A stretch of 64,000 bases of DNA from an uncultured Myxococcales bacterium (lineage in GTDB: Bacteria; Myxococcota_A; UBA9042): positions 25,943-89,942 of the forward strand of contig CAJBNH010000183.1 in assembly GCA_903955385.1 (NCBI GenBank), read 5' to 3'. The notes under the pieces are model-generated. The model saw only the letters and a list, made by a program, of their open reading frames with translations. It was not told the DNA's origin and made no database searches. Shown here piece by piece: positions 1 to 64,000 of the stretch. The first letter of the stretch is position 1, and each line of letters starts with the position of its first letter. The translations under genes and the position numbers were made by a program.

Positions 1-1395
1 GCCCTGTACGCGGCCGAGGTCCAGGTGCCCGAAGGGATGATGCCCGCCCGGGATTCCCGTGGCCTGACCCCGGGAGACCGTGCGTTCTCGGTTGTCTTCA
101 CGGTCATGCTGATTGCGGCCGCGGTGCTGATCCTGCTGGCTGAGGTGTTCGCTCAGCCGCTGGTCGCCGCCCTGTTCCACGGCTTCACGCCGGAGCAGAT
201 CGCGCGCACAACCTACCTGACGCGCATCGTGCTGCCCGCGCAATTGTTCTTTCTGTGCGGAGGGTTGGTGCAGGCCACGCTGCTCGCCCGGCAGAACTTC
301 ACGGCGATGGCGCTGACGCCCCTGTTCTACAACGCCGGCATCATCGTGGGCGGCTTGGTGGGCAGTCAGGCGGGCCAGATCGAGGGCTTCAGTTGGGGCG
401 CCCTGGTCGGTGCCGCGGTGGGCGGTTTCGCAGTGCCGGTGTGGTCGGCGCTTGGCAAACTCCGGTATCGCTTCGCATTTCACCCCACCGACCGCGAAGT
501 GCGCGCCTTTCTTTGGACGGCCCTGCCGCTGATGGTGGGGGTGAGCCTGACGACCATCGACGAGTGGCTAGGCCGCTACTTCGGCTCGCAGCTGGCCGCG
601 GGCACCATCTCGTGGCTGGCCATGGCACGGCGCGTGATGCTGGTGCCGATCGGGCTGCTGGGCGCCGCGGCGGGGCAGGCGACCGGTGCCTTCATTGCCA
701 AGCTGTACGCAGAGAAGCGCCACGACGAGCTGGCCGAGCTGCTGGCCAAGTCGGTGGCCGCCGTGGTCGGGCTCTCGCTGTTGCTGTCCGCCTTTCTGAT
801 CGCGATGCCCGACGCCGTGATCGGCATCCTGTTCGAGTACGGGCGCTTCAAGCAGACCGACACCCTGCGCTCGGCCGCCGCCCTGGTGCCTCTGGCCGTG
901 GGCATCGCCGCGTGGGGGGCGCAGGCGGTCCTGGCGCGCGCGTTCTACGGCACGGGCGACACCTGGCGGCCGATGATCGCGACGTCGGTCGTGACGGTGG
1001 CCGTGCTGCCGCTGTACCAGTTTCTCGCGCTGCACCAGTCGTTCGTGGATCCGCTGGTCGGTCTGGCGCTGGCCGCCACGCTGGGCATGTTCCTGCAAGT
1101 GGTGGTGCTGGTGGTCGTGGCCCGCGAGCGGCTGGGCCTGCACCTGCGGCCCCTGCTGACGGGCATCGGGCGCGCCCTGGCGGTGGCGACGTGCGCCGGG
1201 CTGGCGGCGTGGGCCGTCGATGTGTGGAGTGAGCAAGCGGCCTTCCTGGCGGCCGGCAAGCTGCGCTACCTGGGCCGACTGGCGATGTCGGGGTGCGCAT
1301 GGGCAGTGGTCGGGCTGCTGCTGGGCGCGTGGTGGCGGATGCCGGGGATGCCGCGACAGGTCCAGGGGCTGCTGCGTCGGCTGGGCCGAGCCTGA
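1..1395 (+). CDS. murJ: Lipid II flippase MurJ, 3' part (5' end outside window)
   Basis: The reading frame is open from base 1 and ends at TGA 1393-1395, giving 464 codons, so roughly the first 60 residues of a usual 510-525 residue MurJ are missing. The product is a polytopic membrane protein of the MVF/MATE-like flippase superfamily. Visible family features are the segment ATLLARQNFTAMALTPLFYN and the later GTGDTWRPM region, where MurJ proteins carry a conserved Y-x-x-x-D-T-x-x-P. MurJ moves lipid II across the inner membrane for peptidoglycan synthesis. The internal GTG at 25 is not a likely true start, because the frame and the family similarity continue upstream of it. The C-terminus ends in a short Arg-rich tail. 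Confidence in the family is high; which paralogue cannot be told from this fragment. Confidence 0.9.
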   Translation, partial: ALYAAEVQVPEGMMPARDSRGLTPGDRAFSVVFTVMLIAAAVLILLAEVFAQPLVAALFHGFTPEQIARTTYLTRIVLPAQLFFLCGGLVQATLLARQNFTAMALTPLFYNAGIIVGGLVGSQAGQIEGFSWGALVGAAVGGFAVPVWSALGKLRYRFAFHPTDREVRAFLWTALPLMVGVSLTTIDEWLGRYFGSQLAAGTISWLAMARRVMLVPIGLLGAAAGQATGAFIAKLYAEKRHDELAELLAKSVAAVVGLSLLLSAFLIAMPDAVIGILFEYGRFKQTDTLRSAAALVPLAVGIAAWGAQAVLARAFYGTGDTWRPMIATSVVTVAVLPLYQFLALHQSFVDPLVGLALAATLGMFLQVVVLVVVARERLGLHLRPLLTGIGRALAVATCAGLAAWAVDVWSEQAAFLAAGKLRYLGRLAMSGCAWAVVGLLLGAWWRMPGMPRQVQGLLRRLGRA

Positions 1396-1415
1396 TTTCC
1401 CGAGAAAACCGCGCA

Positions 1416-1429
1416 ACTCGTCGGCGAGT
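1416..1429 (+). terminator. Small hairpin after murJ
   Basis: A 5-bp perfect stem ACTCG/CGAGT with a TCGG loop lies 21 nt after the murJ stop and is followed by CATTTCC. It could be a weak terminator or an RNA 3'-end stabiliser. The stem is short and there is no clear T tract. Confidence 0.25.
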
Positions 1430-1482
1430 CATTTCCGCGCCCATGCGGTGAAGCTGCTGAAAAAGATGAGGATTCTTCGCGC

Positions 1483-1511
1483 TTGCATGCGCTGGCCGGG
1501 AACGGTACGTT
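1483..1511 (+). promoter_or_regulatory. Putative sigma-70 type promoter for the beta-propeller lipoprotein
   Basis: TTGCAT (1483-1488), a 17-bp spacer, then TACGTT (1506-1511). The predicted transcription start near 1518 leaves a leader of about 38 nt before the ATG at 1556. The spacing is right; the -10 box is only a moderate match. Confidence 0.4.
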
Positions 1512-1555
1512 GCTGTCCAACCGCCCAACGTGGCCGGCCGGAATTGGAGTTCACC

Positions 1556-2932
1556 ATGCCTCTGCTGCGGCTCACCTTCACGTTGTCCCTGCTGCTTGCT
1601 CTGGTTCTTCCGCTTGCCGCCTGCGGTGGCGACGACGTGTGCACAGAGCACGGTGCCGTCACGGTCTGCGGTGACTTCGGCGAGCCGCTGTACGTGGCCC
1701 AGCTGGGCGGCGCGACGCAGTGGCCCCCAGTCGCCGTCGAAACCGGTCGGCTGTTGGTGGCGCGCGGCACCACACTGGTCGAGATCGATGCCAAGGGCAC
1801 GGTGCACACGCTGCAGCAGGTCGGCGAGACGCTGACGGCACCTTCGACCGACGGCAAAGGCACGATCTTCGGCGTCAGCTCTGGCGCCAACGGCGCGACG
1901 GTGCGCTCTTGGACGGGGATGGAGACGGCGACCCCCGGCTGGACGCGTTCCCTGCCCGGCACCGCCCTCGGCTCTCCGCCGTCGGTCAGCGACGGTCAGG
2001 TGTATGCGGCAGTGCGCGAGGGCAACGGCCACGGCACGCTGTACACCATCGGCCGTGAGGATGGCGCAATCCTGCGTGTTCGCGAGGGTTCTTCCCAGGC
2101 GGCCGTCGTGCCCGACGGCACGCTGCGCTACCTGACGACCCCCAACGGCACGGACGGCTTCGCCGGTGCGCCCATTTACGCGAGTCTGGTCGCTGAGCAT
2201 CCCGACGGCAGCGTGGCTTGGACCGTCGCGGAGCCGCAGGGCATCGTGGACTTCGCCCCCGGACCCAACGGCGACACGTTCTACGTCACCGGTGGTGTCC
2301 ACGTGCTCAAGCGCGTCACGGGTCTGGGTCAGGTCGCGTGGTCGTTCAACCCGCCGTGCGCGAACTGCACCGTTGCTGCCGCACCGACCGTCAGCGAAGA
2401 CGTCGTCTACTTCCCGGTGTGGGAGGAGCACCAGCAGGAGTTCATCGACCCCCTGTTCGCCCTGAACATTGCCGACGGCTCGCAGCGCTGGGTGTACGAC
2501 GGCTTCTCCAGCCGATCGAACAGCTTCTCGCCCGGCAAGCTTCTGAATCCCTTTGGCTTTACTCAGGCACCGGTCAGCACCACCGACGTCAAGCACCACC
2601 CCGCCGGTCGCCCGGTGATGGCGCAGGACGGCACGCTGTACGTCTCGACCGACGGCTCCGTCGCCGCGTTGGACAAGAACGGCTACATGATTGGTCTGGC
2701 GATGTACGACGCCACGGCGGGAGAAGTGATGCTCGAGGCGCACTTGGGCGATGCGGCAACCAGCTGGATCAACCCCGGCATCCGCCCGTCTCCCGTGCTG
2801 GGTCCCGACGGCACGCTGTACGTGTGGGACGGCGTCGCCGTGCACGCGTTCGCTACCGGCCGCAAGGCAGAGACCTCAGCGTGGATCGCGCCCTTCGGCG
2901 GCCCGGACAACGCCGGTCGCGTCCCGAAGTAG
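1556..2932 (+). CDS. Lipoprotein with PQQ-like beta-propeller repeats
   Basis: 458 residues. I chose the ATG at 1556 because it follows GGAG and begins a clear lipoprotein signal: Arg/Leu-rich start, long Leu/Ala core and lipobox LAAC with the lipidated Cys at residue 23. The mature part carries repeats ending in patterns such as PDGTLYVWDG and QDGTLYVSTDG followed by Ala-Leu/Ala-Phe strands, typical of PQQ-like or WD-type beta-propeller blades (BamB-like fold). A likely role is a periplasmic or outer-membrane scaffold. No enzyme residues were recognised, and I do not claim it is BamB, because no der/engA or hisS neighbours are present. It is transcribed on its own between murJ and another lipoprotein. 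Confidence 0.8.
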   Translation: MPLLRLTFTLSLLLALVLPLAACGGDDVCTEHGAVTVCGDFGEPLYVAQLGGATQWPPVAVETGRLLVARGTTLVEIDAKGTVHTLQQVGETLTAPSTDGKGTIFGVSSGANGATVRSWTGMETATPGWTRSLPGTALGSPPSVSDGQVYAAVREGNGHGTLYTIGREDGAILRVREGSSQAAVVPDGTLRYLTTPNGTDGFAGAPIYASLVAEHPDGSVAWTVAEPQGIVDFAPGPNGDTFYVTGGVHVLKRVTGLGQVAWSFNPPCANCTVAAAPTVSEDVVYFPVWEEHQQEFIDPLFALNIADGSQRWVYDGFSSRSNSFSPGKLLNPFGFTQAPVSTTDVKHHPAGRPVMAQDGTLYVSTDGSVAALDKNGYMIGLAMYDATAGEVMLEAHLGDAATSWINPGIRPSPVLGPDGTLYVWDGVAVHAFATGRKAETSAWIAPFGGPDNAGRVPK

Positions 2933-2988
2933 CGGTTGCGGCCCCTGCGCCAATTCGCCAGCTCTTCTCGTGTGGACGGCGGGTTGCA

Positions 2989-3018
2989 TTGACCCCCGGC
3001 AGAGCCGGTCGCTAGACT
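2989..3018 (+). promoter_or_regulatory. Strong-looking promoter that would give a leaderless mRNA
   Basis: TTGACC (2989-2994), an 18-bp spacer and TAGACT (3013-3018). A start site about 7 nt past the -10 falls at 3025-3026, exactly on the ATG of the next gene, and there is no Shine-Dalgarno-like sequence in between. Confidence 0.55.
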
Positions 3019-3025
3019 GGCCCCC

Positions 3026-3781
3026 ATGCTCGACCCCCAACGCTATCTCGCTCGCGTCGGCCTTGCGGCGGCGGCCATGGCGCTTGTCGTCGGCTGCCGG
3101 ACGTCGTCGCAGGTTGTCGAGGCTTCGCCGGATGATCCGGGTTTCCAAGGGTTGCGCTATCCGGCGCCTGAACCCTCGTCTCCTTCGGACCGCCTGCCCC
3201 CTCCGCCCACGCCGGGCGAGGGGATGGTCGAGGCTGCCCCTGCGCCGCCGGGTGTCGCCGCCCCCGACGAAGGCTTGGCCGAGGCCGTGCAGAACGCCGC
3301 CGTCCGCGACCAGGAGACTGAGCGGCTGGCAAGAGGCTACTTCGTGCTGGTCGAGGCGCTGTACCGCATGAGCTCGGCGCGGTCAGCCACCGACGGAGAG
3401 ACGTACGACCCCCTGCCGCTGTCGCGCCTGCACGCTGATTTGGTCAACGAATTGAACGATCTGGCGCGGCGAGCGGCCGTTCTGCAGGCCCGGTACCTCG
3501 AGATCGCCACGCAGCAGTCGATCGACCTTGCCGGCGACGACGAAGCCCCCGGCCGCGCGGGCAGGGTTCGCTTCTACTTTCGCATGACGACGTGCGTTCG
3601 CCGCGACACCGAGGACCGCGCCAGCGACGGAGAGCGGCACCTGAAGTCCGTGGCATCCGGTGTCGGGGACGACCCGCCCGCCAGTCCGGCACAGACCGTC
3701 AAGCGACATGCCAACGATCTCAAGCGATTGGCTCACACGCTGGAGTGCTCCCGCTTGGTTTCCCGGTCGCTGGGGCACTGA
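3026..3781 (+). CDS. Small lipoprotein of unknown function
   Basis: 251 residues. The signal peptide has an Ala/Leu core and lipobox VVGC with Cys24. After the lipidated Cys comes a Pro-rich spacer (about residues 50-85, many Pro-Pro pairs) and then a helical, charged C-terminal half with Leu/Arg heptad-like spacing. Two further Cys lie near residues 192 and 242 and could form a disulfide. I recognise no family. The gene sits directly before mutM with only 37 nt between them, so both may share the transcript starting at 3025. The start is fixed by the signal peptide and by the promoter immediately upstream, which would place the ATG at the 5' end of the mRNA. Confidence 0.7.
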   Translation: MLDPQRYLARVGLAAAAMALVVGCRTSSQVVEASPDDPGFQGLRYPAPEPSSPSDRLPPPPTPGEGMVEAAPAPPGVAAPDEGLAEAVQNAAVRDQETERLARGYFVLVEALYRMSSARSATDGETYDPLPLSRLHADLVNELNDLARRAAVLQARYLEIATQQSIDLAGDDEAPGRAGRVRFYFRMTTCVRRDTEDRASDGERHLKSVASGVGDDPPASPAQTVKRHANDLKRLAHTLECSRLVSRSLGH

Positions 3782-3818
3782 CCTTCCGTATCCCGCTGCA
3801 TCGAGAGAACCGCAAGCC

Positions 3819-4673
3819 ATGCCCGAACTTCCCGAAGTCGAGACCGTTCGCCGTCATCTGGCCGCGTGCCTGCCCGACCAGCGCATCGTGGGAGTCGACC
3901 TGCGGCGTGAGGACTTGCGGTATCCCATTCCGGTGCGCGAGGTGCAGTCCCTGGTCGGTGCGACCCTGCACGACGTCCGGCGTCGGGCCAAGTACCTGCT
4001 GCTGGACGCGAAACTGCCGCGCGGGCTGCCGCGGGTGGTGCTGGTGCATCTGGGCATGAGTGGGCGGCTGTTTCACGAGGTTGGCGAGCCACCAGAGTGG
4101 CGTTTGCACGAGCATTTCCGCTTCCGCCTGACGGGCGACCACGGCCCGAGTGTCCTTCGGTACGTCGATCCGCGGCGCTTTGGCGCGCTGGACGTGATGC
4201 TGGCGCGCGACGAACCGACGCACCCGCTGCTTGCGTCGCTGGGGCCAGAGCCGCTGGACGACCTGACGGCAGCCGGTCTGGCGCAGCAGGCAGAGACCTG
4301 TCGCATCGCGGTCAAGGCCTTCCTGATGGACAGCCGGCGGGTCGTGGGCGTGGGCAACATCTACGCGAGCGAGGCGTGTTTCCACGCCGGCGTGCACCCG
4401 CTGCGCCCGGCTTGCAGCCTGAGTCTGGCGGAGTGGCAGCGCGTGGTGGTCGGCGTGCGCGAGGTGCTTTGGGCTGCCATCCGTGCGGGGGGCTCGACGC
4501 TGCGCGACTTCGTGGGCGGCGACTCGATGCCGGGCTCGTACCAACAGGAATTCGCCGTCTACGGGCAAGCGGGCGCGCCTTGTCGCCGCTGTCCGCCGTG
4601 CAACCATGCCGTGGTCGAGCGGGTGGTGTTGGGAACGCGGGCGACATACTTCTGCGAGGGCTGCCAGAAGTAG
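3819..4673 (+). CDS. mutM: Formamidopyrimidine-DNA glycosylase (Fpg/MutM)
   Basis: 284 residues, the normal length. The start is fixed by the mature N-terminus MPELPEVET: Pro2 is the catalytic Schiff-base nucleophile and Glu3 the acid. The essential Lys lies in the RRRAKYLLL segment near residue 57-58, and the central domain contains GVGNIYASEA. The C-terminal zinc finger of the C-x2-C-x16-C-x2-C type is visible as CRRC...CEGC, ending in the usual CQK. The enzyme removes 8-oxoguanine and formamidopyrimidines from DNA and nicks by beta/delta elimination. It follows the small lipoprotein gene closely and ends 9 bp before a convergent membrane-protein gene. Confidence 0.97.
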   Translation: MPELPEVETVRRHLAACLPDQRIVGVDLRREDLRYPIPVREVQSLVGATLHDVRRRAKYLLLDAKLPRGLPRVVLVHLGMSGRLFHEVGEPPEWRLHEHFRFRLTGDHGPSVLRYVDPRRFGALDVMLARDEPTHPLLASLGPEPLDDLTAAGLAQQAETCRIAVKAFLMDSRRVVGVGNIYASEACFHAGVHPLRPACSLSLAEWQRVVVGVREVLWAAIRAGGSTLRDFVGGDSMPGSYQQEFAVYGQAGAPCRRCPPCNHAVVERVVLGTRATYFCEGCQK

Positions 4674-4682
4674 CCGGTCGGA

Positions 4683-4991
4683 TCAGCGCGGTGGCGGATC
4701 CGGGCGTCGCTGGTCCGGCGGTGTCGGCTGGCCGAGTTCGCCCGCCTTGTCCTTGTACTCCACAGCCTTGTCCTTGAGTTCCCCGGCCTTGTGCTGCATG
4801 TCGGCGGCGGCTTCCTTGGCCTGGTCGACCGCCTTGTCGTCCAACAGCAGCACCATCGCGCCCAGCGCCAGCAGCGTGCACAGCAGGGCCACGATCAGGT
4901 GCTTGGTGGCCTTGAACAGTAGCCAGCCAGCGACAATGATCACGATTGCGATCGCGAGGTTGCGCGGGGTCAGGTAGGTGGTCCAGTGCAT
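4683..4991 (-). CDS. Small two-helix membrane protein with amphipathic tail
   Basis: 102 residues. Two hydrophobic segments (about 12-28 and 33-51) are followed by a charged, Ala/Lys/Asp/Glu-rich amphipathic helix with repeated K-A-x-E-x-K-D-K motifs resembling LEA or apolipophorin-like repeats, and a Pro/Arg tail. It starts 24 nt after the pgi stop on the same strand, so it is probably co-transcribed with pgi. Function unknown. Composition and codon use match the neighbours, and the ATG at 4991 is the only good start. Confidence 0.6.
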   Translation of the reverse strand: MHWTTYLTPRNLAIAIVIIVAGWLLFKATKHLIVALLCTLLALGAMVLLLDDKAVDQAKEAAADMQHKAGELKDKAVEYKDKAGELGQPTPPDQRRPDPPPR

Positions 4992-5015
4992 GGGCGGCTC
5001 CGGGGTTCGGCGGGG

Positions 5016-6656
5016 TCAGGCTTGGGGGGAAGGCACCAACTCGGCGACCACGACGGGCTTGCCGCGCTGCATCAGCACCGTCACATCGCCCTGAGCTTGC
5101 GCTTGCACCAGCCGGGCAAACCCAAAATCAGCTTGCGGAATGGCGATATCCGCAACGTCGGTGCGCCCCGCGTCGGTGACCACGACAAACAGCCCGCGCG
5201 GCACGCCACCCTTGTGGAACTGGCCGGTCGAGTGCAGATAGCGCGGTCCGACCTGCACGACCACGGCCGCTTCCGTGCGCGCTTGCAGCGCCTGACGCAG
5301 GGCCTCGAGCCGTTGCAGGTTGCCCTGCGTCGGTGCCAGCCACGCCAGCACGGCCAAGTAGTCGTCGGTGGGCAAACTCGCCAGCTCTTGCGACAGGGCG
5401 CCGGGCAGCTCGTTCAATGACGCGATTCGCAGTCGGCGGGTGGGCTCTACCGGCACCAGCTGGCCCCCCAGAATCGCGGCGGTCGCGGTCTTGGCAGACG
5501 TGACGTCGGGCTCGTCGAACGGATTGATGCCCAGCAGCCAGCCGGCCACCGTCGTGGCGAACTCCCAGCGCACGACCTCGGTCCACAGGTCCGCGACCTC
5601 CGGCATCACCTCGGCCGATTGGGGGATGCCCGCGGCCGTGGCCCGCAGCAGGAACTCCTCGTCGGGCTTGGCGAATGTCGTCAGTCCGACCACTACGGCG
5701 TGGGCCAACCGCTGCTCCAGGTGCGCGCCAGCGCCCTCGACGCCGCCCAACACGGGCAGGACCCCGGTGCCCAGCTTGCCCGTCGACTCACCGACCAACT
5801 GTTCGATCCAACTGCCGAATCCCTTGACATCCTTGCCCAATGCCAGCCGCATCTGCCAACGACCGGTCTGCTGCGCGGCGGCCAGAAACGCGCCCAGACG
5901 TGCCCCCGGATTCAGACGCGGGTCCTCTTCACGGCACTCCGTCAGCATCGCATCGACCCGGTCCAATGCATCCTGCAGGGCCACACCCGCCAGCGCTGCC
6001 GGCACCAGACCGAACAGACTGGCCGCCGAAAACCGACCGCCGATGTCGGCCGGATTCAGGAACACCTCGCGGAAGCCCTGCGCGCGCGCCACAGACTCCA
6101 GCCCCGAACCTGCGTCCGTGATGGCGACGAAGTGGTTGCCGTCGTCGAAGGCGTGTCGCAACGCCTTGTACGCACTGAGGGTTTCGAGCGTGCCGCCTGA
6201 CTTTGTCGCGACAACGAACAAGGTCTTGCCCTCGCGGCACCACGTGATCCAGTCGGCGATGGCTTCGGGATGCGTGCTGTCGCACACGCGAATCGGCAGA
6301 CCCCGCTTGCCTCGCAGGTGACGCCCCACGACCTCGGGCCATAGGCTGGAACCGCCCATGCCGACCACCAACACGCGGTCGTAGCCCTGCCGCTCGACGA
6401 CCCGTGCCAGCACGGCCAGACGTTCGACCTGATCGCGCATCGTCTGGACCGAGAACAGCCAGCCCAGTCGGTTTCGCACCGCGCGGGCGACCGCCGGGTC
6501 CTCGCTGAACAGGGCGCCATCGCGCTGCCAGATGCGCACGATGGCTTTGGCCTGGTCCAGCTTGTCCAGATGCTGCTCCACCAGACGGTCCAAGTCGGTC
6601 AGGTCGTCGCGCACGGGACCGGAAGTCTCTGCATCCAGTAGTAATTCGGTCGCCAT
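5016..6656 (-). CDS. pgi: Glucose-6-phosphate isomerase
   Basis: 546 residues from the ATG at 6656, which has AGGAG about 8 nt upstream. SIS-fold phosphosugar motifs are present: GMGGSSLWPEV in the first SIS domain and VVATKSGGTLET, the sugar-phosphate binding loop. FSAASLFGLVPAAL and NPFDEPDV follow. It interconverts glucose-6-phosphate and fructose-6-phosphate in glycolysis/gluconeogenesis. The style (DKLDQAKAIVRIW near the start and a C-terminal segment beginning ADFGFARLVQAQAQGDV) looks like the isomerase module usually found fused to transaldolase in bifunctional proteins; here it stands alone, and that comparison is from memory. A small membrane protein follows in the same direction. 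Confidence 0.92.
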   Translation of the reverse strand: MATELLLDAETSGPVRDDLTDLDRLVEQHLDKLDQAKAIVRIWQRDGALFSEDPAVARAVRNRLGWLFSVQTMRDQVERLAVLARVVERQGYDRVLVVGMGGSSLWPEVVGRHLRGKRGLPIRVCDSTHPEAIADWITWCREGKTLFVVATKSGGTLETLSAYKALRHAFDDGNHFVAITDAGSGLESVARAQGFREVFLNPADIGGRFSAASLFGLVPAALAGVALQDALDRVDAMLTECREEDPRLNPGARLGAFLAAAQQTGRWQMRLALGKDVKGFGSWIEQLVGESTGKLGTGVLPVLGGVEGAGAHLEQRLAHAVVVGLTTFAKPDEEFLLRATAAGIPQSAEVMPEVADLWTEVVRWEFATTVAGWLLGINPFDEPDVTSAKTATAAILGGQLVPVEPTRRLRIASLNELPGALSQELASLPTDDYLAVLAWLAPTQGNLQRLEALRQALQARTEAAVVVQVGPRYLHSTGQFHKGGVPRGLFVVVTDAGRTDVADIAIPQADFGFARLVQAQAQGDVTVLMQRGKPVVVAELVPSPQA

Positions 6657-6721
6657 GTGGGGGCTCCTGTCTGGGTTCGGGGGCGGTCCGTCGTAGCTTC
6701 GCCGGGGACGGACGGCACACA

Positions 6722-6751
6722 AGCCTACACCGCGCGACCGGTCGGTGTCTG
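6722..6751 (-). promoter_or_regulatory. Possible pgi promoter
   Basis: Read on the minus strand: CAGACA (6751-6746), an 18-bp spacer and TAGGCT (6727-6722), about 59 nt ahead of the predicted pgi leader and start. It matches 4 of 6 bases in the -35 box. The spacer DNA also holds a GC-rich inverted repeat around 6750-6771. Confidence 0.35.
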
Positions 6752-6805
6752 CCCCGTCGGCGGCGGGCAGAGTCACCGACGTCGTCGCGCAAATCCCCGC
6801 GATTC

Positions 6806-6834
6806 TTGATCGTCTGCCGCCCGGGACGTAGCCT
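6806..6834 (+). promoter_or_regulatory. Putative promoter for the ankyrin/RCC1 gene
   Basis: TTGATC (6806-6811), 17-bp spacer, TAGCCT (6829-6834). The predicted start near 6841 gives a leader of about 70 nt to the ATG at 6911, which is preceded by GGGAGGG. Confidence 0.45.
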
Positions 6835-6910
6835 GTTGGGGTCATTTGGCGTGGTCGTTCCGCAGCTTGCGCGTCCGGCCACACGCGTTGTGCCATTCCG
6901 GGGAGGGCCC

Positions 6911-8839
6911 ATGCCAGGTCGCGAGACCCGCGTGTTGCTTCAGTTCGCGGTCGTCGTGTGCGCCGTTGCGTTGGTTCGGTTGCCGAGCGCAAGGGCCGCT
7001 GCTACCGAGATCGACGAGCACGTCGTCTATGAGTTCTTCGATGCGGTGAAGGACGGCGACGTCGCCACGGCAAAGCCGCTGCTCGCCAAGTATCGCAAGC
7101 TCGTGCAGCTCAAGACGGATTTTGACCAGACCGCAACGCACGTCGCTGCCAGTGCCGGCAACGCAGAGATGATGAAGCTGCTGCTGTCCAAGGGAGCGGA
7201 CCCCAACGCGCTGGACGAGTACGGCAAGCCGCCCATCCTGTATTCGGTCGCACAGGCGGACCTGGAGGTGTCGCGCGCGCTGCTGGCCAAGGGAGCCAAG
7301 CTGGTCGGTCCAGCGCGTACGGCTCTGGCGCTGGCGGTGCAGGTCGACTCGCCCCCGCTGATCGGTCTGCTGCTGGCCAAGGGCGCCGCGCCCAACCAGA
7401 CCGACGACGAGGGGTGGACGCCGCTGCATCACGCCGCTTGGGACGGCAAGGCGCCGGCGGTGATGGCGCTGTTGCAGTCGCCGAAGATCGACACCAATGC
7501 CCAGGACTTGGGCGGGGTAACGCCGTTGATGCTTGCCGTGCAGGCCAGTCGGCGCGTGGGGGCAACCTTTCTGACACCCATCCGAGCCATGCTTGCCAAG
7601 GGTGCCCGACCAGAGCTGGCCGCCCAAACCGGGGTGACTGCGGCGCGCATCGTGCTGGCGATGCGGTTGCGCGACGTGGCGCCGCTGTTGGGGACCGCGA
7701 TGGGCAAGTCGCCGCCGACCGATCCGCCGCCAGCCTTGGCCGCGCAGGAAGTCGCGACGGGCGTTGCCCACGGCTGCCTGAGGCTCAGCGACTCGACCGC
7801 TGCGTGCTGGGGCGGCAACGCCTTTCGTCAGGCCGGGCCCTTCGAGGCCAACGTCCTCGACACGCCCGAGGCCGTGCCGGGTCTGGTCGGTGTGGCACAG
7901 GTCGTGACGGGCGGTTTCCACAGCTGTGCCCGTCTCGAGCACGGCCGCGTCGCCTGCTGGGGCAACAACGAGCAGGGGCAGCTGGGTACGGGCAAGCAGT
8001 CGCGTCACATCGCCATGCCGTTCCTGGTGCCGAATGTGACTGACGTGGTCGAGCTGGCCGCCGGTCGCGCCTTCACGTGCGCGCGCACGGCCGCGGGAGA
8101 AGTGAAGTGCTGGGGCGACAGCAGGGCCGGCCAGTGCGGCGTGCCTGAGACCGAAGCCGTGCTGGAGCCCCATCAGGTGCCCAGCGTGTTCAACGCGACG
8201 CTGCTGAGTGCCGGGACGTGGCACGCCTGTGCCGTGCTGGGCAGCGGCAAGACGGTGTGCTGGGGCGACAACAGCCGCGGACAGCTGGGCGAGCCGATGA
8301 TCGAGTCGTCGGCGGCCCCAGTGACCGTTCCCGCCATCGGCGCCGCCAAGGAGCTGGCGTTGGGCGACCGCCACAGCTGCGTGCGCACCGACGACGACAC
8401 GGTCCGCTGTTGGGGCGACAACACCATGGGCCAGGCCGGCTCAGGGAGGCCAGTTCCGCGCTCAGACCGCATGGCAGGCATCACCTCGGTCGTACCGGCG
8501 CCGACTCGAGTCGACGGCTTGGGCAAGGTCGAGGGGTTGTCGGCCGGCGGCGGACATACTTGCGCCCTGAAAGCAGGGGCCGTCTGGTGTTGGGGAGGCT
8601 ACGGCGGCAACGACGCCCGTGCCCCGCAGTCGTCGCCGTGGGTCCAGCACCCTGCCAACGCCAAGGCCATCCGTGTCGGCGGCGTGTTTGCCTGCGCGCT
8701 TACGACGACCGACGCGCAGCCTCTGTGCTGGGGTGCCGAGGGTTCGCTGGGCCTTGGCTTGCAGGGAGAGCGGATTCAGTACGAGCCGACGCCGATGAAG
8801 GTGTGGTTCGTGCGGCCCGAGCCCGTTCCCGACCCGTAG
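6911..8839 (+). CDS. Exported ankyrin-repeat plus RCC1-repeat protein
   Basis: 642 residues from the ATG at 6911 (GGAGG-type ribosome site 5-10 nt upstream). A Sec signal peptide ends near residue 35 (small-residue site after PSARA). Ankyrin repeats cover about 40-275, with TATHVAASAGNAEMMKLLLS and GWTPLHHAAWDGKAP as the clearest copies. From about residue 280 to the end come at least six RCC1/BLIP-II blades of the form H-x-C-A-x-x-x-x-G-x-V-x-C-W-G-x-N-x-x-G-Q-L-G, each with a Cys pair that could form disulfides in the periplasm. Both modules are protein-binding scaffolds. No catalytic residues are seen, and partners and role are unknown. Its stop codon abuts the stop codon of the convergent methyltransferase gene (TAG/CTA at 8837-8842). 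Confidence 0.85.
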   Translation: MPGRETRVLLQFAVVVCAVALVRLPSARAAATEIDEHVVYEFFDAVKDGDVATAKPLLAKYRKLVQLKTDFDQTATHVAASAGNAEMMKLLLSKGADPNALDEYGKPPILYSVAQADLEVSRALLAKGAKLVGPARTALALAVQVDSPPLIGLLLAKGAAPNQTDDEGWTPLHHAAWDGKAPAVMALLQSPKIDTNAQDLGGVTPLMLAVQASRRVGATFLTPIRAMLAKGARPELAAQTGVTAARIVLAMRLRDVAPLLGTAMGKSPPTDPPPALAAQEVATGVAHGCLRLSDSTAACWGGNAFRQAGPFEANVLDTPEAVPGLVGVAQVVTGGFHSCARLEHGRVACWGNNEQGQLGTGKQSRHIAMPFLVPNVTDVVELAAGRAFTCARTAAGEVKCWGDSRAGQCGVPETEAVLEPHQVPSVFNATLLSAGTWHACAVLGSGKTVCWGDNSRGQLGEPMIESSAAPVTVPAIGAAKELALGDRHSCVRTDDDTVRCWGDNTMGQAGSGRPVPRSDRMAGITSVVPAPTRVDGLGKVEGLSAGGGHTCALKAGAVWCWGGYGGNDARAPQSSPWVQHPANAKAIRVGGVFACALTTTDAQPLCWGAEGSLGLGLQGERIQYEPTPMKVWFVRPEPVPDP

Positions 8840-10267
8840 CTATTGCACGCCCACGTACCAGGCATACATCGCGACGGCGGCCGCGACGGCGGCGTTCAGC
8901 GACTCGCTGCCCGCTTCCATGGGGATGGCGACGGCTTCGCCCCGCAGCTCTGGCGGCAGGCCTGCGCCCTCCAGACCCGGCAGCAGCAGGAAGTCGTCCG
9001 GGAAAGCGAACTGCTTGAGCGGACTTCCCTCTGCCGACAAGAGCACCCGCTGCCCCTCTGTGGCGGCAGCGACCTCGGCCAGCGAGCCCGCCTTCCACAA
9101 GCGCAGCCGAAACGCGGCGGTTCCCCCCGCACGCAGCGCTTTGGGGTGGAAGGGCGAGGCGGCCTCCTTCAGCAGCACGACCTCGCGCACGCCGAAGGCC
9201 GCGGCGGAACGCAGCACTGCGCCTACGTTCTCGGGGTCCTGGAACGGCACAGCCAACGTGCAGCCTTCCAGCGTTCCCGGCCACGCCTGCGGCTCGTCGA
9301 CCTGCAGCACCAGCAGCGGCGCCGAGGTGCCGAACACGTCCAGCTCGCGAAACAGACCGGGGGCCAGGACGGCGACGGGCAGGTCGGGCGGGGCCTCCTC
9401 AGGCACCATCTCGAGTCCTCGCGGCACCAGCAGTTCATGGCAACGCTGTGGAAAGTCGCGCAGCGCCTCGGGAACCGTCTTCTGCCCCGACAGCAGCGCC
9501 AGACCCGACTTGCGCACGCCACGGCCGGTCAGCAGCCCCTTCCACGTCTTGAACGACTCGTTGGCCTCGCTGTCGATGGGGCGGGTCCGCCGTCGCACGA
9601 GTTCGCTCAAGTCCTCCAGCCGGCGAAACGTGACCAGCCGTCGCTCATGGGTCGAAAACGGCAGTGCATACGCGATGTCGTCCTCCAGACGCCAGGAGCG
9701 GCCAAAGTCGCGCGCGGCCTCGGCGATCTCGTCGTCGCAGTGCGGCCCCTTCATGAAGATCGCCAGGCCACCGGGCGGGACGAACGCGCGAACCCGGGCC
9801 AGCGTCACCGGAATCTTCTCGAGCGCGCGCGTAATTACGCCCTGCACCGGGTGTGGAAACGACGAGAACGTCTTGCCGCAGAACGTCTGAATGCCCCTCA
9901 GTCCCGCGGCGGTGATGGCCTCGTCCATGAAGTCGACGCGGCGGGCGCGCCCCTCGGACAGCACGACCTGGACCTGCGGCGCGGCGATCTTCAGCGGAAT
10001 GCCGGGAAAACCCGCGCCCGATCCAATGTCGAGCAGCGGCGACGGCAGCTTGGCCCCCAGCTTGCGCGCGACAAGGATGCAGTCGACGTAGTGCAGGGTG
10101 ACCATGGACGCAAACGACCGCAGCCGGGTCAGATCTCCGTCGGCGTTTCGGTCGCGCAGCAGCTGGTGATACGTCCAGAGCTGCCGAAGCGCGTCGGGCT
10201 CGAGACCGGCACCGCTGGCCTCGAGCATCTGTCCGAAGCCCTCGAAGGTAGGCGAGAATCGCGTCAT
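8840..10267 (-). CDS. RsmG-type 16S rRNA methyltransferase fused to a SpoU/TrmH-family RNA methyltransferase
   Basis: 475 residues, about twice the length of RsmG. Residues 1-215 are RsmG (GidB): the SAM-binding loop DIGSGAGFPG at 80-89, then VDFMDEAI and ITRALEK. RsmG makes m7G527 in 16S rRNA. Residues about 240-475 are a SPOUT domain with the three SpoU motifs: DPENVGAVLRS (345-354, the Asn-x-Gly-x-x-x-Arg signature), GLEGAGLP (431-438) and IPM...SESLNAAVA (448-462), which form the trefoil-knot SAM site and 2'-O-methylate ribose in rRNA or tRNA. The frame is continuous with no frameshift sign. The ATG at 10267 overlaps the terC stop as ATGA, so translation is probably coupled. The target of the SPOUT half is unknown. 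Confidence 0.9.
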   Translation of the reverse strand: MTRFSPTFEGFGQMLEASGAGLEPDALRQLWTYHQLLRDRNADGDLTRLRSFASMVTLHYVDCILVARKLGAKLPSPLLDIGSGAGFPGIPLKIAAPQVQVVLSEGRARRVDFMDEAITAAGLRGIQTFCGKTFSSFPHPVQGVITRALEKIPVTLARVRAFVPPGGLAIFMKGPHCDDEIAEAARDFGRSWRLEDDIAYALPFSTHERRLVTFRRLEDLSELVRRRTRPIDSEANESFKTWKGLLTGRGVRKSGLALLSGQKTVPEALRDFPQRCHELLVPRGLEMVPEEAPPDLPVAVLAPGLFRELDVFGTSAPLLVLQVDEPQAWPGTLEGCTLAVPFQDPENVGAVLRSAAAFGVREVVLLKEAASPFHPKALRAGGTAAFRLRLWKAGSLAEVAAATEGQRVLLSAEGSPLKQFAFPDDFLLLPGLEGAGLPPELRGEAVAIPMEAGSESLNAAVAAAVAMYAWYVGVQ

Positions 10268-11247
10268 GGGGCAGGTTCCGCGGCAGGTGGCGTGGGGGGG
10301 CGGGTCAGGACGGAAGCGAGGATGCCGACGCCGAGGATCAGTCCGATCACGCCCAGCGAGACGGCCGGCGGGATGTGCACCCACTCTGTGATCAGCATCT
10401 TGACGCCGATGAAGGCGAGCAGCACGACCAGACTGGCCTTGAGGTAGCGGAACAGCACGATGAGGCCGGCCAGCGCAAAGTACAGCGACCGCAGGCCCAG
10501 GATGGCGAACACGTTGGACGTGAAGACCAGAAAGGGATCGCTGGTGATGGCGAAGACGGCGGGTATCGAGTCCACGGCGAACACCACATCGGTCGTCTCG
10601 ATCATCAACAGCACCAGCATCAAGGGCGTCATCGCGCGGCGGCCATCGGGCAGGCGAGTCAGGAACTTGTGCCCTTCAAAATCGGCGGTCACCGGGTAGA
10701 GCTTGCGGGCAAACCGCAGCACCTTGCTGTTCTGAATGTCGAAGTGGTCGTCCTTCTGGAACGCCATCTTCAGCGCCGTGATCAGCAGGATGCCGCCGAA
10801 CACGTACATCATCCAGGCAAACCGGTTCAGCAGCACGGCGCCGGCACCGATCATCACGCCGCGCAAGACCAGGGCACCCAGGATGCCCCAGAACAGCACG
10901 CGGTGCTGGAACTGCCGCGGCACGCGAAAAGTGCCGATGATGAGGGCGATGACGAAGATGTTATCGACGCTGAGCGAGTACTCCACGACGTAGCCGGTCA
11001 GGAACAGCATCGAGGCGTCCAGACCCGACAGGGTCTCACCCGTCTGCAGGCCGAAGCCACCGATGTGATGCTCGTAGAGGAAGTAGATGACGACGTCGAA
11101 CGCCAGCGACACCGTGATCCACAGCGCAGTCCAGCGAAGCGACTCGCGAAACCCGATGACGTGGTCCTTGCGGTTGAAGACGCCGAGGTCCAGGGCCAGA
11201 AACCCCATGATGAGCAGGATGAACAGGGTCCAGATCAGGACTTGCAT
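10264..11247 (-). CDS. TerC-family integral membrane protein
   Basis: 327 residues with about eight to nine hydrophobic helices. Family signatures are visible: DLGVFNRKDHVIGFRESL near the N-terminus, EYSLSVDNIFVIALI, and IETTDVVFAVDSIPAVFAIT, with the paired Asp residues that probably bind metal. TerC/Alx proteins are linked to manganese export, pH stress and metalation of exported proteins. The ATG at 11247 begins the first membrane helix, and the family does not extend upstream, although the reading frame stays open for 3 kb antisense to other genes. It is the first gene of a two-gene unit: its TGA overlaps the start of the downstream rRNA methyltransferase. Confidence 0.92.
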   Translation of the reverse strand: MQVLIWTLFILLIMGFLALDLGVFNRKDHVIGFRESLRWTALWITVSLAFDVVIYFLYEHHIGGFGLQTGETLSGLDASMLFLTGYVVEYSLSVDNIFVIALIIGTFRVPRQFQHRVLFWGILGALVLRGVMIGAGAVLLNRFAWMMYVFGGILLITALKMAFQKDDHFDIQNSKVLRFARKLYPVTADFEGHKFLTRLPDGRRAMTPLMLVLLMIETTDVVFAVDSIPAVFAITSDPFLVFTSNVFAILGLRSLYFALAGLIVLFRYLKASLVVLLAFIGVKMLITEWVHIPPAVSLGVIGLILGVGILASVLTRPPTPPAAEPAP

Positions 11248-11307
11248 GAGATGTTCCGGGTTCGGGGGGGCTCGCCTCTGGGGGTCCCGACGCTCGCGGG
11301 GATGCGG

Positions 11308-11336
11308 ATTGTGCCTGTGCCCCCCGCCCGCCACAA
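11308..11336 (-). promoter_or_regulatory. Putative terC promoter
   Basis: Minus strand: TTGTGG (11336-11331), 17-bp spacer, CACAAT (11313-11308). The predicted start near 11301 is about 54 nt before the terC ATG. Confidence 0.4.
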
Positions 11337-11407
11337 CTGCCCCGGCGTTCGAACGCAAGCGGGAAAGCGCTTTCGCCTGCGCCATGCCAGGCGTACCCCC
11401 GGGCGCG

Positions 11408-11436
11408 TTGCCAAGGCTGAGGTCCGCCGCCATACT
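11408..11436 (+). promoter_or_regulatory. Putative promoter for the NACHT-like lipoprotein
   Basis: TTGCCA (11408-11413), 17-bp spacer, CATACT (11431-11436). The predicted start near 11443 leaves a leader of about 33 nt. It is divergent from the terC promoter, with about 70 bp between the boxes. Confidence 0.45.
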
Positions 11437-11475
11437 TCGCTTTCTCCCACCACGCCTTGCCTGCTGAGGAAGACC

Positions 11476-13149
11476 ATGACCTGCACCCGTCGACGCTCGC
11501 TGTTCGCCTTGACCCTTGCGGCCGCCGCTTGGACCTTTGCGGCGTGCGGCGCCCCTCCAGCCCCGGTCGCTCGTCCGCCCCTCGGTGAGCCCGGTGGTGT
11601 CTACGAGACCACGTGCACTGCTCTGCGTTCCGAGCACGCCCGCGAGCTGGCTGAGAAGCGCTATGTGCCGACCGGTCTTCTGATTCATGCCTGGCCGGGA
11701 GCCGCCGCCGCCCACTTGGGCATCGTGAAGTCCGAGCTCGATGTCGTTCCCGGTCTGCTGGAGCCCGCCCCCGCCGGTACGCAGCTGCGCATCGCCTTGG
11801 TGCTGGCCCGCGGAGGCGCAGGCAAGTCCAAGCTCGCGTGGTCGATCGCCGCGCAGGCGTGCGCCAAGGTTCCTGTGTTCCGCGTGGATCTGGCCACCGA
11901 GATCGCGCCCCGCGTCGAGTCCGAAGGCAAGGTCGCGCTGGCCTATCGCATCGCCCGCGAGGTCGGTCTGGCTACCCCCGAGACCGCCGAGGACGTGCTG
12001 AAGCGCGCGCTGGGCGACCGACCGTGGCTGGTGATCGCCGACTCGCTGGACGAGGTGCCGCTGCTGCAGCGTCAGGCCGTGGCCGCGCAGCTGGATGATC
12101 TGGTCACGCGCATCGCACCGAAGGCCCGCGTGGTCGTGTTCACTCGCCCGCCCGTCTTCACCAGCAACTACGGCCTGCAGAGCGTGGATGTGCGCGTCGA
12201 GATTCCGCAGATGTCGTGCGCCGAGAGTGACGATGCCATCGCGCACACGGTGGCCGAGGGTAAGGATCGCAAGGCTTTCGACGAATTCGTCAAGCGTTAC
12301 AGGCTGGACCGGCAGGTCACGGCGTATGGCCGCTGCTACTATCCGCACCTTGCGACTTGGCGTGACATTCAGGTGGTCGACCGGCTGGTGCGCAACACCG
12401 TCGCCGTCCAAGGCGCCGAGATCGCCGGATTCACCGCGGGAAGGGCGCAGATCTACACGTATTTCATGACCGCCCAGCTGGTCCGCGACATGCAGGGGGT
12501 CGAGGTGCTGCCTGCAGACGCTTTGGCCGCCGTGGACCGCATGGTCACCGCGCAGAACCCCGAAAACGGCGAACGCAACCTGCCGTTTGCCCTGCACCAA
12601 TGCGTTGCCGCGCTGCCCGGCATCGACACCGGCGTCGCGCAGGTCACCTGCGAGCGGCTGCTGCAGTCGTCGTTGTTCCGCGCAGGCCACGAGGTCGGCG
12701 TCTGGCACTTCGACAACCAGAGCTTGGGTGACCTGTTCCTGGCGCGCTGGGCGGCGACGGCGCTGGACAACGGTGGCCGTGCCGACTGCACCCGCGTGAC
12801 CAAGCTGGCGACCATGCTCGAGTCGAATGAGGTGGCGGGCTTTCTGGTCGGTCAGGCGAACGGGCAGCAGTGCCTGGGCATGATCGCCAAGGAACTGTGC
12901 CACCGCGGCGGGTTCGCGCAGCACGTCTACGAGCAGCTGGACCAAGGGCTGCCGACCGGCATGTCGCGCGCCATTCTCTTGCGCGATGCCATCGAACAGC
13001 TCGAAGGCCTGCCGAATGACCTCTGCACGACGCAGCTGCTCGAGCAGCTGGGCCAAGGTCTGCCGGAACCGCCGCCTCGCGAAGCGCCGCCCCCCGCGCC
13101 CGAGCCGCCCGCGAAGAAGAAGGTCAAGGGCAAGGCCAAGACCAAGTAG
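11476..13149 (+). CDS. Lipoprotein with a NACHT-like (STAND) P-loop NTPase domain
   Basis: 557 residues. The N-terminus has three Arg, a Leu/Ala core and lipobox FAAC with Cys24, so by sequence it should be exported and lipidated. Yet residues 105-260 look like an NTPase: Walker A ARGGAGKS (111-118), Walker B LVIADSLDE (185-193) with the NACHT-typical D-small-x-D-E pattern, and a sensor-like VVVFTRPP with Arg224. The region after about 260 is alpha-helical, and the tail (about 530-557) is Pro-rich followed by a Lys-rich end. Cys at 129, 248 and others could be structural. ATP is not expected in the periplasm, so either the NTPase uses an unusual location or ligand, or the export signal misleads. 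No effector domain is seen at the N-terminus. AHSA1 and moeB genes follow at 18 and 30 nt, so it may head an operon. Confidence 0.75.
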   Translation: MTCTRRRSLFALTLAAAAWTFAACGAPPAPVARPPLGEPGGVYETTCTALRSEHARELAEKRYVPTGLLIHAWPGAAAAHLGIVKSELDVVPGLLEPAPAGTQLRIALVLARGGAGKSKLAWSIAAQACAKVPVFRVDLATEIAPRVESEGKVALAYRIAREVGLATPETAEDVLKRALGDRPWLVIADSLDEVPLLQRQAVAAQLDDLVTRIAPKARVVVFTRPPVFTSNYGLQSVDVRVEIPQMSCAESDDAIAHTVAEGKDRKAFDEFVKRYRLDRQVTAYGRCYYPHLATWRDIQVVDRLVRNTVAVQGAEIAGFTAGRAQIYTYFMTAQLVRDMQGVEVLPADALAAVDRMVTAQNPENGERNLPFALHQCVAALPGIDTGVAQVTCERLLQSSLFRAGHEVGVWHFDNQSLGDLFLARWAATALDNGGRADCTRVTKLATMLESNEVAGFLVGQANGQQCLGMIAKELCHRGGFAQHVYEQLDQGLPTGMSRAILLRDAIEQLEGLPNDLCTTQLLEQLGQGLPEPPPREAPPPAPEPPAKKKVKGKAKTK

Positions 13150-13167
13150 CTGAATCCAGGACCCAGC

Positions 13168-13593
13168 ATGGCCTCCTCCAACCTCGTTCTTCGCTTCGAG
13201 CTGCCCGCCTCGGCTGAGCGCGTGTTCGACCTGTTCACCCGCGGGGAGCAGCTGACCACGTGGTTCTGCGACCAGGCCGACAGCGACGTCCAGCCCGGCG
13301 GTCGGCTGGTGGCCACCTGGCAGGATGAAGACGGCGAGACTTGGGTGCGCAGAGGCACTTGGGTCGAGCTGGAGGCTCCCGGCTTTGCCCGCCTGGTCTG
13401 GGACGCAGAGGAAGGTTCCGCCGACGAGTGGCAGTTCGGCATCGCCGCGTGCGAGGGTGGCTGTCGCGTGACCGTCGTCAGCCCCGTGCTGCCCCACGCG
13501 AATCTGCCGAACGACGTGCGTCAGGACGCGGTGCGCCAAGGGTGGGAGCGCACGTTCGCCGCCCTGGACCAGCTGTTGCGGATCGAGGCCTAG
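13168..13593 (+). CDS. AHSA1-type SRPBCC domain protein
   Basis: 141 residues, a single helix-grip fold. Typical family features are VFDLFTRGEQLTTWFCDQA near the start (the conserved Trp in the W-x-x-x-D/A region), PGGRLVATWQDEDG in the middle and GWERTFAALDQLL at the C-terminus (the G-W-x-x-x-L motif). Proteins of this family bind hydrophobic ligands; a few act with Hsp90, but most bacterial members are uncharacterised. It lies 18 nt after the NACHT-like lipoprotein and 30 nt before moeB on the same strand. No signal peptide, so it should be cytoplasmic. Confidence 0.85.
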   Translation: MASSNLVLRFELPASAERVFDLFTRGEQLTTWFCDQADSDVQPGGRLVATWQDEDGETWVRRGTWVELEAPGFARLVWDAEEGSADEWQFGIAACEGGCRVTVVSPVLPHANLPNDVRQDAVRQGWERTFAALDQLLRIEA

Positions 13594-13623
13594 CGCCCGA
13601 CCGCGCGAGGTGTCCGACCGCCC

Positions 13624-14781
13624 ATGCCTCTGCCTCCCAACACCCCGGACCCGCAGCGTTCTCGCACGGCCGAGATCTCGCCCAGCGAGGTGCACGCCAA
13701 GCTGCGCGCGGCGGTTCCCTTCGTGCTGATCGACGTTCGTGAGCGACACGAATACGCAGAGGGTGTGCTGCCTTCCGCCCTGCTGACCGGTCGGGCGGCG
13801 CTGTCGCAGCGACTGGCAGAGGTCGCTCCGGCCGGCAACACCGACATCGTGCTGTACTGCGCGGCCGGCGTGCGCTCTCTCTACGCCGCGTTCGAGTTGT
13901 GGGAGCTTGGCTATACAAATGTAAAGTCCATGGCGGGTGGCTTTCAAGGCTGGCGGGCGCTGGGACTGCCTGTGGAAGGGGCGAGTGGGCTGTCGCAGGA
14001 GCAGACGACCCGCTATAGCCGCCACTTGCGAATGCCTGAGATCGGCGTGGCCGGGCAGCAGAAGTTGCTGGACGCCAAGGTCTTGGTGGTCGGTGCGGGC
14101 GGGCTGGGCAGCCCCGCCGCGCTTTACCTTGCGGCGGCGGGAATCGGGACGCTGGGCATCGCCGACGACGACGTGGTGGACCTGTCGAACCTGCAACGAC
14201 AGATCCTGCATCGCCAGGACCGCATCGGGCAGCCCAAGGTCGACAGCGCGGCGCAGACGCTTGCGTCGGTCAATCCCGAAGTGAAGGTGGTGCGGCATCC
14301 ACTGCGCGTGGACGCGGGCAATGCCTTGGATCTGCTGCGGGACTACGATGTCGTGATCGACGGCAGCGACAACTTCCCGACCCGCTACTTGGTCAACGAC
14401 GCCTGCTTTGCGTTGGGCAAGCCCCACGTCCACGGCTCAGTCTTCCGGTTCGACGGGCAAGTGACCGTGTTTGCGCCGGGGCGGGGACCCTGCTACCGCT
14501 GCCTGTATGCCGCGCCGCCCCCGCCAGAAGCTGCGCCCTCCTGCGATGTGGCGGGCGTGTTGGGCGTGCTGCCGGGCATCATCGGCACCCTGCAGGCGCT
14601 GGAGGCGCTGAAGCTGGTGCTGGGCCTCGGCGAGCCTCTGGTCGGCCGGCTGCTGGCGTTCGACGCGCTGCAGATGCGGTTTCACGAGCTGACGGTGCGG
14701 GCCGACCCGGGCTGCCCGCTATGCGGAACCCACCCGACGATGCAGGGCTTGGGCGAGGTCGGGGCGTCCTGCCGCGTGTGA
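13624..14781 (+). CDS. moeB: Rhodanese-MoeB/ThiF fusion (sulfur-carrier adenylyltransferase)
   Basis: 385 residues. A rhodanese domain (about 18-118) with active-site loop CAAGVRS, Cys79, precedes an E1-like ThiF/MoeB domain (about 125-385): ATP loop GAGGLGSP (157-164), DDDVVDLSNLQRQ (181-193) and IDGSDNFPTRYL. Four zinc Cys are visible in CYRC (290, 293) and CPLC (364, 367), and a further conserved Cys at 307. MoeB adenylates the C-terminal Gly of MoaD (or ThiS-like carriers); the attached rhodanese can supply persulfide sulfur. The rhodanese is at the N-terminus here, whereas in eukaryotic MOCS3/Uba4 it is C-terminal. A mog gene for molybdenum cofactor lies 6 kb away, but no other moa/moe genes are in view. 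Confidence 0.92.
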   Translation: MPLPPNTPDPQRSRTAEISPSEVHAKLRAAVPFVLIDVRERHEYAEGVLPSALLTGRAALSQRLAEVAPAGNTDIVLYCAAGVRSLYAAFELWELGYTNVKSMAGGFQGWRALGLPVEGASGLSQEQTTRYSRHLRMPEIGVAGQQKLLDAKVLVVGAGGLGSPAALYLAAAGIGTLGIADDDVVDLSNLQRQILHRQDRIGQPKVDSAAQTLASVNPEVKVVRHPLRVDAGNALDLLRDYDVVIDGSDNFPTRYLVNDACFALGKPHVHGSVFRFDGQVTVFAPGRGPCYRCLYAAPPPPEAAPSCDVAGVLGVLPGIIGTLQALEALKLVLGLGEPLVGRLLAFDALQMRFHELTVRADPGCPLCGTHPTMQGLGEVGASCRV

Positions 14782-14782
14782 C

Positions 14783-14811
14783 TGGACAAATCGCAATCCA
14801 GACTATAGAAA
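14783..14811 (+). promoter_or_regulatory. Putative mpg promoter in an AT-rich island
   Basis: TGGACA (14783-14788), 17-bp spacer, TAGAAA (14806-14811), with TATAGA two bases earlier as an alternative -10. The predicted start near 14818 gives a leader of about 47 nt. The whole 84-bp stretch 14781-14864 is only about 39% GC by my count. Confidence 0.45.
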
Positions 14812-14864
14812 TGGTGAGTATCTGGATATGTAGATGTCAACTAAGCTGAACGAGTGTAAAGTAG

Positions 14865-15539
14865 ATGTGTGGTAAGTTTCAGCCCGGCGACCTGCCCGCC
14901 ATCGACGAAACGGCGTTGCCGCAAGCGTTCTTCCGGCGCCCGGTGCTCGACGTGGCTCCAGACCTGCTGGGGCGAGTGGTCGTGGCGCGGCTGCCGACCG
15001 GACTCGCCCCTGCTGCAGCAACGCAAGAGTCGGCCGTACGCCTGTTGGTGCTGGAGACGGAGGCCTACCACGAGTCAGAGCGCGGGGCCCACGCTTACGG
15101 CGGGCGCAGGACGCCTCGCAACGCCGCGATGTTTCAGGCGGGCGGCATCGCCTACGTCTACTTCGTCTACGGGATGCATTGGCAGTTCAACGTCGTCACC
15201 GGCCGCGAAGGTACTGGAGAAGCGGTGCTGATTCGCGCCGGACTGCCGCTGGACCTCGACACGGCCACGTGCGTGCGCGCGCGGCGTGGCTTCGACTTGC
15301 CCGGGCGCAAGCCACCCTCCCGTCTGGACAAGTGGGTCGATGGACCGGCCAAGCTGACCCAAGCCCTGGGCATCGACCGTCGCCAGGATGGCCAGCCGCT
15401 TCGACCGGACCAGTCGGTGTGGTTTCAGGTGGGGGTGCCGGTCGCCGCGGACCAGATCGTCGCAGGTCCGCGCGTCGGCATCGACTACGCGGGCGAGGAT
15501 GCACAGCTGCCGTGGCGGTTTCGCTGGATTCGGTCGTGA
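14865..15539 (+). CDS. 3-methyladenine DNA glycosylase (AAG/Mpg family)
   Basis: 224 residues, usual family length. Conserved parts are FFRRPVLDVAPDLLGRVVV at 22-40, VLETEAYHESERGAHA with the likely catalytic Glu66 and intercalating Tyr68, IAYVYFVYGMHWQFNVVTG, and GPAKLTQALGI. It excises alkylated purines and hypoxanthine as a monofunctional glycosylase. The ATG at 14865 lies at the end of an AT-rich segment, and the surrounding eight bases GTAGATGT repeat a copy 31 bp upstream. There is no good Shine-Dalgarno. The gene ends 9 bp before the convergent murB stop. Confidence 0.93.
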   Translation: MCGKFQPGDLPAIDETALPQAFFRRPVLDVAPDLLGRVVVARLPTGLAPAAATQESAVRLLVLETEAYHESERGAHAYGGRRTPRNAAMFQAGGIAYVYFVYGMHWQFNVVTGREGTGEAVLIRAGLPLDLDTATCVRARRGFDLPGRKPPSRLDKWVDGPAKLTQALGIDRRQDGQPLRPDQSVWFQVGVPVAADQIVAGPRVGIDYAGEDAQLPWRFRWIRS

Positions 15540-15548
15540 AGTCGGTGG

Positions 15549-16646
15549 CTACGCCGCGCCGAAGTCGCCCATCTGCACCGGCTCGGGTGCCAGTTGCACG
15601 TCGGTGGCTTGGCGGACGCGCTCCTGAACGTGTGCAGCAAAGGCCATGACGTCTGCAGCCGTCGCGCCGCCCCGGTTGACCAAGGCCAGCGTGTGGTGCC
15701 GCGACAACCCGACGGTTCCTGCGCCGTAGCCCTTGGGCATCCCCGACCGCTCGATCAGCCACGCGGCTGAGAGCTTGATGCCCAGCGGTGTCGTCCAACG
15801 CGGCATCGTCTCGTCGGGTCGCAGCTGGTCGGCCAAGCGCGTCGCCACCGAGTCGGCCACTGGGGCGGCCACGACCGGATTGAGGAAGAACGACCCCGCG
15901 CTGCGGCTGTCGGGGTCTGCCGGGTCGACCACCATCGACTTGCTGCGCCGCAGGGCCAGCACGGCGTCGCGCACCTGCTGCAGGCCCACGGCGCCGGCCG
16001 GGAGCGCAAGCAGATCGCCCACCAACGCACGCACTTGCGTGTGCCTGGCCTCAGGCCGTGCCTCGCGTCGCAGCCGCAACGTCACGCTGAGGACCAGCCA
16101 TCGACCGGGCGACCGCTTGAACACGCTGTCGCGGTAGCCAAAGCCACACGCCGCCGCCGGACGCCGCGCCAGCTCGCCCGTGCGCAGGTCCAGCACGTCG
16201 AGGGCGTCCAGCACATCCGCGACCTCCTGACCGTACGCGCCGATGTTCTGCACGGGGGCCGCGCCCGTCAGCCCCGGGATCCCGGACAGGCACTCGAGCC
16301 CGCCCAGCCCTTGCGCGACCGTCCAGGCGACCAACTCATCCCACGGCGCGCCGGCCTCGACATGGACGTAGGCAAACTCCTGATCTCCTTGGCCCATTTG
16401 ACGTCGCTTGCCGCAAGGTTGCACCACCAGCCCGGGCAAACCCGCGTCGGCGATGACCACGTTGCTGCCGCCGCCCAGCACCCAGAACGGCAGTCCCTGC
16501 GCCCGCGCCCAGTCCAGACCGGCGCGGACCGTCTCAGTGTCGGGAGCCTTCAGGAACCACCGGGCCGGCCCACCGACCTGCAACGTCGTCAGCGGCGCCA
16601 GCGGCACGTTCTCGGCAAGCGCGGCAGGACGAGGCGGCAGGGTCAT
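15549..16646 (-). CDS. murB: UDP-N-acetylenolpyruvoylglucosamine reductase (MurB)
   Basis: 365 residues. FAD-binding segments PLTTLQVGGPARWF and WVLGGGSNVVIADAGLPGLVV start the protein; GLGGLECLSGIPGLTGAAPVQNIGAYGQE follows. The catalytic Ser is in SAGSFFLNP, and the C-terminal substrate domain has SAAWLIERSGMPKGYGAGTVGLS. The layout with the extended C-terminal domain is the E. coli-like type I. MurB reduces the enolpyruvyl group to make UDP-MurNAc for peptidoglycan. It lies downstream of recQ on the same strand, 36 nt apart; no mur operon surrounds it. Confidence 0.95.
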   Translation of the reverse strand: MTLPPRPAALAENVPLAPLTTLQVGGPARWFLKAPDTETVRAGLDWARAQGLPFWVLGGGSNVVIADAGLPGLVVQPCGKRRQMGQGDQEFAYVHVEAGAPWDELVAWTVAQGLGGLECLSGIPGLTGAAPVQNIGAYGQEVADVLDALDVLDLRTGELARRPAAACGFGYRDSVFKRSPGRWLVLSVTLRLRREARPEARHTQVRALVGDLLALPAGAVGLQQVRDAVLALRRSKSMVVDPADPDSRSAGSFFLNPVVAAPVADSVATRLADQLRPDETMPRWTTPLGIKLSAAWLIERSGMPKGYGAGTVGLSRHHTLALVNRGGATAADVMAFAAHVQERVRQATDVQLAPEPVQMGDFGAA

Positions 16647-16682
16647 GGGGGGACCTCTGGGTGGCGCAACGAGGCGGTGCGG

Positions 16683-18836
16683 TCAGCGATCGAGCTCGGC
16701 AAGCAGCTCGCGGCCGTATCTTTCCACGAAGCGGGGACCCACGCCATGCACACGCAGCAGCTCAGCCATCGTCTTGGGCACCACAGCGGCGATTTCCAGC
16801 AGGGTGGCGTCGGTCAGGATGCGGAAGGCGGGTACGCGCTCGAGCCGACACTGGGCCAGCCGCCACGCCTTCAGCTCGGAGATCAGGCGCTCGTCGCGGC
16901 CCTGGTCCAGACGCCGCGGGGCCTCGGTCACGCGCGCTGGCGGTGTGGCAACAGCAGCGGACTTTGCGCGAGAGGCGGTGGTGGCTTTCGCTGCGGCGGC
17001 CTTCCGCTTGGGAAGGGCAGCGCGGACGGGAGGTTCGTCGCCTTCCAGGCGGACGCGCTCGACCCACTCGCCGTCCTCGAGATCCGTCTCGCGGTCCAGC
17101 TCGATCTGGCGATAGCGGATGGTCTGGCCGTCCTTGTCGAAGCTTGCCGCGTGGGAGTCGATGACGCCTTCGCGCTCCAACCCGTCCAGCAACAACTCGA
17201 ATTCCTTGCGTTCCAACCGCGAGCCGAACACCTCGCGGTGCAGTTTGCCGGCACTGACCGAGCCGCTGTCCGCCAGCGCATCGACGATTCCCTGCAGCAG
17301 CCGCTGTTCGCGCTGGTCGGGGGCACGGGTGCGGCGCACGGCGTCGGTCTCGGGGGCACAGCGGTCGCAGTGGCCGCACGGGCGATTGTCGTGCACGTCA
17401 CCGAAGTACGAGGTCAGCGCGACCATCCGGCAGCCGCCGTCACGGGCCAGCGTGAACATGTCATCGACCTGCGCCTCGCGGTAGGCGCGCTGGTTCTTGT
17501 AGGCGTCGAGCCAGCGGGGCACAGCGGCGGACGTGTCGCGCACGGTGTCGTCGTAGTCGATGGTGACCGCCGAGTGTCCCCACAGCTTGTCCAAGGCGGC
17601 CTCAGCGACCTCCAGCCGGGAGCGGAACGGGCGCAGCAAGTCTTCGCGGCGGATGCCCTCCTCGGGGACGTGCTTCAAGACCGAGACCAGCTCTTCGGGC
17701 GGCGGATACGAGCGCTCGAAGAAGTGGGTGTGCAGGTGGCGATCTGCCCATGAATACAGGGCAATCACCTTGGACTGCAGACCGTCGCGTCCGGCGCGGC
17801 CGATCTCCTGATAGTACGCCTCGACGCTGGACGGCAGCCCCAAGTGCATCACGGTGCGGATGTCGGCCTTGTCGATGCCCATGCCGAACGCGACCGTGGC
17901 CACCACGACCTGAATGCGGCCCGACTGGAAGCCCTCCTGCACGTCCTTGCGGCGCTCAGGCGGCAATCCGGCGTGGTAGGCGGCGCAGGGAAAGTGCTTG
18001 GCCAGATCGTCGGCCAACTCCTCGACCTGCTTGCGGCTCAGCGCGTACACGATCGCGGGTCTGCGCAAGGGGTCCGACAGCAGGCGGAGCACGTCGGCCC
18101 CACGGCTGGCGGGGGCCCGCTCGACCATCTCGATGCCCAGGTTGTCCCGGCGGAACCCGCGGATGAAGGCGCGCGCTTCCGGGATCCCCAGCTGTGCCAG
18201 GATGTCCTTTTGCACGCGCACCGTCGCCGTCGCCGTCATCGCCACGATCGGGATCTGGCCGTCGCCTCGCAATTCCGGCAGTCGCTCGCCCAGCAGCCGG
18301 TAGTCCGGCCGAAAGTCGTGGCCCCACATCGAGATGCAGTGCGCCTCATCCACCGCGATCAGCGACGGCGGGCGTTGCGCCAGACGCTGGGCGAACCCGG
18401 GCACCCGCAGGCGCTCGGGCGCAATCATCAGGAAATCCAGCCGCCCCGCGTGCCACGCCCGCAACGCCTCCTGCGACTCTGCGCGCGAGCGGTTCGAGTG
18501 GATGCGGTCGGCGTTCAGCCCCAGCTGCTGCAGCTTGGCGACCTGGTCTTCCATCAGGGCAATCAGCGGGCTGATGACCAGACACGGACCGCTCCGCTCC
18601 AGAGCAGGAAGTTGATAACATAGGGACTTTCCGCCACCGGTGGGCATCACCAGCAGACAGTCGCGCCCTGCGATGGCCGACCGACAGACCTCTTCCTGTC
18701 CTGGGCGAAACGACTGCAGCCGGAACCGCTGCCGCAGCACGCGCACCAAGTCGGTCCCCAACCCGCCCGGCTGGGACGGAGAGAACGGGGGCGCGGCGGG
18801 CAGAAGGGGCAGCTGGGGCGGTGCGCGGTGGGTCAT
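16683..18836 (-). CDS. recQ: RecQ-type ATP-dependent DNA helicase
   Basis: 717 residues from the ATG at 18836; the frame stays open to 18902, which would add 22 Arg-rich residues not typical of the family. SF2 motifs are clear: Walker A MPTGGGKSLCYQLPA, DEAHCISMWGHDFRPDYRLL (motif II with the RecQ aromatic loop), AMTATAT (III) and the QEIGRAGRDG motif VI. The RecQ zinc region C...CGHCDRC follows, then winged-helix and, after an Ala/Lys/Arg-rich linker (about 605-640), a C-terminal HRDC domain ending VHGVGPRFVERYG. It unwinds DNA from 3' to 5' in recombination and repair. The long linker before HRDC is a lineage feature. murB follows on the same strand. Confidence 0.95.
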   Translation of the reverse strand: MTHRAPPQLPLLPAAPPFSPSQPGGLGTDLVRVLRQRFRLQSFRPGQEEVCRSAIAGRDCLLVMPTGGGKSLCYQLPALERSGPCLVISPLIALMEDQVAKLQQLGLNADRIHSNRSRAESQEALRAWHAGRLDFLMIAPERLRVPGFAQRLAQRPPSLIAVDEAHCISMWGHDFRPDYRLLGERLPELRGDGQIPIVAMTATATVRVQKDILAQLGIPEARAFIRGFRRDNLGIEMVERAPASRGADVLRLLSDPLRRPAIVYALSRKQVEELADDLAKHFPCAAYHAGLPPERRKDVQEGFQSGRIQVVVATVAFGMGIDKADIRTVMHLGLPSSVEAYYQEIGRAGRDGLQSKVIALYSWADRHLHTHFFERSYPPPEELVSVLKHVPEEGIRREDLLRPFRSRLEVAEAALDKLWGHSAVTIDYDDTVRDTSAAVPRWLDAYKNQRAYREAQVDDMFTLARDGGCRMVALTSYFGDVHDNRPCGHCDRCAPETDAVRRTRAPDQREQRLLQGIVDALADSGSVSAGKLHREVFGSRLERKEFELLLDGLEREGVIDSHAASFDKDGQTIRYRQIELDRETDLEDGEWVERVRLEGDEPPVRAALPKRKAAAAKATTASRAKSAAVATPPARVTEAPRRLDQGRDERLISELKAWRLAQCRLERVPAFRILTDATLLEIAAVVPKTMAELLRVHGVGPRFVERYGRELLAELDR

Positions 18837-18968
18837 CGGGGCCCGAGTGGAGCCGAGTCGGCGCCGACGCGCAAGGGCAGAGTGAGCAGGGGGCGTGGGC
18901 ATGGTGACCTCCGTTACACGCCCTACTGATCGTCCGCAGCGGGAAAACGCCGCGCTGGCGTGGGCACA

Positions 18969-18997
18969 TTGCGTCGCCCCGTGGTCCTTGCCACACT
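18969..18997 (+). promoter_or_regulatory. Putative promoter for the acyltransferase gene
   Basis: TTGCGT (18969-18974), 17-bp spacer, CACACT (18992-18997). The predicted start near 19004 is only about 5 nt before the ATG at 19009, another near-leaderless arrangement. Confidence 0.4.
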
Positions 18998-19008
18998 GCG
19001 CGCACCCG

Positions 19009-19944
19009 ATGCGTCACTCCGACTCCACCCCTTCGCAGCCTGAATTCGCACCCAGCGCCCCGTCCGCCTCGCCCGCGGCGTCGCCCAAGTTCTGGCCAGA
19101 CTTCAGCGATCTTCCGGCGTTGCGCGACGTCTTGGCGCTGGCCAAGGCTCTGCTCGAACCCCCTCGGCCGGACCGACCAGGCCACGAGCTGCTGCCGGGC
19201 GCGCACCGGGACACCGTGATCGCGCTGGTGCGGTCGGCGCTGGCGCATGTGCAACCTGAGCTTCGCAACCCCGAGCGCATCCCGCGTGACGGCGGCGTGC
19301 TGGTCGTCGGCAACCACGCGCTGATGGGAATCGACTCGTTCGCGCTGTTTCCGCTGATCCTTCAGCACGTCGATCGCCTGCCACGGGGTCTGGCCGACAC
19401 GTTTCTGGCGCACGCGCCGCTGGTCGGTCGGGTGCTGCACAACGCCGGCGTGGTCGAGGCGAATCCCGGCAACGCCCGCCAGCTGCTGCAACAGGGAGAG
19501 ATGGTCGTCGCGTATCCCGGCGGCGCAGGCGAGTCCTTCAAGGGACCCGATAGCCACTACCAGCTGCACTGGAAGAACCGTATGGGATTCATTCGGTTGG
19601 CGATGCGCGCGCAGGTGCCGATCCTGCCGATCATGGGGGCCGGCGTCGACCACGCGTACCAGTACCTGTTCCACGAGCGCGTGCTGGTCCGCAAGCTGGT
19701 GGGCAAGGACGACGCGCGTTATGACTTTCCGGTGTCGCTGGGCCTCGGGATTCTGCCGTTGCCCGGGCGCTTTACCTTCCACGTCGGCGAGCCCATCGTG
19801 CCGCCGCCCGACCCCAGCCTGGCCGACGACCCGCACGCCGTGGCTGAGCTGCACCAGCGCGTCTGGAGCACAGCGCAAGCGCAACTGGACGAAGCGATGC
19901 GGGTTTGGCGCGAAGAGATGGGACTCGCCAAGGGGCCGCCATGA
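19009..19944 (+). CDS. MGAT-like lysophospholipid/diacylglycerol acyltransferase
   Basis: 311 residues from the ATG at 19009. The frame is open from 18895, but the upstream part overlaps the promoter region and is not conserved-looking. A low-complexity Ser/Pro/Ala N-terminus (1-30) leads into the acyltransferase domain: NHALMGIDSF (the catalytic His and Asp of the H-x-D box, here with five residues between), then VVAYPGGAGESFKGPDS (the glycerol-phosphate binding block II) and RMGFIRLAMRAQVPILPI. This arrangement resembles the eukaryote-like MGAT/DGAT2 branch of the LPLAT superfamily. It probably acylates a glycerolipid at the inner membrane. Its TGA overlaps the start of the next gene as ATGA. 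Confidence 0.85.
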   Translation: MRHSDSTPSQPEFAPSAPSASPAASPKFWPDFSDLPALRDVLALAKALLEPPRPDRPGHELLPGAHRDTVIALVRSALAHVQPELRNPERIPRDGGVLVVGNHALMGIDSFALFPLILQHVDRLPRGLADTFLAHAPLVGRVLHNAGVVEANPGNARQLLQQGEMVVAYPGGAGESFKGPDSHYQLHWKNRMGFIRLAMRAQVPILPIMGAGVDHAYQYLFHERVLVRKLVGKDDARYDFPVSLGLGILPLPGRFTFHVGEPIVPPPDPSLADDPHAVAELHQRVWSTAQAQLDEAMRVWREEMGLAKGPP

Positions 19945-20531
19945 CACTGCCCCGCATCGAGTGGCTGACCATCGACGAGGCCGCGGCCTTTGCCCACCAC
20001 CTGCGCCAGCATCTGGCCGACAACGGCGCACATGGGCAGCTGTTTTCGCCGATCGAGTCCCACGAGCTGCAGATCACCGCCGTCGACGTGCAGCGCCGCG
20101 CCCACGCCACCGCCCGCGGACTGCTGCGACCGGTGGACAAGCTGGAGTGGCGGCGGGCGTTTGTGGTGCGCGATCCGTCGCTGACACCGGCTGAGATCTT
20201 CCGGCGACCCGACCGCGGCCTGTGCGGACACGTCGATTTGCGAGGCGCGATGCTGCCTTCCGCCCTGCACCGCGCCACGCTGGCGATGGGGCTGTACGCT
20301 TCTGCGCGGGCGCAGGGGCATGGCAGGCGGTTGTTGGACGCCGCGCTGGCGTGGCTGCGGCAGCAGCCGTCGCTGGTCTGGGTCGATCTGACGGTGTTCA
20401 GCCACAACGCCGCCGCCCTGCACCTGTATCGCCAAGCCGGCTTCATCGAGACGGGACGGACGGTCGATCGCTATCGCGTTCAGGGCTCCAGCATCGACGA
20501 GATCCAGCTGTCGCTGCGGTTGCGCCCCTGA
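19941..20531 (+). CDS. GNAT-family N-acetyltransferase
   Basis: 196 residues, starting at the ATG that overlaps the acyltransferase stop (ATGA at 19941-19944). The GNAT acetyl-CoA loop can be seen as ARAQGHGRRLLDAALAWL (Arg/Gln-x-x-Gly-x-Gly/Ala) and motif B as FSHNAAALHLYRQAGFIETG. It ends with IQLSLRLRP. The substrate is unknown. Overlap with the lipid acyltransferase suggests coupled translation, but not necessarily a shared pathway. Confidence 0.88.
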   Translation: MTLPRIEWLTIDEAAAFAHHLRQHLADNGAHGQLFSPIESHELQITAVDVQRRAHATARGLLRPVDKLEWRRAFVVRDPSLTPAEIFRRPDRGLCGHVDLRGAMLPSALHRATLAMGLYASARAQGHGRRLLDAALAWLRQQPSLVWVDLTVFSHNAAALHLYRQAGFIETGRTVDRYRVQGSSIDEIQLSLRLRP

Positions 20532-20618
20532 CGCGGCGGGCGGGGATGCCGTAGGCTGCCGGTCCGACCCGTCCCAATCCGCACACGCCCTTCCTGACCC
20601 CTGCACGAGGGAACCCGC

Positions 20619-21158
20619 ATGACTTCACCCGCCCCCGCCCGCATCGGCATCGTCACCGTCAGCGACCGCGCCAGCCGTGGCGAGTACCAGGACCTCGGCG
20701 GTCCGGCCGTTCGCGCCTATTTCCAAGAGGTGCTCGCGAGTCCTTGGGAGGCGGTCGAGCGCGTCATCCCCGACGAGCAGCCGCTGATCGAGGCGACCCT
20801 GCGCGAGCTGTGCGACGTCCAAGGCTGCAGTCTGGTCGTGACGACGGGAGGCACGGGCCCGGCGCCCCGCGACGTCACACCCGAGGCGACCGAGGCGGTG
20901 ATCCACAAGAAGATGGAGGGGTTTGGCGAGCGCATGCGGCAGGTCTCGCTGCAGAAGGGCGTGCCGACTGCGATCCTCAGCCGCCAGATCGCGGGCGTTC
21001 GCGGCCAGTCCCTGATCGTGAACCTGCCGGGCAAGCCCAAGGCGATCGCCGAGTGTCTCGACGCCATCCTGCCGGCGGTGCCGTACTGCATCGACCTGAT
21101 CGGCGGGGCCTTTCTGGAGACGCACCCGGAGCGGTGCGTGGCGTTTCGCCCGAAGTAG
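20619..21158 (+). CDS. mog: Molybdopterin adenylyltransferase (Mog/MoaB family)
   Basis: 179 residues. The start RIGIVTVSDRASRGEYQDLGG and the loop VTTGGTGPAPRDVTPEA are diagnostic for MogA/MoaB-type enzymes, which adenylate molybdopterin before metal insertion. The C-terminus SLIVNLPGKPKAIAECLDAILPAVPYCIDLIGG is also typical. It has GAGGG 9 nt before the ATG. A weak TGACGC-N17-TAGGCT pair (20529-20557) may be its promoter. The gene ends 9 bp before the convergent stop of the large lipoprotein gene. Confidence 0.94.
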   Translation: MTSPAPARIGIVTVSDRASRGEYQDLGGPAVRAYFQEVLASPWEAVERVIPDEQPLIEATLRELCDVQGCSLVVTTGGTGPAPRDVTPEATEAVIHKKMEGFGERMRQVSLQKGVPTAILSRQIAGVRGQSLIVNLPGKPKAIAECLDAILPAVPYCIDLIGGAFLETHPERCVAFRPK

Positions 21159-21167
21159 CGGAACGGC

Positions 21168-24100
21168 TTAGAGCACCTGCAGCGGCATCGGGTTGCTGTT
21201 GGCCTGGTCCAGCGTCCGCACGCGCACGGCCGCGGGCGAGCCGGCGGGCAGGGCCGGCACCTTCACGACCACAAGCGACGTCGACCACGTCTGAACCACG
21301 GCCTGAACGCCGCCGATGAAGACGTCGCCCTTGCCCGCGCCAAACTGCTGGCCAGAGATCGTCAACAGCGCTGCGGGCTTTGCGGATCCCGGCTGCAGCG
21401 CGCTGATGCGGGGCAGTTCGAGGGTCAGCTTGCCCCCCACACTTCCCGCCGTTGCCCAGCGGTTGTGGACCAACCACCACGATCCCGCCGTCACTTGGGT
21501 CAGCACCTGCAGTGGATGTGCCTCGTCCAACCGCGCGACCAGCGTGGGGTTGTCGGCGTCCATGGTGAAGTTCGGCTGCGTCCAGACCGACACGTCGGCT
21601 TCGGGGCCCAGACCGGTCACACGCAGAACCGCCTCGCCCGTGGCCACCATGACCGCCTGTTCATTCGTGATCTTCATGGCATAGCGCATACTCGACAGCG
21701 CAGGCCGCTCGGCCAGCACCTTGGTCGCCCCCAGCACGCCCGCGAACATCATCGACCCGTCAAAGCCGGCGGCGTCCAGCAGGGCACTCGCGCTGACCTT
21801 GGACACCGGGTCGAAGCGCTGCAGCCAGAAGTCCTCAGCAAAATCGCGCAGCAGCTCGCCCACCGGTTTGCCGCCCACAGAGGCCAGCGTCGCGTAGGCG
21901 CTCGCCCAGTTGGTGGGGGCCCAGTCGAGCGCCTCGTAGAGCTTGCGCACCGGGTCGGGGCCCTGCTTCCACGTCAGCCAGTTGAGCCAGACGGATGTGC
22001 CATAAACGAAATCCGCTGCCACCGCGCCCCAACCGTCGGGCAGGCCCGACGTGACGACCTTGGCGGCCGCGCCGTCCTCTGTCATGCCTTGGAGCTGAAA
22101 GTCCGCGCCCAGCACCTGAAAGGCGGTCCACTCGGCCATTGCCTCATCCAGCCAGGACAGCGTCAGGTTGACCGTGTACTGGCGCTGGAACAGGTGTCCC
22201 ACCTCGTGGCTGACGACGGTCGCCAGCTCTGCGTCAGCAACGCTGTTCTGCACCACGATGCCGGGCTGACCCAGAAAGCCCGAAGTCGTCGCCCCCTTGG
22301 CCTTGCCGGAAAAGTCCGCCCACGACACGGACTTGCGCACGCTCAGGTTGATCGGCCCCTGAGGCACTCGCCAGCCCAGGCCGGCCAGCGTCTCCCACGC
22401 GTTCACGGCAGCGTCCAACACGGCCAAGGCATAGGCCTCCGGGACGCCATCGGTGCTTGCGAGGTCCGCCACATAGTCGACACGGAAGTGGCCCAGCGTG
22501 TCTTCCAGTACCCCCGGCGTGTCCTTGCGGTACAGCACGCCGATCTGGGCGAACGCCGTGTTGAAGCCGTCGGGCAGGGCGACGGCCGGATCACCAGGCT
22601 GCGCGGGGCCGGTGGGCTTGGCGTACTGGCCGGCCGGCAGCTCCCACTTCAACCGCATCGCCACGGCGTCCAACTCCGCTTGGCACGTGTGGATCAGCCC
22701 TGTTGCGGTGTCGAGCAGGCCGAGCGACGGCTGCTTGACCGCGAGCTCAGGCGACACGGGCAAGTCCAGACTCACCGGCAGCAGCAACTCTTTGGGTTCT
22801 GGGGTGATCTTCAGGCTGTAGAGACCCAGTGAGGTGGCTCTCTGCGGGTCGCCGCTCTGGACGGGAGGATTCTTGGGGTCGGTGGGCAGCGGCGCCCACG
22901 CCTCGATGGTGTACAGGGGCGTCGCCGACTCCGGGTCCAAGGGGGGCAGGGCGCCGGCAGGCAGGATGACGCGGCCCCCGCCCATCGCGAGCACCAGCGG
23001 CTTGCTGGGGTCGACCGCCGACACCTGTCCTGCCATGTACCGGCCGCCTGCGTTCACCACTTGGATCTGGCAGCTCTGGCCCGTCGTCAGGTTCGACAAC
23101 GGCAGCAGTCCCGCCTGCGTCATCGGCACGCAGCGCTGCTGAATGCCTTGGTCCGCTTGCACGCCCGCGCCCCACGTCAGCTCGCCGGGCCACAGGTCGG
23201 GGGCCGTGATCTTCTGCAACGGCGCGCAGTTCTTGCCTTCCGCACCGCACCCCAGGTTCACGCGCAGGCACAACAGGTCGCCGACCGACAGCGGTTGGGC
23301 CTCGGCCGAGCAGAATGCCTCCTGGAACCCGCTGTCACCCTTGCCGATCTGCATCCGCGCCAGCGAACCGGGCACCGGGCGCCCGGCCACCTTCAGCTCC
23401 AGAGGCGCACTGTCGCGCACCAGAAAGTCGTCCGGCGGCGCGTCGCCCGTCAGCAGCTTCTGCCGCATCCGAATCTGCACTTGGAACGTGTTGCCGGGCA
23501 GCAGCCCCTGCACCACAGGAGGCGGCAGCCGCAGCACGCACCGACCGGTCGGCAGGCCCTGGCACGGTGGCGGCAGGTTCGACGCCGTCTTGACGTCCTG
23601 CCAGCCCGTGTCGTGGCCGATGCTCCAGAACCGCACCGACAGCTGGCTGGATGCCGACAGGTACGGTTCCAGTCCGGCGACATCCAGCACCACGTCCACG
23701 GTGTTCATGTCCAACGCGGCGTACTCCGCAGGCGGCGACGGGTCGGTCGGCAACCAGACGCCCCCCGCCTCGAGACCGGCCGACAGCACCGGTGGCGCCA
23801 GAGGAAAGATCAGGTAGGGCCAAGGGTTGGACAGGTCCGAGCCCAGCCCGTCATCCACGCGCAGCTCGACTGCGCCGGGCGTGACGTCATCCGGCACCGT
23901 GACGACCAGACTGCCGTTCTCGCGCTTCGGCGTCACCACCCGGTCGCCGATCCGCACTCGCAACGTCTCTTCGCTGCCGTACCACTTGCCGTCCATGCGG
24001 AACCGCTGGCCCAGCGCCGCACCGCCCGTGGGATAAACGTCCGTGATTTCTGCGATTCCCGGCACCAGCCCCTGAAACCTCACGACCAGTGCGTTGCTAC

Positions 24101-24956
24101 CCTGACTGTCGACGAGCACGACGACCGGCAGCTCGACATCGACCTTGGGCTGTGGAATCGACAGTTGCACTTGCAGGTAACGGTTCTGCACCAGCAGCGC
24201 CTTCTGCTCCTGTCCGCCGATGGTCACCTTGACGCGGGTGGGGTCCCAGCCGAAGCCGCTGCCCCACAGGTCCAAGGTGCCGTAGGGCGCAATCGTCACC
24301 AGCGGTCCTTCGACCGTCGAGATCGCCGTCTGCAGGCCTGCCTGGACCAGAGCCGGGGGCTGCGCGTACGGATCGCGGATGCGGACCGCCAGCTCGCCCA
24401 GGTTCGCGGTGTAGCCCTCGACCGTCAGGATGTCGGGGTAGTTCGTCGCACTGGCCGTCGTACCGGTTGTCTCGAGCGGCAGCCAGGCCTGACCACTTGG
24501 CCGCCGGAACAGCGCCACATCGGCCGCCATCACCGTCAGCGGCGACTCGACCTGCTGGAACTCTGCACGCACCCAAGCGTTCTTCTTCAGCGCGAGATCC
24601 GCAGGCTCGACGGTGTACCGGGTCGCAGCCACCAGCCACGGGTCATCTGCGGCGCGTGCTTCCTGAGTGGAGGTCTCGTCCATGCGGTACAGCCGCAGCT
24701 CGGTCGTCTCTGTCAGCGCGTCGGGCGGCACCTGAACCTGAAAGCGACCGTCGGGAGAGACCAGCGTGCCGCCTTGCGGCCCCGCCGTCGCGGTGGCCAC
24801 CAACGTGCCGGCTGGCGTCGTGTCGCCCAAGTCCGCATCGGCACCCGAAGTCATGACGTCCTGCGAGCAGGCGGAGAGCAGGGTCAGGCCCAAACCGCAC
24901 AGCAGGGGCCATGACCACCGCAGCGTCGTCTGGACGGTGTGGAGAGACGAACGCAT
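21168..24956 (-). CDS. Large lipoprotein with IPT/TIG-like segments and a gluzincin-type metalloprotease domain
   Basis: 1262 residues from the ATG at 24956; an in-frame ATG at 24968 is possible. The signal peptide has lipobox LLSAC with Cys30. The N-terminal part (about 55-130) resembles a ZU5-like beta domain (GGTLVSPDGRFQVQVPPDAL). Several IPT/TIG-like Ig segments follow (about 185-400), for example LDLWGSGFGWDPTRVKVTIG. Near residues 850-1100 a peptidase MA-type domain has HEVGH at 917-921 and WLDEAMAEW (935-943), so His917, Glu918, His921 and Glu938 would be the zinc and catalytic set. The last 80 residues are another TIG domain (LLTISGQQFGAGKGDVFIGG). It is probably a surface-anchored metalloprotease; the substrate is unknown. 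It is convergent with mog. Confidence 0.8.
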   Translation of the reverse strand: MRSSLHTVQTTLRWSWPLLCGLGLTLLSACSQDVMTSGADADLGDTTPAGTLVATATAGPQGGTLVSPDGRFQVQVPPDALTETTELRLYRMDETSTQEARAADDPWLVAATRYTVEPADLALKKNAWVRAEFQQVESPLTVMAADVALFRRPSGQAWLPLETTGTTASATNYPDILTVEGYTANLGELAVRIRDPYAQPPALVQAGLQTAISTVEGPLVTIAPYGTLDLWGSGFGWDPTRVKVTIGGQEQKALLVQNRYLQVQLSIPQPKVDVELPVVVLVDSQGSNALVVRFQGLVPGIAEITDVYPTGGAALGQRFRMDGKWYGSEETLRVRIGDRVVTPKRENGSLVVTVPDDVTPGAVELRVDDGLGSDLSNPWPYLIFPLAPPVLSAGLEAGGVWLPTDPSPPAEYAALDMNTVDVVLDVAGLEPYLSASSQLSVRFWSIGHDTGWQDVKTASNLPPPCQGLPTGRCVLRLPPPVVQGLLPGNTFQVQIRMRQKLLTGDAPPDDFLVRDSAPLELKVAGRPVPGSLARMQIGKGDSGFQEAFCSAEAQPLSVGDLLCLRVNLGCGAEGKNCAPLQKITAPDLWPGELTWGAGVQADQGIQQRCVPMTQAGLLPLSNLTTGQSCQIQVVNAGGRYMAGQVSAVDPSKPLVLAMGGGRVILPAGALPPLDPESATPLYTIEAWAPLPTDPKNPPVQSGDPQRATSLGLYSLKITPEPKELLLPVSLDLPVSPELAVKQPSLGLLDTATGLIHTCQAELDAVAMRLKWELPAGQYAKPTGPAQPGDPAVALPDGFNTAFAQIGVLYRKDTPGVLEDTLGHFRVDYVADLASTDGVPEAYALAVLDAAVNAWETLAGLGWRVPQGPINLSVRKSVSWADFSGKAKGATTSGFLGQPGIVVQNSVADAELATVVSHEVGHLFQRQYTVNLTLSWLDEAMAEWTAFQVLGADFQLQGMTEDGAAAKVVTSGLPDGWGAVAADFVYGTSVWLNWLTWKQGPDPVRKLYEALDWAPTNWASAYATLASVGGKPVGELLRDFAEDFWLQRFDPVSKVSASALLDAAGFDGSMMFAGVLGATKVLAERPALSSMRYAMKITNEQAVMVATGEAVLRVTGLGPEADVSVWTQPNFTMDADNPTLVARLDEAHPLQVLTQVTAGSWWLVHNRWATAGSVGGKLTLELPRISALQPGSAKPAALLTISGQQFGAGKGDVFIGGVQAVVQTWSTSLVVVKVPALPAGSPAAVRVRTLDQANSNPMPLQVL

Positions 24957-25083
24957 GCAGGACTCCATCGCGCCGGAGGCAAGCTCCGCAACCCCCAAGG
25001 ATGTCCGCGCCCGGGCGTCTTGTCGATTTTGCTGCACTGGTTTCTTCGCTGGCCCTGCCGCACGCGCCCAACCCGCGTCAGGC

Positions 25084-25112
25084 TTGCCTTTTTTCCCCGC
25101 GGCTCCTAGAGT
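25084..25112 (+). promoter_or_regulatory. Putative promoter for the 184-residue hypothetical gene
   Basis: TTGCCT (25084-25089), 17-bp spacer that includes a run of T, TAGAGT (25107-25112). The predicted start near 25119 gives a leader of about 53 nt to the ATG at 25172. Confidence 0.5.
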
Positions 25113-25171
25113 CCCGGCGCCCCAACCGACGCTTCGGCCCGACCGAGGCCCCGACACAGGAACGCCCCCAC

Positions 25172-25726
25172 ATGAGCGAAGCCAACGACCTGACCCCCGC
25201 CCCCGCCCCCGACGCCCCAACTGAACCCGTCACAGACGCGGCCAAGAAGGAAGAAGGCGATGCGGAGGCCATCGGCGCGCTGCAGAAGCTGTCGCCCAAG
25301 CTGTTCGCTCGTATGTGCCGCCGGGTGCCGCTGCGCACCTTCCTGGTCGAGCTCGAGCGTCTGGACCGCGCGGTCTACTATCGCCACTTCAAGGGCTATC
25401 GGCCGAACAAGATCGACGCATCGCTTCTCGAGAAGGTCCTGCGCGCTGAGATCTTCACCCGCAACAACGGCCTGTTGGCTCAGCTGGTCATCTACAACTG
25501 GGACGAGGCCGAGTGGCGTCTGTACGGTCAGCTGCAGAAGCTGGTCAAGCAGATCAACGAGGACGTCGAGGCCATCGTCGCCATCTCTGACGCCGAAGCT
25601 GATCCGATCATGGACGCTCTGGAGGCCGAGTACGACAAGCGCGACGTCTTCATCGCGTCGGTCATCAACGGCGTGCGCGTGTCCGAAGAGTACCTGACCA
25701 AGCGTTTCGGCGACGTTCGCCTGTAG
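25172..25726 (+). CDS. Conserved-looking hypothetical protein
   Basis: 184 residues from ATG 25172, with AGGA about 10 nt upstream. The first 30 residues are a disordered, Pro/Ala/Asp-rich tail. The rest is predicted helical and highly charged with even Leu spacing (LRTFLVELERLDRAVYYRHF, then KLVKQINEDVEAIVAISDAE). There is no signal peptide or membrane segment, so it should be cytoplasmic. I recognise no family. It has its own promoter, and codon use looks native and strongly biased, which hints at good expression. Confidence 0.75.
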   Translation: MSEANDLTPAPAPDAPTEPVTDAAKKEEGDAEAIGALQKLSPKLFARMCRRVPLRTFLVELERLDRAVYYRHFKGYRPNKIDASLLEKVLRAEIFTRNNGLLAQLVIYNWDEAEWRLYGQLQKLVKQINEDVEAIVAISDAEADPIMDALEAEYDKRDVFIASVINGVRVSEEYLTKRFGDVRL

Positions 25727-25734
25727 CCATACTT

Positions 25735-25770
25735 GCGAGGCTGTCACACCGCCCCCGCGAGGCTGTCACA
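25735..25770. repeat. Two copies of a 14-bp direct repeat at the end of the histidine kinase gene
   Basis: GCGAGGCTGTCACA occurs at 25735-25748 and again at 25757-25770, 22 bp apart. The second copy includes the stop codon of the histidine kinase on the minus strand. It is probably a small tandem duplication. Confidence 0.6.
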
Positions 25771-26887
25771 GCGCCTTGGCAGGCCCGCGACCTTCGGCTT
25801 CCGCCAGCGTCAGGACGACAGAAAACGTAGAGCCGCGCCCGACTTGGCTGCTGACTTCGATGGCGCCGCCCAAGTGGTCCACCAGCTGCTTCACAATGCT
25901 CAGGCCAAGACCCACGCCGCCCATGTGTCGGCTGCGGCCGCGGTCCACCCGATAGAAGCGCTCGAAAATGCGCAGCTGGTCTTCGGCGGAGATGCCGATG
26001 CCGCTGTCGATGACGGACACCTGCACCCGTGAAGTCCCTTCCGGGCGCATCCGCACCTCGATCCTGCCCCCGCCCGGCGGCGTGTACTTGATGGCGTTCT
26101 GTAGCAGGTTCGCAAAGACAATCTCGAGTGCCCCCCGGTCCGCCCACACCCGCCCCAGCTGCGGCGAGGTCGACACCTGCAGGCTCAGCCCCGACTCGCT
26201 CGCCATGTCGGCCAACTGCTCGACCACCACCGCCAGCACCGACTCCAGGTCCACCGCTTCGAAGTGCATGCGGTAGGTTTCGTCGTCCAACCGGCAAAGC
26301 TCCAGCAGCTGGGCCAGCAGGGTCGAGAGGCGTTGGGCGTGCCGGTAGATCGTCTGGTGGAAGCCGGCCAGCACCTGCGGGTCCTTCGGCGCCGCGTCAA
26401 CCAGCGTTTCGGCATAGCCCAGGATCGCCGTCGTCGGTGTGCGCAGCTCATGACTCGCATTGGCGATGAAGTCCATCAGCATCCGGTCCAGCTGCCGCCG
26501 CTCTGTCACGTCGCGCACGACCCCCAGCGCCCGGTGGCCCCAGTGTTCGTGGTCGGGCAGGGGAACGACCAGGACGTCCAGCACCCGATCCTGCAGCCCG
26601 CGGTGCACGAACTCGAGGTTGCGCGTGCCTTCGCCGGAGAGCACTTGCGCGAACGCCTCGTCCAGACCCGCCTGCCGCACCACCTGATTCAGCGGTCGAC
26701 CGTGGCTGCCGGGCGGCAGCAGCAGGATCTCCCGCAACGCACGGTTGGTGACCACGACGCGCATCTTGTCGTCCACGACCATCACGCCGTCCGTCATGGC
26801 GTCCAGCATGGTCGAGAACAGGTTCTGGCGTGCGGCGAGGACGCTCTGCTGCAGCGGCGGAGCGTGCGGCGGGGCGGGCTCGGTCAC
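25766..26887 (-). CDS. PhoR-like sensor histidine kinase without membrane segments
   Basis: 373 residues with a GTG start that follows the response-regulator TGA with no gap. A PAS-like sensor (about 20-130: TMLDAMTDGVMVVDDKMRVV) leads to HisKA with FIANASHELRTP (His146) and HATPase_c with N-box NLLQNAIKYTP (Asn260, Asn264), DSGIGIS and GVGLGLSIV. Classical PhoR has N-terminal membrane helices; none are seen here, so this kinase is probably cytoplasmic and senses an internal or redox/metabolic cue. It forms a pair with the PhoB-type regulator just upstream. Phosphate regulation is not supported by any pst or pho neighbour. Confidence 0.92.
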   Translation of the reverse strand: MTEPAPPHAPPLQQSVLAARQNLFSTMLDAMTDGVMVVDDKMRVVVTNRALREILLLPPGSHGRPLNQVVRQAGLDEAFAQVLSGEGTRNLEFVHRGLQDRVLDVLVVPLPDHEHWGHRALGVVRDVTERRQLDRMLMDFIANASHELRTPTTAILGYAETLVDAAPKDPQVLAGFHQTIYRHAQRLSTLLAQLLELCRLDDETYRMHFEAVDLESVLAVVVEQLADMASESGLSLQVSTSPQLGRVWADRGALEIVFANLLQNAIKYTPPGGGRIEVRMRPEGTSRVQVSVIDSGIGISAEDQLRIFERFYRVDRGRSRHMGGVGLGLSIVKQLVDHLGGAIEVSSQVGRGSTFSVVLTLAEAEGRGPAKAL

Positions 26888-27583
26888 TCAGCCCTCCTGC
26901 GGTGCGCGAAAGCAATAACCCACGCCTCGCACGGTTTCGATAGCGTCGCCAGCGGGTCCCAGATGCTCGCGCAGGCGCTTGACGTGGGTGTCGACGGTGC
27001 GGGTGTGCAGATCGGGGCTGACCCCCCAGACGTCCTCTAGCAGCATTTGCCGCGTCTGCACCCGACCGCGCCGCTCCAGCAGCGTGGACAGCAGGCGGAA
27101 CTCCAGCGCCGTCAGCTTGACCTCCGCGCCGTCGATATGCACTTGGTGGCGGGCCGCGTCGATCTCGATGCCACCGGCCGTCAGGCGTGTCGTTTCGGGA
27201 GCAACGGCCTGCTGACGTCGTCGCAACACAGCACGAACCCTCAGGATCAACTCACGGGTGCTGAAGGGCTTGGAGATGTAGTCGTCCGCCCCTGCCTCAA
27301 ACCCCTGCACCCGGTCGACCTCAGCCGTGCGGGCCGTCAGCATGATGATGGGCGTCTGCGCCAGCACCGGGTCCGCGCGCAGGCGTCGACAGACCTCGCC
27401 GCCCAGCAGATCGGGCAGCATCAGGTCCAGCAGGATCAGGTCTGGCTTGTGCCGGGCCGCCAACGCAAGCGCCTCGCTGCCAGTGCTGCAGGAAAGCGAG
27501 GCCATGCCAGAGGCTTCTACGTTGTGGACCACCAGCGCGCGCAGGTCGGGCTCGTCCTCGACGACCAGAATGGTGGGCGTCAC
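26888..27583 (-). CDS. OmpR/PhoB-family response regulator
   Basis: 231 residues. The receiver domain has the acidic pair Asp10-Glu11, phospho-acceptor Asp53 in ILLDLMLPD, Thr/Ala at MLTART and Lys105 in ISKPFSTREL. The winged-helix DNA-binding domain (about 133-228) ends with RTVDTHVKRLREHLG and IETVRGVGYCF. The GTG start at 27583 overlaps the stop of the upstream secreted-protein gene as GTGA, and the kinase follows directly, so the genes are co-translated. The target promoters are unknown. Confidence 0.94.
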   Translation of the reverse strand: MTPTILVVEDEPDLRALVVHNVEASGMASLSCSTGSEALALAARHKPDLILLDLMLPDLLGGEVCRRLRADPVLAQTPIIMLTARTAEVDRVQGFEAGADDYISKPFSTRELILRVRAVLRRRQQAVAPETTRLTAGGIEIDAARHQVHIDGAEVKLTALEFRLLSTLLERRGRVQTRQMLLEDVWGVSPDLHTRTVDTHVKRLREHLGPAGDAIETVRGVGYCFRAPQEG

Positions 27584-28281
27584 GGCGCACCTCGCTTGCG
27601 GGCAGGCGCTGCAGGGACGACGACCAGCGTCGCCTGACGCGACGCGCCGTTGCCCGAGTGCATGACAAACGCCACCAGACGCCCGTCCGGCGACTCCCAG
27701 CCCTCGGCCCGCACCTGGGTGGTAGGACTGCGCACGGGCATCAGGGCGACGGGTTCGTAGCCGTCGGCTCGCTTCTCCAGCACGGCGACCTGAGCGGGCT
27801 GACCGCGAACGGCGACGGCGAACAGGCGTCCGCTCTTCACGCGCAGCACCACGTCAGCAGGGGTGACCTGCTCGGTTTGGGCAAGGTTGCCATTGGCGAC
27901 GCGAATCCGGCGTACCTGCAAGTACTTGCTGACATCGTCGCGCACGAACAGGCGGTCGACGATGACGCCGCTCTCGTCCAGGCGCGCGATGCGGACGGGG
28001 TCTCCGGGGCGGGATCGTCCTCCCGCAGCACCCTCGCGCCATGCGATGCGGGTGGCGTCCGATGACCAGCCCAGAAACTTCATCCATGCCGGGGGCGGGC
28101 CGGGGTCCTCGACTGGGCGCCGGTCCTCGACGCCATCTTCAGGAATCGGCGCTGGAACCGCGATACCGGGCGCGCCGGGTCGCGGCGGAATCTCCATGCC
28201 CCATGCAGGGATGGCGAGCGTCCATGCGATTGCTGCGGCCACGATGGCAGGGCCGGGAGGTCGGTTTCCGCGCATGGTCAC
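27580..28281 (-). CDS. Secreted hypothetical protein in a two-component operon
   Basis: 233 residues from the GTG at 28281, which overlaps the previous stop (GTGA); an ATG two codons later (28275) is equally possible. A Sec signal peptide with an Ala/Ile core probably ends at AWG near residue 28. The mature protein starts with a Pro-rich linker, then a beta-rich region containing GWSSDATRIAWREG and GWESPDGRLVAFVMHSG, which look like two blades of a TolB-type beta-propeller. Function unknown. Its position immediately before the response regulator, with overlapping codons, suggests it takes part in the signal or is an output of the system. Confidence 0.65.
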   Translation of the reverse strand: MTMRGNRPPGPAIVAAAIAWTLAIPAWGMEIPPRPGAPGIAVPAPIPEDGVEDRRPVEDPGPPPAWMKFLGWSSDATRIAWREGAAGGRSRPGDPVRIARLDESGVIVDRLFVRDDVSKYLQVRRIRVANGNLAQTEQVTPADVVLRVKSGRLFAVAVRGQPAQVAVLEKRADGYEPVALMPVRSPTTQVRAEGWESPDGRLVAFVMHSGNGASRQATLVVVPAAPARKRGAP

Positions 28282-29240
28282 TCCACCTCACCGACGGCAG
28301 GCGCACCCTCGGTCTGGTCCACGCGCCGCCGCAACCTCGCCATGGTCGCCGTCGAATGACCGACTGTCACGCGAGCGTCGAAGATCGCTTCAGTTTGGCC
28401 GTGTTGCGGTTGACACACCCGCGTCACTTCGCACGTCAGCTGCAACGGCGGATCGGCCCGTCGCTGGCCCGCCAGCGACACCGCGATGCGCTCGTACAGT
28501 GCCGGAGGGGTCGTCGTGCGCACGCGGACCCAGGTCTCGGCCATCCGCAGCAGCGTGCCCTTTGCCTTGCGCCGCCCGGTGGTAAAGGTGGCTGGCTCGT
28601 CGGCGTGACGGGCCGTTGCCGGGGGCAGGGCGGGGTCGAGTTCAAGCTCGTCCGAAACCTCAGGAGCGACCTGAACTTCCGGACCGCCGTCGGACTCGTC
28701 TGGCCAAGGTGCCGGCTCCTCCTCATTCGGCATGAACAGCAGGGGGACCGGTACGCTCTTGCGGCGACCGTGCAGTGGCTGGGGCTCCTCGACCGGGTCG
28801 AAGGAAGCGATCTCGGTTTCGCGCCCCTCGTCCTCCGCGACCGACAGCTCCACCGGCAGCTCATAGACACACCACAGGAACTGCGGCGAGTCGGGCATGG
28901 GTTGGGCGGTCACTTCGCCGCCCTCGACGATACGGTGGCGGTCGAGAAAGGCCTGCAGCGTCTCCGCCGAGCCCACGACGCCCACCCGACTCAGCTCGAT
29001 CTCGACCAGAGCCTCGCCCCACTCGTTGTGCGACGCTGTCACGCAACAGCCGTCCAGCGTGGCAGGGGGCTCGGCAGAGGCTTCGTCATCCAGCTGGACC
29101 AGCACGGTCTCGCCGACCTCTGGCGCCCGCAGCAGCGTCAGCACGGCCCTGCGCCCATGCAGGACCAACAACGACCCGATCGTGCGTGTGGTCGCCCACT
29201 CGCAAGTAATGGTGATATCGTTGGTTTCTTGGAAGTTCAC
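28278..29240 (-). CDS. Hypothetical protein with possible PilZ-like domains at both ends
   Basis: 320 residues, no signal peptide. An N-terminal beta-rich domain (about 1-80: GSLLVLHGRRAVLTLLRAPE, then a short GCCVTAS strand) and a C-terminal one (about 225-305, GRRKAKGTLLRMAETWVRVR followed by an LQLTCEVTRV strand) both have the pattern of PilZ-type barrels. The c-di-GMP R-x-x-x-R and D/N-x-S-x-x-G residues are not clearly present, so ligand binding is uncertain. The middle (about 110-220) is acidic, Pro-rich and probably disordered. Its stop overlaps the next gene by 4 nt. This would make a degenerate PilZ-like scaffold ahead of the two-component pair. Confidence 0.5.
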   Translation of the reverse strand: MNFQETNDITITCEWATTRTIGSLLVLHGRRAVLTLLRAPEVGETVLVQLDDEASAEPPATLDGCCVTASHNEWGEALVEIELSRVGVVGSAETLQAFLDRHRIVEGGEVTAQPMPDSPQFLWCVYELPVELSVAEDEGRETEIASFDPVEEPQPLHGRRKSVPVPLLFMPNEEEPAPWPDESDGGPEVQVAPEVSDELELDPALPPATARHADEPATFTTGRRKAKGTLLRMAETWVRVRTTTPPALYERIAVSLAGQRRADPPLQLTCEVTRVCQPQHGQTEAIFDARVTVGHSTATMARLRRRVDQTEGAPAVGEVE

Positions 29241-29268
29241 CGCGCCGGTCTCCCGCGCTGGGTCAGGG

Positions 29269-30033
29269 TCACTGGTTCAGCTGGTCGCAGAAGCCGTACT
29301 TGCCGCTGCCTTGGATGGGGACACAGGACGCCTCGATCGAGTCGCAGGACGGCTCGCCGCCGCCCACGCGGCAGATCTTCTGGCACAGGCCCATGCTGAA
29401 GGTGTCGGCCCCCGCGCAGGTGTAGCCCGGGATGCAGCCGTTGCTGGACTGGCACTGCGAGCCTTCCTCTGCGGAACCGGTCTTCAGGCACACGAAGCCG
29501 TTCGACGAGTCGTAGCAGGACAGCGTTTTGTCGGCGCAATTCTGCGTGAACAGATCGCAGCTCACGTACTTCGCCACGTCGCAAACCTTCCAGTTGCCCC
29601 CCTCGATCTTGTTGCAGGTGCTGCCGGGGCAGTGCGCCGCCGTGCCGCAGTAGGGAGAGCACTGCGACGTCCCGGACTGGCTCGTCACGCAAGCGCCTTT
29701 CTGGCAAAGGCCGCCGCTGCCGCACTCGCCGCCCACCGGAATGTCGCCCGCCGGAATGCACGCGACCTTGCCAGCCTCGTCGTAGCCGCACTGCGTTTTG
29801 GGCTCGGTGCAGCCGGTGTTCTTGAACGGGTTACACACCGGCGTGGTGCTGTCGGTCTTGGGCGCGTCGGTGCTGGTGTCGCCAATCGTATCGGTGACGG
29901 TTGTGTCTACAGGCGTCGTGTCGCCTGCAGTCGTGTCCTGGACGGGTGTCGCGGTGCCGGTGCCGCCGTCGGATGCCCCGCACCCGGTCAGCCAAAGTCC
30001 GCATACACACAGGAGGAACAGGGACTTGCGCAT
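29269..30033 (-). CDS. Cys-rich lipoprotein
   Basis: 254 residues from ATG 30033. The lipobox is LTGC with Cys18, followed by a Thr/Asp linker of repeated DTT/TDT units (about 25-65), probably a wall- or surface-spanning spacer. The remaining 185 residues hold more than 20 Cys in short motifs such as GECGSGGLCQKGACV and CIPGYTCAG, a pattern of many small disulfide-bonded modules common in Myxococcota surface lipoproteins. Function unknown. It is 28 nt upstream of the PilZ-like gene on the same strand and may be first in that operon. Confidence 0.72.
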   Translation of the reverse strand: MRKSLFLLCVCGLWLTGCGASDGGTGTATPVQDTTAGDTTPVDTTVTDTIGDTSTDAPKTDSTTPVCNPFKNTGCTEPKTQCGYDEAGKVACIPAGDIPVGGECGSGGLCQKGACVTSQSGTSQCSPYCGTAAHCPGSTCNKIEGGNWKVCDVAKYVSCDLFTQNCADKTLSCYDSSNGFVCLKTGSAEEGSQCQSSNGCIPGYTCAGADTFSMGLCQKICRVGGGEPSCDSIEASCVPIQGSGKYGFCDQLNQ

Positions 30034-30092
30034 GGTCACGGCTCCGAGGCTAGGGGGGATCCGACCTTCCGGGGTGGCCCGGTTCGGGCCGT

Positions 30093-30122
30093 GGTGTAAC
30101 ACGGGACAAGGCGAGGTGTCAG
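30093..30122 (-). promoter_or_regulatory. Putative promoter for the Cys-rich lipoprotein operon
   Basis: Minus strand: CTGACA (30122-30117), 18-bp spacer, TACACC (30098-30093). The -35 box matches 5 of 6 bases. It lies back to back with the symporter promoter at 30136-30165. Confidence 0.35.
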
Positions 30123-30135
30123 GTGCCGCGCCTCC

Positions 30136-30165
30136 TTGTCCCCTACGCCCCACTCCCGGTACGCT
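30136..30165 (+). promoter_or_regulatory. Putative promoter for the symporter gene
   Basis: TTGTCC (30136-30141), 18-bp spacer, TACGCT (30160-30165). The predicted start near 30172 is about 45 nt upstream of the ATG at 30217, which has CGGAG before it. Confidence 0.4.
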
Positions 30166-30216
30166 CAGACGCCCTGCCGCGGCCATCCCTTCTTGCGGCC
30201 AGACCCGGAGCTCTCG

Positions 30217-31458
30217 ATGGAAACCGCCCCCCGCCGCAGGTGGAACCCGCTGCGTCTGCCGCTGTATCAGCAGATCCTGGTGGCGCTGTGCATCGGCGCC
30301 GCGCTGGGGCTGACGCTCGGGCCCCAGGTCGCGCCGCTGGGCGTGCTGGCCAAGTGGATCATCGAGCTGATCAAGCTGCTGGCGATCCCTCTGCTTTTCC
30401 TGGCGATTCTGGACGGCGTGCTGTCCCATGCGTTTGCGGTTCGCGGCGTGGGGGCACTGTTCGCCATCTCGGCCGGCAACGCCACGGGCGCCATCCTGAT
30501 CGCCCTTGTCGTGTCCAATGTGTTTCGCCCCGGGCAGTGGCTGGACCTGCGCCACGCGCTGCCGCCGTCGGCCAAGGCGATGCCGGCGGTCGACGCGAGT
30601 CCCGGTCACATCGCCGCGCTGCTGTTGGGCAGCCCGATGGTGCTGGCGATCCTGTTGGCGCTTGCGGTGGGCATCCTGGTGTGGCTGTTGCAGCGCGTCG
30701 AGCTGGGCAAGCGTGCGACGGCCCCCCTGTCAGGCTGGGTGGCCGCGGGGCTGAAGGTGGCGATGCGCCTGATGGGCTGGGTGGTGCGCCTGACGCCGCT
30801 AGCTGTGTTCGGCGCGGTGGCCAAGGTCTTGGGCGAGCACGGATTGTCGATGATGGGCGGGCTGGCGGCTTACGTCGGATTCTGCGTGCTGGGCATGGGG
30901 TTGCACGTGCTGCTGGTCTATCACACGTGGGTCGTGCTGGTGGCCGGTATCCCCCTGCGGCGGTTCTGGAAGGCATCGCGTGAGCCCGTAGTCTATGGCT
31001 TCGGCATCAACAGCAGCCTTGCGACGCTGCCCGTGACGCTGCAGGCGCTGGAGGACCTGAAGGTGTCACCGGGGGCGGCAAGGCTGTCGGCCTGTGTCGG
31101 AACGAACTTCAACAACGACGGGATCTTGCTGTACGAGGTCGTCGCCGTCCTGTTTCTGGCCCAGGCGTACGGCATCGAATTGAGCTTGGCGAGTCAGCTG
31201 GGGGCGGCGGTCGTCGCCGTGGCTGCGACGATTGGCGTGGGCGGCATCCCGGAGGCGGGCATCATCTCGCTGTCGCTGGTTCTGGGGGCCCTGCACCTGC
31301 CCGCAGAGGCAATTCCGCTGCTGCTGACCGTCGACTGGGTCGTCGCGCGCTGCCGCTCTGCCGTCAACGTGCTGGGTGACCTGTCCGTGGCCGTCGCCAT
31401 CGACGCCGTGCGGGGCAAGGATGCGGCGGTCGCCGCGCAGGAAGGAGACGCCGCGTGA
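30217..31458 (+). CDS. Dicarboxylate/amino acid:cation symporter (DAACS/SDF family)
   Basis: 413 residues, eight or so membrane helices plus two re-entrant loops. The family signatures are the Ser-rich hairpin INSSLATLPVTLQAL, the substrate/Na+ helix VGTNFNNDGILLYE (the NMDGT position is altered to NNDGI) and HP2 GVGGIPEAGI. TVDWVVARCRSAVNVLGD near the end carries the Asp and Arg that set substrate type in GltPh-like carriers. It imports C4-dicarboxylates or acidic/neutral amino acids with H+ or Na+; the change in NMDGT makes the ligand uncertain. The ATG at 30217 is chosen for its ribosome site; an upstream ATG (30136) lies inside the promoter. The next gene overlaps it by 4 nt. Confidence 0.9.
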   Translation: METAPRRRWNPLRLPLYQQILVALCIGAALGLTLGPQVAPLGVLAKWIIELIKLLAIPLLFLAILDGVLSHAFAVRGVGALFAISAGNATGAILIALVVSNVFRPGQWLDLRHALPPSAKAMPAVDASPGHIAALLLGSPMVLAILLALAVGILVWLLQRVELGKRATAPLSGWVAAGLKVAMRLMGWVVRLTPLAVFGAVAKVLGEHGLSMMGGLAAYVGFCVLGMGLHVLLVYHTWVVLVAGIPLRRFWKASREPVVYGFGINSSLATLPVTLQALEDLKVSPGAARLSACVGTNFNNDGILLYEVVAVLFLAQAYGIELSLASQLGAAVVAVAATIGVGGIPEAGIISLSLVLGALHLPAEAIPLLLTVDWVVARCRSAVNVLGDLSVAVAIDAVRGKDAAVAAQEGDAA

Positions 31459-31844
31459 ACTACTACATCGCCACCCGTCTGGACCGGGCAGCGGACCACA
31501 ACCGCTTGCGCGACCTGCTGAACGCTCGCGGGCACGCCATCACCTACGACTGGACGCATCACGGCAGCGTGCAGAAGGACAAGCCCGAGCGAATTCGAGA
31601 GGTTGCGCTGGCCGAGACGTCAGGTGTGCTGCGCGCCGACGTGGTCGTCGTGTTGTTGCCGGGAGGGCGGGGGACGCACACGGAGCTGGGTATGGCGCTA
31701 GCGTCGGGCAAGTCCGTCATCGTGCAGGCAGACCCGGTGCACGGATTTTTCGCAGCCGACGAGCGGACTTGTGCCTTCTACCACCACCCGCTGGTGCGGC
31801 GCGCCGAGCGGATCGAAGACGTCGTTGCCATGCTGACGCCCTAG
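31455..31844 (+). CDS. Nucleoside 2-deoxyribosyltransferase-like protein
   Basis: 129 residues with a GTG start overlapping the symporter stop (GTGA). A Rossmann-like fold starts with YIATRLDRAADHNRLRDLL; the stretch ADVVVVLLPGGRGTHTELGM contains the G-T-x-x-E-L-G motif whose Glu is the catalytic nucleophile in nucleoside deoxyribosyltransferases. It lacks the long N-terminal part of classical enzymes but matches short group-II-like members. The substrate could be a nucleoside or a ribosylated metabolite. It shares its stop CTAG with the convergent FadL-like gene. Confidence 0.7.
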   Translation: MNYYIATRLDRAADHNRLRDLLNARGHAITYDWTHHGSVQKDKPERIREVALAETSGVLRADVVVVLLPGGRGTHTELGMALASGKSVIVQADPVHGFFAADERTCAFYHHPLVRRAERIEDVVAMLTP

Positions 31845-33262
31845 AAAGCCCCGCCAAACGCCACGCTGACGTGCCAGACCTGCCCCCCGTGCTGCAGATC
31901 GCCCACCGGGTCGTTGGGGTCCCGCTTGATCACCGTCCGCCGCGGCAGCACCAGCAGCTGCGTCCCGACGTCGACCGAGAACGGCGCCGCGGCCTCTCCC
32001 GCTGGGGGTCTGTCCCCCGCGACGGCACCCAGACGCAGCTTCTCGCCCGAAGTGAACTGGCCGAAGCGCCAAGAGAATCCGGCGCCGATGCCGTGGGTCG
32101 GGTTGTCCAGGTAGTTGGTGAACCCGATGGCTCTGGGAGCGGGCGATGGGCGAAACGTGTAGCCGCCCCGCACCACCCAGGACCGCGACGCCTCCCACTC
32201 GGCCGCCACCGCCGGATTCCATGTGTCTGCGAAGTGCAGGTCCAGCGGTGCGGTATCGGTGCCGACGTCGAACAGTCCGCCTGCCCCAAGCGCGTTCGTG
32301 GCCTGACCTCCCACGTCGATCCAAACGTACGGCGACGGGTCGGGCGTCTGCGACCACAGTGCAAGGCCCAGATCAGCAGCCAGCAATAGCCGGTCCGACA
32401 CTCGCCAAGCCGCCCCCGCGTGCACGGCATCCGGCGTGAACAGCGTCTCTTGCCCCAGATCCATCACCGCGTCGATCGCCGCGCCCACCTTGATGTCGGT
32501 CGGGATCCGATACTGCAGCGACAGTGCCTGCCTGTAGCCCAAGCCCAGCGTCAGGTAGTCGGTTGCGCGGAACGACGTGCCTGCCGTCAGCCGTCCCTGC
32601 GGCGTCAGCGAGATGCGCGTAGAGGCGTAGTCCAGCCGATGGTTGGTCGGGTCGAGGTCCAGAGCGATCTCGGCGCCAAGCTGGGCGAGTACCTGGGCCC
32701 CCACGCCGACAGACCAGCGGTTGGTCACGCGCCACGCACCGGCGAACAGAAAGGCCAGCCGGTCGGGCAGGCTCTCGAACATCAGAAACTGCGGCGTCTG
32801 CGGGTCGGGCCCTGAGATGCGCAAGATGTCCTTCCACGGCATCGCCAGCGCCGCGCCCAGCACCACGCGGTTGTGGAAGACGCCCCCCAGCGGGTAGTGC
32901 CAGCCGAGGGTCAGGCCGCCCGTATCGCGCGGCAAGTGCGTTTCGCGACTGGAGAATCCGGCGATGTGCTGCGCCCGACACGCCAGATATGGTCCCGTGC
33001 ATGCGGGGCGCGCCAGCTGGACCGACAGGTCGTGCACGGTCGAGGTGAAGCCCGCCCAGACCCCCGCCAATCGCGAGTCGCCCAGCAGCGCGGGGTTGTG
33101 AAAGGCGGCCTCAGCTCCCCGAGCCGCCCCGGCCATCGCCCCCGCCATGCCGACCGACCGGGGCCCAGCGCCAAACAGCTCGAAGACGCTTGCGCGGCCC
33201 GTCGCCGCCGGCAGAAGCGACCAAGCAAAGACCAACATCAGCAGGGACTTGCGGCGGGTCAT
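31841..33262 (-). CDS. Outer membrane protein of the FadL/OmpP1 type
   Basis: 473 residues from ATG 33262. A Sec signal peptide ends near residue 24 (ATGRA). The mature start SVFELFGAGPRSVGMAGAMA, with AAFHNPALLGD next, is typical of FadL/PorV-type barrels, where an N-terminal hatch fills the pore. Alternating hydrophobic strands ending in aromatic residues run through the rest, and the protein ends in Phe (VAFGGAF) as expected for BAM substrates. It probably takes up hydrophobic compounds or acts in secretion (PorV-like). It starts 4 nt inside the end of the upstream lipoprotein gene, so the two are coupled. Confidence 0.82.
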   Translation of the reverse strand: MTRRKSLLMLVFAWSLLPAATGRASVFELFGAGPRSVGMAGAMAGAARGAEAAFHNPALLGDSRLAGVWAGFTSTVHDLSVQLARPACTGPYLACRAQHIAGFSSRETHLPRDTGGLTLGWHYPLGGVFHNRVVLGAALAMPWKDILRISGPDPQTPQFLMFESLPDRLAFLFAGAWRVTNRWSVGVGAQVLAQLGAEIALDLDPTNHRLDYASTRISLTPQGRLTAGTSFRATDYLTLGLGYRQALSLQYRIPTDIKVGAAIDAVMDLGQETLFTPDAVHAGAAWRVSDRLLLAADLGLALWSQTPDPSPYVWIDVGGQATNALGAGGLFDVGTDTAPLDLHFADTWNPAVAAEWEASRSWVVRGGYTFRPSPAPRAIGFTNYLDNPTHGIGAGFSWRFGQFTSGEKLRLGAVAGDRPPAGEAAAPFSVDVGTQLLVLPRRTVIKRDPNDPVGDLQHGGQVWHVSVAFGGAF

Positions 33263-34392
33263 GGCACGCCTCTGTCCTGCGAGTGGGGAGAGCACGGCTG
33301 CAGCAGTAGGTCCGAGATCAACGCGAACAGGTCGGCCAGTACGGGCGACTCCACCAGCGTCACCAGCTCGGGGATGGTGGCGACCGCGAGGTCCGGTTGC
33401 AGGGCAAGGCCCAGGATCTGGCCCCAGGCGTCGCGGGCGGCAGCATTGGTCGAGAGCTCTTCTGACGCGTAGGCCAACAATTCCAGGCGTTCAGCCGTCT
33501 GCGTCACCTCGCCGGGCGGCGTGACGGGCAGCGGGATCCCCGCCAGCAGAACGTCATACAGATGGCCGGCCAGCAGCCCCTGCGGGTCCAGCTGCGTCAG
33601 GCAACCGGCCAGCTTGCGAACGGTGGCCAGCTTGGTGGGCGAGGGTGTCGCCCCGTCGGCCTCTCGCACCGCCAGCACCAACAAGTCGCGCACGGCGCCC
33701 AGCGCACCGGGTGCCAGCGGGTCCACCAGGGCATCCAGCGCCTGAACCAACGGTTCTGCGTCCGAGTCGGCCTGCGAGAGCGACAGCAGCGCCGACCGAA
33801 CCAGCGTCGAGAAGCCCGCCCGCCCCTGACTGCCCGACTGGGCCAGCACCGCCCGCAGCTGCGGAGCACCCGCCTCGGCCTCAGCCAGCAGCGCCAACAG
33901 CAGCGGCGGCAGGCGCGGGTCGCGGAACAGCTGGGTCGACAGCACAAACAGGTCCTGGTCCAGGCAAGTGCGACAGATGTTCGAAAACGCTTGAAGCTCA
34001 GCAAGATGGGCGGGCTGCGGCGGTGACGCCCCAGGGTCACCTGCCAGAGGTTCCAGCAGCGCCACCAGCACCGCCACCAAACCGACCTTGTCCAGATCCG
34101 CGAGGATCTGAGGGGCTTTCTGCAGCGTTCCTGGTGGCATCGCCTTGCCGATGTCCAACAGCAGGACCAGCAGGGCACGCTGACTGGCAGGGTCCAGCTC
34201 GTGTTCGATCAGGTCCGCGACGTGTTGCAGGTGACCGCCCGCCGCCAACTCGAGCAGGGGCTGCAGCCGCTCCTCGACCGACGGACACGCTTGCGGGTCA
34301 GCGACGGCGGGGGCCGACTCATCCAGCGCACCACAGCCGGACAGCGCGAGGCCCAGCGCAAAGGAGATTCCTGCCAGCTTTCCCAGACGCAC
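33259..34392 (-). CDS. Helical-repeat lipoprotein
   Basis: 377 residues if the GTG at 34392 is used. That start gives an ideal signal, MRLGKLAGISFALGLALSGC, with Cys20. An ATG at 34494 would add 34 residues before it and overlap the divergent PAP2 start codon. The mature protein is Leu/Ala-rich and built of repeated amphipathic helices of about 35-40 residues (LLALLAEAEAGAPQLRAVLA is one), suggesting a HEAT/ARM-like solenoid. It has few aromatic residues and several Cys (about 30, 175, 178). No catalytic motif is seen. Its TGA overlaps the start of the FadL-like barrel gene, so the two may form a complex at the outer membrane; this is inference. Confidence 0.65.
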   Translation of the reverse strand: MRLGKLAGISFALGLALSGCGALDESAPAVADPQACPSVEERLQPLLELAAGGHLQHVADLIEHELDPASQRALLVLLLDIGKAMPPGTLQKAPQILADLDKVGLVAVLVALLEPLAGDPGASPPQPAHLAELQAFSNICRTCLDQDLFVLSTQLFRDPRLPPLLLALLAEAEAGAPQLRAVLAQSGSQGRAGFSTLVRSALLSLSQADSDAEPLVQALDALVDPLAPGALGAVRDLLVLAVREADGATPSPTKLATVRKLAGCLTQLDPQGLLAGHLYDVLLAGIPLPVTPPGEVTQTAERLELLAYASEELSTNAAARDAWGQILGLALQPDLAVATIPELVTLVESPVLADLFALISDLLLQPCSPHSQDRGVP

Positions 34393-34492
34393 CGCCCAGT
34401 TGGCACCCGCCGCACTTCCCGCTACCTTGGCCTGCGCCACCGACCGCGACGGTCGGGCGGCTTCAGGGGCATTTGCAGCAAAGTGGGTCGGC

Positions 34493-35371
34493 ATGGACAG
34501 GTGGTTCCCAAAGCTGGGCAGGGTCGGCGCCACGACAGACCGCGCAGTATGCCGCCGCGCTGGCAGCACGAACAGAGGACCGGGCAGGTTCGCCAACCAC
34601 TCCATTCGCCAAGGATTTGTCCCCGGCGGTGTGCTGGCCGCGACGGTCGCCTTCACACTACTGGGGGCGACGTCGTTGGCACCTCAGGCATCGGCGTCGC
34701 CACCAGACCGGACGCCCGAGGCCGGCCTGACGGGGGACGGAGGCGCAGCCCTTGCGCTGGGCGTGCTGTGGCTCGTCCCCGCAGCATTCCTGTCGCCCGC
34801 GTCGATGAAGGGCAGCTACACCCAACCCAACGACCCCAGCGGATTGTGGGCGATCGACAAGGTAGCGGTCGGGCCTCGCAACATGACGGTCTCGCGGACC
34901 AGCGACGTCGTGGTGGGCGGACTGTTGGCTGGTGGCGCGGCCTACGCGGGCCTCGCGCTTGCGGATCCTGACCGTCGCGGCCGCGGCGCCGCCGTGGTCG
35001 AGTCCGTGCTGTTGACGGGTGCGGTGGTCGAGTGGCTGAAGGTGGGCGTGGGCCGCGACCGTCCCTATACCTACGACTCGCTCGATGGCATTGGCGAAGA
35101 CTTTGCTCACCGCTCGTTTCCGTCGGGTCACACCGCGATGGCGGTTGCCACGGCGACGTCGTTGACGATCGGCTGGGCGCGCAGCGGCTTCCTCGATTCG
35201 GCCGGCGGCAAGTGGGCGACGGCGGGCGTGTGGACGGCGGCGGTTACGACGGCTTCCCTACGCGTCGTTTCGTCCAGTCACTTCCCGACCGACGTCATCA
35301 CCAGCTCGGCCATCGCGGTCGGCTGCGCGCTGCTGGTCGAAGGTGCGCGAGAGTGGACGAGGGCCAAGTAG
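34493..35371 (+). CDS. PAP2-family phosphatase, membrane-associated or exported
   Basis: 292 residues from ATG 34493, or 246 from a GTG at 34631 that directly precedes the hydrophobic signal-like stretch LAATVAFTLLGATSLAPQAS. The three PAP2 catalytic blocks are present: LKVGVGRDRP (K-x6-RP), FPSGHTAMA and RVVSSSHFPTDVI (S/R-x5-H-x3-D). Such enzymes dephosphorylate phosphatidate, undecaprenyl pyrophosphate or related lipids at the periplasmic face. Two or three further hydrophobic helices flank the motifs. The true start is uncertain because the 34400-34630 region has no ribosome site and overlaps the divergent lipoprotein start. Confidence 0.85.
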   Translation: MDRWFPKLGRVGATTDRAVCRRAGSTNRGPGRFANHSIRQGFVPGGVLAATVAFTLLGATSLAPQASASPPDRTPEAGLTGDGGAALALGVLWLVPAAFLSPASMKGSYTQPNDPSGLWAIDKVAVGPRNMTVSRTSDVVVGGLLAGGAAYAGLALADPDRRGRGAAVVESVLLTGAVVEWLKVGVGRDRPYTYDSLDGIGEDFAHRSFPSGHTAMAVATATSLTIGWARSGFLDSAGGKWATAGVWTAAVTTASLRVVSSSHFPTDVITSSAIAVGCALLVEGAREWTRAK

Positions 35372-35375
35372 GCGA

Positions 35376-38054
35376 TCAGAGGCTGCTTTCGAAGTACAGC
35401 GCATCAGGAGCCACGCACCCCTGCCGCCCGTTGGGCAGCCGCACTTCGACGCGACCGTCCGGCAGCTCGGCGATGCGGCGCACCTCCAGCCCCTCCGGCA
35501 GTCCCATCGCCTCGCCGACACCCAGACACGGCGCCATCGAGGCGTCTTCTTCCACGACCACGGCGTGGACCACCTGAGCTTCCACCCGCTGGGCGTGGGC
35601 CAACCAGACCAGAGCGAGCACTTGAATGACGGCGAGGCCCGCCGCGCTGCCGACCAGAGCAGTCCTGCGACCCAACCGAGCACCCGAGCGCAACCCCCAG
35701 ACCAGCAGCGCAAGTGCGGCGAATCCCCCAAGCGCGCCTAGCGCGGCCAGCAGCCCCCGCGGAGCCGCACGTGCGATGGCCACATCCAACTCTGGACTTT
35801 CGTCGAAGATGTGCAGGGTTGCGTGACGTCTGCGGGCTTGATCCGCCAGTTGACTTCGCACCGCGGCAAGGTTGCTGGTGACATCGCTGCGCAGCTCAGT
35901 CGGCGGATTCAGCCGCAGCGCCTGCTTGTAGTGGCCGACCGCCTCGCCCAAGCGATGCATTTTGACCAGAGTATTCGCTAGGTTGTAGTGGATGGCCGGC
36001 GATGGCAGCCCGTGGATCAACAGCGCCCGGTAACTTTGCTGCGCTCGCGCATACTTCCCCTGCACGTAGTCCTGATTGGCCGCTGCGAACGAGTCGTCCA
36101 GCGTCGCGGCGTCCGCTTGTCCCGGCAGCCATCCGGTCACCGCCGCAGCAGCGCAAACCATGAGGACCGTCGCGGCCGCTCGTCCGGTCGAGGACTTGGT
36201 CGGTGTCAGAACGGGGTCCAGCTTCGCCAGCACTTCGGCCACGCGGCGCGCCGTCTGCGCCAGATCCACGTCGCGGTCGCCACCAGGAGCGAATCTTGCG
36301 AAATCACAGTGTTGCAACTCAACGGTGAGCTGGTCGGCGGTCTCTCGATCTGCCCCGGCTGCCCGAAGCTCAGCTGCCAACGCGTGCTCGGTCATGCCGG
36401 AAAGGGGCGTGCCGGTCGCAGTCGCCAGGTACTTGGCCACGGTGTCGCGCACGGCCGCATAGCCTTGGTCCGGCCCCAATCCCGCCGCCAGATCCAGCTG
36501 TTGACGGGCGTCGCGCAACGCGTGGGCGCGCGTCCGCTGCGGCGACTGCTGCAACCGTCGGCGCCGCCACACGCTGGCCAACCATACGAGCAAACCGGCG
36601 CCCCAGGGCGCGAAGGCAATCCCCCAGAAGGTCGGCGTCGCGGTCCAATCGCTGACGGCAGTTTGCGCGATGTGGGCCTCGGCAGCGATCGGGCGCAGCA
36701 AGGCCGATGCGTCGACGACGGCGGTGACGGGCTGCGCCGGACCCTCTCCGGGCTGCAGGCCGGTAGCACCGGCAGCGGCCGACGCGGGAGTCTCAGCGCC
36801 CGGGACCGCAGCGCCCGTGACCAGCACCTCAAACGGACCTGCGCGGGAGGTTGCAAACCTCTCGTCGTACGGGTCAAACGCGGTAAACTCCAGCGCCGGA
36901 ATCACGTAAGTGCCTGGCTTGTTGAACGAAACGATGGTCTGCCAGACCCGCTTGCCCTCGGTTCCCGCAAGCGTCCGCCGCACCTGATCGTCGCCACGCC
37001 CGGGCAGTGCCTCGATCGACATGCCCGCGACGGCAGGCGGGCGCAGGTCGCGCAGGCCCAGCAGATTGCCCTCGCCACTGACCTGATACTCGATCAAAAG
37101 ACGAGCTCCCGTAGCCACTTGCAGCGTGTCGCCCCGCCCCGGCGTCATCACCCGTCCGGTCAGTTCCAGCTTGCCCACGTTGGCCGCTGCGAAGCTGGCC
37201 GGCCGTCCTGCCGTGGGTATCGGCCGGAAGGTCATCTCCAGCGCGGGTCCCGACACCCGCAGCGCACGCGTCTCGAAGAAATCGCCTGCTTCGATCCGGT
37301 AGCGCGGGCCGTCGATCCGGACCTGACCGGGCACCGCAGACGACAGCATCGCTTGGTGCGTGATCTGGCGCAGGTACGGACGACCTGAGAATTGCACGGC
37401 TTCCCGGTCAGGTTCCTTGCCGCCCAGCAGGTTCTCCACGTCGAGGTTGGCAAACTTGGGCGCCTGCGTTTCGCGGATCCCCTGAGTCTGCGTCTCGCGG
37501 CTCCAGTACAGCTCCCACGTGATGACAAACGGCTGTCCGGCAAAGGGCGCCAGCACCGACACCGATGGGCGCACGAAGAAGGCCTGACCGGCGAAGCGCT
37601 GCGGATTGGTCGCCTTCTCCGGCGGTTCCGCGGCCTCATCCTCTCCGCCCAGCGAGACCACCTCGACCTCGATCACCTCCGACTTCGCAACATCGCGGCC
37701 CTGTAGCCGCAGCACTGCGGGCCCGATCCGCAGCTTGCCCGGCCGCTGCGGCCGCGCGACGTACATCTGGTTCTCGATGGTCGACATGCGGCCGTTGATG
37801 ATGCTGACCTGCTGCTGTCGCCCGCCCTGCTGCAGGTCGAAGCCGTCGCAGGTGGGGTCCAGCATCTCGTCGAACTGGCCGGTCGCCTGCACGCGGATCT
37901 GCAGTTCCTCGTCCACCGTGAGACTGCGCGCGCCCACCTCAATCCGCACCTGCGCCTGCTGGGCATTGGCGTCGTTCGCCGCGCACACCCCCACCCCCAC
38001 GGTCCACGCGACCGTCGTGGCGAGAGCAAGGCGTGCGAAGCGGGCGTCCATCAC
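35376..38054 (-). CDS. batD: BatD/BatE fusion protein of the aerotolerance operon
   Basis: 892 residues. The GTG at 38054 overlaps the previous TGA, with an ATG next codon. A signal peptide ends near NAQ (about 31). Residues 35-430 are BatD beta-sandwich repeats (VRIEVGARSLTVDEELQIRV, then ITWELYWSRETQTQ). A membrane helix (about 475-500) is followed by a cytoplasmic helical domain. A second hydrophobic segment (about 625-650) is followed by BatE-like TPRs (FAAANQDYVQGKYARAQQSY, IHYNLANTLVKMHRLGEAV). Two more helices and a C-terminal SH3-like domain follow (NGRQGCVAPDALYFESSL). BatD and BatE are usually separate; here one chain does both. This is the last gene of the operon. Confidence 0.9.
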   Translation of the reverse strand: MMDARFARLALATTVAWTVGVGVCAANDANAQQAQVRIEVGARSLTVDEELQIRVQATGQFDEMLDPTCDGFDLQQGGRQQQVSIINGRMSTIENQMYVARPQRPGKLRIGPAVLRLQGRDVAKSEVIEVEVVSLGGEDEAAEPPEKATNPQRFAGQAFFVRPSVSVLAPFAGQPFVITWELYWSRETQTQGIRETQAPKFANLDVENLLGGKEPDREAVQFSGRPYLRQITHQAMLSSAVPGQVRIDGPRYRIEAGDFFETRALRVSGPALEMTFRPIPTAGRPASFAAANVGKLELTGRVMTPGRGDTLQVATGARLLIEYQVSGEGNLLGLRDLRPPAVAGMSIEALPGRGDDQVRRTLAGTEGKRVWQTIVSFNKPGTYVIPALEFTAFDPYDERFATSRAGPFEVLVTGAAVPGAETPASAAAGATGLQPGEGPAQPVTAVVDASALLRPIAAEAHIAQTAVSDWTATPTFWGIAFAPWGAGLLVWLASVWRRRRLQQSPQRTRAHALRDARQQLDLAAGLGPDQGYAAVRDTVAKYLATATGTPLSGMTEHALAAELRAAGADRETADQLTVELQHCDFARFAPGGDRDVDLAQTARRVAEVLAKLDPVLTPTKSSTGRAAATVLMVCAAAAVTGWLPGQADAATLDDSFAAANQDYVQGKYARAQQSYRALLIHGLPSPAIHYNLANTLVKMHRLGEAVGHYKQALRLNPPTELRSDVTSNLAAVRSQLADQARRRHATLHIFDESPELDVAIARAAPRGLLAALGALGGFAALALLVWGLRSGARLGRRTALVGSAAGLAVIQVLALVWLAHAQRVEAQVVHAVVVEEDASMAPCLGVGEAMGLPEGLEVRRIAELPDGRVEVRLPNGRQGCVAPDALYFESSL

Positions 38055-41000
38055 CAGTCCTTGGCGGGGGCCGTGTTGCGAAACTGTGAATTCCGCAACG
38101 CTTCCTGGGCTTCCAGGTTGTCCGGGTTGTGGTCGTTGCGGTCCATCTGCTGGTGGGTCCGCTCCTGCTCCTCTTTCTTGGGATCAGGCTTCTGGTCCTT
38201 CTCCTCGGGGGGGGGCTGGCCCTTGTCCTTCTTGTCCTGATCCTTCTTGTCTTTGTCGTCCTTGTCCTTGTCGTCCTTCTTGTCGTTCTGGTCCTGCTTC
38301 TGCTGCTGATCTTCGCTCGGCGGCTGCGGTTCATCCACCCGCAGTAGGTAGAAGTTCTCAACGTCTGCGCCCGCTTGCGTCCGGACCTTGAGGATTCGGT
38401 CGGTCTTGCCACCCGGCACCGCGGCTGCGGTCGTGGCCGTGCGGCCCTTGCGCGCTTGCGGCGTGTCGTCGATCGACGCCGGTCCCGCCTTCTTCCCGCC
38501 CGGGGCCGTGACGACACCCTTGGCGATCGACTTGGCGCCGGCCTCGTCCATGACCTCCATCTCCAGCGGACCGTGCGACAGGTCATAACGGGCGGAGATC
38601 TGTAGATTCTGTCCCGCCTTCTGCGTCACCTGCATCCAGTCGCGGTCGCCCTTGCAGATCCGCAGCAGCTGCTCTTGGCCCAGCTCAATCGGCTTGGCCG
38701 CACCCGGCTCGTCGTTCGGCTCGAATTCGTCGTTTCCATCGGGACATGGCGGCAGGATCCGCAGCTTCAGCACGTACGGCAGGTCCAAGCGGGCCACCGC
38801 GGGGTCCACGGCTGGCGACGGCAGGCCCGGCGGCAAGATGACGTGCGGCACCGGGGCACCGGGCGGCGGGGGCCCTCCGGCTCCCGGCATCATGCCGGCG
38901 CCAGGTCCGGCACTGCCACCGGGCGCGGCTCCCGGACTGCCACCCGGCGCAAAACCCGGCATGGCGGGAAGACCTTGCGGCATCTGCACTTGCACCGTCT
39001 GGACTTGCGGCGGCTGTTGTCCCGGCCCCGGACCCGGAGGCGGCACACCTGGTGCGGCACCGGGGGGAAGTCCCTGCGGCCCTTGCGGGTCAGGCGACGC
39101 CGGTGCGATCTGCACGGAACCCGGCGGCAGCGTCGGCAACGGCCACGTGGGCTTGGCGACTCCACCGCCGGTCACCCGCACCCGGTACTTGCCGGGGGGA
39201 GGAGCCAGCACCGCCGTCGTCCTCGCGACCTCACCGCCGCCCGAGACGGCACTGCCGATGGCTTGGCCCCACAGCTCGCCACGTTCGTCGTACACCTCGA
39301 CCGTCAGCGAACCGGCAAGGTCCTGCGCATCCGGCAGGTCCTCTACCTGGCTGGTCAGGTCCACGAACAGACTCTCGCCCTGCTTCAGCTCGACCTGATA
39401 CCAATCGTCGTCGCCCGGGCACAGGTACAGACCCTGCATCGGCGCGGAGAAGTTCTCGGGTGTCAGGGGGTTGGCCTGTACGGCCTGATCGTTGTCCTCG
39501 TAGACGTCGTCCCGCTCGCTGCACGGGGGCAGGATCTCCAGCGCGAGTTCGTAGTCGGCTTCCGTGTCCAGACCACCTTGAATTTGAACGACATATGCGC
39601 CTGTGGTGACGGCAGAGGCCAGTCGCGCGACCATGCCCTCCTTGCCCTGACGCGCGCGGGCCACCACCTGACCGTTCGGGTCCAGCACCGTGATGTCCAC
39701 CTGGTTGGCGCCGATGTCGACGGTGGTCTTGGCGCGGATGCGCAACCCCTGACCGCTGCTCAGCAACACGGAGTAGTTGTCGTCGTTCAGCGGGCACAGG
39801 CGGCCCTTGACCGGCTCGCCGACCGGCGCGGACCGTGCCGCAGCCGGTGCGTCATTCGGCTCGAACTTGTCCTCGATGCGATGGCAAGCCGGCAGCAGCT
39901 TGACCTTCAGCTCATAGGCGCTCTCGACTTCAGCGATGTTGCGCACGTCGACCAGCACCTGCTCGGCGTGGTCCACTCGCCCGAGATCGACCGCGTCCAG
40001 CGGCGGCGCTCCGGCGGCCGGTCCCCGCAGCTGTTCCTGGCCGTTGCTGTTCAGCAGCGTCAGGCCGAGCTGCGCCGGCGAGCCTGCGGCGCCGTCCTCT
40101 TGCTGCGCCTCGGCCGAGGTGTCCGCCTTGGGAGCGATCTTGGCGCTGAAGCGGTCGCCGGGCTGCAGGTCCATGCGGAACAGGTCGCGGTCCTCAGGAC
40201 ACGAGCGCAGATCCAGCGTCTGCTCGCGCTGTCCTTCCGGCATGGCCACGGGAGTCGCCTGATCCACCTGATCATTTGGCTCGTACGCCTTGTCGCGGGT
40301 GCGGCACGACGGCCAGGCGCCCAAGCGAGCGATCTCCAGGTTGCGCCGCGTGTCGAGCCGCGTCGGGTCGGCGACAAGGGCCAGCTCCAAACTCTTGACC
40401 GCCTCTCGGTAGTGCGCCAGCGCCTGTGCGGCGCTCGGAGGCGCAGGAGCCGTCTGCGGTGCGTTCGGATCGGAACCTGCGCCACCCGCAGCACCGGGTG
40501 CCGAGCCTTGGGCAGGTGTTGTGCCGGGAGCGGAGCCTGCGCCCGGAGCCTTTCCCGGTCCCGGGTTGGGCTTCGGCGCGGCGGCCGCCTGCTTCTCGAG
40601 CTTGCGCGCCCACTCCAGCTGGTTGGTCCCGGTCGCGTAGTGGATGTCGGCCTCGAGGGTCGGCTCTCGCGTCCGCAGCCCTCCCAGCGCGCGGTTCAGA
40701 CTGGTCGCGGCGTCTTCGTTCAGGCCCATGTACGCTTGTGCGACGCCAAGATTGAACCAGATCACCACGTGTTCCGGGCGACTGGCCTGCGCTGCGCGGA
40801 ACGCCTCGACGGCGTCGCCCAGCTTGCCTTCCTTCAGCAGTTCGCGGCCGTCGGCGATGTCCGGATTCTCGCGTTGCAGCCACGCGGGCACTGCCAGGGC
40901 CTGCGATGGTGCGAAGATGCCAAGCGTCAGCGCAACAAACACCAGCGCGATCGCCGCCTTGACGGGACTGGCTGCCGGACTCGCCTTGACACGTGCTGCG

Positions 41001-42070
41001 TCGCGCTTTCGCCGCCTGCGGTTGGAGAGGGCCGCATCGATCAGCAGCAGCAGCAGCGCCGGTCCCAGCAGGTACTGGTAGCGGTCTTCACCGAGAGCCT
41101 GAAATTGCGCTGTGTATTCAGCCTTTTCGAGTGCATCCAGCGCGGCCGCCAGAGGTTGCGCAACGGACCGGTCGGCGTAGTGGAACGACTTGCCCCCCGT
41201 CGCAGCCGCCACCTTCTCCAGCAGCGGCAGATCCAGCTTGGAGAAGATCGGTTGCCCCGCCTCGTCCTTCAGAATGCCGGTCGCCGTGCCATCGGGGCCC
41301 AGAATCGGCACCGGGTCGCCAAACGCGGAGCCCACGCCGACCGTGTAGATGCGGATGCCCTGCGCGGCGGCCTTCTGCGCGGCCTCCAGCGCACCACCTT
41401 CGTGGTCCTCGCCGTCGCTGAACAACACGATCGCCTTGTGCTTGCTGCCCTTGAACTGAGGCATCAGGTTGTCGCGCAACTCGGCTTCAGCCTTCTCTTT
41501 CTCGCCGGTCAGCACCTCGACGGCCAGCGTGATGGCCCTGCCCACATTGGTGCCGCCGACCGGCAGGTCTTCGGGCTTGAGGTCCGCCAGATACGTGCGG
41601 ATGACGTCGTGGTCGGTGGTGAGCGGCGCCTGCACGAACGGGATGCCGGCAAACGGCACCAACGCGACGCGACCGCCTGCCAGCCGGTCGAGCAGGCTCG
41701 AAATCTCCAGCATTGTCCCTTGGATGCGGTTCGGCACCACATCGCGCACCAGCATGGACTTCGAGGCGTCGACGACGATGGCCAGATCGATACCTGCGTT
41801 CGACACCTCCGTCTCGCGCAAGCCATAACGGGGGCGAGACGCGGCGCCCACCAGCAGCACCAGCGCCAGGCCGATCAGTCCGATGCGCAACGCCGCGACG
41901 CCGGGCGAGAAGGAAGCCATCAGCCGCTTCACCGCCGCGCCGGTACCCAGTCGCGCGAGAAGCTTGTGCCGTCCGCTGTGCTGTGCCGCCGCCCAAATGA
42001 CCAGCACCGCCACCAGCAGCAGCAGCCAGGCCAAATCGGCTCGCGCAAAGGTCAAGGCATCCGCTTGCAT
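38051..42070 (-). CDS. batB: Giant BatB/BatC fusion: VWA, TPR and four EPND (pre-peptidase C-like) repeats
   Basis: 1339 residues, three to four times a normal BatB. It has N-terminal membrane helices (about 12-28 and 60-78), then a VWA domain with MIDAS DASKS (Asp101, Ser103, Ser105), GGTN and FSDGEDHEGG. A helix near 335-350 and another at 372-392 precede TPRs (about 400-480; HVVIWFNLGVAQAYMGLNED). A Pro/Ala/Gly linker follows, then four beta-rich units each opening C-x-x-x-x-D-x-x-EPND/EDND-x-x-x-x-A (around residues 597, 734, 856, 1115). Such EPND units are the signature of PPC-type domains. The C-terminus has a Lys/Asp-rich low-complexity run (about 1255-1300) and ends with a BatC-like tail finishing in KDW. 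The frame is continuous. EPND units in BatB are new to me. Confidence 0.88.
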   Translation of the reverse strand: MQADALTFARADLAWLLLLVAVLVIWAAAQHSGRHKLLARLGTGAAVKRLMASFSPGVAALRIGLIGLALVLLVGAASRPRYGLRETEVSNAGIDLAIVVDASKSMLVRDVVPNRIQGTMLEISSLLDRLAGGRVALVPFAGIPFVQAPLTTDHDVIRTYLADLKPEDLPVGGTNVGRAITLAVEVLTGEKEKAEAELRDNLMPQFKGSKHKAIVLFSDGEDHEGGALEAAQKAAAQGIRIYTVGVGSAFGDPVPILGPDGTATGILKDEAGQPIFSKLDLPLLEKVAAATGGKSFHYADRSVAQPLAAALDALEKAEYTAQFQALGEDRYQYLLGPALLLLLIDAALSNRRRRKRDAARVKASPAASPVKAAIALVFVALTLGIFAPSQALAVPAWLQRENPDIADGRELLKEGKLGDAVEAFRAAQASRPEHVVIWFNLGVAQAYMGLNEDAATSLNRALGGLRTREPTLEADIHYATGTNQLEWARKLEKQAAAAPKPNPGPGKAPGAGSAPGTTPAQGSAPGAAGGAGSDPNAPQTAPAPPSAAQALAHYREAVKSLELALVADPTRLDTRRNLEIARLGAWPSCRTRDKAYEPNDQVDQATPVAMPEGQREQTLDLRSCPEDRDLFRMDLQPGDRFSAKIAPKADTSAEAQQEDGAAGSPAQLGLTLLNSNGQEQLRGPAAGAPPLDAVDLGRVDHAEQVLVDVRNIAEVESAYELKVKLLPACHRIEDKFEPNDAPAAARSAPVGEPVKGRLCPLNDDNYSVLLSSGQGLRIRAKTTVDIGANQVDITVLDPNGQVVARARQGKEGMVARLASAVTTGAYVVQIQGGLDTEADYELALEILPPCSERDDVYEDNDQAVQANPLTPENFSAPMQGLYLCPGDDDWYQVELKQGESLFVDLTSQVEDLPDAQDLAGSLTVEVYDERGELWGQAIGSAVSGGGEVARTTAVLAPPPGKYRVRVTGGGVAKPTWPLPTLPPGSVQIAPASPDPQGPQGLPPGAAPGVPPPGPGPGQQPPQVQTVQVQMPQGLPAMPGFAPGGSPGAAPGGSAGPGAGMMPGAGGPPPPGAPVPHVILPPGLPSPAVDPAVARLDLPYVLKLRILPPCPDGNDEFEPNDEPGAAKPIELGQEQLLRICKGDRDWMQVTQKAGQNLQISARYDLSHGPLEMEVMDEAGAKSIAKGVVTAPGGKKAGPASIDDTPQARKGRTATTAAAVPGGKTDRILKVRTQAGADVENFYLLRVDEPQPPSEDQQQKQDQNDKKDDKDKDDKDKKDQDKKDKGQPPPEEKDQKPDPKKEEQERTHQQMDRNDHNPDNLEAQEALRNSQFRNTAPAKDW

Positions 42071-42106
42071 CTCGCTCCTGTTTCCTCCGTCAACCTGGTC
42101 CGCCTG

Positions 42107-43219
42107 TCACGGGAAGGTCCGCAGCACCGACCGCCGCAGCAGCTGTTCGATCAGCAGCAGCGCCAGACCTGCCAGCAGCCAGCCGTGGAACAGCTCGCTG
42201 CGGTTGGTGTGCACCTTGACCGAAAACGTCGTCGTCTCGAGATCCTTGAAGTCCTCCGCGAACTTCTTGGCATCGTAGCTGTCGTAGAACTTGCCGCCGG
42301 TCTGCTGGGCGATTTGGCGCAGCAGCTCCGGGTCGGTCGGGAACGGCCGCTCTGGTCGCTGGTAGACCTTGCGTCCAAAGCGGTCCGTCATCGGCTCGCC
42401 CCGCAGCGGATCAATCGCCGGCAGCCGCGTCTCGCGACCTGAGCCCACCTGGAAGGTGAACACCCGTACGCGGTCCTTCTCGGGCAGCGACGCGATGTAC
42501 TTGGGCACGGTCAGCGGGTCCATCTTGCCGCCTTCCTGCTTGCCGTCCGTAATCAGGATCAGCATCTTGGAACGCGACTTGGCCTTCTCCAGCCGCAGGT
42601 AGGCCCGGTTCAGCGCGTCGCCAATCGCGGTGCCCGAGCCGCCGATCGTGCAGTGGTTCTGGCAGGCGTCCACCTTGCCCATGCGCCGCCCGTCGTCGAG
42701 CACCAGTGCGTCCAGCGCGTTCAACAGCCGCACGTAGTCCAGCGTGGGGGGAAAGCGCAGGTAGGCCTCGCTGCCGAACACGACCAGGCCGATGCGGTCC
42801 GACTTTCGGCCGCGGATGAAGTCCTTGAGGATCTTGCGGGCGGCCTCGAAGCGGTTGTCAGGCTCAAGACCATTGTCCTGCACCGTCTGGATGTCGGCGG
42901 AACTCATGTCGATCGCGTTCATCGACCCGCTCATGTCGAGGGCGATCATCATGTCGATGCCCTCGCCGCTGAGCAGCTCCTGATCGATGCGCTGGGGCCG
43001 CGCAAGGGCGATCACCAACACGATCAGCGCGATGGCCCGCAAGGCGTCGGGCAGCCAGCGCAAGCGCACACGCCAAGTCCTGGGCACCTGCTTGAACACC
43101 TGCAGGGTCGAGACCTTGACCGCAGCCGGCCGCGACCGAAAGCGGACCCAGAAGGCGGCGGCCACGCCGAACAGCGCGAGCAGGAACCACGGATGCTCAA
43201 ACGTCCAGCCGGAGGTCAT
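42107..43219 (-). CDS. batA: BatA, von Willebrand factor A membrane protein
   Basis: 370 residues from ATG 43219, overlapping the previous stop by 4 nt. Two N-terminal membrane helices (about 10-25 and 58-75) precede the VWA domain with MIDAS DMSGSMNAID and LITDGKQEGG; a C-terminal helix closes the protein (LLAGLALLLIEQLLRR). The insert between strands (DACQNHCTIGGSGTAIG) has a Cys pair and the MIDAS Thr. BatA works with BatB and MoxR ATPase in the Bacteroides aerotolerance complex; in other bacteria it is linked to stress resistance. There is a 36-nt gap before batB. Confidence 0.92.
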   Translation of the reverse strand: MTSGWTFEHPWFLLALFGVAAAFWVRFRSRPAAVKVSTLQVFKQVPRTWRVRLRWLPDALRAIALIVLVIALARPQRIDQELLSGEGIDMMIALDMSGSMNAIDMSSADIQTVQDNGLEPDNRFEAARKILKDFIRGRKSDRIGLVVFGSEAYLRFPPTLDYVRLLNALDALVLDDGRRMGKVDACQNHCTIGGSGTAIGDALNRAYLRLEKAKSRSKMLILITDGKQEGGKMDPLTVPKYIASLPEKDRVRVFTFQVGSGRETRLPAIDPLRGEPMTDRFGRKVYQRPERPFPTDPELLRQIAQQTGGKFYDSYDAKKFAEDFKDLETTTFSVKVHTNRSELFHGWLLAGLALLLIEQLLRRSVLRTFP

Positions 43220-44889
43220 ACGGGTCGCCCTCCTCCCAGCACCCATGGCGCCACGACCAGCACCAGGGCGACCACCAGCAGAAGCACGGCGGGCAACCAC
43301 GACGGCTTGCCGGACCGCAGACCGTGGCGGCCGTCGATGACACGGGTGCCGGCCCACTGATCACCCAGCCGGCGCTGTTCCGGCAACCACAGGGTCGTCA
43401 GGGCCTCAGCGACCAGACCGCCACCCGGCAGCAACATCAACAGGTTGCGCTGCAGCCGCGCCGTCCACGACGCCATGCGCGTAGTGCCGACGATGGACTC
43501 GAGCTCGTCGTCCAGTCCCGGGGGCAGACCGGTCGCGGGTTGGGGACGGGTGGGCAGGGCGTCGTCGAAAGAAGCGATCTGCAGGCCGACCAAGGCCTTG
43601 CCGGGCGAGCCGCCTCCCAGCGAGTCGCGCAGCGCCAGCCACACCAGTCCGAGCACAAACGCCGCGTCGAACAGCGACTGGCGCCCCGTGTCGATGGCCA
43701 GCCAAGCCACCAGCGCGACGGCCACGGCGCCCACCATGACGTCCAGGGCAAACGCGCGCAATCGCAGCGACGGAGGAGCCATGACCTGAATGCGCAACCG
43801 CTTTTGACGCGCCAGACGGGCGATTTCCGCCGCGCGGATGCGGTCCAGTTCCTCGGCCGTCTGCATCGTGCGCTCGACCACCGACCGCACAAAGGCCGCC
43901 ATGTCGGCGATTTCGTCCGGGCTGGCCGCGAGACCGGCAAACTTCATCAGGTCCGAGTCGTCGGCGAACCGACGCATTTCGTCCAGCGCCACCTGACGCA
44001 AGTCCACGTACGCAAGCGCGTTCAGCAGCTCGGTCGAGGTCATGTCGAGCGCGAGCAAACGGTACCGGCCGCCCAGGTATTCGCGCAGGATCTCGGACAG
44101 TTCGCCGATCACCAGTCGAGGCGCTTCAGACGCCAGACGCCCGGACCGCTGCAGCTCCTCCAGCCGACCCAACGCCAGAACATGCGGCGGGATCTGCGGC
44201 TTGGGCTGCAGGCGCGCGACCCTGGCCTTGTACATCCGCACGCCGACCAGCGTCAGGACGGCCGCCACCGCCATCATGCCCAACACCAGCAGCGCGACCT
44301 GCAGCGGCGTGTTTTCCTCGATCAGCGGACGCGGGTCGGGCAGGGCAGCGGGCTTGACCTCGGTCTCAGCGGCGAACTGGCTGCGCACGACGACGCGCTG
44401 CGGGGGCAACGTGACCGAACCGCTCTCTCCCGCGCCGCCGCTGGCGGTGACGGCGTGGTAGGGAACCTCAATCGCGGGAGTTCGCAGCACGCCATTTCGC
44501 ACGACCAGCAGGGGAATGCGGTACTTCTCGACGATGCGGCCGCCCTGTTCGACGCGCTCGGACGTGCCGGCATCCTGGGGCAGGGTGGCGAACGGCTTCA
44601 GGTTGGGCTTGGTGGGAAAGAAGACCCGGTAGTCCGACGGGTAGGAGAGGTCGACCTCCAGCCGGATGGTGTCACCGAAGGTCGGAGTTGCGTTGGAGAT
44701 CTTGACCGTCGCCGTGACCGGCGCAGCCGTCTTGTCCGGACTGCTTGCGGTTGGCGTGGCCTCGACCGGCGCGGCCACGGCAGGGGCGGCAGGCAGCCCG
44801 TCCGCGGGCTTGGGCTGAATCGCGTGGGCGACGCAGGGAACCATCGCGCACACGGCGACGGCGCTGAGCCAAATCGTCGTTCGCTTCAT
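43216..44889 (-). CDS. Bat-operon membrane protein with DUF4381-like part and RDD domain
   Basis: 557 residues. A signal peptide ends near VAHA (about 23). A periplasmic beta domain (about 55-180) is of BatD-like style (ISNATPTFGDTIRLEVDLSY). A membrane helix (about 200-222) is followed by a cytoplasmic helical segment with LGRLEELQRSG, LREYLGGRYRLLALDMTSTE and LASPDE-like spacing seen in DUF4381. An RDD domain (about 370-540) starts SLRLRAFALDVMVG and holds GGGSPGKALVGLQI. RDD proteins are small membrane modules; a fusion with a Bat component is unusual. It lies between the DUF58 and batA genes with 4-nt overlaps on both sides, so it is surely part of the complex. Confidence 0.78.
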   Translation of the reverse strand: MKRTTIWLSAVAVCAMVPCVAHAIQPKPADGLPAAPAVAAPVEATPTASSPDKTAAPVTATVKISNATPTFGDTIRLEVDLSYPSDYRVFFPTKPNLKPFATLPQDAGTSERVEQGGRIVEKYRIPLLVVRNGVLRTPAIEVPYHAVTASGGAGESGSVTLPPQRVVVRSQFAAETEVKPAALPDPRPLIEENTPLQVALLVLGMMAVAAVLTLVGVRMYKARVARLQPKPQIPPHVLALGRLEELQRSGRLASEAPRLVIGELSEILREYLGGRYRLLALDMTSTELLNALAYVDLRQVALDEMRRFADDSDLMKFAGLAASPDEIADMAAFVRSVVERTMQTAEELDRIRAAEIARLARQKRLRIQVMAPPSLRLRAFALDVMVGAVAVALVAWLAIDTGRQSLFDAAFVLGLVWLALRDSLGGGSPGKALVGLQIASFDDALPTRPQPATGLPPGLDDELESIVGTTRMASWTARLQRNLLMLLPGGGLVAEALTTLWLPEQRRLGDQWAGTRVIDGRHGLRSGKPSWLPAVLLLVVALVLVVAPWVLGGGRPV

Positions 44890-45851
44890 GGTCTTGCCGC
44901 CCGGCGCCGGAAGTACGCCACAAGGTCCTTGAGGTAATCGCGGCTGGCCATCGCCTCGATCGGCTCGAGTCCGTTCTTGCGGAACTCGTCCGACCGCCGC
45001 TGCCGAGCCACGTGCGCCCGCTCGCCGTAGATTTGCGGATTGCGTCCCAAGCCGACGTCCAGCGCCAGAAGCTCTGCCGATTCAGCGTCTTCCAGTGTCA
45101 GCAGCGGAAAGAACCGCGGCCAGCTCTGCTCGGCCTGATCGGTGGTGACAATGGGGACCAGGTCGTGCCGCCGCGCTGCCACACCCAAGGCACGTCCGTA
45201 CTCGGGCCCCAGAAAGTCGCTCAGCAGGAACACCACCGCACGCCGCCGCTGGATTCGGCTCAGATAGTCGCACGCGAGGTCGATCCGGGTGCCTTGGCCC
45301 TCTGGCTCGAACCGCAACAGCTCCTGGATGACCCGCAGCACGTGTCCCCGACCCTTCTTGGGCGGGATGTAGCGCTCGATGCGGTCGGTGAACAGGATCA
45401 GCCCCACGCGGTCGTTGTTCGAGATGGCCGACAGGGCCAGCACCGCTGCGATCTCGGCCGCCAGCTTGCGCTTGGACTTGCGCTCGGTGCCGAAGTCTTG
45501 GGAACCGCTCAAGTCGACAGCCAAAAGCACCGTCAATTCGCGTTCTTCCACGAACTGCTTGACGAACACTTCGCCCGTGCGCGCCGTCACGTTCCAGTCG
45601 ATGCTGCGGACGTCGTCGCCGGGAGCGTACTCGCGCACCGAGTCAAAGCTCATGCCGCGGCCCTTGAAGACCGCGTGGTACTGCCCGGCCATGGCGTCGT
45701 TGACCAGACGCCGGGCCAGGATCTCGATGTCGCGCACCTGACTGGCCAACGACTTGTCGTCGTCGTCCTCGTCGGGCACGTCGGGGCCGCTCCGCGCGGC
45801 ATTGCGCCGGCGGACCGCGTCCTCGCTGAGACCTCGGGTAGCTTCGCTCAT
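44886..45851 (-). CDS. DUF58 protein of the MoxR/Bat operon
   Basis: 321 residues. The DUF58 hallmark GRGMSFDSVREYAPGDDVRSI, continuing DWNVTARTG, is at about 65-95; VDLSGSQDFG (VWA-like MIDAS) follows at about 112. No membrane segment: a cytoplasmic VWA-like protein that links the MoxR ATPase to the membrane VWA proteins. An N-terminal acidic run (PDVPDEDDDD) is present. The gene lies 36 nt after moxR and overlaps the next by 4 nt. Confidence 0.94.
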   Translation of the reverse strand: MSEATRGLSEDAVRRRNAARSGPDVPDEDDDDKSLASQVRDIEILARRLVNDAMAGQYHAVFKGRGMSFDSVREYAPGDDVRSIDWNVTARTGEVFVKQFVEERELTVLLAVDLSGSQDFGTERKSKRKLAAEIAAVLALSAISNNDRVGLILFTDRIERYIPPKKGRGHVLRVIQELLRFEPEGQGTRIDLACDYLSRIQRRRAVVFLLSDFLGPEYGRALGVAARRHDLVPIVTTDQAEQSWPRFFPLLTLEDAESAELLALDVGLGRNPQIYGERAHVARQRRSDEFRKNGLEPIEAMASRDYLKDLVAYFRRRAARP

Positions 45852-45887
45852 CGCTGTTCAGATCCTCGCGAAAGGCAGTCTAGACCC

Positions 45888-46874
45888 TCACGGAACGGGG
45901 ACGCGGTCGAAGATGCGTTGGACGACGTCGTCGCTGGACAGAGAGGCGGCTTCGGCCTGGTAGGTCAGGATCACGCGGTGGCGCAGCACGTCGAGCCCCA
46001 CGGCCTTGATGTCCTCCGGGATCACGAATCCGCGGTGACGCAGGAAGGCGTGGCCCTTGGCGGCCATGGTCAGGAAGATGCTGGCACGCGGACTGGCACC
46101 GAACTGAATGAACTCATGCAGATCGCCCAGCCCGTAGCTCTTGGGATCGCGGGTAGCGAACACGACGTCGACGATGTACTGCTTGAGCTTCTCGTCGATC
46201 AGGATGTCACCGACGACCTTGCGGGCGCGCAGCAGGGAAGGGCCGTCGATCACCGGCTGGGGCTCAGACGGATAGCCGCTGGTCGCCTGCTCCAGAATCG
46301 CCAACTCTTCAATCTTGCTGGGATAACCCACCTTGACCATCAGCATGAAGCGGTCGACCTGCGCCTCGGGCAGCGGGTAGGTGCCCTCCTGCTCGATGGG
46401 GTTCTGGGTCGCGAGCACCAGGAAGGGCTCGTCCAAGCGGTAGGTCGTGTCGCCAATCGTGATCTGGTGCTCTTGCATCGCCTCGAGCAGCGCAGATTGC
46501 ACCTTGGCCGGGGCGCGGTTGATCTCGTCCGCAAGCACCAGATTCGTGAAGATCGGTCCGCGCTTGACCGAAAACGTCTGGTCCTTGGGGCTGTAGATCA
46601 TGGTACCCAGGATGTCGGCAGGCAGCAGGTCCGGCGTGAACTGGATGCGCTGGAAGCCGACGTTCATGCACTTGGCCAGACTCTTGACGGTCAGCGTCTT
46701 GGCCAACCCGGGCACGCCTTCCAGCAGCACGTGGCCGCCGGTCAGCAGGCCAATCAGGAGTCGTTCGACCATGTGCTGCTGGCCGACGACGACCTTGCCC
46801 ATCTCGGCCAGAATGGCGTCGATGAACTGCGATTCGTGTCGAATCATCTCGTTGAGCGAGCGGATGTCCTGCAT
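45888..46874 (-). CDS. MoxR-family AAA+ ATPase
   Basis: 328 residues from ATG 46874; the frame runs 22 codons further up, but those residues are unlike the family. Walker A is GVPGLAKT, Walker B LVLADEINRAPAK, sensor 1 LATQNPIEQEGTYPLPEAQ, and the arginine-finger region is VDRFML. The lid has GASPRASIFL. MoxR ATPases act as chaperones that load metal or assemble VWA proteins. This is the first gene of the operon and probably defines its promoter. Confidence 0.96.
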   Translation of the reverse strand: MQDIRSLNEMIRHESQFIDAILAEMGKVVVGQQHMVERLLIGLLTGGHVLLEGVPGLAKTLTVKSLAKCMNVGFQRIQFTPDLLPADILGTMIYSPKDQTFSVKRGPIFTNLVLADEINRAPAKVQSALLEAMQEHQITIGDTTYRLDEPFLVLATQNPIEQEGTYPLPEAQVDRFMLMVKVGYPSKIEELAILEQATSGYPSEPQPVIDGPSLLRARKVVGDILIDEKLKQYIVDVVFATRDPKSYGLGDLHEFIQFGASPRASIFLTMAAKGHAFLRHRGFVIPEDIKAVGLDVLRHRVILTYQAEAASLSSDDVVQRIFDRVPVP

Positions 46875-47027
46875 GTCGGGGTCCTCGTGTCGGCGAAAGC
46901 TGGGGCTTACGGAGAACTTGTCCAGCCGGGGCGACGGCAAGTGGCCATCGCTGGCGGTGTCGAAACGCGGCGCCCGTCGGAGCTATTCCCAGCAGCGTGT
47001 GCGGTCGTCGCGCGAGCGGGCGCGGTC

Positions 47028-47055
47028 AAGATAGGCGGCCGTCACGAGTTGTCGA
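47028..47055 (-). promoter_or_regulatory. Possible promoter of the MoxR/Bat operon
   Basis: Minus strand: TCGACA (one base from TTGACA), 16-bp spacer, TATCTT. It is about 150 nt ahead of the moxR start, leaving room for regulation in the leader. Confidence 0.35.
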
Positions 47056-47084
47056 GGGGGGCGCGGGTCCCGAGCGATCGAGGG

Positions 47085-47113
47085 TTTCACAGTTGCGGCG
47101 CCTTGCGTAGACT
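47085..47113 (+). promoter_or_regulatory. Putative promoter for the 687-residue lipoprotein
   Basis: TTTCAC (47085-47090), 17-bp spacer, TAGACT (47108-47113). The TAGACT -10 box is the same as in front of the genes at 3026 and 61401. Confidence 0.45.
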
Positions 47114-47200
47114 GCCCCCTTCGGAACCGACCGGGGCCAAGGCGTGGGGGCGCGCCGCACGGCCCGTCGACCCACCGTTGCCACAGCCCATCAGGAGTCC

Positions 47201-49264
47201 ATGGTCCTCATTTCGTTCTGGCATGTCCGACGGCGCAGCGTTCGCTTGGCAGCCGTCCTTGCGGCGCTTGCCTTGGCATCGGCGTGTTCGTCGCCTGAGC
47301 CGTCGGAACCAACGCCTCAAGACACTTACGAATTCTCCTTCGTCCTCGATACGACTCCTCCTCCGGACGTCGACGAGGACCTGATCCCCGACGTCGAAGC
47401 GGAGATCGACGACGCCAATGTCGAGGGCGTGGTCGGCGTTGCGCTGGAAGTCACGCCTGCCCTCGACCTGGGTACTCGCGCGGCCGTGGTCGTACAGGTC
47501 ACCCGCACCGGCGCCGACCCGGGGCCACCGCAGGACGGTGAGCTGGTCGAGTGGACGATCGACGGTCAGCCGGTGGAGCCGGGGTCGAAGTTTGCTTCGG
47601 CGGGGACAGCGCAGTCGCCCATAACACTGTGGAAGAACAACAAGACCGGCGAGGTTCTGTTGGCCGGTCTGCGCCCGGGCACGGCCACGGTCGGCGTGCG
47701 GGTCTCGGGCATCGACGCGCCGGCCATTCCAGTGTCGGTCGGATGGCCAGCTGCTCAGGGGATGGGCATCGGCGTCGTGGACACGCAGGCCTGGGCAGCG
47801 GGCGAGCGAACTGCGGACAGCGAAGACACGATCAAGCTGGCCGCGGGCAATCTGCTGACGATCCAGTTTCCGGCTTCTGCCAAGGGCGGGACAGAGTTCG
47901 ACTTCGCCAAGGTGCCGGCCAAGGGGGCGCTGAAGGTCTCGACGGTGCTGCCGACGCTGGGCAACTTGAAGATGAATCTGGTGGCGGGGCGGCTGTGGGT
48001 CGACCAGACCGACAAGGGCTTGTTCCGAGGGACGTTTGTGGGCACGACCGCCGACCTGAAGCCAATGGCGGGCGTTTTTGTGGTGCCGCGTGACGGCAAG
48101 TTTGGCGTCGACCTGCTCGGCGAGCCGGTCAAGGTCAAGACCTCGATCGTGCCGGTGCATGAGGAGCTGACGACCGGCGACCACTTCAGCCGCGCCTCGT
48201 TGTTCGCGGCTGGCGGAGGGCAGGCTGTCCTGACGTTCCGGCACATCCAGGGGACGACCAAGGGTGACCTGGTACGCGTCAAAGTCGATGCGGCGACCGG
48301 GGTTCTGGACGAGTCGTTGCCGCCGCTGGTAGTCGGCGCCGGCACCTGGCAGCAGAACCCACCCAAGCCGCTGCAAGGCGTCGGTTACGCGGCGGCGGCG
48401 ACCAGCGAGGGCCAGTTGCTGGCGGTGTGGGAGGGCCGAGACGGTAAGGGCGCGTTGCCTCTGGGGATCTGGATGCGGCCGATCGGTCCCGACGGCGCCT
48501 TGCAGGGCGATGCGGCGATCTCGGTGGCGACCGATGCGTGCGACGGCGGCTGCCAGCCTCGCATCGCAGCCCTGCCAAGCTCGCGCTGGGTGGTGACGTG
48601 GGCGGTGCCGAATGGCCAAGGGATCCGGGCCCGGCGTGTGCAAAACGACTTGACCTTCATCGACGACAAGCCGGTGCAGGTCGTGCCCTCGACTACCAGC
48701 GGCGTGTCGCTTGCCGTGGTCGACGACAAGGTGGCGCTGGCTTGGCGCCACCCCACGGAAGGCCCCGAATTTCGAATCTTTACCGACGCGCTGACAGCGA
48801 CCAACCCGGAGCAGTACCTCAACGGTGGCGTCGACCTGGACCCCGAGCCTGCGATCGTCGGCATGACCGCCCCTGTCGGCTTCGTGGCGCTGTTCGTCAG
48901 CGGTAGCCCGGCCACCTTGCGCTTCCGTCGGATCGACTTGAGCGGCACGAAGCTTGGGCCTGCCGACGTGGACTTGGCTCCGGGCGTCGATCGGGTCGTG
49001 GCGGCAGCGGGCAAGCCCTCTCAGGTCGCGTTGATCGAGCGAGTGCCAGGGCCCGGCGGGGCCGGTGCGATGCGTATCCGTAAGCTCGCGTTCACCAGCT
49101 CGTCTGACCCGGGCAAGCAGCTGGGGCCGGCGATCGAGGTTCCGGTGGGCACCAACCTCCCCGTTCGCGCCGAAATCTGCTACGTCCCCGAGGCCGATGT
49201 CTACGTCGCGGCCTGGAGCGGCGAGGCGGCCAGCGAGGGAGTCTGGATCCTGCGTTTCCGCTAG
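47201..49264 (+). CDS. Large lipoprotein with beta-propeller-like C-terminal half
   Basis: 687 residues from ATG 47201, preceded by AGGAG. Lipobox ASAC with Cys29, then a Ser/Pro/Asp/Glu linker to about 70. Residues 70-180 look like a bacterial Ig-like domain (GLRPGTATVGVRVSG). The C-terminal 350 residues have repeated W-x-x-x-G and R-R-I/V strands (LLAVWEGRDGKG, RWVVTWAVPNGQGIRARRV, DVYVAAWSGEAASEG) typical of a WD/BNR-type propeller. It has one conserved-looking Cys pair (DACDGGC). Function unknown; probably surface exposed. Confidence 0.72.
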   Translation: MVLISFWHVRRRSVRLAAVLAALALASACSSPEPSEPTPQDTYEFSFVLDTTPPPDVDEDLIPDVEAEIDDANVEGVVGVALEVTPALDLGTRAAVVVQVTRTGADPGPPQDGELVEWTIDGQPVEPGSKFASAGTAQSPITLWKNNKTGEVLLAGLRPGTATVGVRVSGIDAPAIPVSVGWPAAQGMGIGVVDTQAWAAGERTADSEDTIKLAAGNLLTIQFPASAKGGTEFDFAKVPAKGALKVSTVLPTLGNLKMNLVAGRLWVDQTDKGLFRGTFVGTTADLKPMAGVFVVPRDGKFGVDLLGEPVKVKTSIVPVHEELTTGDHFSRASLFAAGGGQAVLTFRHIQGTTKGDLVRVKVDAATGVLDESLPPLVVGAGTWQQNPPKPLQGVGYAAAATSEGQLLAVWEGRDGKGALPLGIWMRPIGPDGALQGDAAISVATDACDGGCQPRIAALPSSRWVVTWAVPNGQGIRARRVQNDLTFIDDKPVQVVPSTTSGVSLAVVDDKVALAWRHPTEGPEFRIFTDALTATNPEQYLNGGVDLDPEPAIVGMTAPVGFVALFVSGSPATLRFRRIDLSGTKLGPADVDLAPGVDRVVAAAGKPSQVALIERVPGPGGAGAMRIRKLAFTSSSDPGKQLGPAIEVPVGTNLPVRAEICYVPEADVYVAAWSGEAASEGVWILRFR

Positions 49265-49306
49265 CCGATGGCCTGCTCCCCCCAACGGTCCCAACACTGA
49301 GTTCGC

Positions 49307-50698
49307 ATGATGCTTTCCGCTCTCGACCTCGCGCCCCCGGCGCCCGACGCGCTGCCGCATCTGCGGGTACCGCCGCCCGGTCCACTCTCGCGGGAGTGGT
49401 TGGCGCGGCTGCGGGCGGTGGAGTCCCCCAACGTCACGAGCATCGCCCACGACTTCCCGGTGGTCTGGCACTCGGCGCGCGGGGCTGCGGTGCGCGACGT
49501 CGACGGCAACACGTACTTGGACGCGACGTCGGCGTTTGGCGTGGCGCTCATCGGTCACAGTCACCCGCGGGTCGTCGCGGCCGCGAATGCGCAGACGCAG
49601 CGGCTGGTTCACGGCATGGGCGACGTGCACCCGACGACGGTGCGCATCGAGTTGCTCGAGGCCCTGACCCGCATAGCGCCTGGTGATCTGGGCCACGGCG
49701 TGCTGTGCACCGGCGGTTCGGAAGCGGTCGAAGTGGCGCTGAAGACCGCGCTGCTGGCGACCGGCAAGGCCGGCGTCGTCGCTTTCTCCGGCAGTTACCA
49801 CGGGTTGGGACATGGCGCGCTGGACGCGACCAGCCGCCGCGACTTCCGCGCTCCGTTTGCGGCGCAGCTGGCCCGCAACACCACTTGGGTGCCGTTTCCG
49901 CATCCGGGTCGGCCGCCGGTCGGTGTCGCACCCGCTGCGCTGCTGGACTACGTGTTGGCCCGCGTCGAAGCGTCGATCTCCCACCCGGCGATGGGAGGCG
50001 TGCCGGTCGGCGCCGTGCTGGTCGAGCCGATCCAGGGGCGCGGCGGCAGTCTCGTCCCCCCGCACGGCTTCCTGCAGCGGCTGCGCGAACTCTGCGATCG
50101 GCAAGGCGTATTGCTCATCCTCGACGAGATCTTCACCGGCTGCGGTCGCACCGGCCATTGGTTTGCCTGCGAAGCGGAAAACGTGGTCCCCGACCTGCTG
50201 TGCATCGGCAAGGCGCTGGGCGGTGGCTATCCGGTGTCCGCCTGCCTTGGGCGACCGCACGTCATGGCCGCGTGGGGCGAATCGACGGGCGAGGCGTTGC
50301 ATACCTCGACGTTCCTGGGACACCCGGTGGCCGCTGCCGCGGCGCTGGAGACCTTGGCCGTCCTGCGCGAGGAGGACGTTCCGGGACGCGCGCAGGCGCT
50401 GGGGGCCGACCTGCGCGCCCGCTTGGCAGCCAGACTGGCGGGGCAGCCGTTCGTGGCTGAGGTGCGTGGCCGCGGACTGATGATGGGCGTGGAATTTCGC
50501 GACCCTGCGACCGGGGCACCCGCGCCGCGCAGGGCCTGGTCCACCGTCGTCCACGCGCTGCAGTCGGGTTTGCTGCTGCTGCCCGCAGGCATCCACGGTG
50601 AGGTCGTTCAGGTCACGCCGCCAGTGGTCCTGACACCCGCGCAAGTCGATGCGCTGGTCGAGGGTCTGGGGCGTGCCGTCGAGCAGGCTGAGGGCTGA
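49307..50698 (+). CDS. Class III PLP-dependent aminotransferase
   Basis: 463 residues. The fold-type I class III pattern is clear: GHSHPRVVAA, GSEAVEVALK, SGSYHGLGHGALDATS, ILDEIFTGCGRTG with PLP-binding Asp273, and the Schiff-base Lys302 in CIGKALGGGYPVSA; HTSTFLGHPVAAAA follows. Members use acyl-amines, ornithine, GABA, diamines or pyruvate; the substrate cannot be named here. Only 4 nt separate it from the LuxE-like gene, so they are co-transcribed and may act in one pathway, perhaps making or using an acyl amine or an aldehyde. Confidence 0.9.
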   Translation: MMLSALDLAPPAPDALPHLRVPPPGPLSREWLARLRAVESPNVTSIAHDFPVVWHSARGAAVRDVDGNTYLDATSAFGVALIGHSHPRVVAAANAQTQRLVHGMGDVHPTTVRIELLEALTRIAPGDLGHGVLCTGGSEAVEVALKTALLATGKAGVVAFSGSYHGLGHGALDATSRRDFRAPFAAQLARNTTWVPFPHPGRPPVGVAPAALLDYVLARVEASISHPAMGGVPVGAVLVEPIQGRGGSLVPPHGFLQRLRELCDRQGVLLILDEIFTGCGRTGHWFACEAENVVPDLLCIGKALGGGYPVSACLGRPHVMAAWGESTGEALHTSTFLGHPVAAAAALETLAVLREEDVPGRAQALGADLRARLAARLAGQPFVAEVRGRGLMMGVEFRDPATGAPAPRRAWSTVVHALQSGLLLLPAGIHGEVVQVTPPVVLTPAQVDALVEGLGRAVEQAEG

Positions 50699-50702
50699 GC
50701 CG

Positions 50703-51857
50703 ATGACGCCGATCGACCGCGCCGCCCTGAAGGCCGAGGTGCTCGACTGGATTGCGTCCTGGCTTCGCAGTGACTCGGGGGCCGCCGACCCGGCCGGCGA
50801 GCGCTTCGATTCGCTGGCGCTGCGGCTGTTCGCGTTTCAATTCGAGCATATCCCAGCGTTCGCCGCCTTCTGTCGGTTCCGAGGTGCGACGCCCGACACG
50901 GTCCATGCCGTCTCGCAGATTCCGCTGGTTCCGGTCACCGCCTTCAAGTCGGCTCGCCTCGCCACCGATGCGGCCGCGCAGGCTCCGGTCGCGGTGTTCG
51001 AGACCAGCGGCACCAGTGACGGCCAGCCAGGTCGCGTCACGCTGCACGACACCTCGCTGTACGATGCCAGCCTGCACGCGGGGTTTCAGTACTTCGTGAC
51101 CCCCGACGCGACGCCCGGTGGTCTGCGCTGTGTCTCGTTGGTGCCCGGTCCTGCGGTGCGGCCGCACTCGTCGTTGGGCCACATGGTGCAGCGGTTGTTT
51201 CAGCGCTGGGACGACGGCGGTGGGTCCTCGCATCTCGGCATGTCGGCTGCGGTTCCCGGGCTTGACCTCGACGGGCTGCACCGCGCGCTGCACCGTGCGC
51301 GGGACGACGGTCGACCGGTGTTGCTGCTGGCTACGAGTCTGGCGCTGGAGCTCTGGCTCGACTCCGCACCGGCCGGCCTGCGTCTGCCACTGCCGCCGGG
51401 CTCGCGCCTGATGGACACGGGCGGTCCCAAGGGGCGGCGCCTGCAGCTGACCCGCGCCGACCAACACGCCCGCCTGGGCGAGATCCTGCAGCTGGATGCG
51501 GACTTGCTGGTGGGCGAGCTGGGCATGACCGAGCTGGCGACCCCGCGCTACGAAACGACGGCGCGCCATCGGCTCAAGGGCGACGTGGCTGCGTGCAGAG
51601 CCCATGCAGCACCGCCATGGCTGCGGTCGCGGATCCTGCGTCCGGCCGACCGTTTCCCTTGCGAAGACGGAGCCTTGGGGATGGTCGCCCACTTGGACTT
51701 GGCCAACCTGGACACCTGCGCCTTCCTGCTGACGGCGGACCTGGGGCGTCTGGTCGCGGTCGAGGGGGCGGGTCAGGCGCTGGAGCTCGCGGGGCGCATT
51801 CCGGGCTCAGAGTGGCGCGGCTGCGGTCTGGACGCAGAGGATCTGGTGCAGGGCTAG
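50703..51857 (+). CDS. LuxE-like acyl-protein synthetase/acyl-activating protein
   Basis: 384 residues from ATG 50703. The adenylate loop FETSGTSDGQPGRV is near 100-111; IPLVPVTAFKSA (73-84) and LMDTGGPKGR are LuxE-type; GELGMTELATPRYE matches the ANL motif around the conserved Glu. LuxE activates fatty acids with ATP and passes the acyl group to a Cys for the LuxC reductase. No luxC, luxAB or ACP gene is in the window, and the cognate Cys near the C-terminus is not obvious, so the acceptor is unknown. The pairing with an aminotransferase is the main clue to its role. Its stop CTAG is shared with the convergent HAD gene. Confidence 0.8.
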   Translation: MTPIDRAALKAEVLDWIASWLRSDSGAADPAGERFDSLALRLFAFQFEHIPAFAAFCRFRGATPDTVHAVSQIPLVPVTAFKSARLATDAAAQAPVAVFETSGTSDGQPGRVTLHDTSLYDASLHAGFQYFVTPDATPGGLRCVSLVPGPAVRPHSSLGHMVQRLFQRWDDGGGSSHLGMSAAVPGLDLDGLHRALHRARDDGRPVLLLATSLALELWLDSAPAGLRLPLPPGSRLMDTGGPKGRRLQLTRADQHARLGEILQLDADLLVGELGMTELATPRYETTARHRLKGDVAACRAHAAPPWLRSRILRPADRFPCEDGALGMVAHLDLANLDTCAFLLTADLGRLVAVEGAGQALELAGRIPGSEWRGCGLDAEDLVQG

Positions 51858-52816
51858 ACTCGGGCCCGCACGCTGCTGACGCGCACAACCCGTTCGACAC
51901 CTTGGGGAAATGCTTCGCGCACCATCGCTCTGTGCTCCGCAGCGTACGTCGCCAGATACTGTTCGTACTCCGCCTGACCACCGAACAGCACCTGCTCGGC
52001 CAGAGTGCCGTCCTCGCGCTCGATCAGCGTGGCGCCGCGGACGCCGGGCGTCGCGCGCAGCTCCACCAGGTACGTCTGCCGTAGCCAACGGCACAGGCGT
52101 GTCGCCGTGGCCGAATCGCTGCAGGTAGAAGCAACCTCGAGCTGCAGCGGTCCCTTCTTGGCCATCAGGACCAGATTCGCCAGCTCGTCCAGCGACTCGA
52201 CCGTCAAGTCGGCCGGCACCTTATCGTCGGCACCGGGGCGACGAACCAGACAGGTGTGCAGTCTGCGGGCGCGCGACGGGATCAGGTCGAGGTGGTCGAA
52301 AGCCGAGACGTGCAGCCAACCATCGCGTGTCACCGCCGACCGGGCGACGCCGATGCGCAGGATGGCGTCCCACGCGCGGTCGCTGGGCTTGTAGGCGCGC
52401 AATTCCTGACTGGTGATGCAGAGGTCCCAAGCGACGCCCAGGGTGGCAAGCGCGTCGAGCTGGTGGCTGGCGTCGCTGTTGGCCAGCACGCCGACCTTGA
52501 CCACGTCTCGCAGGGTTGCAAGGGCGCGGGCGCTGTCGGCAAAGGCGGGCGTGCGCCCGAAGTCGTCAGCGAACAGGCCGATCACGGCGGGGCGCAGCTG
52601 CGGGCGAACCTTCGAGATCGCCGACTTCAGCACCTCAGCATAGCGCTGGTGTTGGTCGGCCGACTGCAAGCGTTGCGTCTCGCGCTCGAACTGGTCGAAG
52701 TCCTCACGTGTGCGGATCTCGACCTTCTCCAGCGAAGCTCGCCAATCGAGCAGCGTACCGAAGCAGTCGAACGTGATCAGGTGGATGTCTTCGAGCCAGG
52801 CGGGTGGGGTCGTCAT
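51854..52816 (-). CDS. HAD-family hydrolase fused to a DUF4286-like domain
   Basis: 320 residues from ATG 52816. An N-terminal HAD domain (about 8-215) has DxD motif I as ITFDCFGTLLDW (Asp17), motif II VGVLANSDAS and KPSDRAWDAIL; the last acidic motif is near HVSAFDHLDLIPSRA. The C-terminal 100 residues (about 223-320) match DUF4286: LQLEVASTCSDSATATRLC, VELRATPGVRGATLI, and EYEQYLATYAAEHRAMV. The second Asp of motif I is replaced (DCFGT), as in haloacid-dehalogenase-type members. Activity unknown. The gene stands alone and is preceded by the tandem hairpins downstream of the cytochrome gene. Confidence 0.78.
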   Translation of the reverse strand: MTTPPAWLEDIHLITFDCFGTLLDWRASLEKVEIRTREDFDQFERETQRLQSADQHQRYAEVLKSAISKVRPQLRPAVIGLFADDFGRTPAFADSARALATLRDVVKVGVLANSDASHQLDALATLGVAWDLCITSQELRAYKPSDRAWDAILRIGVARSAVTRDGWLHVSAFDHLDLIPSRARRLHTCLVRRPGADDKVPADLTVESLDELANLVLMAKKGPLQLEVASTCSDSATATRLCRWLRQTYLVELRATPGVRGATLIEREDGTLAEQVLFGGQAEYEQYLATYAAEHRAMVREAFPQGVERVVRVSSVRARV

Positions 52817-52910
52817 CTCGGCTCCCGAAAGTCGTGACGAGGATAGCACGCGCCCCCCCGGCCACAACTTCGCCACCTGACGACTGCAAGCCGGCGATCG
52901 CCCGAAACGA

Positions 52911-52980
52911 CGACGGCCGCAACGGGCGGAACCGAAGTTCCACTCGCGCGGCCGTCGCTCATGTTCGCGCCCGAAGGCGC
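52911..52980 (-). terminator. Tandem UUCG-tetraloop hairpins after the cytochrome gene
   Basis: On the minus-strand RNA, 4 nt after the cytochrome stop, GCGCC-UUCG-GGCGC forms (52980-52967). About 9 nt later comes a longer structure: a perfect 10-bp stem CGACGGCCGC/GCGGCCGTCG (52957-52948 with 52920-52911) whose loop holds a second hairpin GGAAC-UUCG-GUUCC (52941-52928). C(UUCG)G loops are exceptionally stable. There is no T run, so it may be a termination/3'-end protection element rather than a classic intrinsic terminator. Confidence 0.55.
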
Positions 52981-52984
52981 CGGA

Positions 52985-53356
52985 CTACTTGCCCTTGAGG
53001 CTGCGGACGTACTTGACCAATTCCTTGATCTTCGGCGTGCCCTTCAGGTCGGGCTGCGGCGGCATCAGGGGGCTCTTCTTCACGGCCGCGCCACCTTCAC
53101 CGATGATCGCTTCGATGTCGGCGTCGGTCACGGTGGCGTGCCAAGCTACATTGGTATGGTCGCGCGGCTTGGGGTCCAGCGAGGCGGCAGCGGGGCCGTC
53201 GCCCTTGCCGGTGGTGCCGTGACACGAGGCGCAGCGCTGCTCGTACAGCGTCTTGCCCTCGTCGGCAGGGGCTGCGGCGGCCGCTTCTTCCTTCTTGCCG
53301 CAGGCAACGAACATCAGCGAGGCCAGAGCGGCCACGGCAAGGATTCTGTAATTCAT
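52985..53356 (-). CDS. Monohaem cytochrome c lipoprotein
   Basis: 123 residues from ATG 53356. The lipobox FVAC has Cys19; an Ala/Lys/Glu linker leads to a class I cytochrome c domain with CASCH haem motif (42-46) and the probable axial Met in KSPLMPPQPDL (about 93). It ends in LVKYVRSLKGK. It is probably an outer-face or periplasm-facing electron carrier held by its lipid. It lies 114 bp downstream of the peroxiredoxin gene on the same strand. Two UUCG hairpins follow its stop. Confidence 0.92.
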   Translation of the reverse strand: MNYRILAVAALASLMFVACGKKEEAAAAAPADEGKTLYEQRCASCHGTTGKGDGPAAASLDPKPRDHTNVAWHATVTDADIEAIIGEGGAAVKKSPLMPPQPDLKGTPKIKELVKYVRSLKGK

Positions 53357-53470
53357 GCTCTTCTCTCCGTTGGGGGCGTGGGTCTGGCCAAGGGCAGCGA
53401 GGCGGCAGCGCGTGTGCACCGTTCGTCGGGGTCTGCCCATCACCAGACAAGGGATGGCCGAGGCTTCCTT

Positions 53471-54067
53471 CTAGAGCCGACGGGCGTTCCTTGCAAGGTA
53501 GTCCGCCACGCCTTCGGCCGAGCCCTTCATGCCGGGCTTGCCGTCGCTCCAGCCGGCGGGGCAGACCTCGCCGTTCTCTTCGGTGAACTTGAGTGCGTCG
53601 ACGGTACGCAGCATCTCGTCGATGTTGCGGCCGAGCGACAGCGCGTTGACGACCTGATGCTGCACCACGCCGTCGCGGTCGATCAGGAACGAAGCGCGCA
53701 AGGCCTTGGCCTCGTCGATCAACACGTCGTAATCACGAGCGATCTGCTTGGTCACGTCGGCGATGATCGGGTAACGCACCGGGCCGATGCCGCCGTCCTT
53801 GACCTTGGTGTTACGCCAGGCCCAGTGGCTGAACTTGCTGTCGATCGAGCAGCCCAGCACGACCACTCCGCGCTTCTCGAACTCCTCGATGCGGTGGTCG
53901 AAGGCGATGATCTCGGTCGGGCAGACAAACGTGAAGTCGAACGGATAGAAGAACAACACGACATACTTGCCGCGCAGGTCAGAGAGCTTGACGGAGCCGA
54001 AGCTGCCATCGGCCAACACGGCCTCAGCGGTGAAGTCCGGCGCTTGCTTGGTAACGAGAACGCTCAT
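53471..54067 (-). CDS. 2-Cys peroxiredoxin (AhpC/Prx1 type)
   Basis: 198 residues from ATG 54067, with AAGGAG 7 nt upstream on the minus strand. The peroxidatic motif FYPFDFTFVCPTE gives Cys49; the resolving Cys is in GEVCPAGW near 170. It reduces peroxides and depends on thioredoxin or AhpF/other reductants (none in view). A FNR-like box lies 54-67 nt upstream of the start, and a cytochrome c lipoprotein follows, so oxygen or redox control is likely. Confidence 0.95.
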   Translation of the reverse strand: MSVLVTKQAPDFTAEAVLADGSFGSVKLSDLRGKYVVLFFYPFDFTFVCPTEIIAFDHRIEEFEKRGVVVLGCSIDSKFSHWAWRNTKVKDGGIGPVRYPIIADVTKQIARDYDVLIDEAKALRASFLIDRDGVVQHQVVNALSLGRNIDEMLRTVDALKFTEENGEVCPAGWSDGKPGMKGSAEGVADYLARNARRL

Positions 54068-54120
54068 GAGCACACTCCTTTGGGGGGTGGATGGGGTGAC
54101 GGGGTGTCAACGCTTGTTCC

Positions 54121-54134
54121 TTGATCTAGGTCAA
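54121..54134. promoter_or_regulatory. FNR/CRP-family-like binding site
   Basis: TTGATCTAGGTCAA is one base from the FNR consensus TTGAT-N4-ATCAA and is an inverted repeat TTGAT/GTCAA. It is centred about 60 nt upstream of the peroxiredoxin ATG, and a further TGTCAA half site lies at 54105-54110. I see no good -10 box at the usual class II distance, so the exact promoter is unclear. Confidence 0.5.
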
Positions 54135-54301
54135 ACTTCGCACGGGATCAAGGCCGACGCGAACCGTTGGATGCGGTTGGGTCAAATAGGGTTCGAGAAT
54201 CCCGCAATGAGGTCACGACCCGTGCATCAACCGTGCATCGACCCTTGATCGTGGGCGACTCGGGCGCGATCTCAGGGGAAAATTCGGCGATTCCCGAAAA
54301 C

Positions 54302-55243
54302 TCAGCCGCGAGCGACGGACAGCAAGCGACGTCCGGTAGCGGCGTAATTGCGCACCGCCACCTCGTCCACGTCGCCGCGCTTGTCGGCCTTGCAGTTCAC
54401 GGCTCTCGGCGCACGCACGACCTGGATGTCGAAGTCGCGGTACAGGTCGCGGATGAACGAACAGTCGCTGTTCGACAGCAGCCAGCGCACGCCCATGCGG
54501 TCGAGCTCGCGGCACACCTCAGCCAATTCTGCTTGCGCGCTGGCCGGGAACTGACCGCCGGAGTAGGCGTTGAACGACGAACTGAGGCTGACCGGGTGGT
54601 AGGGCGGGTCCAGATACACGAAGTCGATGCCGCGTCGGGCGACCAGCTCCGGCAGGGCGCGGAAGTCGGACCGCCGCACCTCAGCCTCGCGCAGGGCCTC
54701 GTGCGCCGCCCGCAGCTTGACTTCGTTGAGGATGTTGGGCGCGGGGTAGCGGCCATGGGGCGAGTTGAAGCGGCCCCGCGAATTCTCGCGCCATAACCCG
54801 TTGAAACACGTGCGGTTCAGAAACAGCATCCGCGCCGCCCGCTCGATGTCGGTCATGGCGTGGTCGGTCGGGTGGCGCTCACGCACCAGATAGAAGTACG
54901 CGGCCCGCTCAACCTCGTCGCGGCGCATGTACTCGCGATCATGGGTGTCGAGGGCCAGCAACAGCTCTTCCGGGTGGTCGCGCAGAACGGTCGTGACGGC
55001 GACCACATCGGGGCTGAGGTCGCACAGCAGCGCCGATGCCAGGCGGTCCTGGTTCCACAGCGAGTAGTACATCGCGCCGCCGCCCAGAAACGGCTCGGCG
55101 TAGCGCAACTTCCCGGTCGGCATCAGCTCTTGCAGCTGTCCCAGCAGCTTGCCCTTGCCCCCGACCCACTTCATGAACGGCGCCGCGCTGCGCAGCGCAG
55201 GTTGAAGGACGCGCAGGCGACGGGACGTGGAAGCGGACGGCAT
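54302..55243 (-). CDS. dam: Dam-type DNA adenine methyltransferase (D12 class)
   Basis: 313 residues from ATG 55243; a GTG two codons earlier is possible. D12-class motifs are visible: FMKWVGGKGKLLGQL (motif X), AEPFLGGGAMYYSLW (motif I, FxGxG) and VYLDPPYHPVSLSSSFNAYS (motif IV DPPY). It transfers a methyl group to N6 of adenine; the Dam branch modifies GATC, but the recognition sequence is not provable here. No restriction endonuclease gene is next to it, so it is probably an orphan or regulatory methylase. GATC sites are dense in both adjoining spacers. Confidence 0.85.
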   Translation of the reverse strand: MPSASTSRRLRVLQPALRSAAPFMKWVGGKGKLLGQLQELMPTGKLRYAEPFLGGGAMYYSLWNQDRLASALLCDLSPDVVAVTTVLRDHPEELLLALDTHDREYMRRDEVERAAYFYLVRERHPTDHAMTDIERAARMLFLNRTCFNGLWRENSRGRFNSPHGRYPAPNILNEVKLRAAHEALREAEVRRSDFRALPELVARRGIDFVYLDPPYHPVSLSSSFNAYSGGQFPASAQAELAEVCRELDRMGVRWLLSNSDCSFIRDLYRDFDIQVVRAPRAVNCKADKRGDVDEVAVRNYAATGRRLLSVARG

Positions 55244-55282
55244 GGACACCTCGGCAAAGCTGCCGGGAGTGTCGGTGCGGGC

Positions 55283-55461
55283 GATCGGCCGTCCAGATTT
55301 CTACCCTTTCGGATCCACGCAGGATCTTGCCGACGGCCCCAGGGTCGGCGTGTCTGTGGGGAGGATTCGCGATCGGATTCAAGCGGTTGGAAGGACGGAG
55401 GAACTCCGGACTGCCCCCTGGGTGGGTTCGCGCAAAGGGATGCGCAATCGTGGGCGCGATC
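55283..55461. repeat. Cluster of five GATC sites before the methylase gene
   Basis: GATC occurs at 55283-55286, 55312-55315, 55323-55326, 55371-55374 and 55458-55461, five within 179 bp directly upstream of the dam-like gene. By composition, one or fewer would be expected. Four more lie in 149 bp on the other side of the gene (54123, 54146, 54247, 54268). Confidence 0.55.
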
Positions 55462-55527
55462 CGAACTTCCTGAAATGACGGAGAAACTCTCTGGTGTGAA
55501 CAGCGCGGCTTGCGCAACTGCCCATAA

Positions 55528-56439
55528 TCAAAGGCGACGCGGGCGAGGCGGGAACTTGCCTCGTGGGGCGCCCGGCGCCGCGCGGGGCTCGGTCGGCGCT
55601 CCGGCCGGTTGGGGAGCGACCGCGGGCTGCACCGGACCTGGCACGTCAGCCAACCGCAGGGCGGTCCACGTCCAGGAAGGAGCGGCGGGCGGCGGGCAGC
55701 TGGTCGTCAGCGTTCGTCGGTTGTCCGCCAGCCACAGGTTCCACACCTCGCGACCGGCACGCTGCTCCAGACGGCTGCCCGGCGGCAGCAGCTTGCGCGT
55801 GTCGGGAGCGCCCGAAACAGCATCGGCACCCACCGCGAATTTCTGATGGGAAACAGAGGCATAGCACTCGCCGCCAACCTTGTGCGAGGTCTGGTAGACC
55901 AGCGTGTCGGTCGGCTGCACGTGGGCCAGCGCCTCGGGCAGCAGCTCTGGCGGAATGGCGCCGCTGTCGTCGATCACTGCGACCAGTCGGGAGGCCTGCT
56001 CGCTCGTCGTTGTGTCGATCACCCAAAGCAGCATGCCGCGGGCGACGCGACCTTCCAACTGGCGCATGGGAACGGCCAACCGCACGGCGTCGCCGGCCTT
56101 GACCGGAATTCGTTCGCCGGGAACAAGGCGATACTCCAAAGTGATCATCTGGTTGCCCGGCATTACCTCGAGATCGAGGCGGTAGACCGAGTCGGCACCG
56201 ACGGCGATGCGGTGGCCGATGACGGCGGCAAGGACGTCGAACCCTCCCGGTGCTGCGGCCTGCGGCAACCCGGGGTCGGGACTCAGGGTCACGACGGGGT
56301 CCGGGAACGCCTCGCGCCAGAAGTCGCCCTCCGTCACTTGGTGGCCGCCACTGCACGCGTTCAGCAGTGCAAACGTCAGCACCACCAGGGCGGCGTCGGG
56401 CAGTCGTGAGCGGGCGGGTGAGAGGCGGCGGACGACCAT
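55528..56439 (-). CDS. Lipoprotein of unknown function
   Basis: 303 residues from ATG 56439. The signal has an Arg-rich start and lipobox LNAC with Cys29. The mature protein is beta-rich, with GHRIAVGADSVYRLDLEVMP and GRVARGMLLWVIDTTTSEQ, and two Cys (about 208 and 262). The last 40 residues are a Pro/Ala/Arg-rich tail ending in a basic cluster. I recognise no family. It is 58 bp downstream-facing of nothing else on its strand and diverges from the cyclophilin gene. Confidence 0.65.
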   Translation of the reverse strand: MVVRRLSPARSRLPDAALVVLTFALLNACSGGHQVTEGDFWREAFPDPVVTLSPDPGLPQAAAPGGFDVLAAVIGHRIAVGADSVYRLDLEVMPGNQMITLEYRLVPGERIPVKAGDAVRLAVPMRQLEGRVARGMLLWVIDTTTSEQASRLVAVIDDSGAIPPELLPEALAHVQPTDTLVYQTSHKVGGECYASVSHQKFAVGADAVSGAPDTRKLLPPGSRLEQRAGREVWNLWLADNRRTLTTSCPPPAAPSWTWTALRLADVPGPVQPAVAPQPAGAPTEPRAAPGAPRGKFPPRPRRL

Positions 56440-56608
56440 GCGCCAAGCGTAGCACGGCGTGGGCCAACCGGAAGAAGTCGACGCCTGCCGCCCCCCGGCG
56501 GCGGGACAGAGCGCATCAACGGCGGTCGGCGGCGAAGGAATGTCGCACCGGCTTGGAGCGTTGGCGCTCCGGGCACCGATCCCGTTCGCGTGGGGAGAAT
56601 CGCGCAAG

Positions 56609-56637
56609 TGGACAACCGCGCCTCAGGATCCTAGAAT
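56609..56637 (+). promoter_or_regulatory. Putative cyclophilin promoter
   Basis: TGGACA (56609-56614, one base from TTGACA), 17-bp spacer, TAGAAT (56632-56637, one base from TATAAT). This is the best consensus match in the window. The predicted start near 56644 gives a leader of about 33 nt. Confidence 0.6.
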
Positions 56638-56676
56638 CTCTGCCCTTCCCCCATGACCTGTCGTCAGGAGATCCCC

Positions 56677-57243
56677 ATGTCCTTCTTCAAGAAGCCCCAG
56701 CAACTCAAGACCATCGCGCCGCTTGAGACCACCCGCAACGTCGAGGCGATCTTCGACACCAATATGGGCACGATCCGCGTCAAGTTGTTCGTCGACAAGG
56801 CCCCCAACACGACGACCAACTTCATCCAGCTCGCCGAAGGCACCACCAGCTGGAAGAATCCGGCCGGCACCGACGAGACGCGCCCCTTCTACGACGGTCT
56901 GGTCTTCCACCGCGTCATCCCTGGCTTCATGGTGCAGGGCGGCTGCCCCACCGGCACCGGCATGGGCGGTCCCGGCTACCAGTTCGCCGACGAGTTCCAT
57001 CAGGACCTGCGCCACAGCCGCGCCGGCATCCTGTCGATGGCCAACGCCGGTCCGAACACAAACGGCAGCCAGTTCTTCATCACCTGCGACGCCACCCCCC
57101 ACCTTGACAACCGTCACTCGGTCTTCGGTGAGGTTGTCGAAGGTCTGGACATCGTTCAGAAGATCGCCAACACGCCGCGCGACCGCAACGACCGCCCGCG
57201 CAAGCCCGTCACCCTCGACGCGGTGCGCATCATCCGCCACTAG
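56677..57243 (+). CDS. Cyclophilin-type peptidyl-prolyl isomerase
   Basis: 188 residues from ATG 56677, which has CAGGAG 6-11 nt upstream. Catalytic and binding residues are in FYDGLVFHRVIPGFMVQGGC (the Arg of FHRVIPGFM), GPNTNGSQFFITCD and HSVFGEVVEGLDIV. No signal peptide is seen, so it is probably cytoplasmic; the N-terminal 20 residues are a short basic lead-in. It helps protein folding by cis-trans isomerisation of prolyl bonds. A terminator-like hairpin follows. Confidence 0.94.
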   Translation: MSFFKKPQQLKTIAPLETTRNVEAIFDTNMGTIRVKLFVDKAPNTTTNFIQLAEGTTSWKNPAGTDETRPFYDGLVFHRVIPGFMVQGGCPTGTGMGGPGYQFADEFHQDLRHSRAGILSMANAGPNTNGSQFFITCDATPHLDNRHSVFGEVVEGLDIVQKIANTPRDRNDRPRKPVTLDAVRIIRH

Positions 57244-57252
57244 GCCGCGCCC

Positions 57253-57285
57253 GGCCCCTGCCGCGCGAGGGTTCGGGGGCCTTTT
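57253..57285 (+). terminator. Probable rho-independent terminator after the cyclophilin gene
   Basis: Stem GGCCCC (57253-57258) pairs with GGGGCC (57276-57281) around a 17-nt loop and is followed by TTTT. It lies 9 nt after the stop codon. Confidence 0.45.
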
Positions 57286-57304
57286 GCCGCCACGTGAGGA
57301 TTCC

Positions 57305-57997
57305 ATGACCCGACAGGTGCCTTTCGCCCTGGCGTCCGCCTTGCCTTGGCGGGCTGCCGTGGCTGCGTCCTTGCTGCTGACTGCGGCGTGCTCAGAGCCC
57401 GTTGACTGTAGTCTGGAGCCACACCGCTGCCCGACCCCGGGTTCTTCGGTGCTGCCTCCCAAGCCTGCGGAACATCGGGCGAGCGCGCCTTCCGAGGGGC
57501 TTGATCCCACGGTCAGAAACCGCCGCATCGACCGGGCGGCGTACGAGATGGCTGCGCGGCGTGGCCAGCGGCTGATCGACGTTCCCGCCGGTGACCCGGT
57601 GCGACAGGTGCTGCGCGCGGCCCGGCTGCAGGGCGGCACCCCGACGGCGGGCAAGGACGCCGCGACGGTGGAAGGCGGCGTTTCGGCAATGGAAGTTCGC
57701 GCGGTTCTGGGCGCTCTGCGGGGGCCGATGAAGGCGCGGGACCTCGACGGGCTGGTGGGCAAGCTGACTCCGCGACTGGCCACGACGTTGCGTGAGGCCC
57801 TGCCGCAGAACGGTGAACGCCTGTGGCGCCACATGGATCGCTATCTGGCGCTGCTGGAGGCGGGCTTTGACGTCTCGGAAGGACCCGGCGACAGCGCCGG
57901 CGTTCGCCAAGTCGTGCTGACTCCGTCGGCGGGCGGCCGCGAGCTGAAGCCGATCTTCGCCAAGACGGCGGACGGCTGGAAGGTCGAGCGATTCTGA
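57305..57997 (+). CDS. Lipoprotein of unknown function
   Basis: 230 residues from ATG 57305. Lipobox TAAC, Cys29, with two more Cys shortly after (residues 35 and 42). A Pro/Ser linker leads to a helical basic part (about 75-120) and a C-terminal alpha/beta domain from about 125 that includes LDGLVGKLTPRLATTLREAL, ending in KTADGWKVERF, a shape like NTF2-type or DUF4440 folds. Function unknown. Another lipoprotein gene follows after 49 nt. Confidence 0.68.
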   Translation: MTRQVPFALASALPWRAAVAASLLLTAACSEPVDCSLEPHRCPTPGSSVLPPKPAEHRASAPSEGLDPTVRNRRIDRAAYEMAARRGQRLIDVPAGDPVRQVLRAARLQGGTPTAGKDAATVEGGVSAMEVRAVLGALRGPMKARDLDGLVGKLTPRLATTLREALPQNGERLWRHMDRYLALLEAGFDVSEGPGDSAGVRQVVLTPSAGGRELKPIFAKTADGWKVERF

Positions 57998-58046
57998 ACC
58001 CTTGGGTCGGGCATCTGCGCCTGACCCCTTGCTGAGGACAATTGCC

Positions 58047-59051
58047 ATGAAGCTGACGAATCTGGCCCTCGCGAGTGGCGTGCTGCTTGCCGCTCTGGCC
58101 GTGCAAGGCTGCAAGAAGGACGCACCCGCTGCTTCCGCTCCCCAGGCCGCGGCTGCCGTTACCGCCCCCGTCGTCAAGCCTGCGGAGGCGCTGCCTGCCG
58201 CAACGACCACCACCGATGCCGCAGAGCCCGCCGCTGCCGCGCCGGACCCGTTGCGCAACGTCTGGAGTCTGCCCGCCCGTGGCACCTCGGCCAAGGACGG
58301 CAGCCGCGTCTTCGTGCTGACGCAGGGCAAGGACCGCACCTACGACAGCGCCACGGCCGTCTATCGCCTGTTCGCCTATGACTTGGGCGAGGCCAAGGGC
58401 GACGTGCTGACCATCCAGGAATTGGGCGGCGGGTCGTTCAAGGTCACGGGTCTGTTCGTGATTCCGGCAGGCGTCAACGCCGCGACCGACGTCAAGCCGG
58501 GCGACATGGTGTTGGCCGAGTGGGCGGGCGAGCTCAAGCACGCCATCGTCACCAAGATCGACACCGACAAGGTCAGCGTCCGCTACACGAATTTGCCCGA
58601 CAGCTGGCCGGAGGACCGCGTCACCGCCGTCAAGGACTTGCGTGAGGTCACCAAGCAGACCGAGGGCCTGAATCCGGGCAACTTCGCGGTGGCACAGGAA
58701 GACGGTCGTGCCCACCAAGTGCTGCTGATCGCCCAGAGCGGCGACAAGTGGGTCACCCGTCGTTTTGCTGGCCGCGTGGGCATCTTCGAGTCCAAGGATC
58801 TGACGCCGATTCCGCTCAAGCCGGCACTGAAGGTCGGCCAGGCTGTCCAGGCGCCTTGGGTCGGCATGATGTACCCCGGCAAGGTCAAGAAGATCACCGG
58901 GACGCGCGTCGAAGTCGCCGTCGACGGCATCGCCACCAAGGAACCCGTCGTGACCTCGCTGGGCCAGGTGCTGCCCGAGCCCGCCGGCGCCAAGGCCGAC
59001 GCCAAGAAGGACGAGGCCAAGCCCGCCGTCAAGGGCAAGCCCGCCAAGTAA
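58047..59051 (+). CDS. Lipoprotein with SH3-like/KOW-type repeats
   Basis: 334 residues from ATG 58047. Lipobox VQGC with Cys22, followed by an Ala/Pro/Thr linker to about 70. Several units contain the pattern V-K-P-G-D-M-V-L-A-E-W-A-G and KVGQAVQAPWVGMMYPGKVK, then ITGTRVEVAVDG: short beta barrels of the Tudor/SH3-like kind. The C-terminus is Ala/Lys-rich. Function unknown. It is convergent with metG, 21 nt apart. Confidence 0.68.
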   Translation: MKLTNLALASGVLLAALAVQGCKKDAPAASAPQAAAAVTAPVVKPAEALPAATTTTDAAEPAAAAPDPLRNVWSLPARGTSAKDGSRVFVLTQGKDRTYDSATAVYRLFAYDLGEAKGDVLTIQELGGGSFKVTGLFVIPAGVNAATDVKPGDMVLAEWAGELKHAIVTKIDTDKVSVRYTNLPDSWPEDRVTAVKDLREVTKQTEGLNPGNFAVAQEDGRAHQVLLIAQSGDKWVTRRFAGRVGIFESKDLTPIPLKPALKVGQAVQAPWVGMMYPGKVKKITGTRVEVAVDGIATKEPVVTSLGQVLPEPAGAKADAKKDEAKPAVKGKPAK

Positions 59052-59072
59052 CTCCCTGTCTTTCTGTTTGTG

Positions 59073-61112
59073 CTAGTGGACCGGTGACCCCGGCGGCACT
59101 TCCCGCGCCGGCGACATCGGCGTGCGTCCACCGCGACCGTCTTCCGCCACCAGCAGCATCCCGTGGCTCTGCAGCCCCATCATCGTGCGGGGCGGCAGGT
59201 TCGCCAGCACCAGCACCTGACGGTCCTTCAACACCTCAGGCGCGACCGACTCGGCGATGCCGGCGAGGATCTGCCGGGGCTCCGCCTCGCCCAAGTCGAC
59301 CAACAGCCGCAACAACTTCTTGCTTTTGGGGATCGGCTCGGCCAGCACCACGCGCCCCACACGCAGATCGACCTTGCCGAACGCGTCGATGTCGATCGCC
59401 TCGGCGAACGGCGGCGGGGGCTCGAGGGGCTGCTCCGGCGCAACGACCTGTGGAGAAGTCGGCTCGGTCGCCGCGGCAGTCGGCGGCTCCACGACAAAAT
59501 TCGCCTTGGGGAACATGGGGGTGCCTTCGCTCAGCGGCGCACCGGCGGGAAGGTCGCCCCAGCGCAGGTCGTTCAGGGATCGCCAGCCGCCGGTCCAACC
59601 GATGCGGCGCAGGATCTCGGCCGACGTCCGCGGCAGCACCGGCTCCAGCAGGTGTGCGGCAAAACGGATGCCTTCCAAGGCGTTGTACAGCGTCACGGCT
59701 GCGGCGTCCTTGTCCGTCTTGACCAGATGGAAGGGCGCGTCGGCCGTCAGCACGCCGTTGAGCCGCTGCACCAACCCCATCGTGTCGGCGACGGCCTTGT
59801 GGATCCGTAACTGCGCCAGGCTCTCCCGCAGGGGGCCCGCATCGCCGAACTGTCCGTCGTTCGCGGGGGTTCCGTCGACCAGATAGCGACCGTAGGCGAT
59901 GGCAGCAGCCAGCGCCGGGCTATGGGCGCGGTCGGCGGGCGGGGTCGGCACCTTGCCGTCGAAGTGCTTGATCGCCAAGGCCATCACGCGCTGAACCAGG
60001 TTGCCGAGGTCGTTGGCCAGATCGGCGTTGTTGCGCCGGACCAGCGCCTCCTCGCTGAAGTTCGAGTCCTGGCCCACCGCCATTTCGCGCAGCAGGAAGT
60101 ACCGCAGCACGTCCGAGCCGTACTTGTCCTTCATCGAAAGCGGGCTCACCACATTGCCGGAAGTCTTGGACATCTTGGCATTGTCGGTGAGCCACCACCC
60201 CGTCGTCACCAGCCGATGCGGCACCGGCAGACCCAGCGCCATCAGCATCGTGGGCCAATACACGGCGTGGGTCGTCAGGATGTCCTTGCCCAGAAAGTGG
60301 GTGACGTGGGGCCACCAGGCCTCGAACGAGGTTGCGCCGTCCAGCCCCGGTGCCGGTGTGTTGCCGTCGCCGGTCGGCGGAAGCGCGCCCAACCCTCCGA
60401 TCGCCGTGACGTAATTCAGCAGTGCGTCGAACCACACGTAAGTGACGTAATCGGTGTCGAAGGGCAGGTCGATGCCCCATTTCAGGCGCTCCTTGGGGCG
60501 CGAGATGCACAGATCCTGCAGGGGCTCGCGCAGGAAGCCCAGCACCTCGTTGGCGCGGTTGGCGGGCACAATCTCCATGCGGCCGCTGCGGATAGCCTCG
60601 ATCAGCTGGTTCTGGTAGCGGCTCATCAGGAAGAAGTAGTTCTTCTCAGCCAGACGGGACACGGCGCGACCGCAGTCCGGGCACTGGCCTTCCTTGAGGT
60701 CCTTTTCGGTCCAGAAGCGCTCGTCGGCCGTGCAGTACCAGCCCTCGAAGGTGCGGGCGACGATGAGGTCCTGATCCCACAGCTGTTGCAGCGCCCGCTG
60801 GACCACGGCCTTGTGCCGGGGCTCAGTCGTGCGGATGAACTGGTCCGGCGCAGCGTCCAACGTCGGCCACAGGTCCTTGAAGGCCTGATGCAATTCGTCG
60901 CAGTGGGCCTGGGGCTCGATGCCGCGCTTGGCGGCCGCCTGCTCGACCTTCTGACCGTGCTCATCGGTGCCGGTGACGAAGTAGGTCGGCTGCCCCATCA
61001 GGCGGTGGTATCGGCGCGCGGCATCGGCGAGAACGGTGCAGTAGGCGTGGCCGATGTGCGGGCGATCATTGACGTAGTAGATGGGCGTGGTGACGTAGAA
61101 GCGGTCGGACAT
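59073..61112 (-). CDS. metG: Methionyl-tRNA synthetase
   Basis: 679 residues from ATG 61112; the 31 residues upstream in frame are Pro-rich and lie in the promoter region. HIGH is in RPHIGHAYCT, the KMSKS loop is KMSKTSGN, and the zinc knuckle has one visible pair (CPDCGRAV). The anticodon domain follows (about 380-530), and a C-terminal tRNA-binding domain of the Arc1p/Trbp111 type (about 580-679: DLRVGRVVLAEPIPKSKKLL, then LPPRTMMGLQSHGMLL). It charges initiator and elongator tRNA-Met. A Pro-rich linker separates the C-terminal domain. Confidence 0.97.
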   Translation of the reverse strand: MSDRFYVTTPIYYVNDRPHIGHAYCTVLADAARRYHRLMGQPTYFVTGTDEHGQKVEQAAAKRGIEPQAHCDELHQAFKDLWPTLDAAPDQFIRTTEPRHKAVVQRALQQLWDQDLIVARTFEGWYCTADERFWTEKDLKEGQCPDCGRAVSRLAEKNYFFLMSRYQNQLIEAIRSGRMEIVPANRANEVLGFLREPLQDLCISRPKERLKWGIDLPFDTDYVTYVWFDALLNYVTAIGGLGALPPTGDGNTPAPGLDGATSFEAWWPHVTHFLGKDILTTHAVYWPTMLMALGLPVPHRLVTTGWWLTDNAKMSKTSGNVVSPLSMKDKYGSDVLRYFLLREMAVGQDSNFSEEALVRRNNADLANDLGNLVQRVMALAIKHFDGKVPTPPADRAHSPALAAAIAYGRYLVDGTPANDGQFGDAGPLRESLAQLRIHKAVADTMGLVQRLNGVLTADAPFHLVKTDKDAAAVTLYNALEGIRFAAHLLEPVLPRTSAEILRRIGWTGGWRSLNDLRWGDLPAGAPLSEGTPMFPKANFVVEPPTAAATEPTSPQVVAPEQPLEPPPPFAEAIDIDAFGKVDLRVGRVVLAEPIPKSKKLLRLLVDLGEAEPRQILAGIAESVAPEVLKDRQVLVLANLPPRTMMGLQSHGMLLVAEDGRGGRTPMSPAREVPPGSPVH

Positions 61113-61157
61113 GTCGGCTCCGGCAGGGTCCGCGGCGACGGGCGGCGGGGCGGGCGG

Positions 61158-61186
61158 CTTATACCATGGGACGACCGCAGTGTCCC
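61158..61186 (-). promoter_or_regulatory. Putative metG promoter
   Basis: Minus strand: GGGACA (61186-61181), 17-bp spacer, TATAAG (61163-61158). The predicted start near 61151 is about 39 nt before the ATG. Confidence 0.5.
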
Positions 61187-61231
61187 GCCGCACGCCTTCC
61201 GACACCGTTGGCGTGAGCCGTCGGCGAAATG

Positions 61232-61240
61232 TGTTAGACT
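61232..61240 (+). promoter_or_regulatory. Possible extended -10 promoter for the Cys-rich lipoprotein
   Basis: TGTTAGACT has the TGn extension joined to TAGACT (61235-61240); a weak TTGGCG lies 21 bp upstream. The leader would be about 150 nt to the ATG at 61401. Confidence 0.35.
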
Positions 61241-61400
61241 GTCACGCATGGCGGCCTCCCATCGGCGGGACGACCCACCTGCGAGGGCGGTGGGCAAACA
61301 CGCAACTAGCTTGACTTCCGCCGGAAACGTCGTATGGCCACGCCTACATGGCTGCGCATCGGCCCCGCAGCACAGGATCGACGCCGTGCAACTCCGCATC

Positions 61401-63272
61401 ATGTCCTCTCCTCTCGCTCTCCCCGACCTTGACCGCAGACGCGGCCTCGTGGCGGTGGCGCTGTTTGCGTGCTGCGGGCTCTGGCTCGGTTGCAGCGCAG
61501 AGTCCAACTCCAGCGGCGACCCCGACACCGGCGCGGAAGTCACCGATGAAAGCGACGTAGACGACGTCGCCATTGTCGACGTGACGCCCGACACCGAGAG
61601 CAGCTGTCCCGGCAAGCCGGGCTGCGACTGCACCGCCGACACCGACTGCCCTGGCGGCGGCTGCGTGGCCAGCTCCACCGGCAAGGTCTGCGCCGGACCC
61701 TGCACTGCGCAGGGCACCTGCACCGCCGGCAAGAAGTGCGCAGTGGTTACGCTGGCCGACGACACCACGTCCAAGCTGTGCGTGCCCCGGTCACCCTACG
61801 CGTGCAATCCCTGCAAGGGCACCCAAGCCTGCATCTCGCCTGCGGATATCAACGCTCGCTGCGTCGCCCCTGCCGGTGACGCGGGCAAGTCTGGCTGGTA
61901 CTGCGCGCCCTATTGTGCGGCGACCACAGATTGCCCTGTGGGTTACAAGTGCGCGGAAGTCGACGTGTTTGAGGGCGGAAAGTCCAAGCAGTGCGTTCCG
62001 CTGGACGGCGTGTGCAACTGCAGCCTTGCCGCCAAGAACGACGCCTTGGCCACCGTCTGTTTCGCCACGGCGTTCGATGGCAAGGGCCAGCTCATCGGCA
62101 AGTGTATGGGAGAACGGTACTGCACCACCGTGGGCTTGAGCCCGTGCGATGCCGCCAAGCCTTGGGCTGAGCTGTGCGACGGCTTGGACAGCGACTGCGA
62201 CGGGGCGACCGACGACAACGGGTGCGACGACCTGAACGCGTGCACCACCGACACCTGCACTGCCGACCTGAAGTGCGAACACGTCGATATTTCGGCAACT
62301 TGCGACGATGGCGACCAGTGCACCGCCAACACTTGCGAGCCGGCCAAGGGCTGCACCTACCCCAAGGCGCCTCTGCCCTGCAACGACAACGACGCGTGCA
62401 CCGGTTCGGACGTCTGCGCAGCGGGCAAGTGCGGTGGCAAGCTGATGGACTGCTCCGACGGCAACGCGTGCACCGCCGACTTCTGTGTCGATGGCAAGTG
62501 CAAGCACTCTGTCACGCCCGGTCCTTGCGACGACGGCGATGCGTGCACCAAGGACGACGTCTGCGCCGCCGGCAATTGCGTCGCCAGTCCGTTGTTCTGC
62601 AGCGACAAGAACGCCTGCACCAACGACTCCTGTGACCCCAAGACCGGCTGCGTGTTCACGCCCAACGCAAACGCCTGCAATGACAGCGACGCCTGTACCG
62701 GCCCCGACGTCTGCTCGGGTGGCGCGTGCACGACCCAGTCGAAGTCCTGCGATGACGACAACCTCTGCACCAACGATTCCTGTGACCCCAAGATGGGTTG
62801 CACGTATCTGCCGGTGACCGTGGTCTGCTCCGACGGCAACGGCTGCACCGTCGGTGACGTCTGCTGGCTCGGCGAGTGCAAGCCCGGCGCCGCGACCGTG
62901 TGCAACGACGACAACCCCTGCACCAGCGACTCCTGCAACACGGAGACCGGCAAGTGCGTGTTCACGACGTTGGAGGACGGCTCCGGCTGCGACGACGGCA
63001 GCAAGTGCACCACGTTCGACAAGTGCGTGGACGGCAAGTGCAAGCTCAACCCGGTGAATTGCGACGACGAGAACCCCTGCACCGTCGATTCGTGCGACCC
63101 GGCGACCGGCTTCTGCACTTCGGTCAAGCTGGACGCCGTGCCTTGCGAGGACGGCAACGACTGCACCGGCCCCGACGTCTGCGCGATGGGCCAGTGCATT
63201 GTCGGCAAGAAGCTGACCGGCACGCTGTGCGACAACGGGCAGAAGATGTGCCAGTCGGGTACTTGCATCTAG
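61401..63272 (+). CDS. Cys-rich repeat lipoprotein with a MopE-like metal-binding motif
   Basis: 623 residues from ATG 61401. Lipobox WLGC with Cys31, then an Asp/Thr/Ser/Glu linker. Up to about 270 there are mixed Cys modules. A CDGLDSDCDGATDDNGC unit (about 258-274) is the D-x-D-x-D-x-x-x-D calcium/metal motif typical of MopE-like proteins. After it, roughly ten Cys-rich units run to the C-terminus, each about 30-45 residues with C-x-D-x-N/D-x-C-T-x-D-x-C and CxDGKC-type ends, such as DGNACTADFCVDGKC. These are probably disulfide- and Ca-stabilised surface repeats. Function unknown. Confidence 0.8.
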   Translation: MSSPLALPDLDRRRGLVAVALFACCGLWLGCSAESNSSGDPDTGAEVTDESDVDDVAIVDVTPDTESSCPGKPGCDCTADTDCPGGGCVASSTGKVCAGPCTAQGTCTAGKKCAVVTLADDTTSKLCVPRSPYACNPCKGTQACISPADINARCVAPAGDAGKSGWYCAPYCAATTDCPVGYKCAEVDVFEGGKSKQCVPLDGVCNCSLAAKNDALATVCFATAFDGKGQLIGKCMGERYCTTVGLSPCDAAKPWAELCDGLDSDCDGATDDNGCDDLNACTTDTCTADLKCEHVDISATCDDGDQCTANTCEPAKGCTYPKAPLPCNDNDACTGSDVCAAGKCGGKLMDCSDGNACTADFCVDGKCKHSVTPGPCDDGDACTKDDVCAAGNCVASPLFCSDKNACTNDSCDPKTGCVFTPNANACNDSDACTGPDVCSGGACTTQSKSCDDDNLCTNDSCDPKMGCTYLPVTVVCSDGNGCTVGDVCWLGECKPGAATVCNDDNPCTSDSCNTETGKCVFTTLEDGSGCDDGSKCTTFDKCVDGKCKLNPVNCDDENPCTVDSCDPATGFCTSVKLDAVPCEDGNDCTGPDVCAMGQCIVGKKLTGTLCDNGQKMCQSGTCI

Positions 63273-63298
63273 TTCCTTCTCGCGTCCCAGGAATCCGC

Positions 63299-64000
63299 AT
63301 GCAAGGTTGGCCGTCGAAGGCGCTCGGCTGGGTCGAGTCGGAGCGCGTGTTCCGGCTGGTGGCGCTCAAGGCCACCGCCGTCTCGCTGGTGCTTCGCCGC
63401 CATCCCGAGGACCCGGACGAGGTCGTGCGGCCGATGCAACGTCAGCCAGACGGCGACGGGTTCGTGTGGGAGGTTGCAGAGCCGGACCCCGCGACGTATT
63501 ACCGCTATCGCGTCGTGCAAGGCACCGAGACCTTTGACATCGCCGACCCATGGTCGCTGGCGGTGGCGCGTCAATTCCGCCTCGGGCACCCCACTTGGTC
63601 CGTCGCGCGGCGCACCGCCTTCGACTGGCAGGGCGACGTACGGCCCGGCACCGACGTGGGCCATGCCATCATCTCCGAAGTGCATGTGCGCGACTTCACT
63701 GCGCATCCCAGCGCCGGTAACCCGCATCCCGGGACCTATCTTGGGCTGGCCGATGCTGCCGCACCGGGCGGTTTGGGTGCCTTGCGCGATCTGGGCATCA
63801 CGTGTGTCGAGCTGATGCCCGTCACCTCGTTTCCGGTGCTTGAGCCGATCGACCCGCCCGCCGGGCAGCCCGCCCACTGGGGCAATCCAACAGGCATGAA
63901 TCACTGGGGTTACATGCCCAGCTTCCTGCTGGTGCCCAGCGAGCGTTACTCGGTCCGGGGGGCCAACGCCGCGCAGGACGAGTGGGTGGGCGTCGACGCC
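63299..64000 (+). CDS. GH13 debranching/pullulanase-type enzyme, 5' part (runs off the window)
   Basis: The frame from ATG 63299 is open to base 64000, 234 codons, and continues beyond the window. The first 85 residues look like a CBM48-type Ig domain (SLVLRRHPEDPDEVVRPM, YYRYRVVQGTETFDIADPWS). Then the catalytic (beta/alpha)8 barrel starts with IISEVHVRDFTAHPSAGN, GDLGIT-like LRDLGITCVELMPV and NHWGYMPSFLLVP, as in pullulanase, isoamylase or glycogen debranching GlgX. The catalytic Asp/Glu residues are outside the window, so the exact specificity is open. It is 26 nt after the Cys-rich lipoprotein gene. Confidence 0.88.
   Translation, partial: MQGWPSKALGWVESERVFRLVALKATAVSLVLRRHPEDPDEVVRPMQRQPDGDGFVWEVAEPDPATYYRYRVVQGTETFDIADPWSLAVARQFRLGHPTWSVARRTAFDWQGDVRPGTDVGHAIISEVHVRDFTAHPSAGNPHPGTYLGLADAAAPGGLGALRDLGITCVELMPVTSFPVLEPIDPPAGQPAHWGNPTGMNHWGYMPSFLLVPSERYSVRGANAAQDEWVGVDA

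Follow-up and report, generated by a model that had tools for sequence, protein, structure and literature searches.

A family of predicted exported lipoproteins with a NACHT-type NTPase core in Myxococcota

Introduction

STAND/NACHT switches are regarded as cytoplasmic machines, and the cell envelope is considered poor in free ATP, the periplasm being treated as ATP-less. TorsinA, an ATPase of the AAA+ class, resides in the eukaryotic ER lumen, an oxidising compartment. The proteins described here would resemble it as ATPases in an oxidising compartment, but TorsinA belongs to the ER lumen and to another family. The NACHT cores of the NLR proteins NLRC4 (4kxf), NLRP3 (7alv), and NOD2 (5irm) share 13–14% identity with the protein analyzed here. 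In contrast to the NLRs, the latter has neither an effector domain nor an LRR, shows Asn where the WHD histidine is presumed to lie (some paralogues have Asp or His there), and adds an export signal and ten near-invariant cysteines. Bacterial NACHT/STAND proteins (bNACHT, Avs; nSTAND) have NBDs homologous to it by sequence, within larger frames.

The only precedent that we encountered for a predicted periplasmic NACHT domain is target 2 of DGR 3 in Thiohalocapsa PB-PSB1 (PMC10907252). It differs in being a DGR-diversified C-type-lectin protein, and the available text of that article describes no paired-cysteine lipoprotein family. PMC4452313 reports a SecA protein bearing NACHT and TPR domains; the available parts of this article and of PMC7159879 describe no exported NACHT lipoprotein family. 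Among the matches listed from literature other than preprints and subscription journals, the titles and opening lines of abstracts likewise contained no such family. Here, we describe a gene in a 64,000-nucleotide stretch of DNA (the window) from an uncultured Myxococcales bacterium, together with its homologues and a candidate partner.

Results

Gene start, leader, and lipobox

The start of the gene and its leader are located in the window as follows.

11466..11470, + strand: Shine–Dalgarno-like GAGGA, 5 bases upstream of the ATG at 11476 (sequence)
11476..13149, + strand: NACHT-core lipoprotein gene, 557 amino acids, predicted to be exported (sequence, alignment, and structure model)
11476..11544, + strand: signal peptide, residues 1–23 (sequence)
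11545..11547, + strand: lipobox Cys24, followed by Gly at +2

In the leader, MTCTRRRSLFALTLAAAAWTFAAC, a basic n-region precedes a hydrophobic stretch, which ends in FAAC with the Cys at position 24; the sequence-only reading had found the signal peptide and lipobox clear. Cys24 is invariant in the A1 alignment, which contains 59 of 78 database proteins (P0039 and P0044 are among the 19 left out). In a wider set of 83 sequences, trimmed at the chosen Cys, this column is Cys in 79. The exceptions are L017 and L018 (a trimming artefact), L024, and L027; the last runs off the end of its contig, and its full copy, P0075, carries the lipobox. A strict lipobox and hydrophobicity rule was passed by 67 of the 82 family ORFs bearing a Walker A motif. 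In 13 of the 15 failing ORFs, the hydrophobic stretch and Cys are visible by eye; the rule missed them because of a residue outside the search pattern, a polar residue, or a Walker-pattern mis-hit (L061).

The sequence-only reading had named homologues with the NTPase but without the lipobox as evidence that would count against it. Among the 82 ORFs, L024 of genome G051 is the only one that retains the NTPase yet lacks the lipobox Cys; a leader is present in it too, with an AxA-like end that looks cleavable by signal peptidase I. This protein (L024/L103, G051:C102) is likely a soluble periplasmic form. No homologue was leaderless in a clear form; P0039 and P0044 (2 of the 78 database proteins) are recorded as beginning past the leader region and may be truncated, have a mis-called start, or represent a real leaderless form.

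Lipoproteins with a residue other than Asp at +2 usually have the outer membrane as their address. Since the +2 residue was never Asp among the 67 and 59 sequences counted, the outer membrane is by this rule the likelier destination. Tat export of a folded, nucleotide-loaded protein, to which RRSLF in the window protein had pointed, was considered and rejected, as a loose RRx-hydrophobic match occurs in only 6 of the 59 A1 members, including the window protein. Because its RRxLF is not shared by most homologues, Sec is likelier than Tat.

NACHT core and NTPase site

The following features were assigned downstream of the leader.

11806..11829, + strand: Walker A, ARGGAGKS, residues 111–118 (sequence and alignments)
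12028..12054, + strand: Walker B, LVIADSLDE, residues 185–193 (sequence and alignments)
12145..12150, + strand: sensor-1-like R224-P225 within FTRPP
12334..12345, + strand: C287-Y-Y-P290 of HD1 (alignments)
12715..12717, + strand: WHD residue N414 (alignment column of 83 sequences)
13093..13146, + strand: Pro/Lys-rich C-terminal tail (sequence and charge count in A1)

The Walker A, NACHT-type Walker B, and sensor-like Arg agree with the description in the sequence-only reading. Gly114, Gly116, Lys117, Asp189, Glu193, and Arg224 are all invariant in A1. In the wider set, Gly114, Gly116, Asp189, and Arg224 are kept in 83/83 sequences, and Lys117 and Glu193 in 82/83. The sole copy with a degenerate Walker A is L091 (G008:C67), which has also lost its C terminus with the C-terminal cysteines and is possibly a decaying gene. 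The sensor-1 Arg after the fourth strand has a known role in STAND/NACHT NTPases. Pro290 of HD1 is Pro in 57/59 A1 members and 62/83 of the wider set. Asn414 likely stands where NLRs have their winged-helix His; in this column, assigned by the NLR motif, Asn (37), Asp (20), and His (15) predominate among the 83 sequences. In 30/59 A1 members, the 25 C-terminal residues carry a net charge of at least +5.

The structure model contains the P-loop fold, the absence of which the sequence-only reading had named as its other refuting outcome, and gives a strong full-length match to NLR cores, with the NBD-HD1-WHD-HD2 order of NLRC4 and NLRP3, so at the model level the fold is that of a NACHT-type NTPase. 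The core spans residues 32–532 of the 557-residue model. By this span and by Pfam, the tripartite layout with an N-terminal effector and a C-terminal repeat sensor is absent. The STAND/NACHT hallmarks found are the Walker A Lys, the Walker B Asp and Glu, and the sensor-1 Arg, with HD1 and WHD in the model. The earlier proposal that the protein joins an NTPase of the NACHT type to a lipoprotein signal stands; it had missed the HD1-WHD-HD2 portion, the way the cysteines are arranged, the existence of paralogues, and the exchanger-like partner described below.

Profile libraries recognize the family poorly. The highest Pfam score of the window protein was to AAA_16 (19.1 bits against a cut-off of 32.6), with every family below its cut-off and no additional domain besides the NTPase core. 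The Pfam NACHT comparison suggested by the sequence-only reading returned nothing for the window protein at E values up to 1 and weak matches at E up to 0.1 in 9/59 A1 members (lowest 1.5e-5); one member, P0018, is annotated as PF05729 in the database. NCBIfam gave no match to the window protein. A defence-system reading was rejected, as the window protein matched no PADLOC model. The closest record that carries a name, at 99% identity, is annotated as a hypothetical protein from a Myxococcota MAG. Against the PDB, the family profile yielded just nine weak matches (E 0.25–0.95), none of them NACHT, and the top match in a viral structure library had an E value of 1.3e-9 but TM-scores of 0.29 and 0.22, which are uninformative.

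Cysteine pattern

Ten cysteine columns besides the lipobox are each kept in 81–83 of the 83 sequences. In this set, 73 proteins have exactly ten such cysteines, 7 have eleven, 2 have eight, and 1 has six; in A1, which overlaps with it (18 pairs found) and is not independent, the number is ten in 52/59, eleven in six, and nine in one. A 4+6 split, with four cysteines before residue 341 and six after it, is seen in 73/83 and 52/59, respectively. Cys248 and Cys287 are jointly missing in L065, L082, and P0077. Five distinct proteins (P0003, P0005, P0012, P0019 = L009, and P0040) lack Cys475 and have gained a Cys about five residues downstream. Judged by co-loss and parity alone, this pairwise loss and local relocation fit disulfides. 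The window's genome encodes VKOR, and DsbB was not found in it.

The cysteines might instead bind metal or serve in redox regulation of a cytoplasmic enzyme without forming disulfides, and conservation by itself is indeed no proof of disulfides. However, they are scattered singly across ~470 residues (47–517) with no CxxC cluster, and their loss in pairs and relocation fit disulfides; we give this alternative very little credence. The 4+6 pattern together with the pairwise loss suggests disulfides inside each half of the protein and none across the hinge, so that a nucleotide-driven rotation of the halves would remain possible.

The cysteines also bear on the side of the membrane on which the protein works. 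The sequence-only reading had left a choice between export and inward anchoring, and an N-terminal helix that stays uncleaved might tether a cytoplasmic NTPase to the inner membrane, its likeness to a lipobox being incidental. STAND proteins are normally cytoplasmic, where ATP is available, and the records of P0039 and P0044 without a leader would suit this arrangement. It is nevertheless improbable in our view, given the basic n-region with a conserved lipobox Cys, the leader without Cys of L024, and the ten near-invariant cysteines in a paired pattern. A weak control points the same way: six ordinary NACHT proteins from related genomes (from eight loci fetched), viewed over the 130 residues before the P-loop, show no leader there, and they have 2–9 cysteines in the comparable stretch. 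The near-invariance of the ten cysteines and their pair-like behaviour favour export over inward anchoring. The export signal, the ATP-binding motifs, and the cysteines together indicate that the protein likely works in the cell envelope.

Whether the exported core still cycles nucleotide is a separate matter. It could be an envelope scaffold that has lost nucleotide cycling and keeps its fold only for binding, locked rigid by disulfides. The compartment is poorly energised, disulfides are able to lock a fold, and L091 exists without a Walker A. On the other hand, the Walker A Lys, Walker B Asp and Glu, and Arg224 are kept in 82–83 of 83 sequences despite identities of only 26–54% to the window protein across the family, and the 4+6 pattern gives no hint of a lock spanning the hinge. 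Since the NTPase site is as strongly conserved as the cysteines, nucleotide is likely bound after export, judging from these alignments, and the scaffold is an unlikely alternative.

Distribution of the family

Of 89 genomes searched, 25 contained the NTPase family: all 22 genomes of the window's own family (2–6 matches each), G026 and G051 of the same class, and G045 with one weak match. Besides the window gene, its genome carries one further copy, with 36% identity. A wider profile run against 282 genomes of the phylum, with at most five candidates scored per genome, gave matches in 51. Full-length members were confined to the same 22 genomes, G026, and G051, and fragments were found in G270. 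The remaining genomes had matches only to the NBD region (E 4e-13 to 5e-6) in frames of 675–1567 amino acids, the size of ordinary STAND proteins. From a large protein database, the A1 profile recovered the same 77 proteins and the A2 profile seven (~8000 word-sharing candidates scored).

Genes around the window gene

The gene is flanked as follows.

10264..11247, − strand: divergent neighbour, presumably a TerC-like membrane protein (a name we assumed from its sequence), present in some relatives too
13168..13593, + strand: AHSA1/SRPBCC protein (Pfam AHSA1, 6.1e-18)
13624..14781, + strand: rhodanese-ThiF protein, MoeB/MoeZ-like (Pfam ThiF, 1.8e-87; Rhodanese, 1.7e-15)

The gaps are 18 bases before the AHSA1 gene and 30 bases before the rhodanese-ThiF gene. 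At 16 orthologue loci (L001, L003–L016, and L021), AHSA1 follows on the same strand in 16/16 and rhodanese-ThiF in 12/16, whereas AHSA1 is beside the NTPase in none of the five loci of the sister clade A2. The shared transcript proposed in the sequence-only reading gains this conserved order and is itself plausible. No mechanistic link between the NTPase and either gene was seen.

Elsewhere in the window, the frame at 6806–8839 (+ strand; start likely near 6911) encodes an ankyrin-repeat and RCC1-repeat protein with a signal peptide by eye, another usually intracellular fold that is seemingly exported. Large proteins with Dictyostelium-type CTDC repeats are encoded at 59922–63272 (+ strand) and in L070 (9502–13878, − strand); BLAST relatives of the latter recur in several NTPase loci, perhaps through mere abundance. 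At 35376–42070 (− strand), a BatD-like frame (892 amino acids) adjoins a von Willebrand A frame (1339 amino acids), resembling a Bat-type cluster.

Paralogue loci and an exchanger-like partner

Paralogues of subfamily B occur in a recurrent run of envelope genes that begins with one or two NTPase genes. The run continues with a 640-amino acid exported protein whose C terminus appears barrel-like, a 320-amino acid lipoprotein-like protein, and an 850-amino acid lipoprotein-like protein with weak, below-cut-off similarity to VolA/Pla-1 phospholipase. Some loci add a 1068-amino acid membrane protein, the L102 copy of which has HEAT and cNMP-binding domains. Two such runs are located as follows.

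L108, 7201–14404: subfamily B envelope gene run
L102, 714–12912: subfamily B envelope gene run, the one of the two with the NTT-HEAT-cNBD gene

The barrel-like neighbour was rejected as a specific partner: it matches 41/52 genomes at E up to 1e-10, and in the window's genome it sits on a contig without the NTPase. Its top NCBIfam match, far below the cut-off, is ImpL63, a "cytoplasmic membrane protein". Other neighbours (TldD/PmbA, alpha-amylase-type enzymes, CT_A_B carboxyltransferase, GGDEF, PP2C, and rotamase) accompany only parts of the family.

The membrane domain of the exchanger-like protein passes the Pfam TLC cut-off in G006, G007, G010, and G016 and fails in the window's genome and G004 (of four domains set side by side, two pass and these two miss). 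Its alignment with six single-domain TLC proteins spans 385 columns and has a probability of 99.7%. For a model of the window genome's copy (pLDDT 82.3), the top four PDB matches were to AtNTT1 and Chlamydia pneumoniae NTT1. By sequence and model, the partner gene is of the predicted NTT-HEAT-cNBD architecture. NTT carriers are exchangers, so transport could run in either direction. The same architecture has been reported in PMC5381601, where the fusions are functionally uncharacterised and the interplay among the fused domains is called unknown; the available text describes no tie to an exported NTPase.

At E <1e-60, a cut chosen once the list had been seen, the exchanger-like gene is present in 22/24 NTPase-bearing genomes and 1/46 others (70 searched). 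At E 1e-10 or better, it is found in 33/70 genomes overall; relatives in genomes without the NTPase are close in G039 and weaker, at that threshold, in ten more. The NTPase and exchanger-like genes are ≤10 kb apart in 9/22 genomes, compared with 0.30 expected for random positions; as the genomes are related, these linkage figures are descriptive, and a P value overstates independence. The nine include G051, a genome of another family, in which the L024/L103 gene is directly downstream of the NTT-HEAT-cNBD gene. G026, where exchanger-matching stretches flank the NTPase close to a contig end, was left out of this count. In the window's genome, the exchanger-like gene is on a different contig from the window gene. 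Within the window's clade, none of the members has the exchanger-like gene on its own contig, compared with 4/5 in A2.

The protein could alternatively be a sensor of external nucleotide at the surface or in the periplasm, responding to ATP or dNTPs from lysed prey, phage-killed neighbours, or its own cell; the NTT partner would then be unrelated or would recover nucleotides inward. The export, fold, and cysteine evidence fits this reading equally, the exchange by NTT carriers would allow either direction, and the window's clade is never on one contig with the exchanger-like gene. ATP release by bacteria has been published, according to the available text of PMC11335348. However, the recurrent linkage with an inner-membrane exchanger-like protein favours nucleotide supply from within, and we consider the external sensor possible but doubtful.

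Discussion

Here, we propose a mechanism for the predicted exported, disulfide-braced, lipid-anchored NACHT core as a nucleotide-dependent envelope switch fed by an NTT exchanger, a reading that in our estimation has an even chance of being right as a whole. The protein would be exported by Sec and attached to lipid at Cys24, on the periplasmic or surface face. The NBD-HD1-WHD-HD2 core is predicted to fold as in NLRC4 and NLRP3, and disulfides within each half, suggested by the 4+6 pattern and pairwise loss, would leave the hinge free. The conserved site residues point to nucleotide binding and hydrolysis outside the cytoplasm. The NTT-HEAT-cNBD protein may deliver the nucleotide, as its co-occurrence, linkage, and fold suggest. 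With no effector domain, the switch would have partners in the envelope as its targets and might plausibly contact them by its WHD-HD2 half or its basic tail. The sequences and the model give good support to export and fold; nucleotide binding and hydrolysis, the periplasmic or outer face, nucleotide supply, and output are what we infer. The more specific picture, in which an inner-membrane NTT supplies the periplasm with ATP and NACHT cores there, oxidised and anchored by lipid, go through nucleotide cycles and either signal to partners in the outer membrane or remodel them, is offered tentatively, with the odds against it.

An NTPase family that combines intact motifs with an export signal, disulfide-like cysteines, and a tie to an exchanger-like gene makes both the cytoplasm-only view of STAND/NACHT switches and the view of an ATP-free periplasm testable, and the widespread, uncharacterised NTT-HEAT-cNBD fusions gain a candidate job. 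If the proposed reading is true, an ATP-powered STAND machine, a whole NACHT switch system, would operate outside the cytoplasm.
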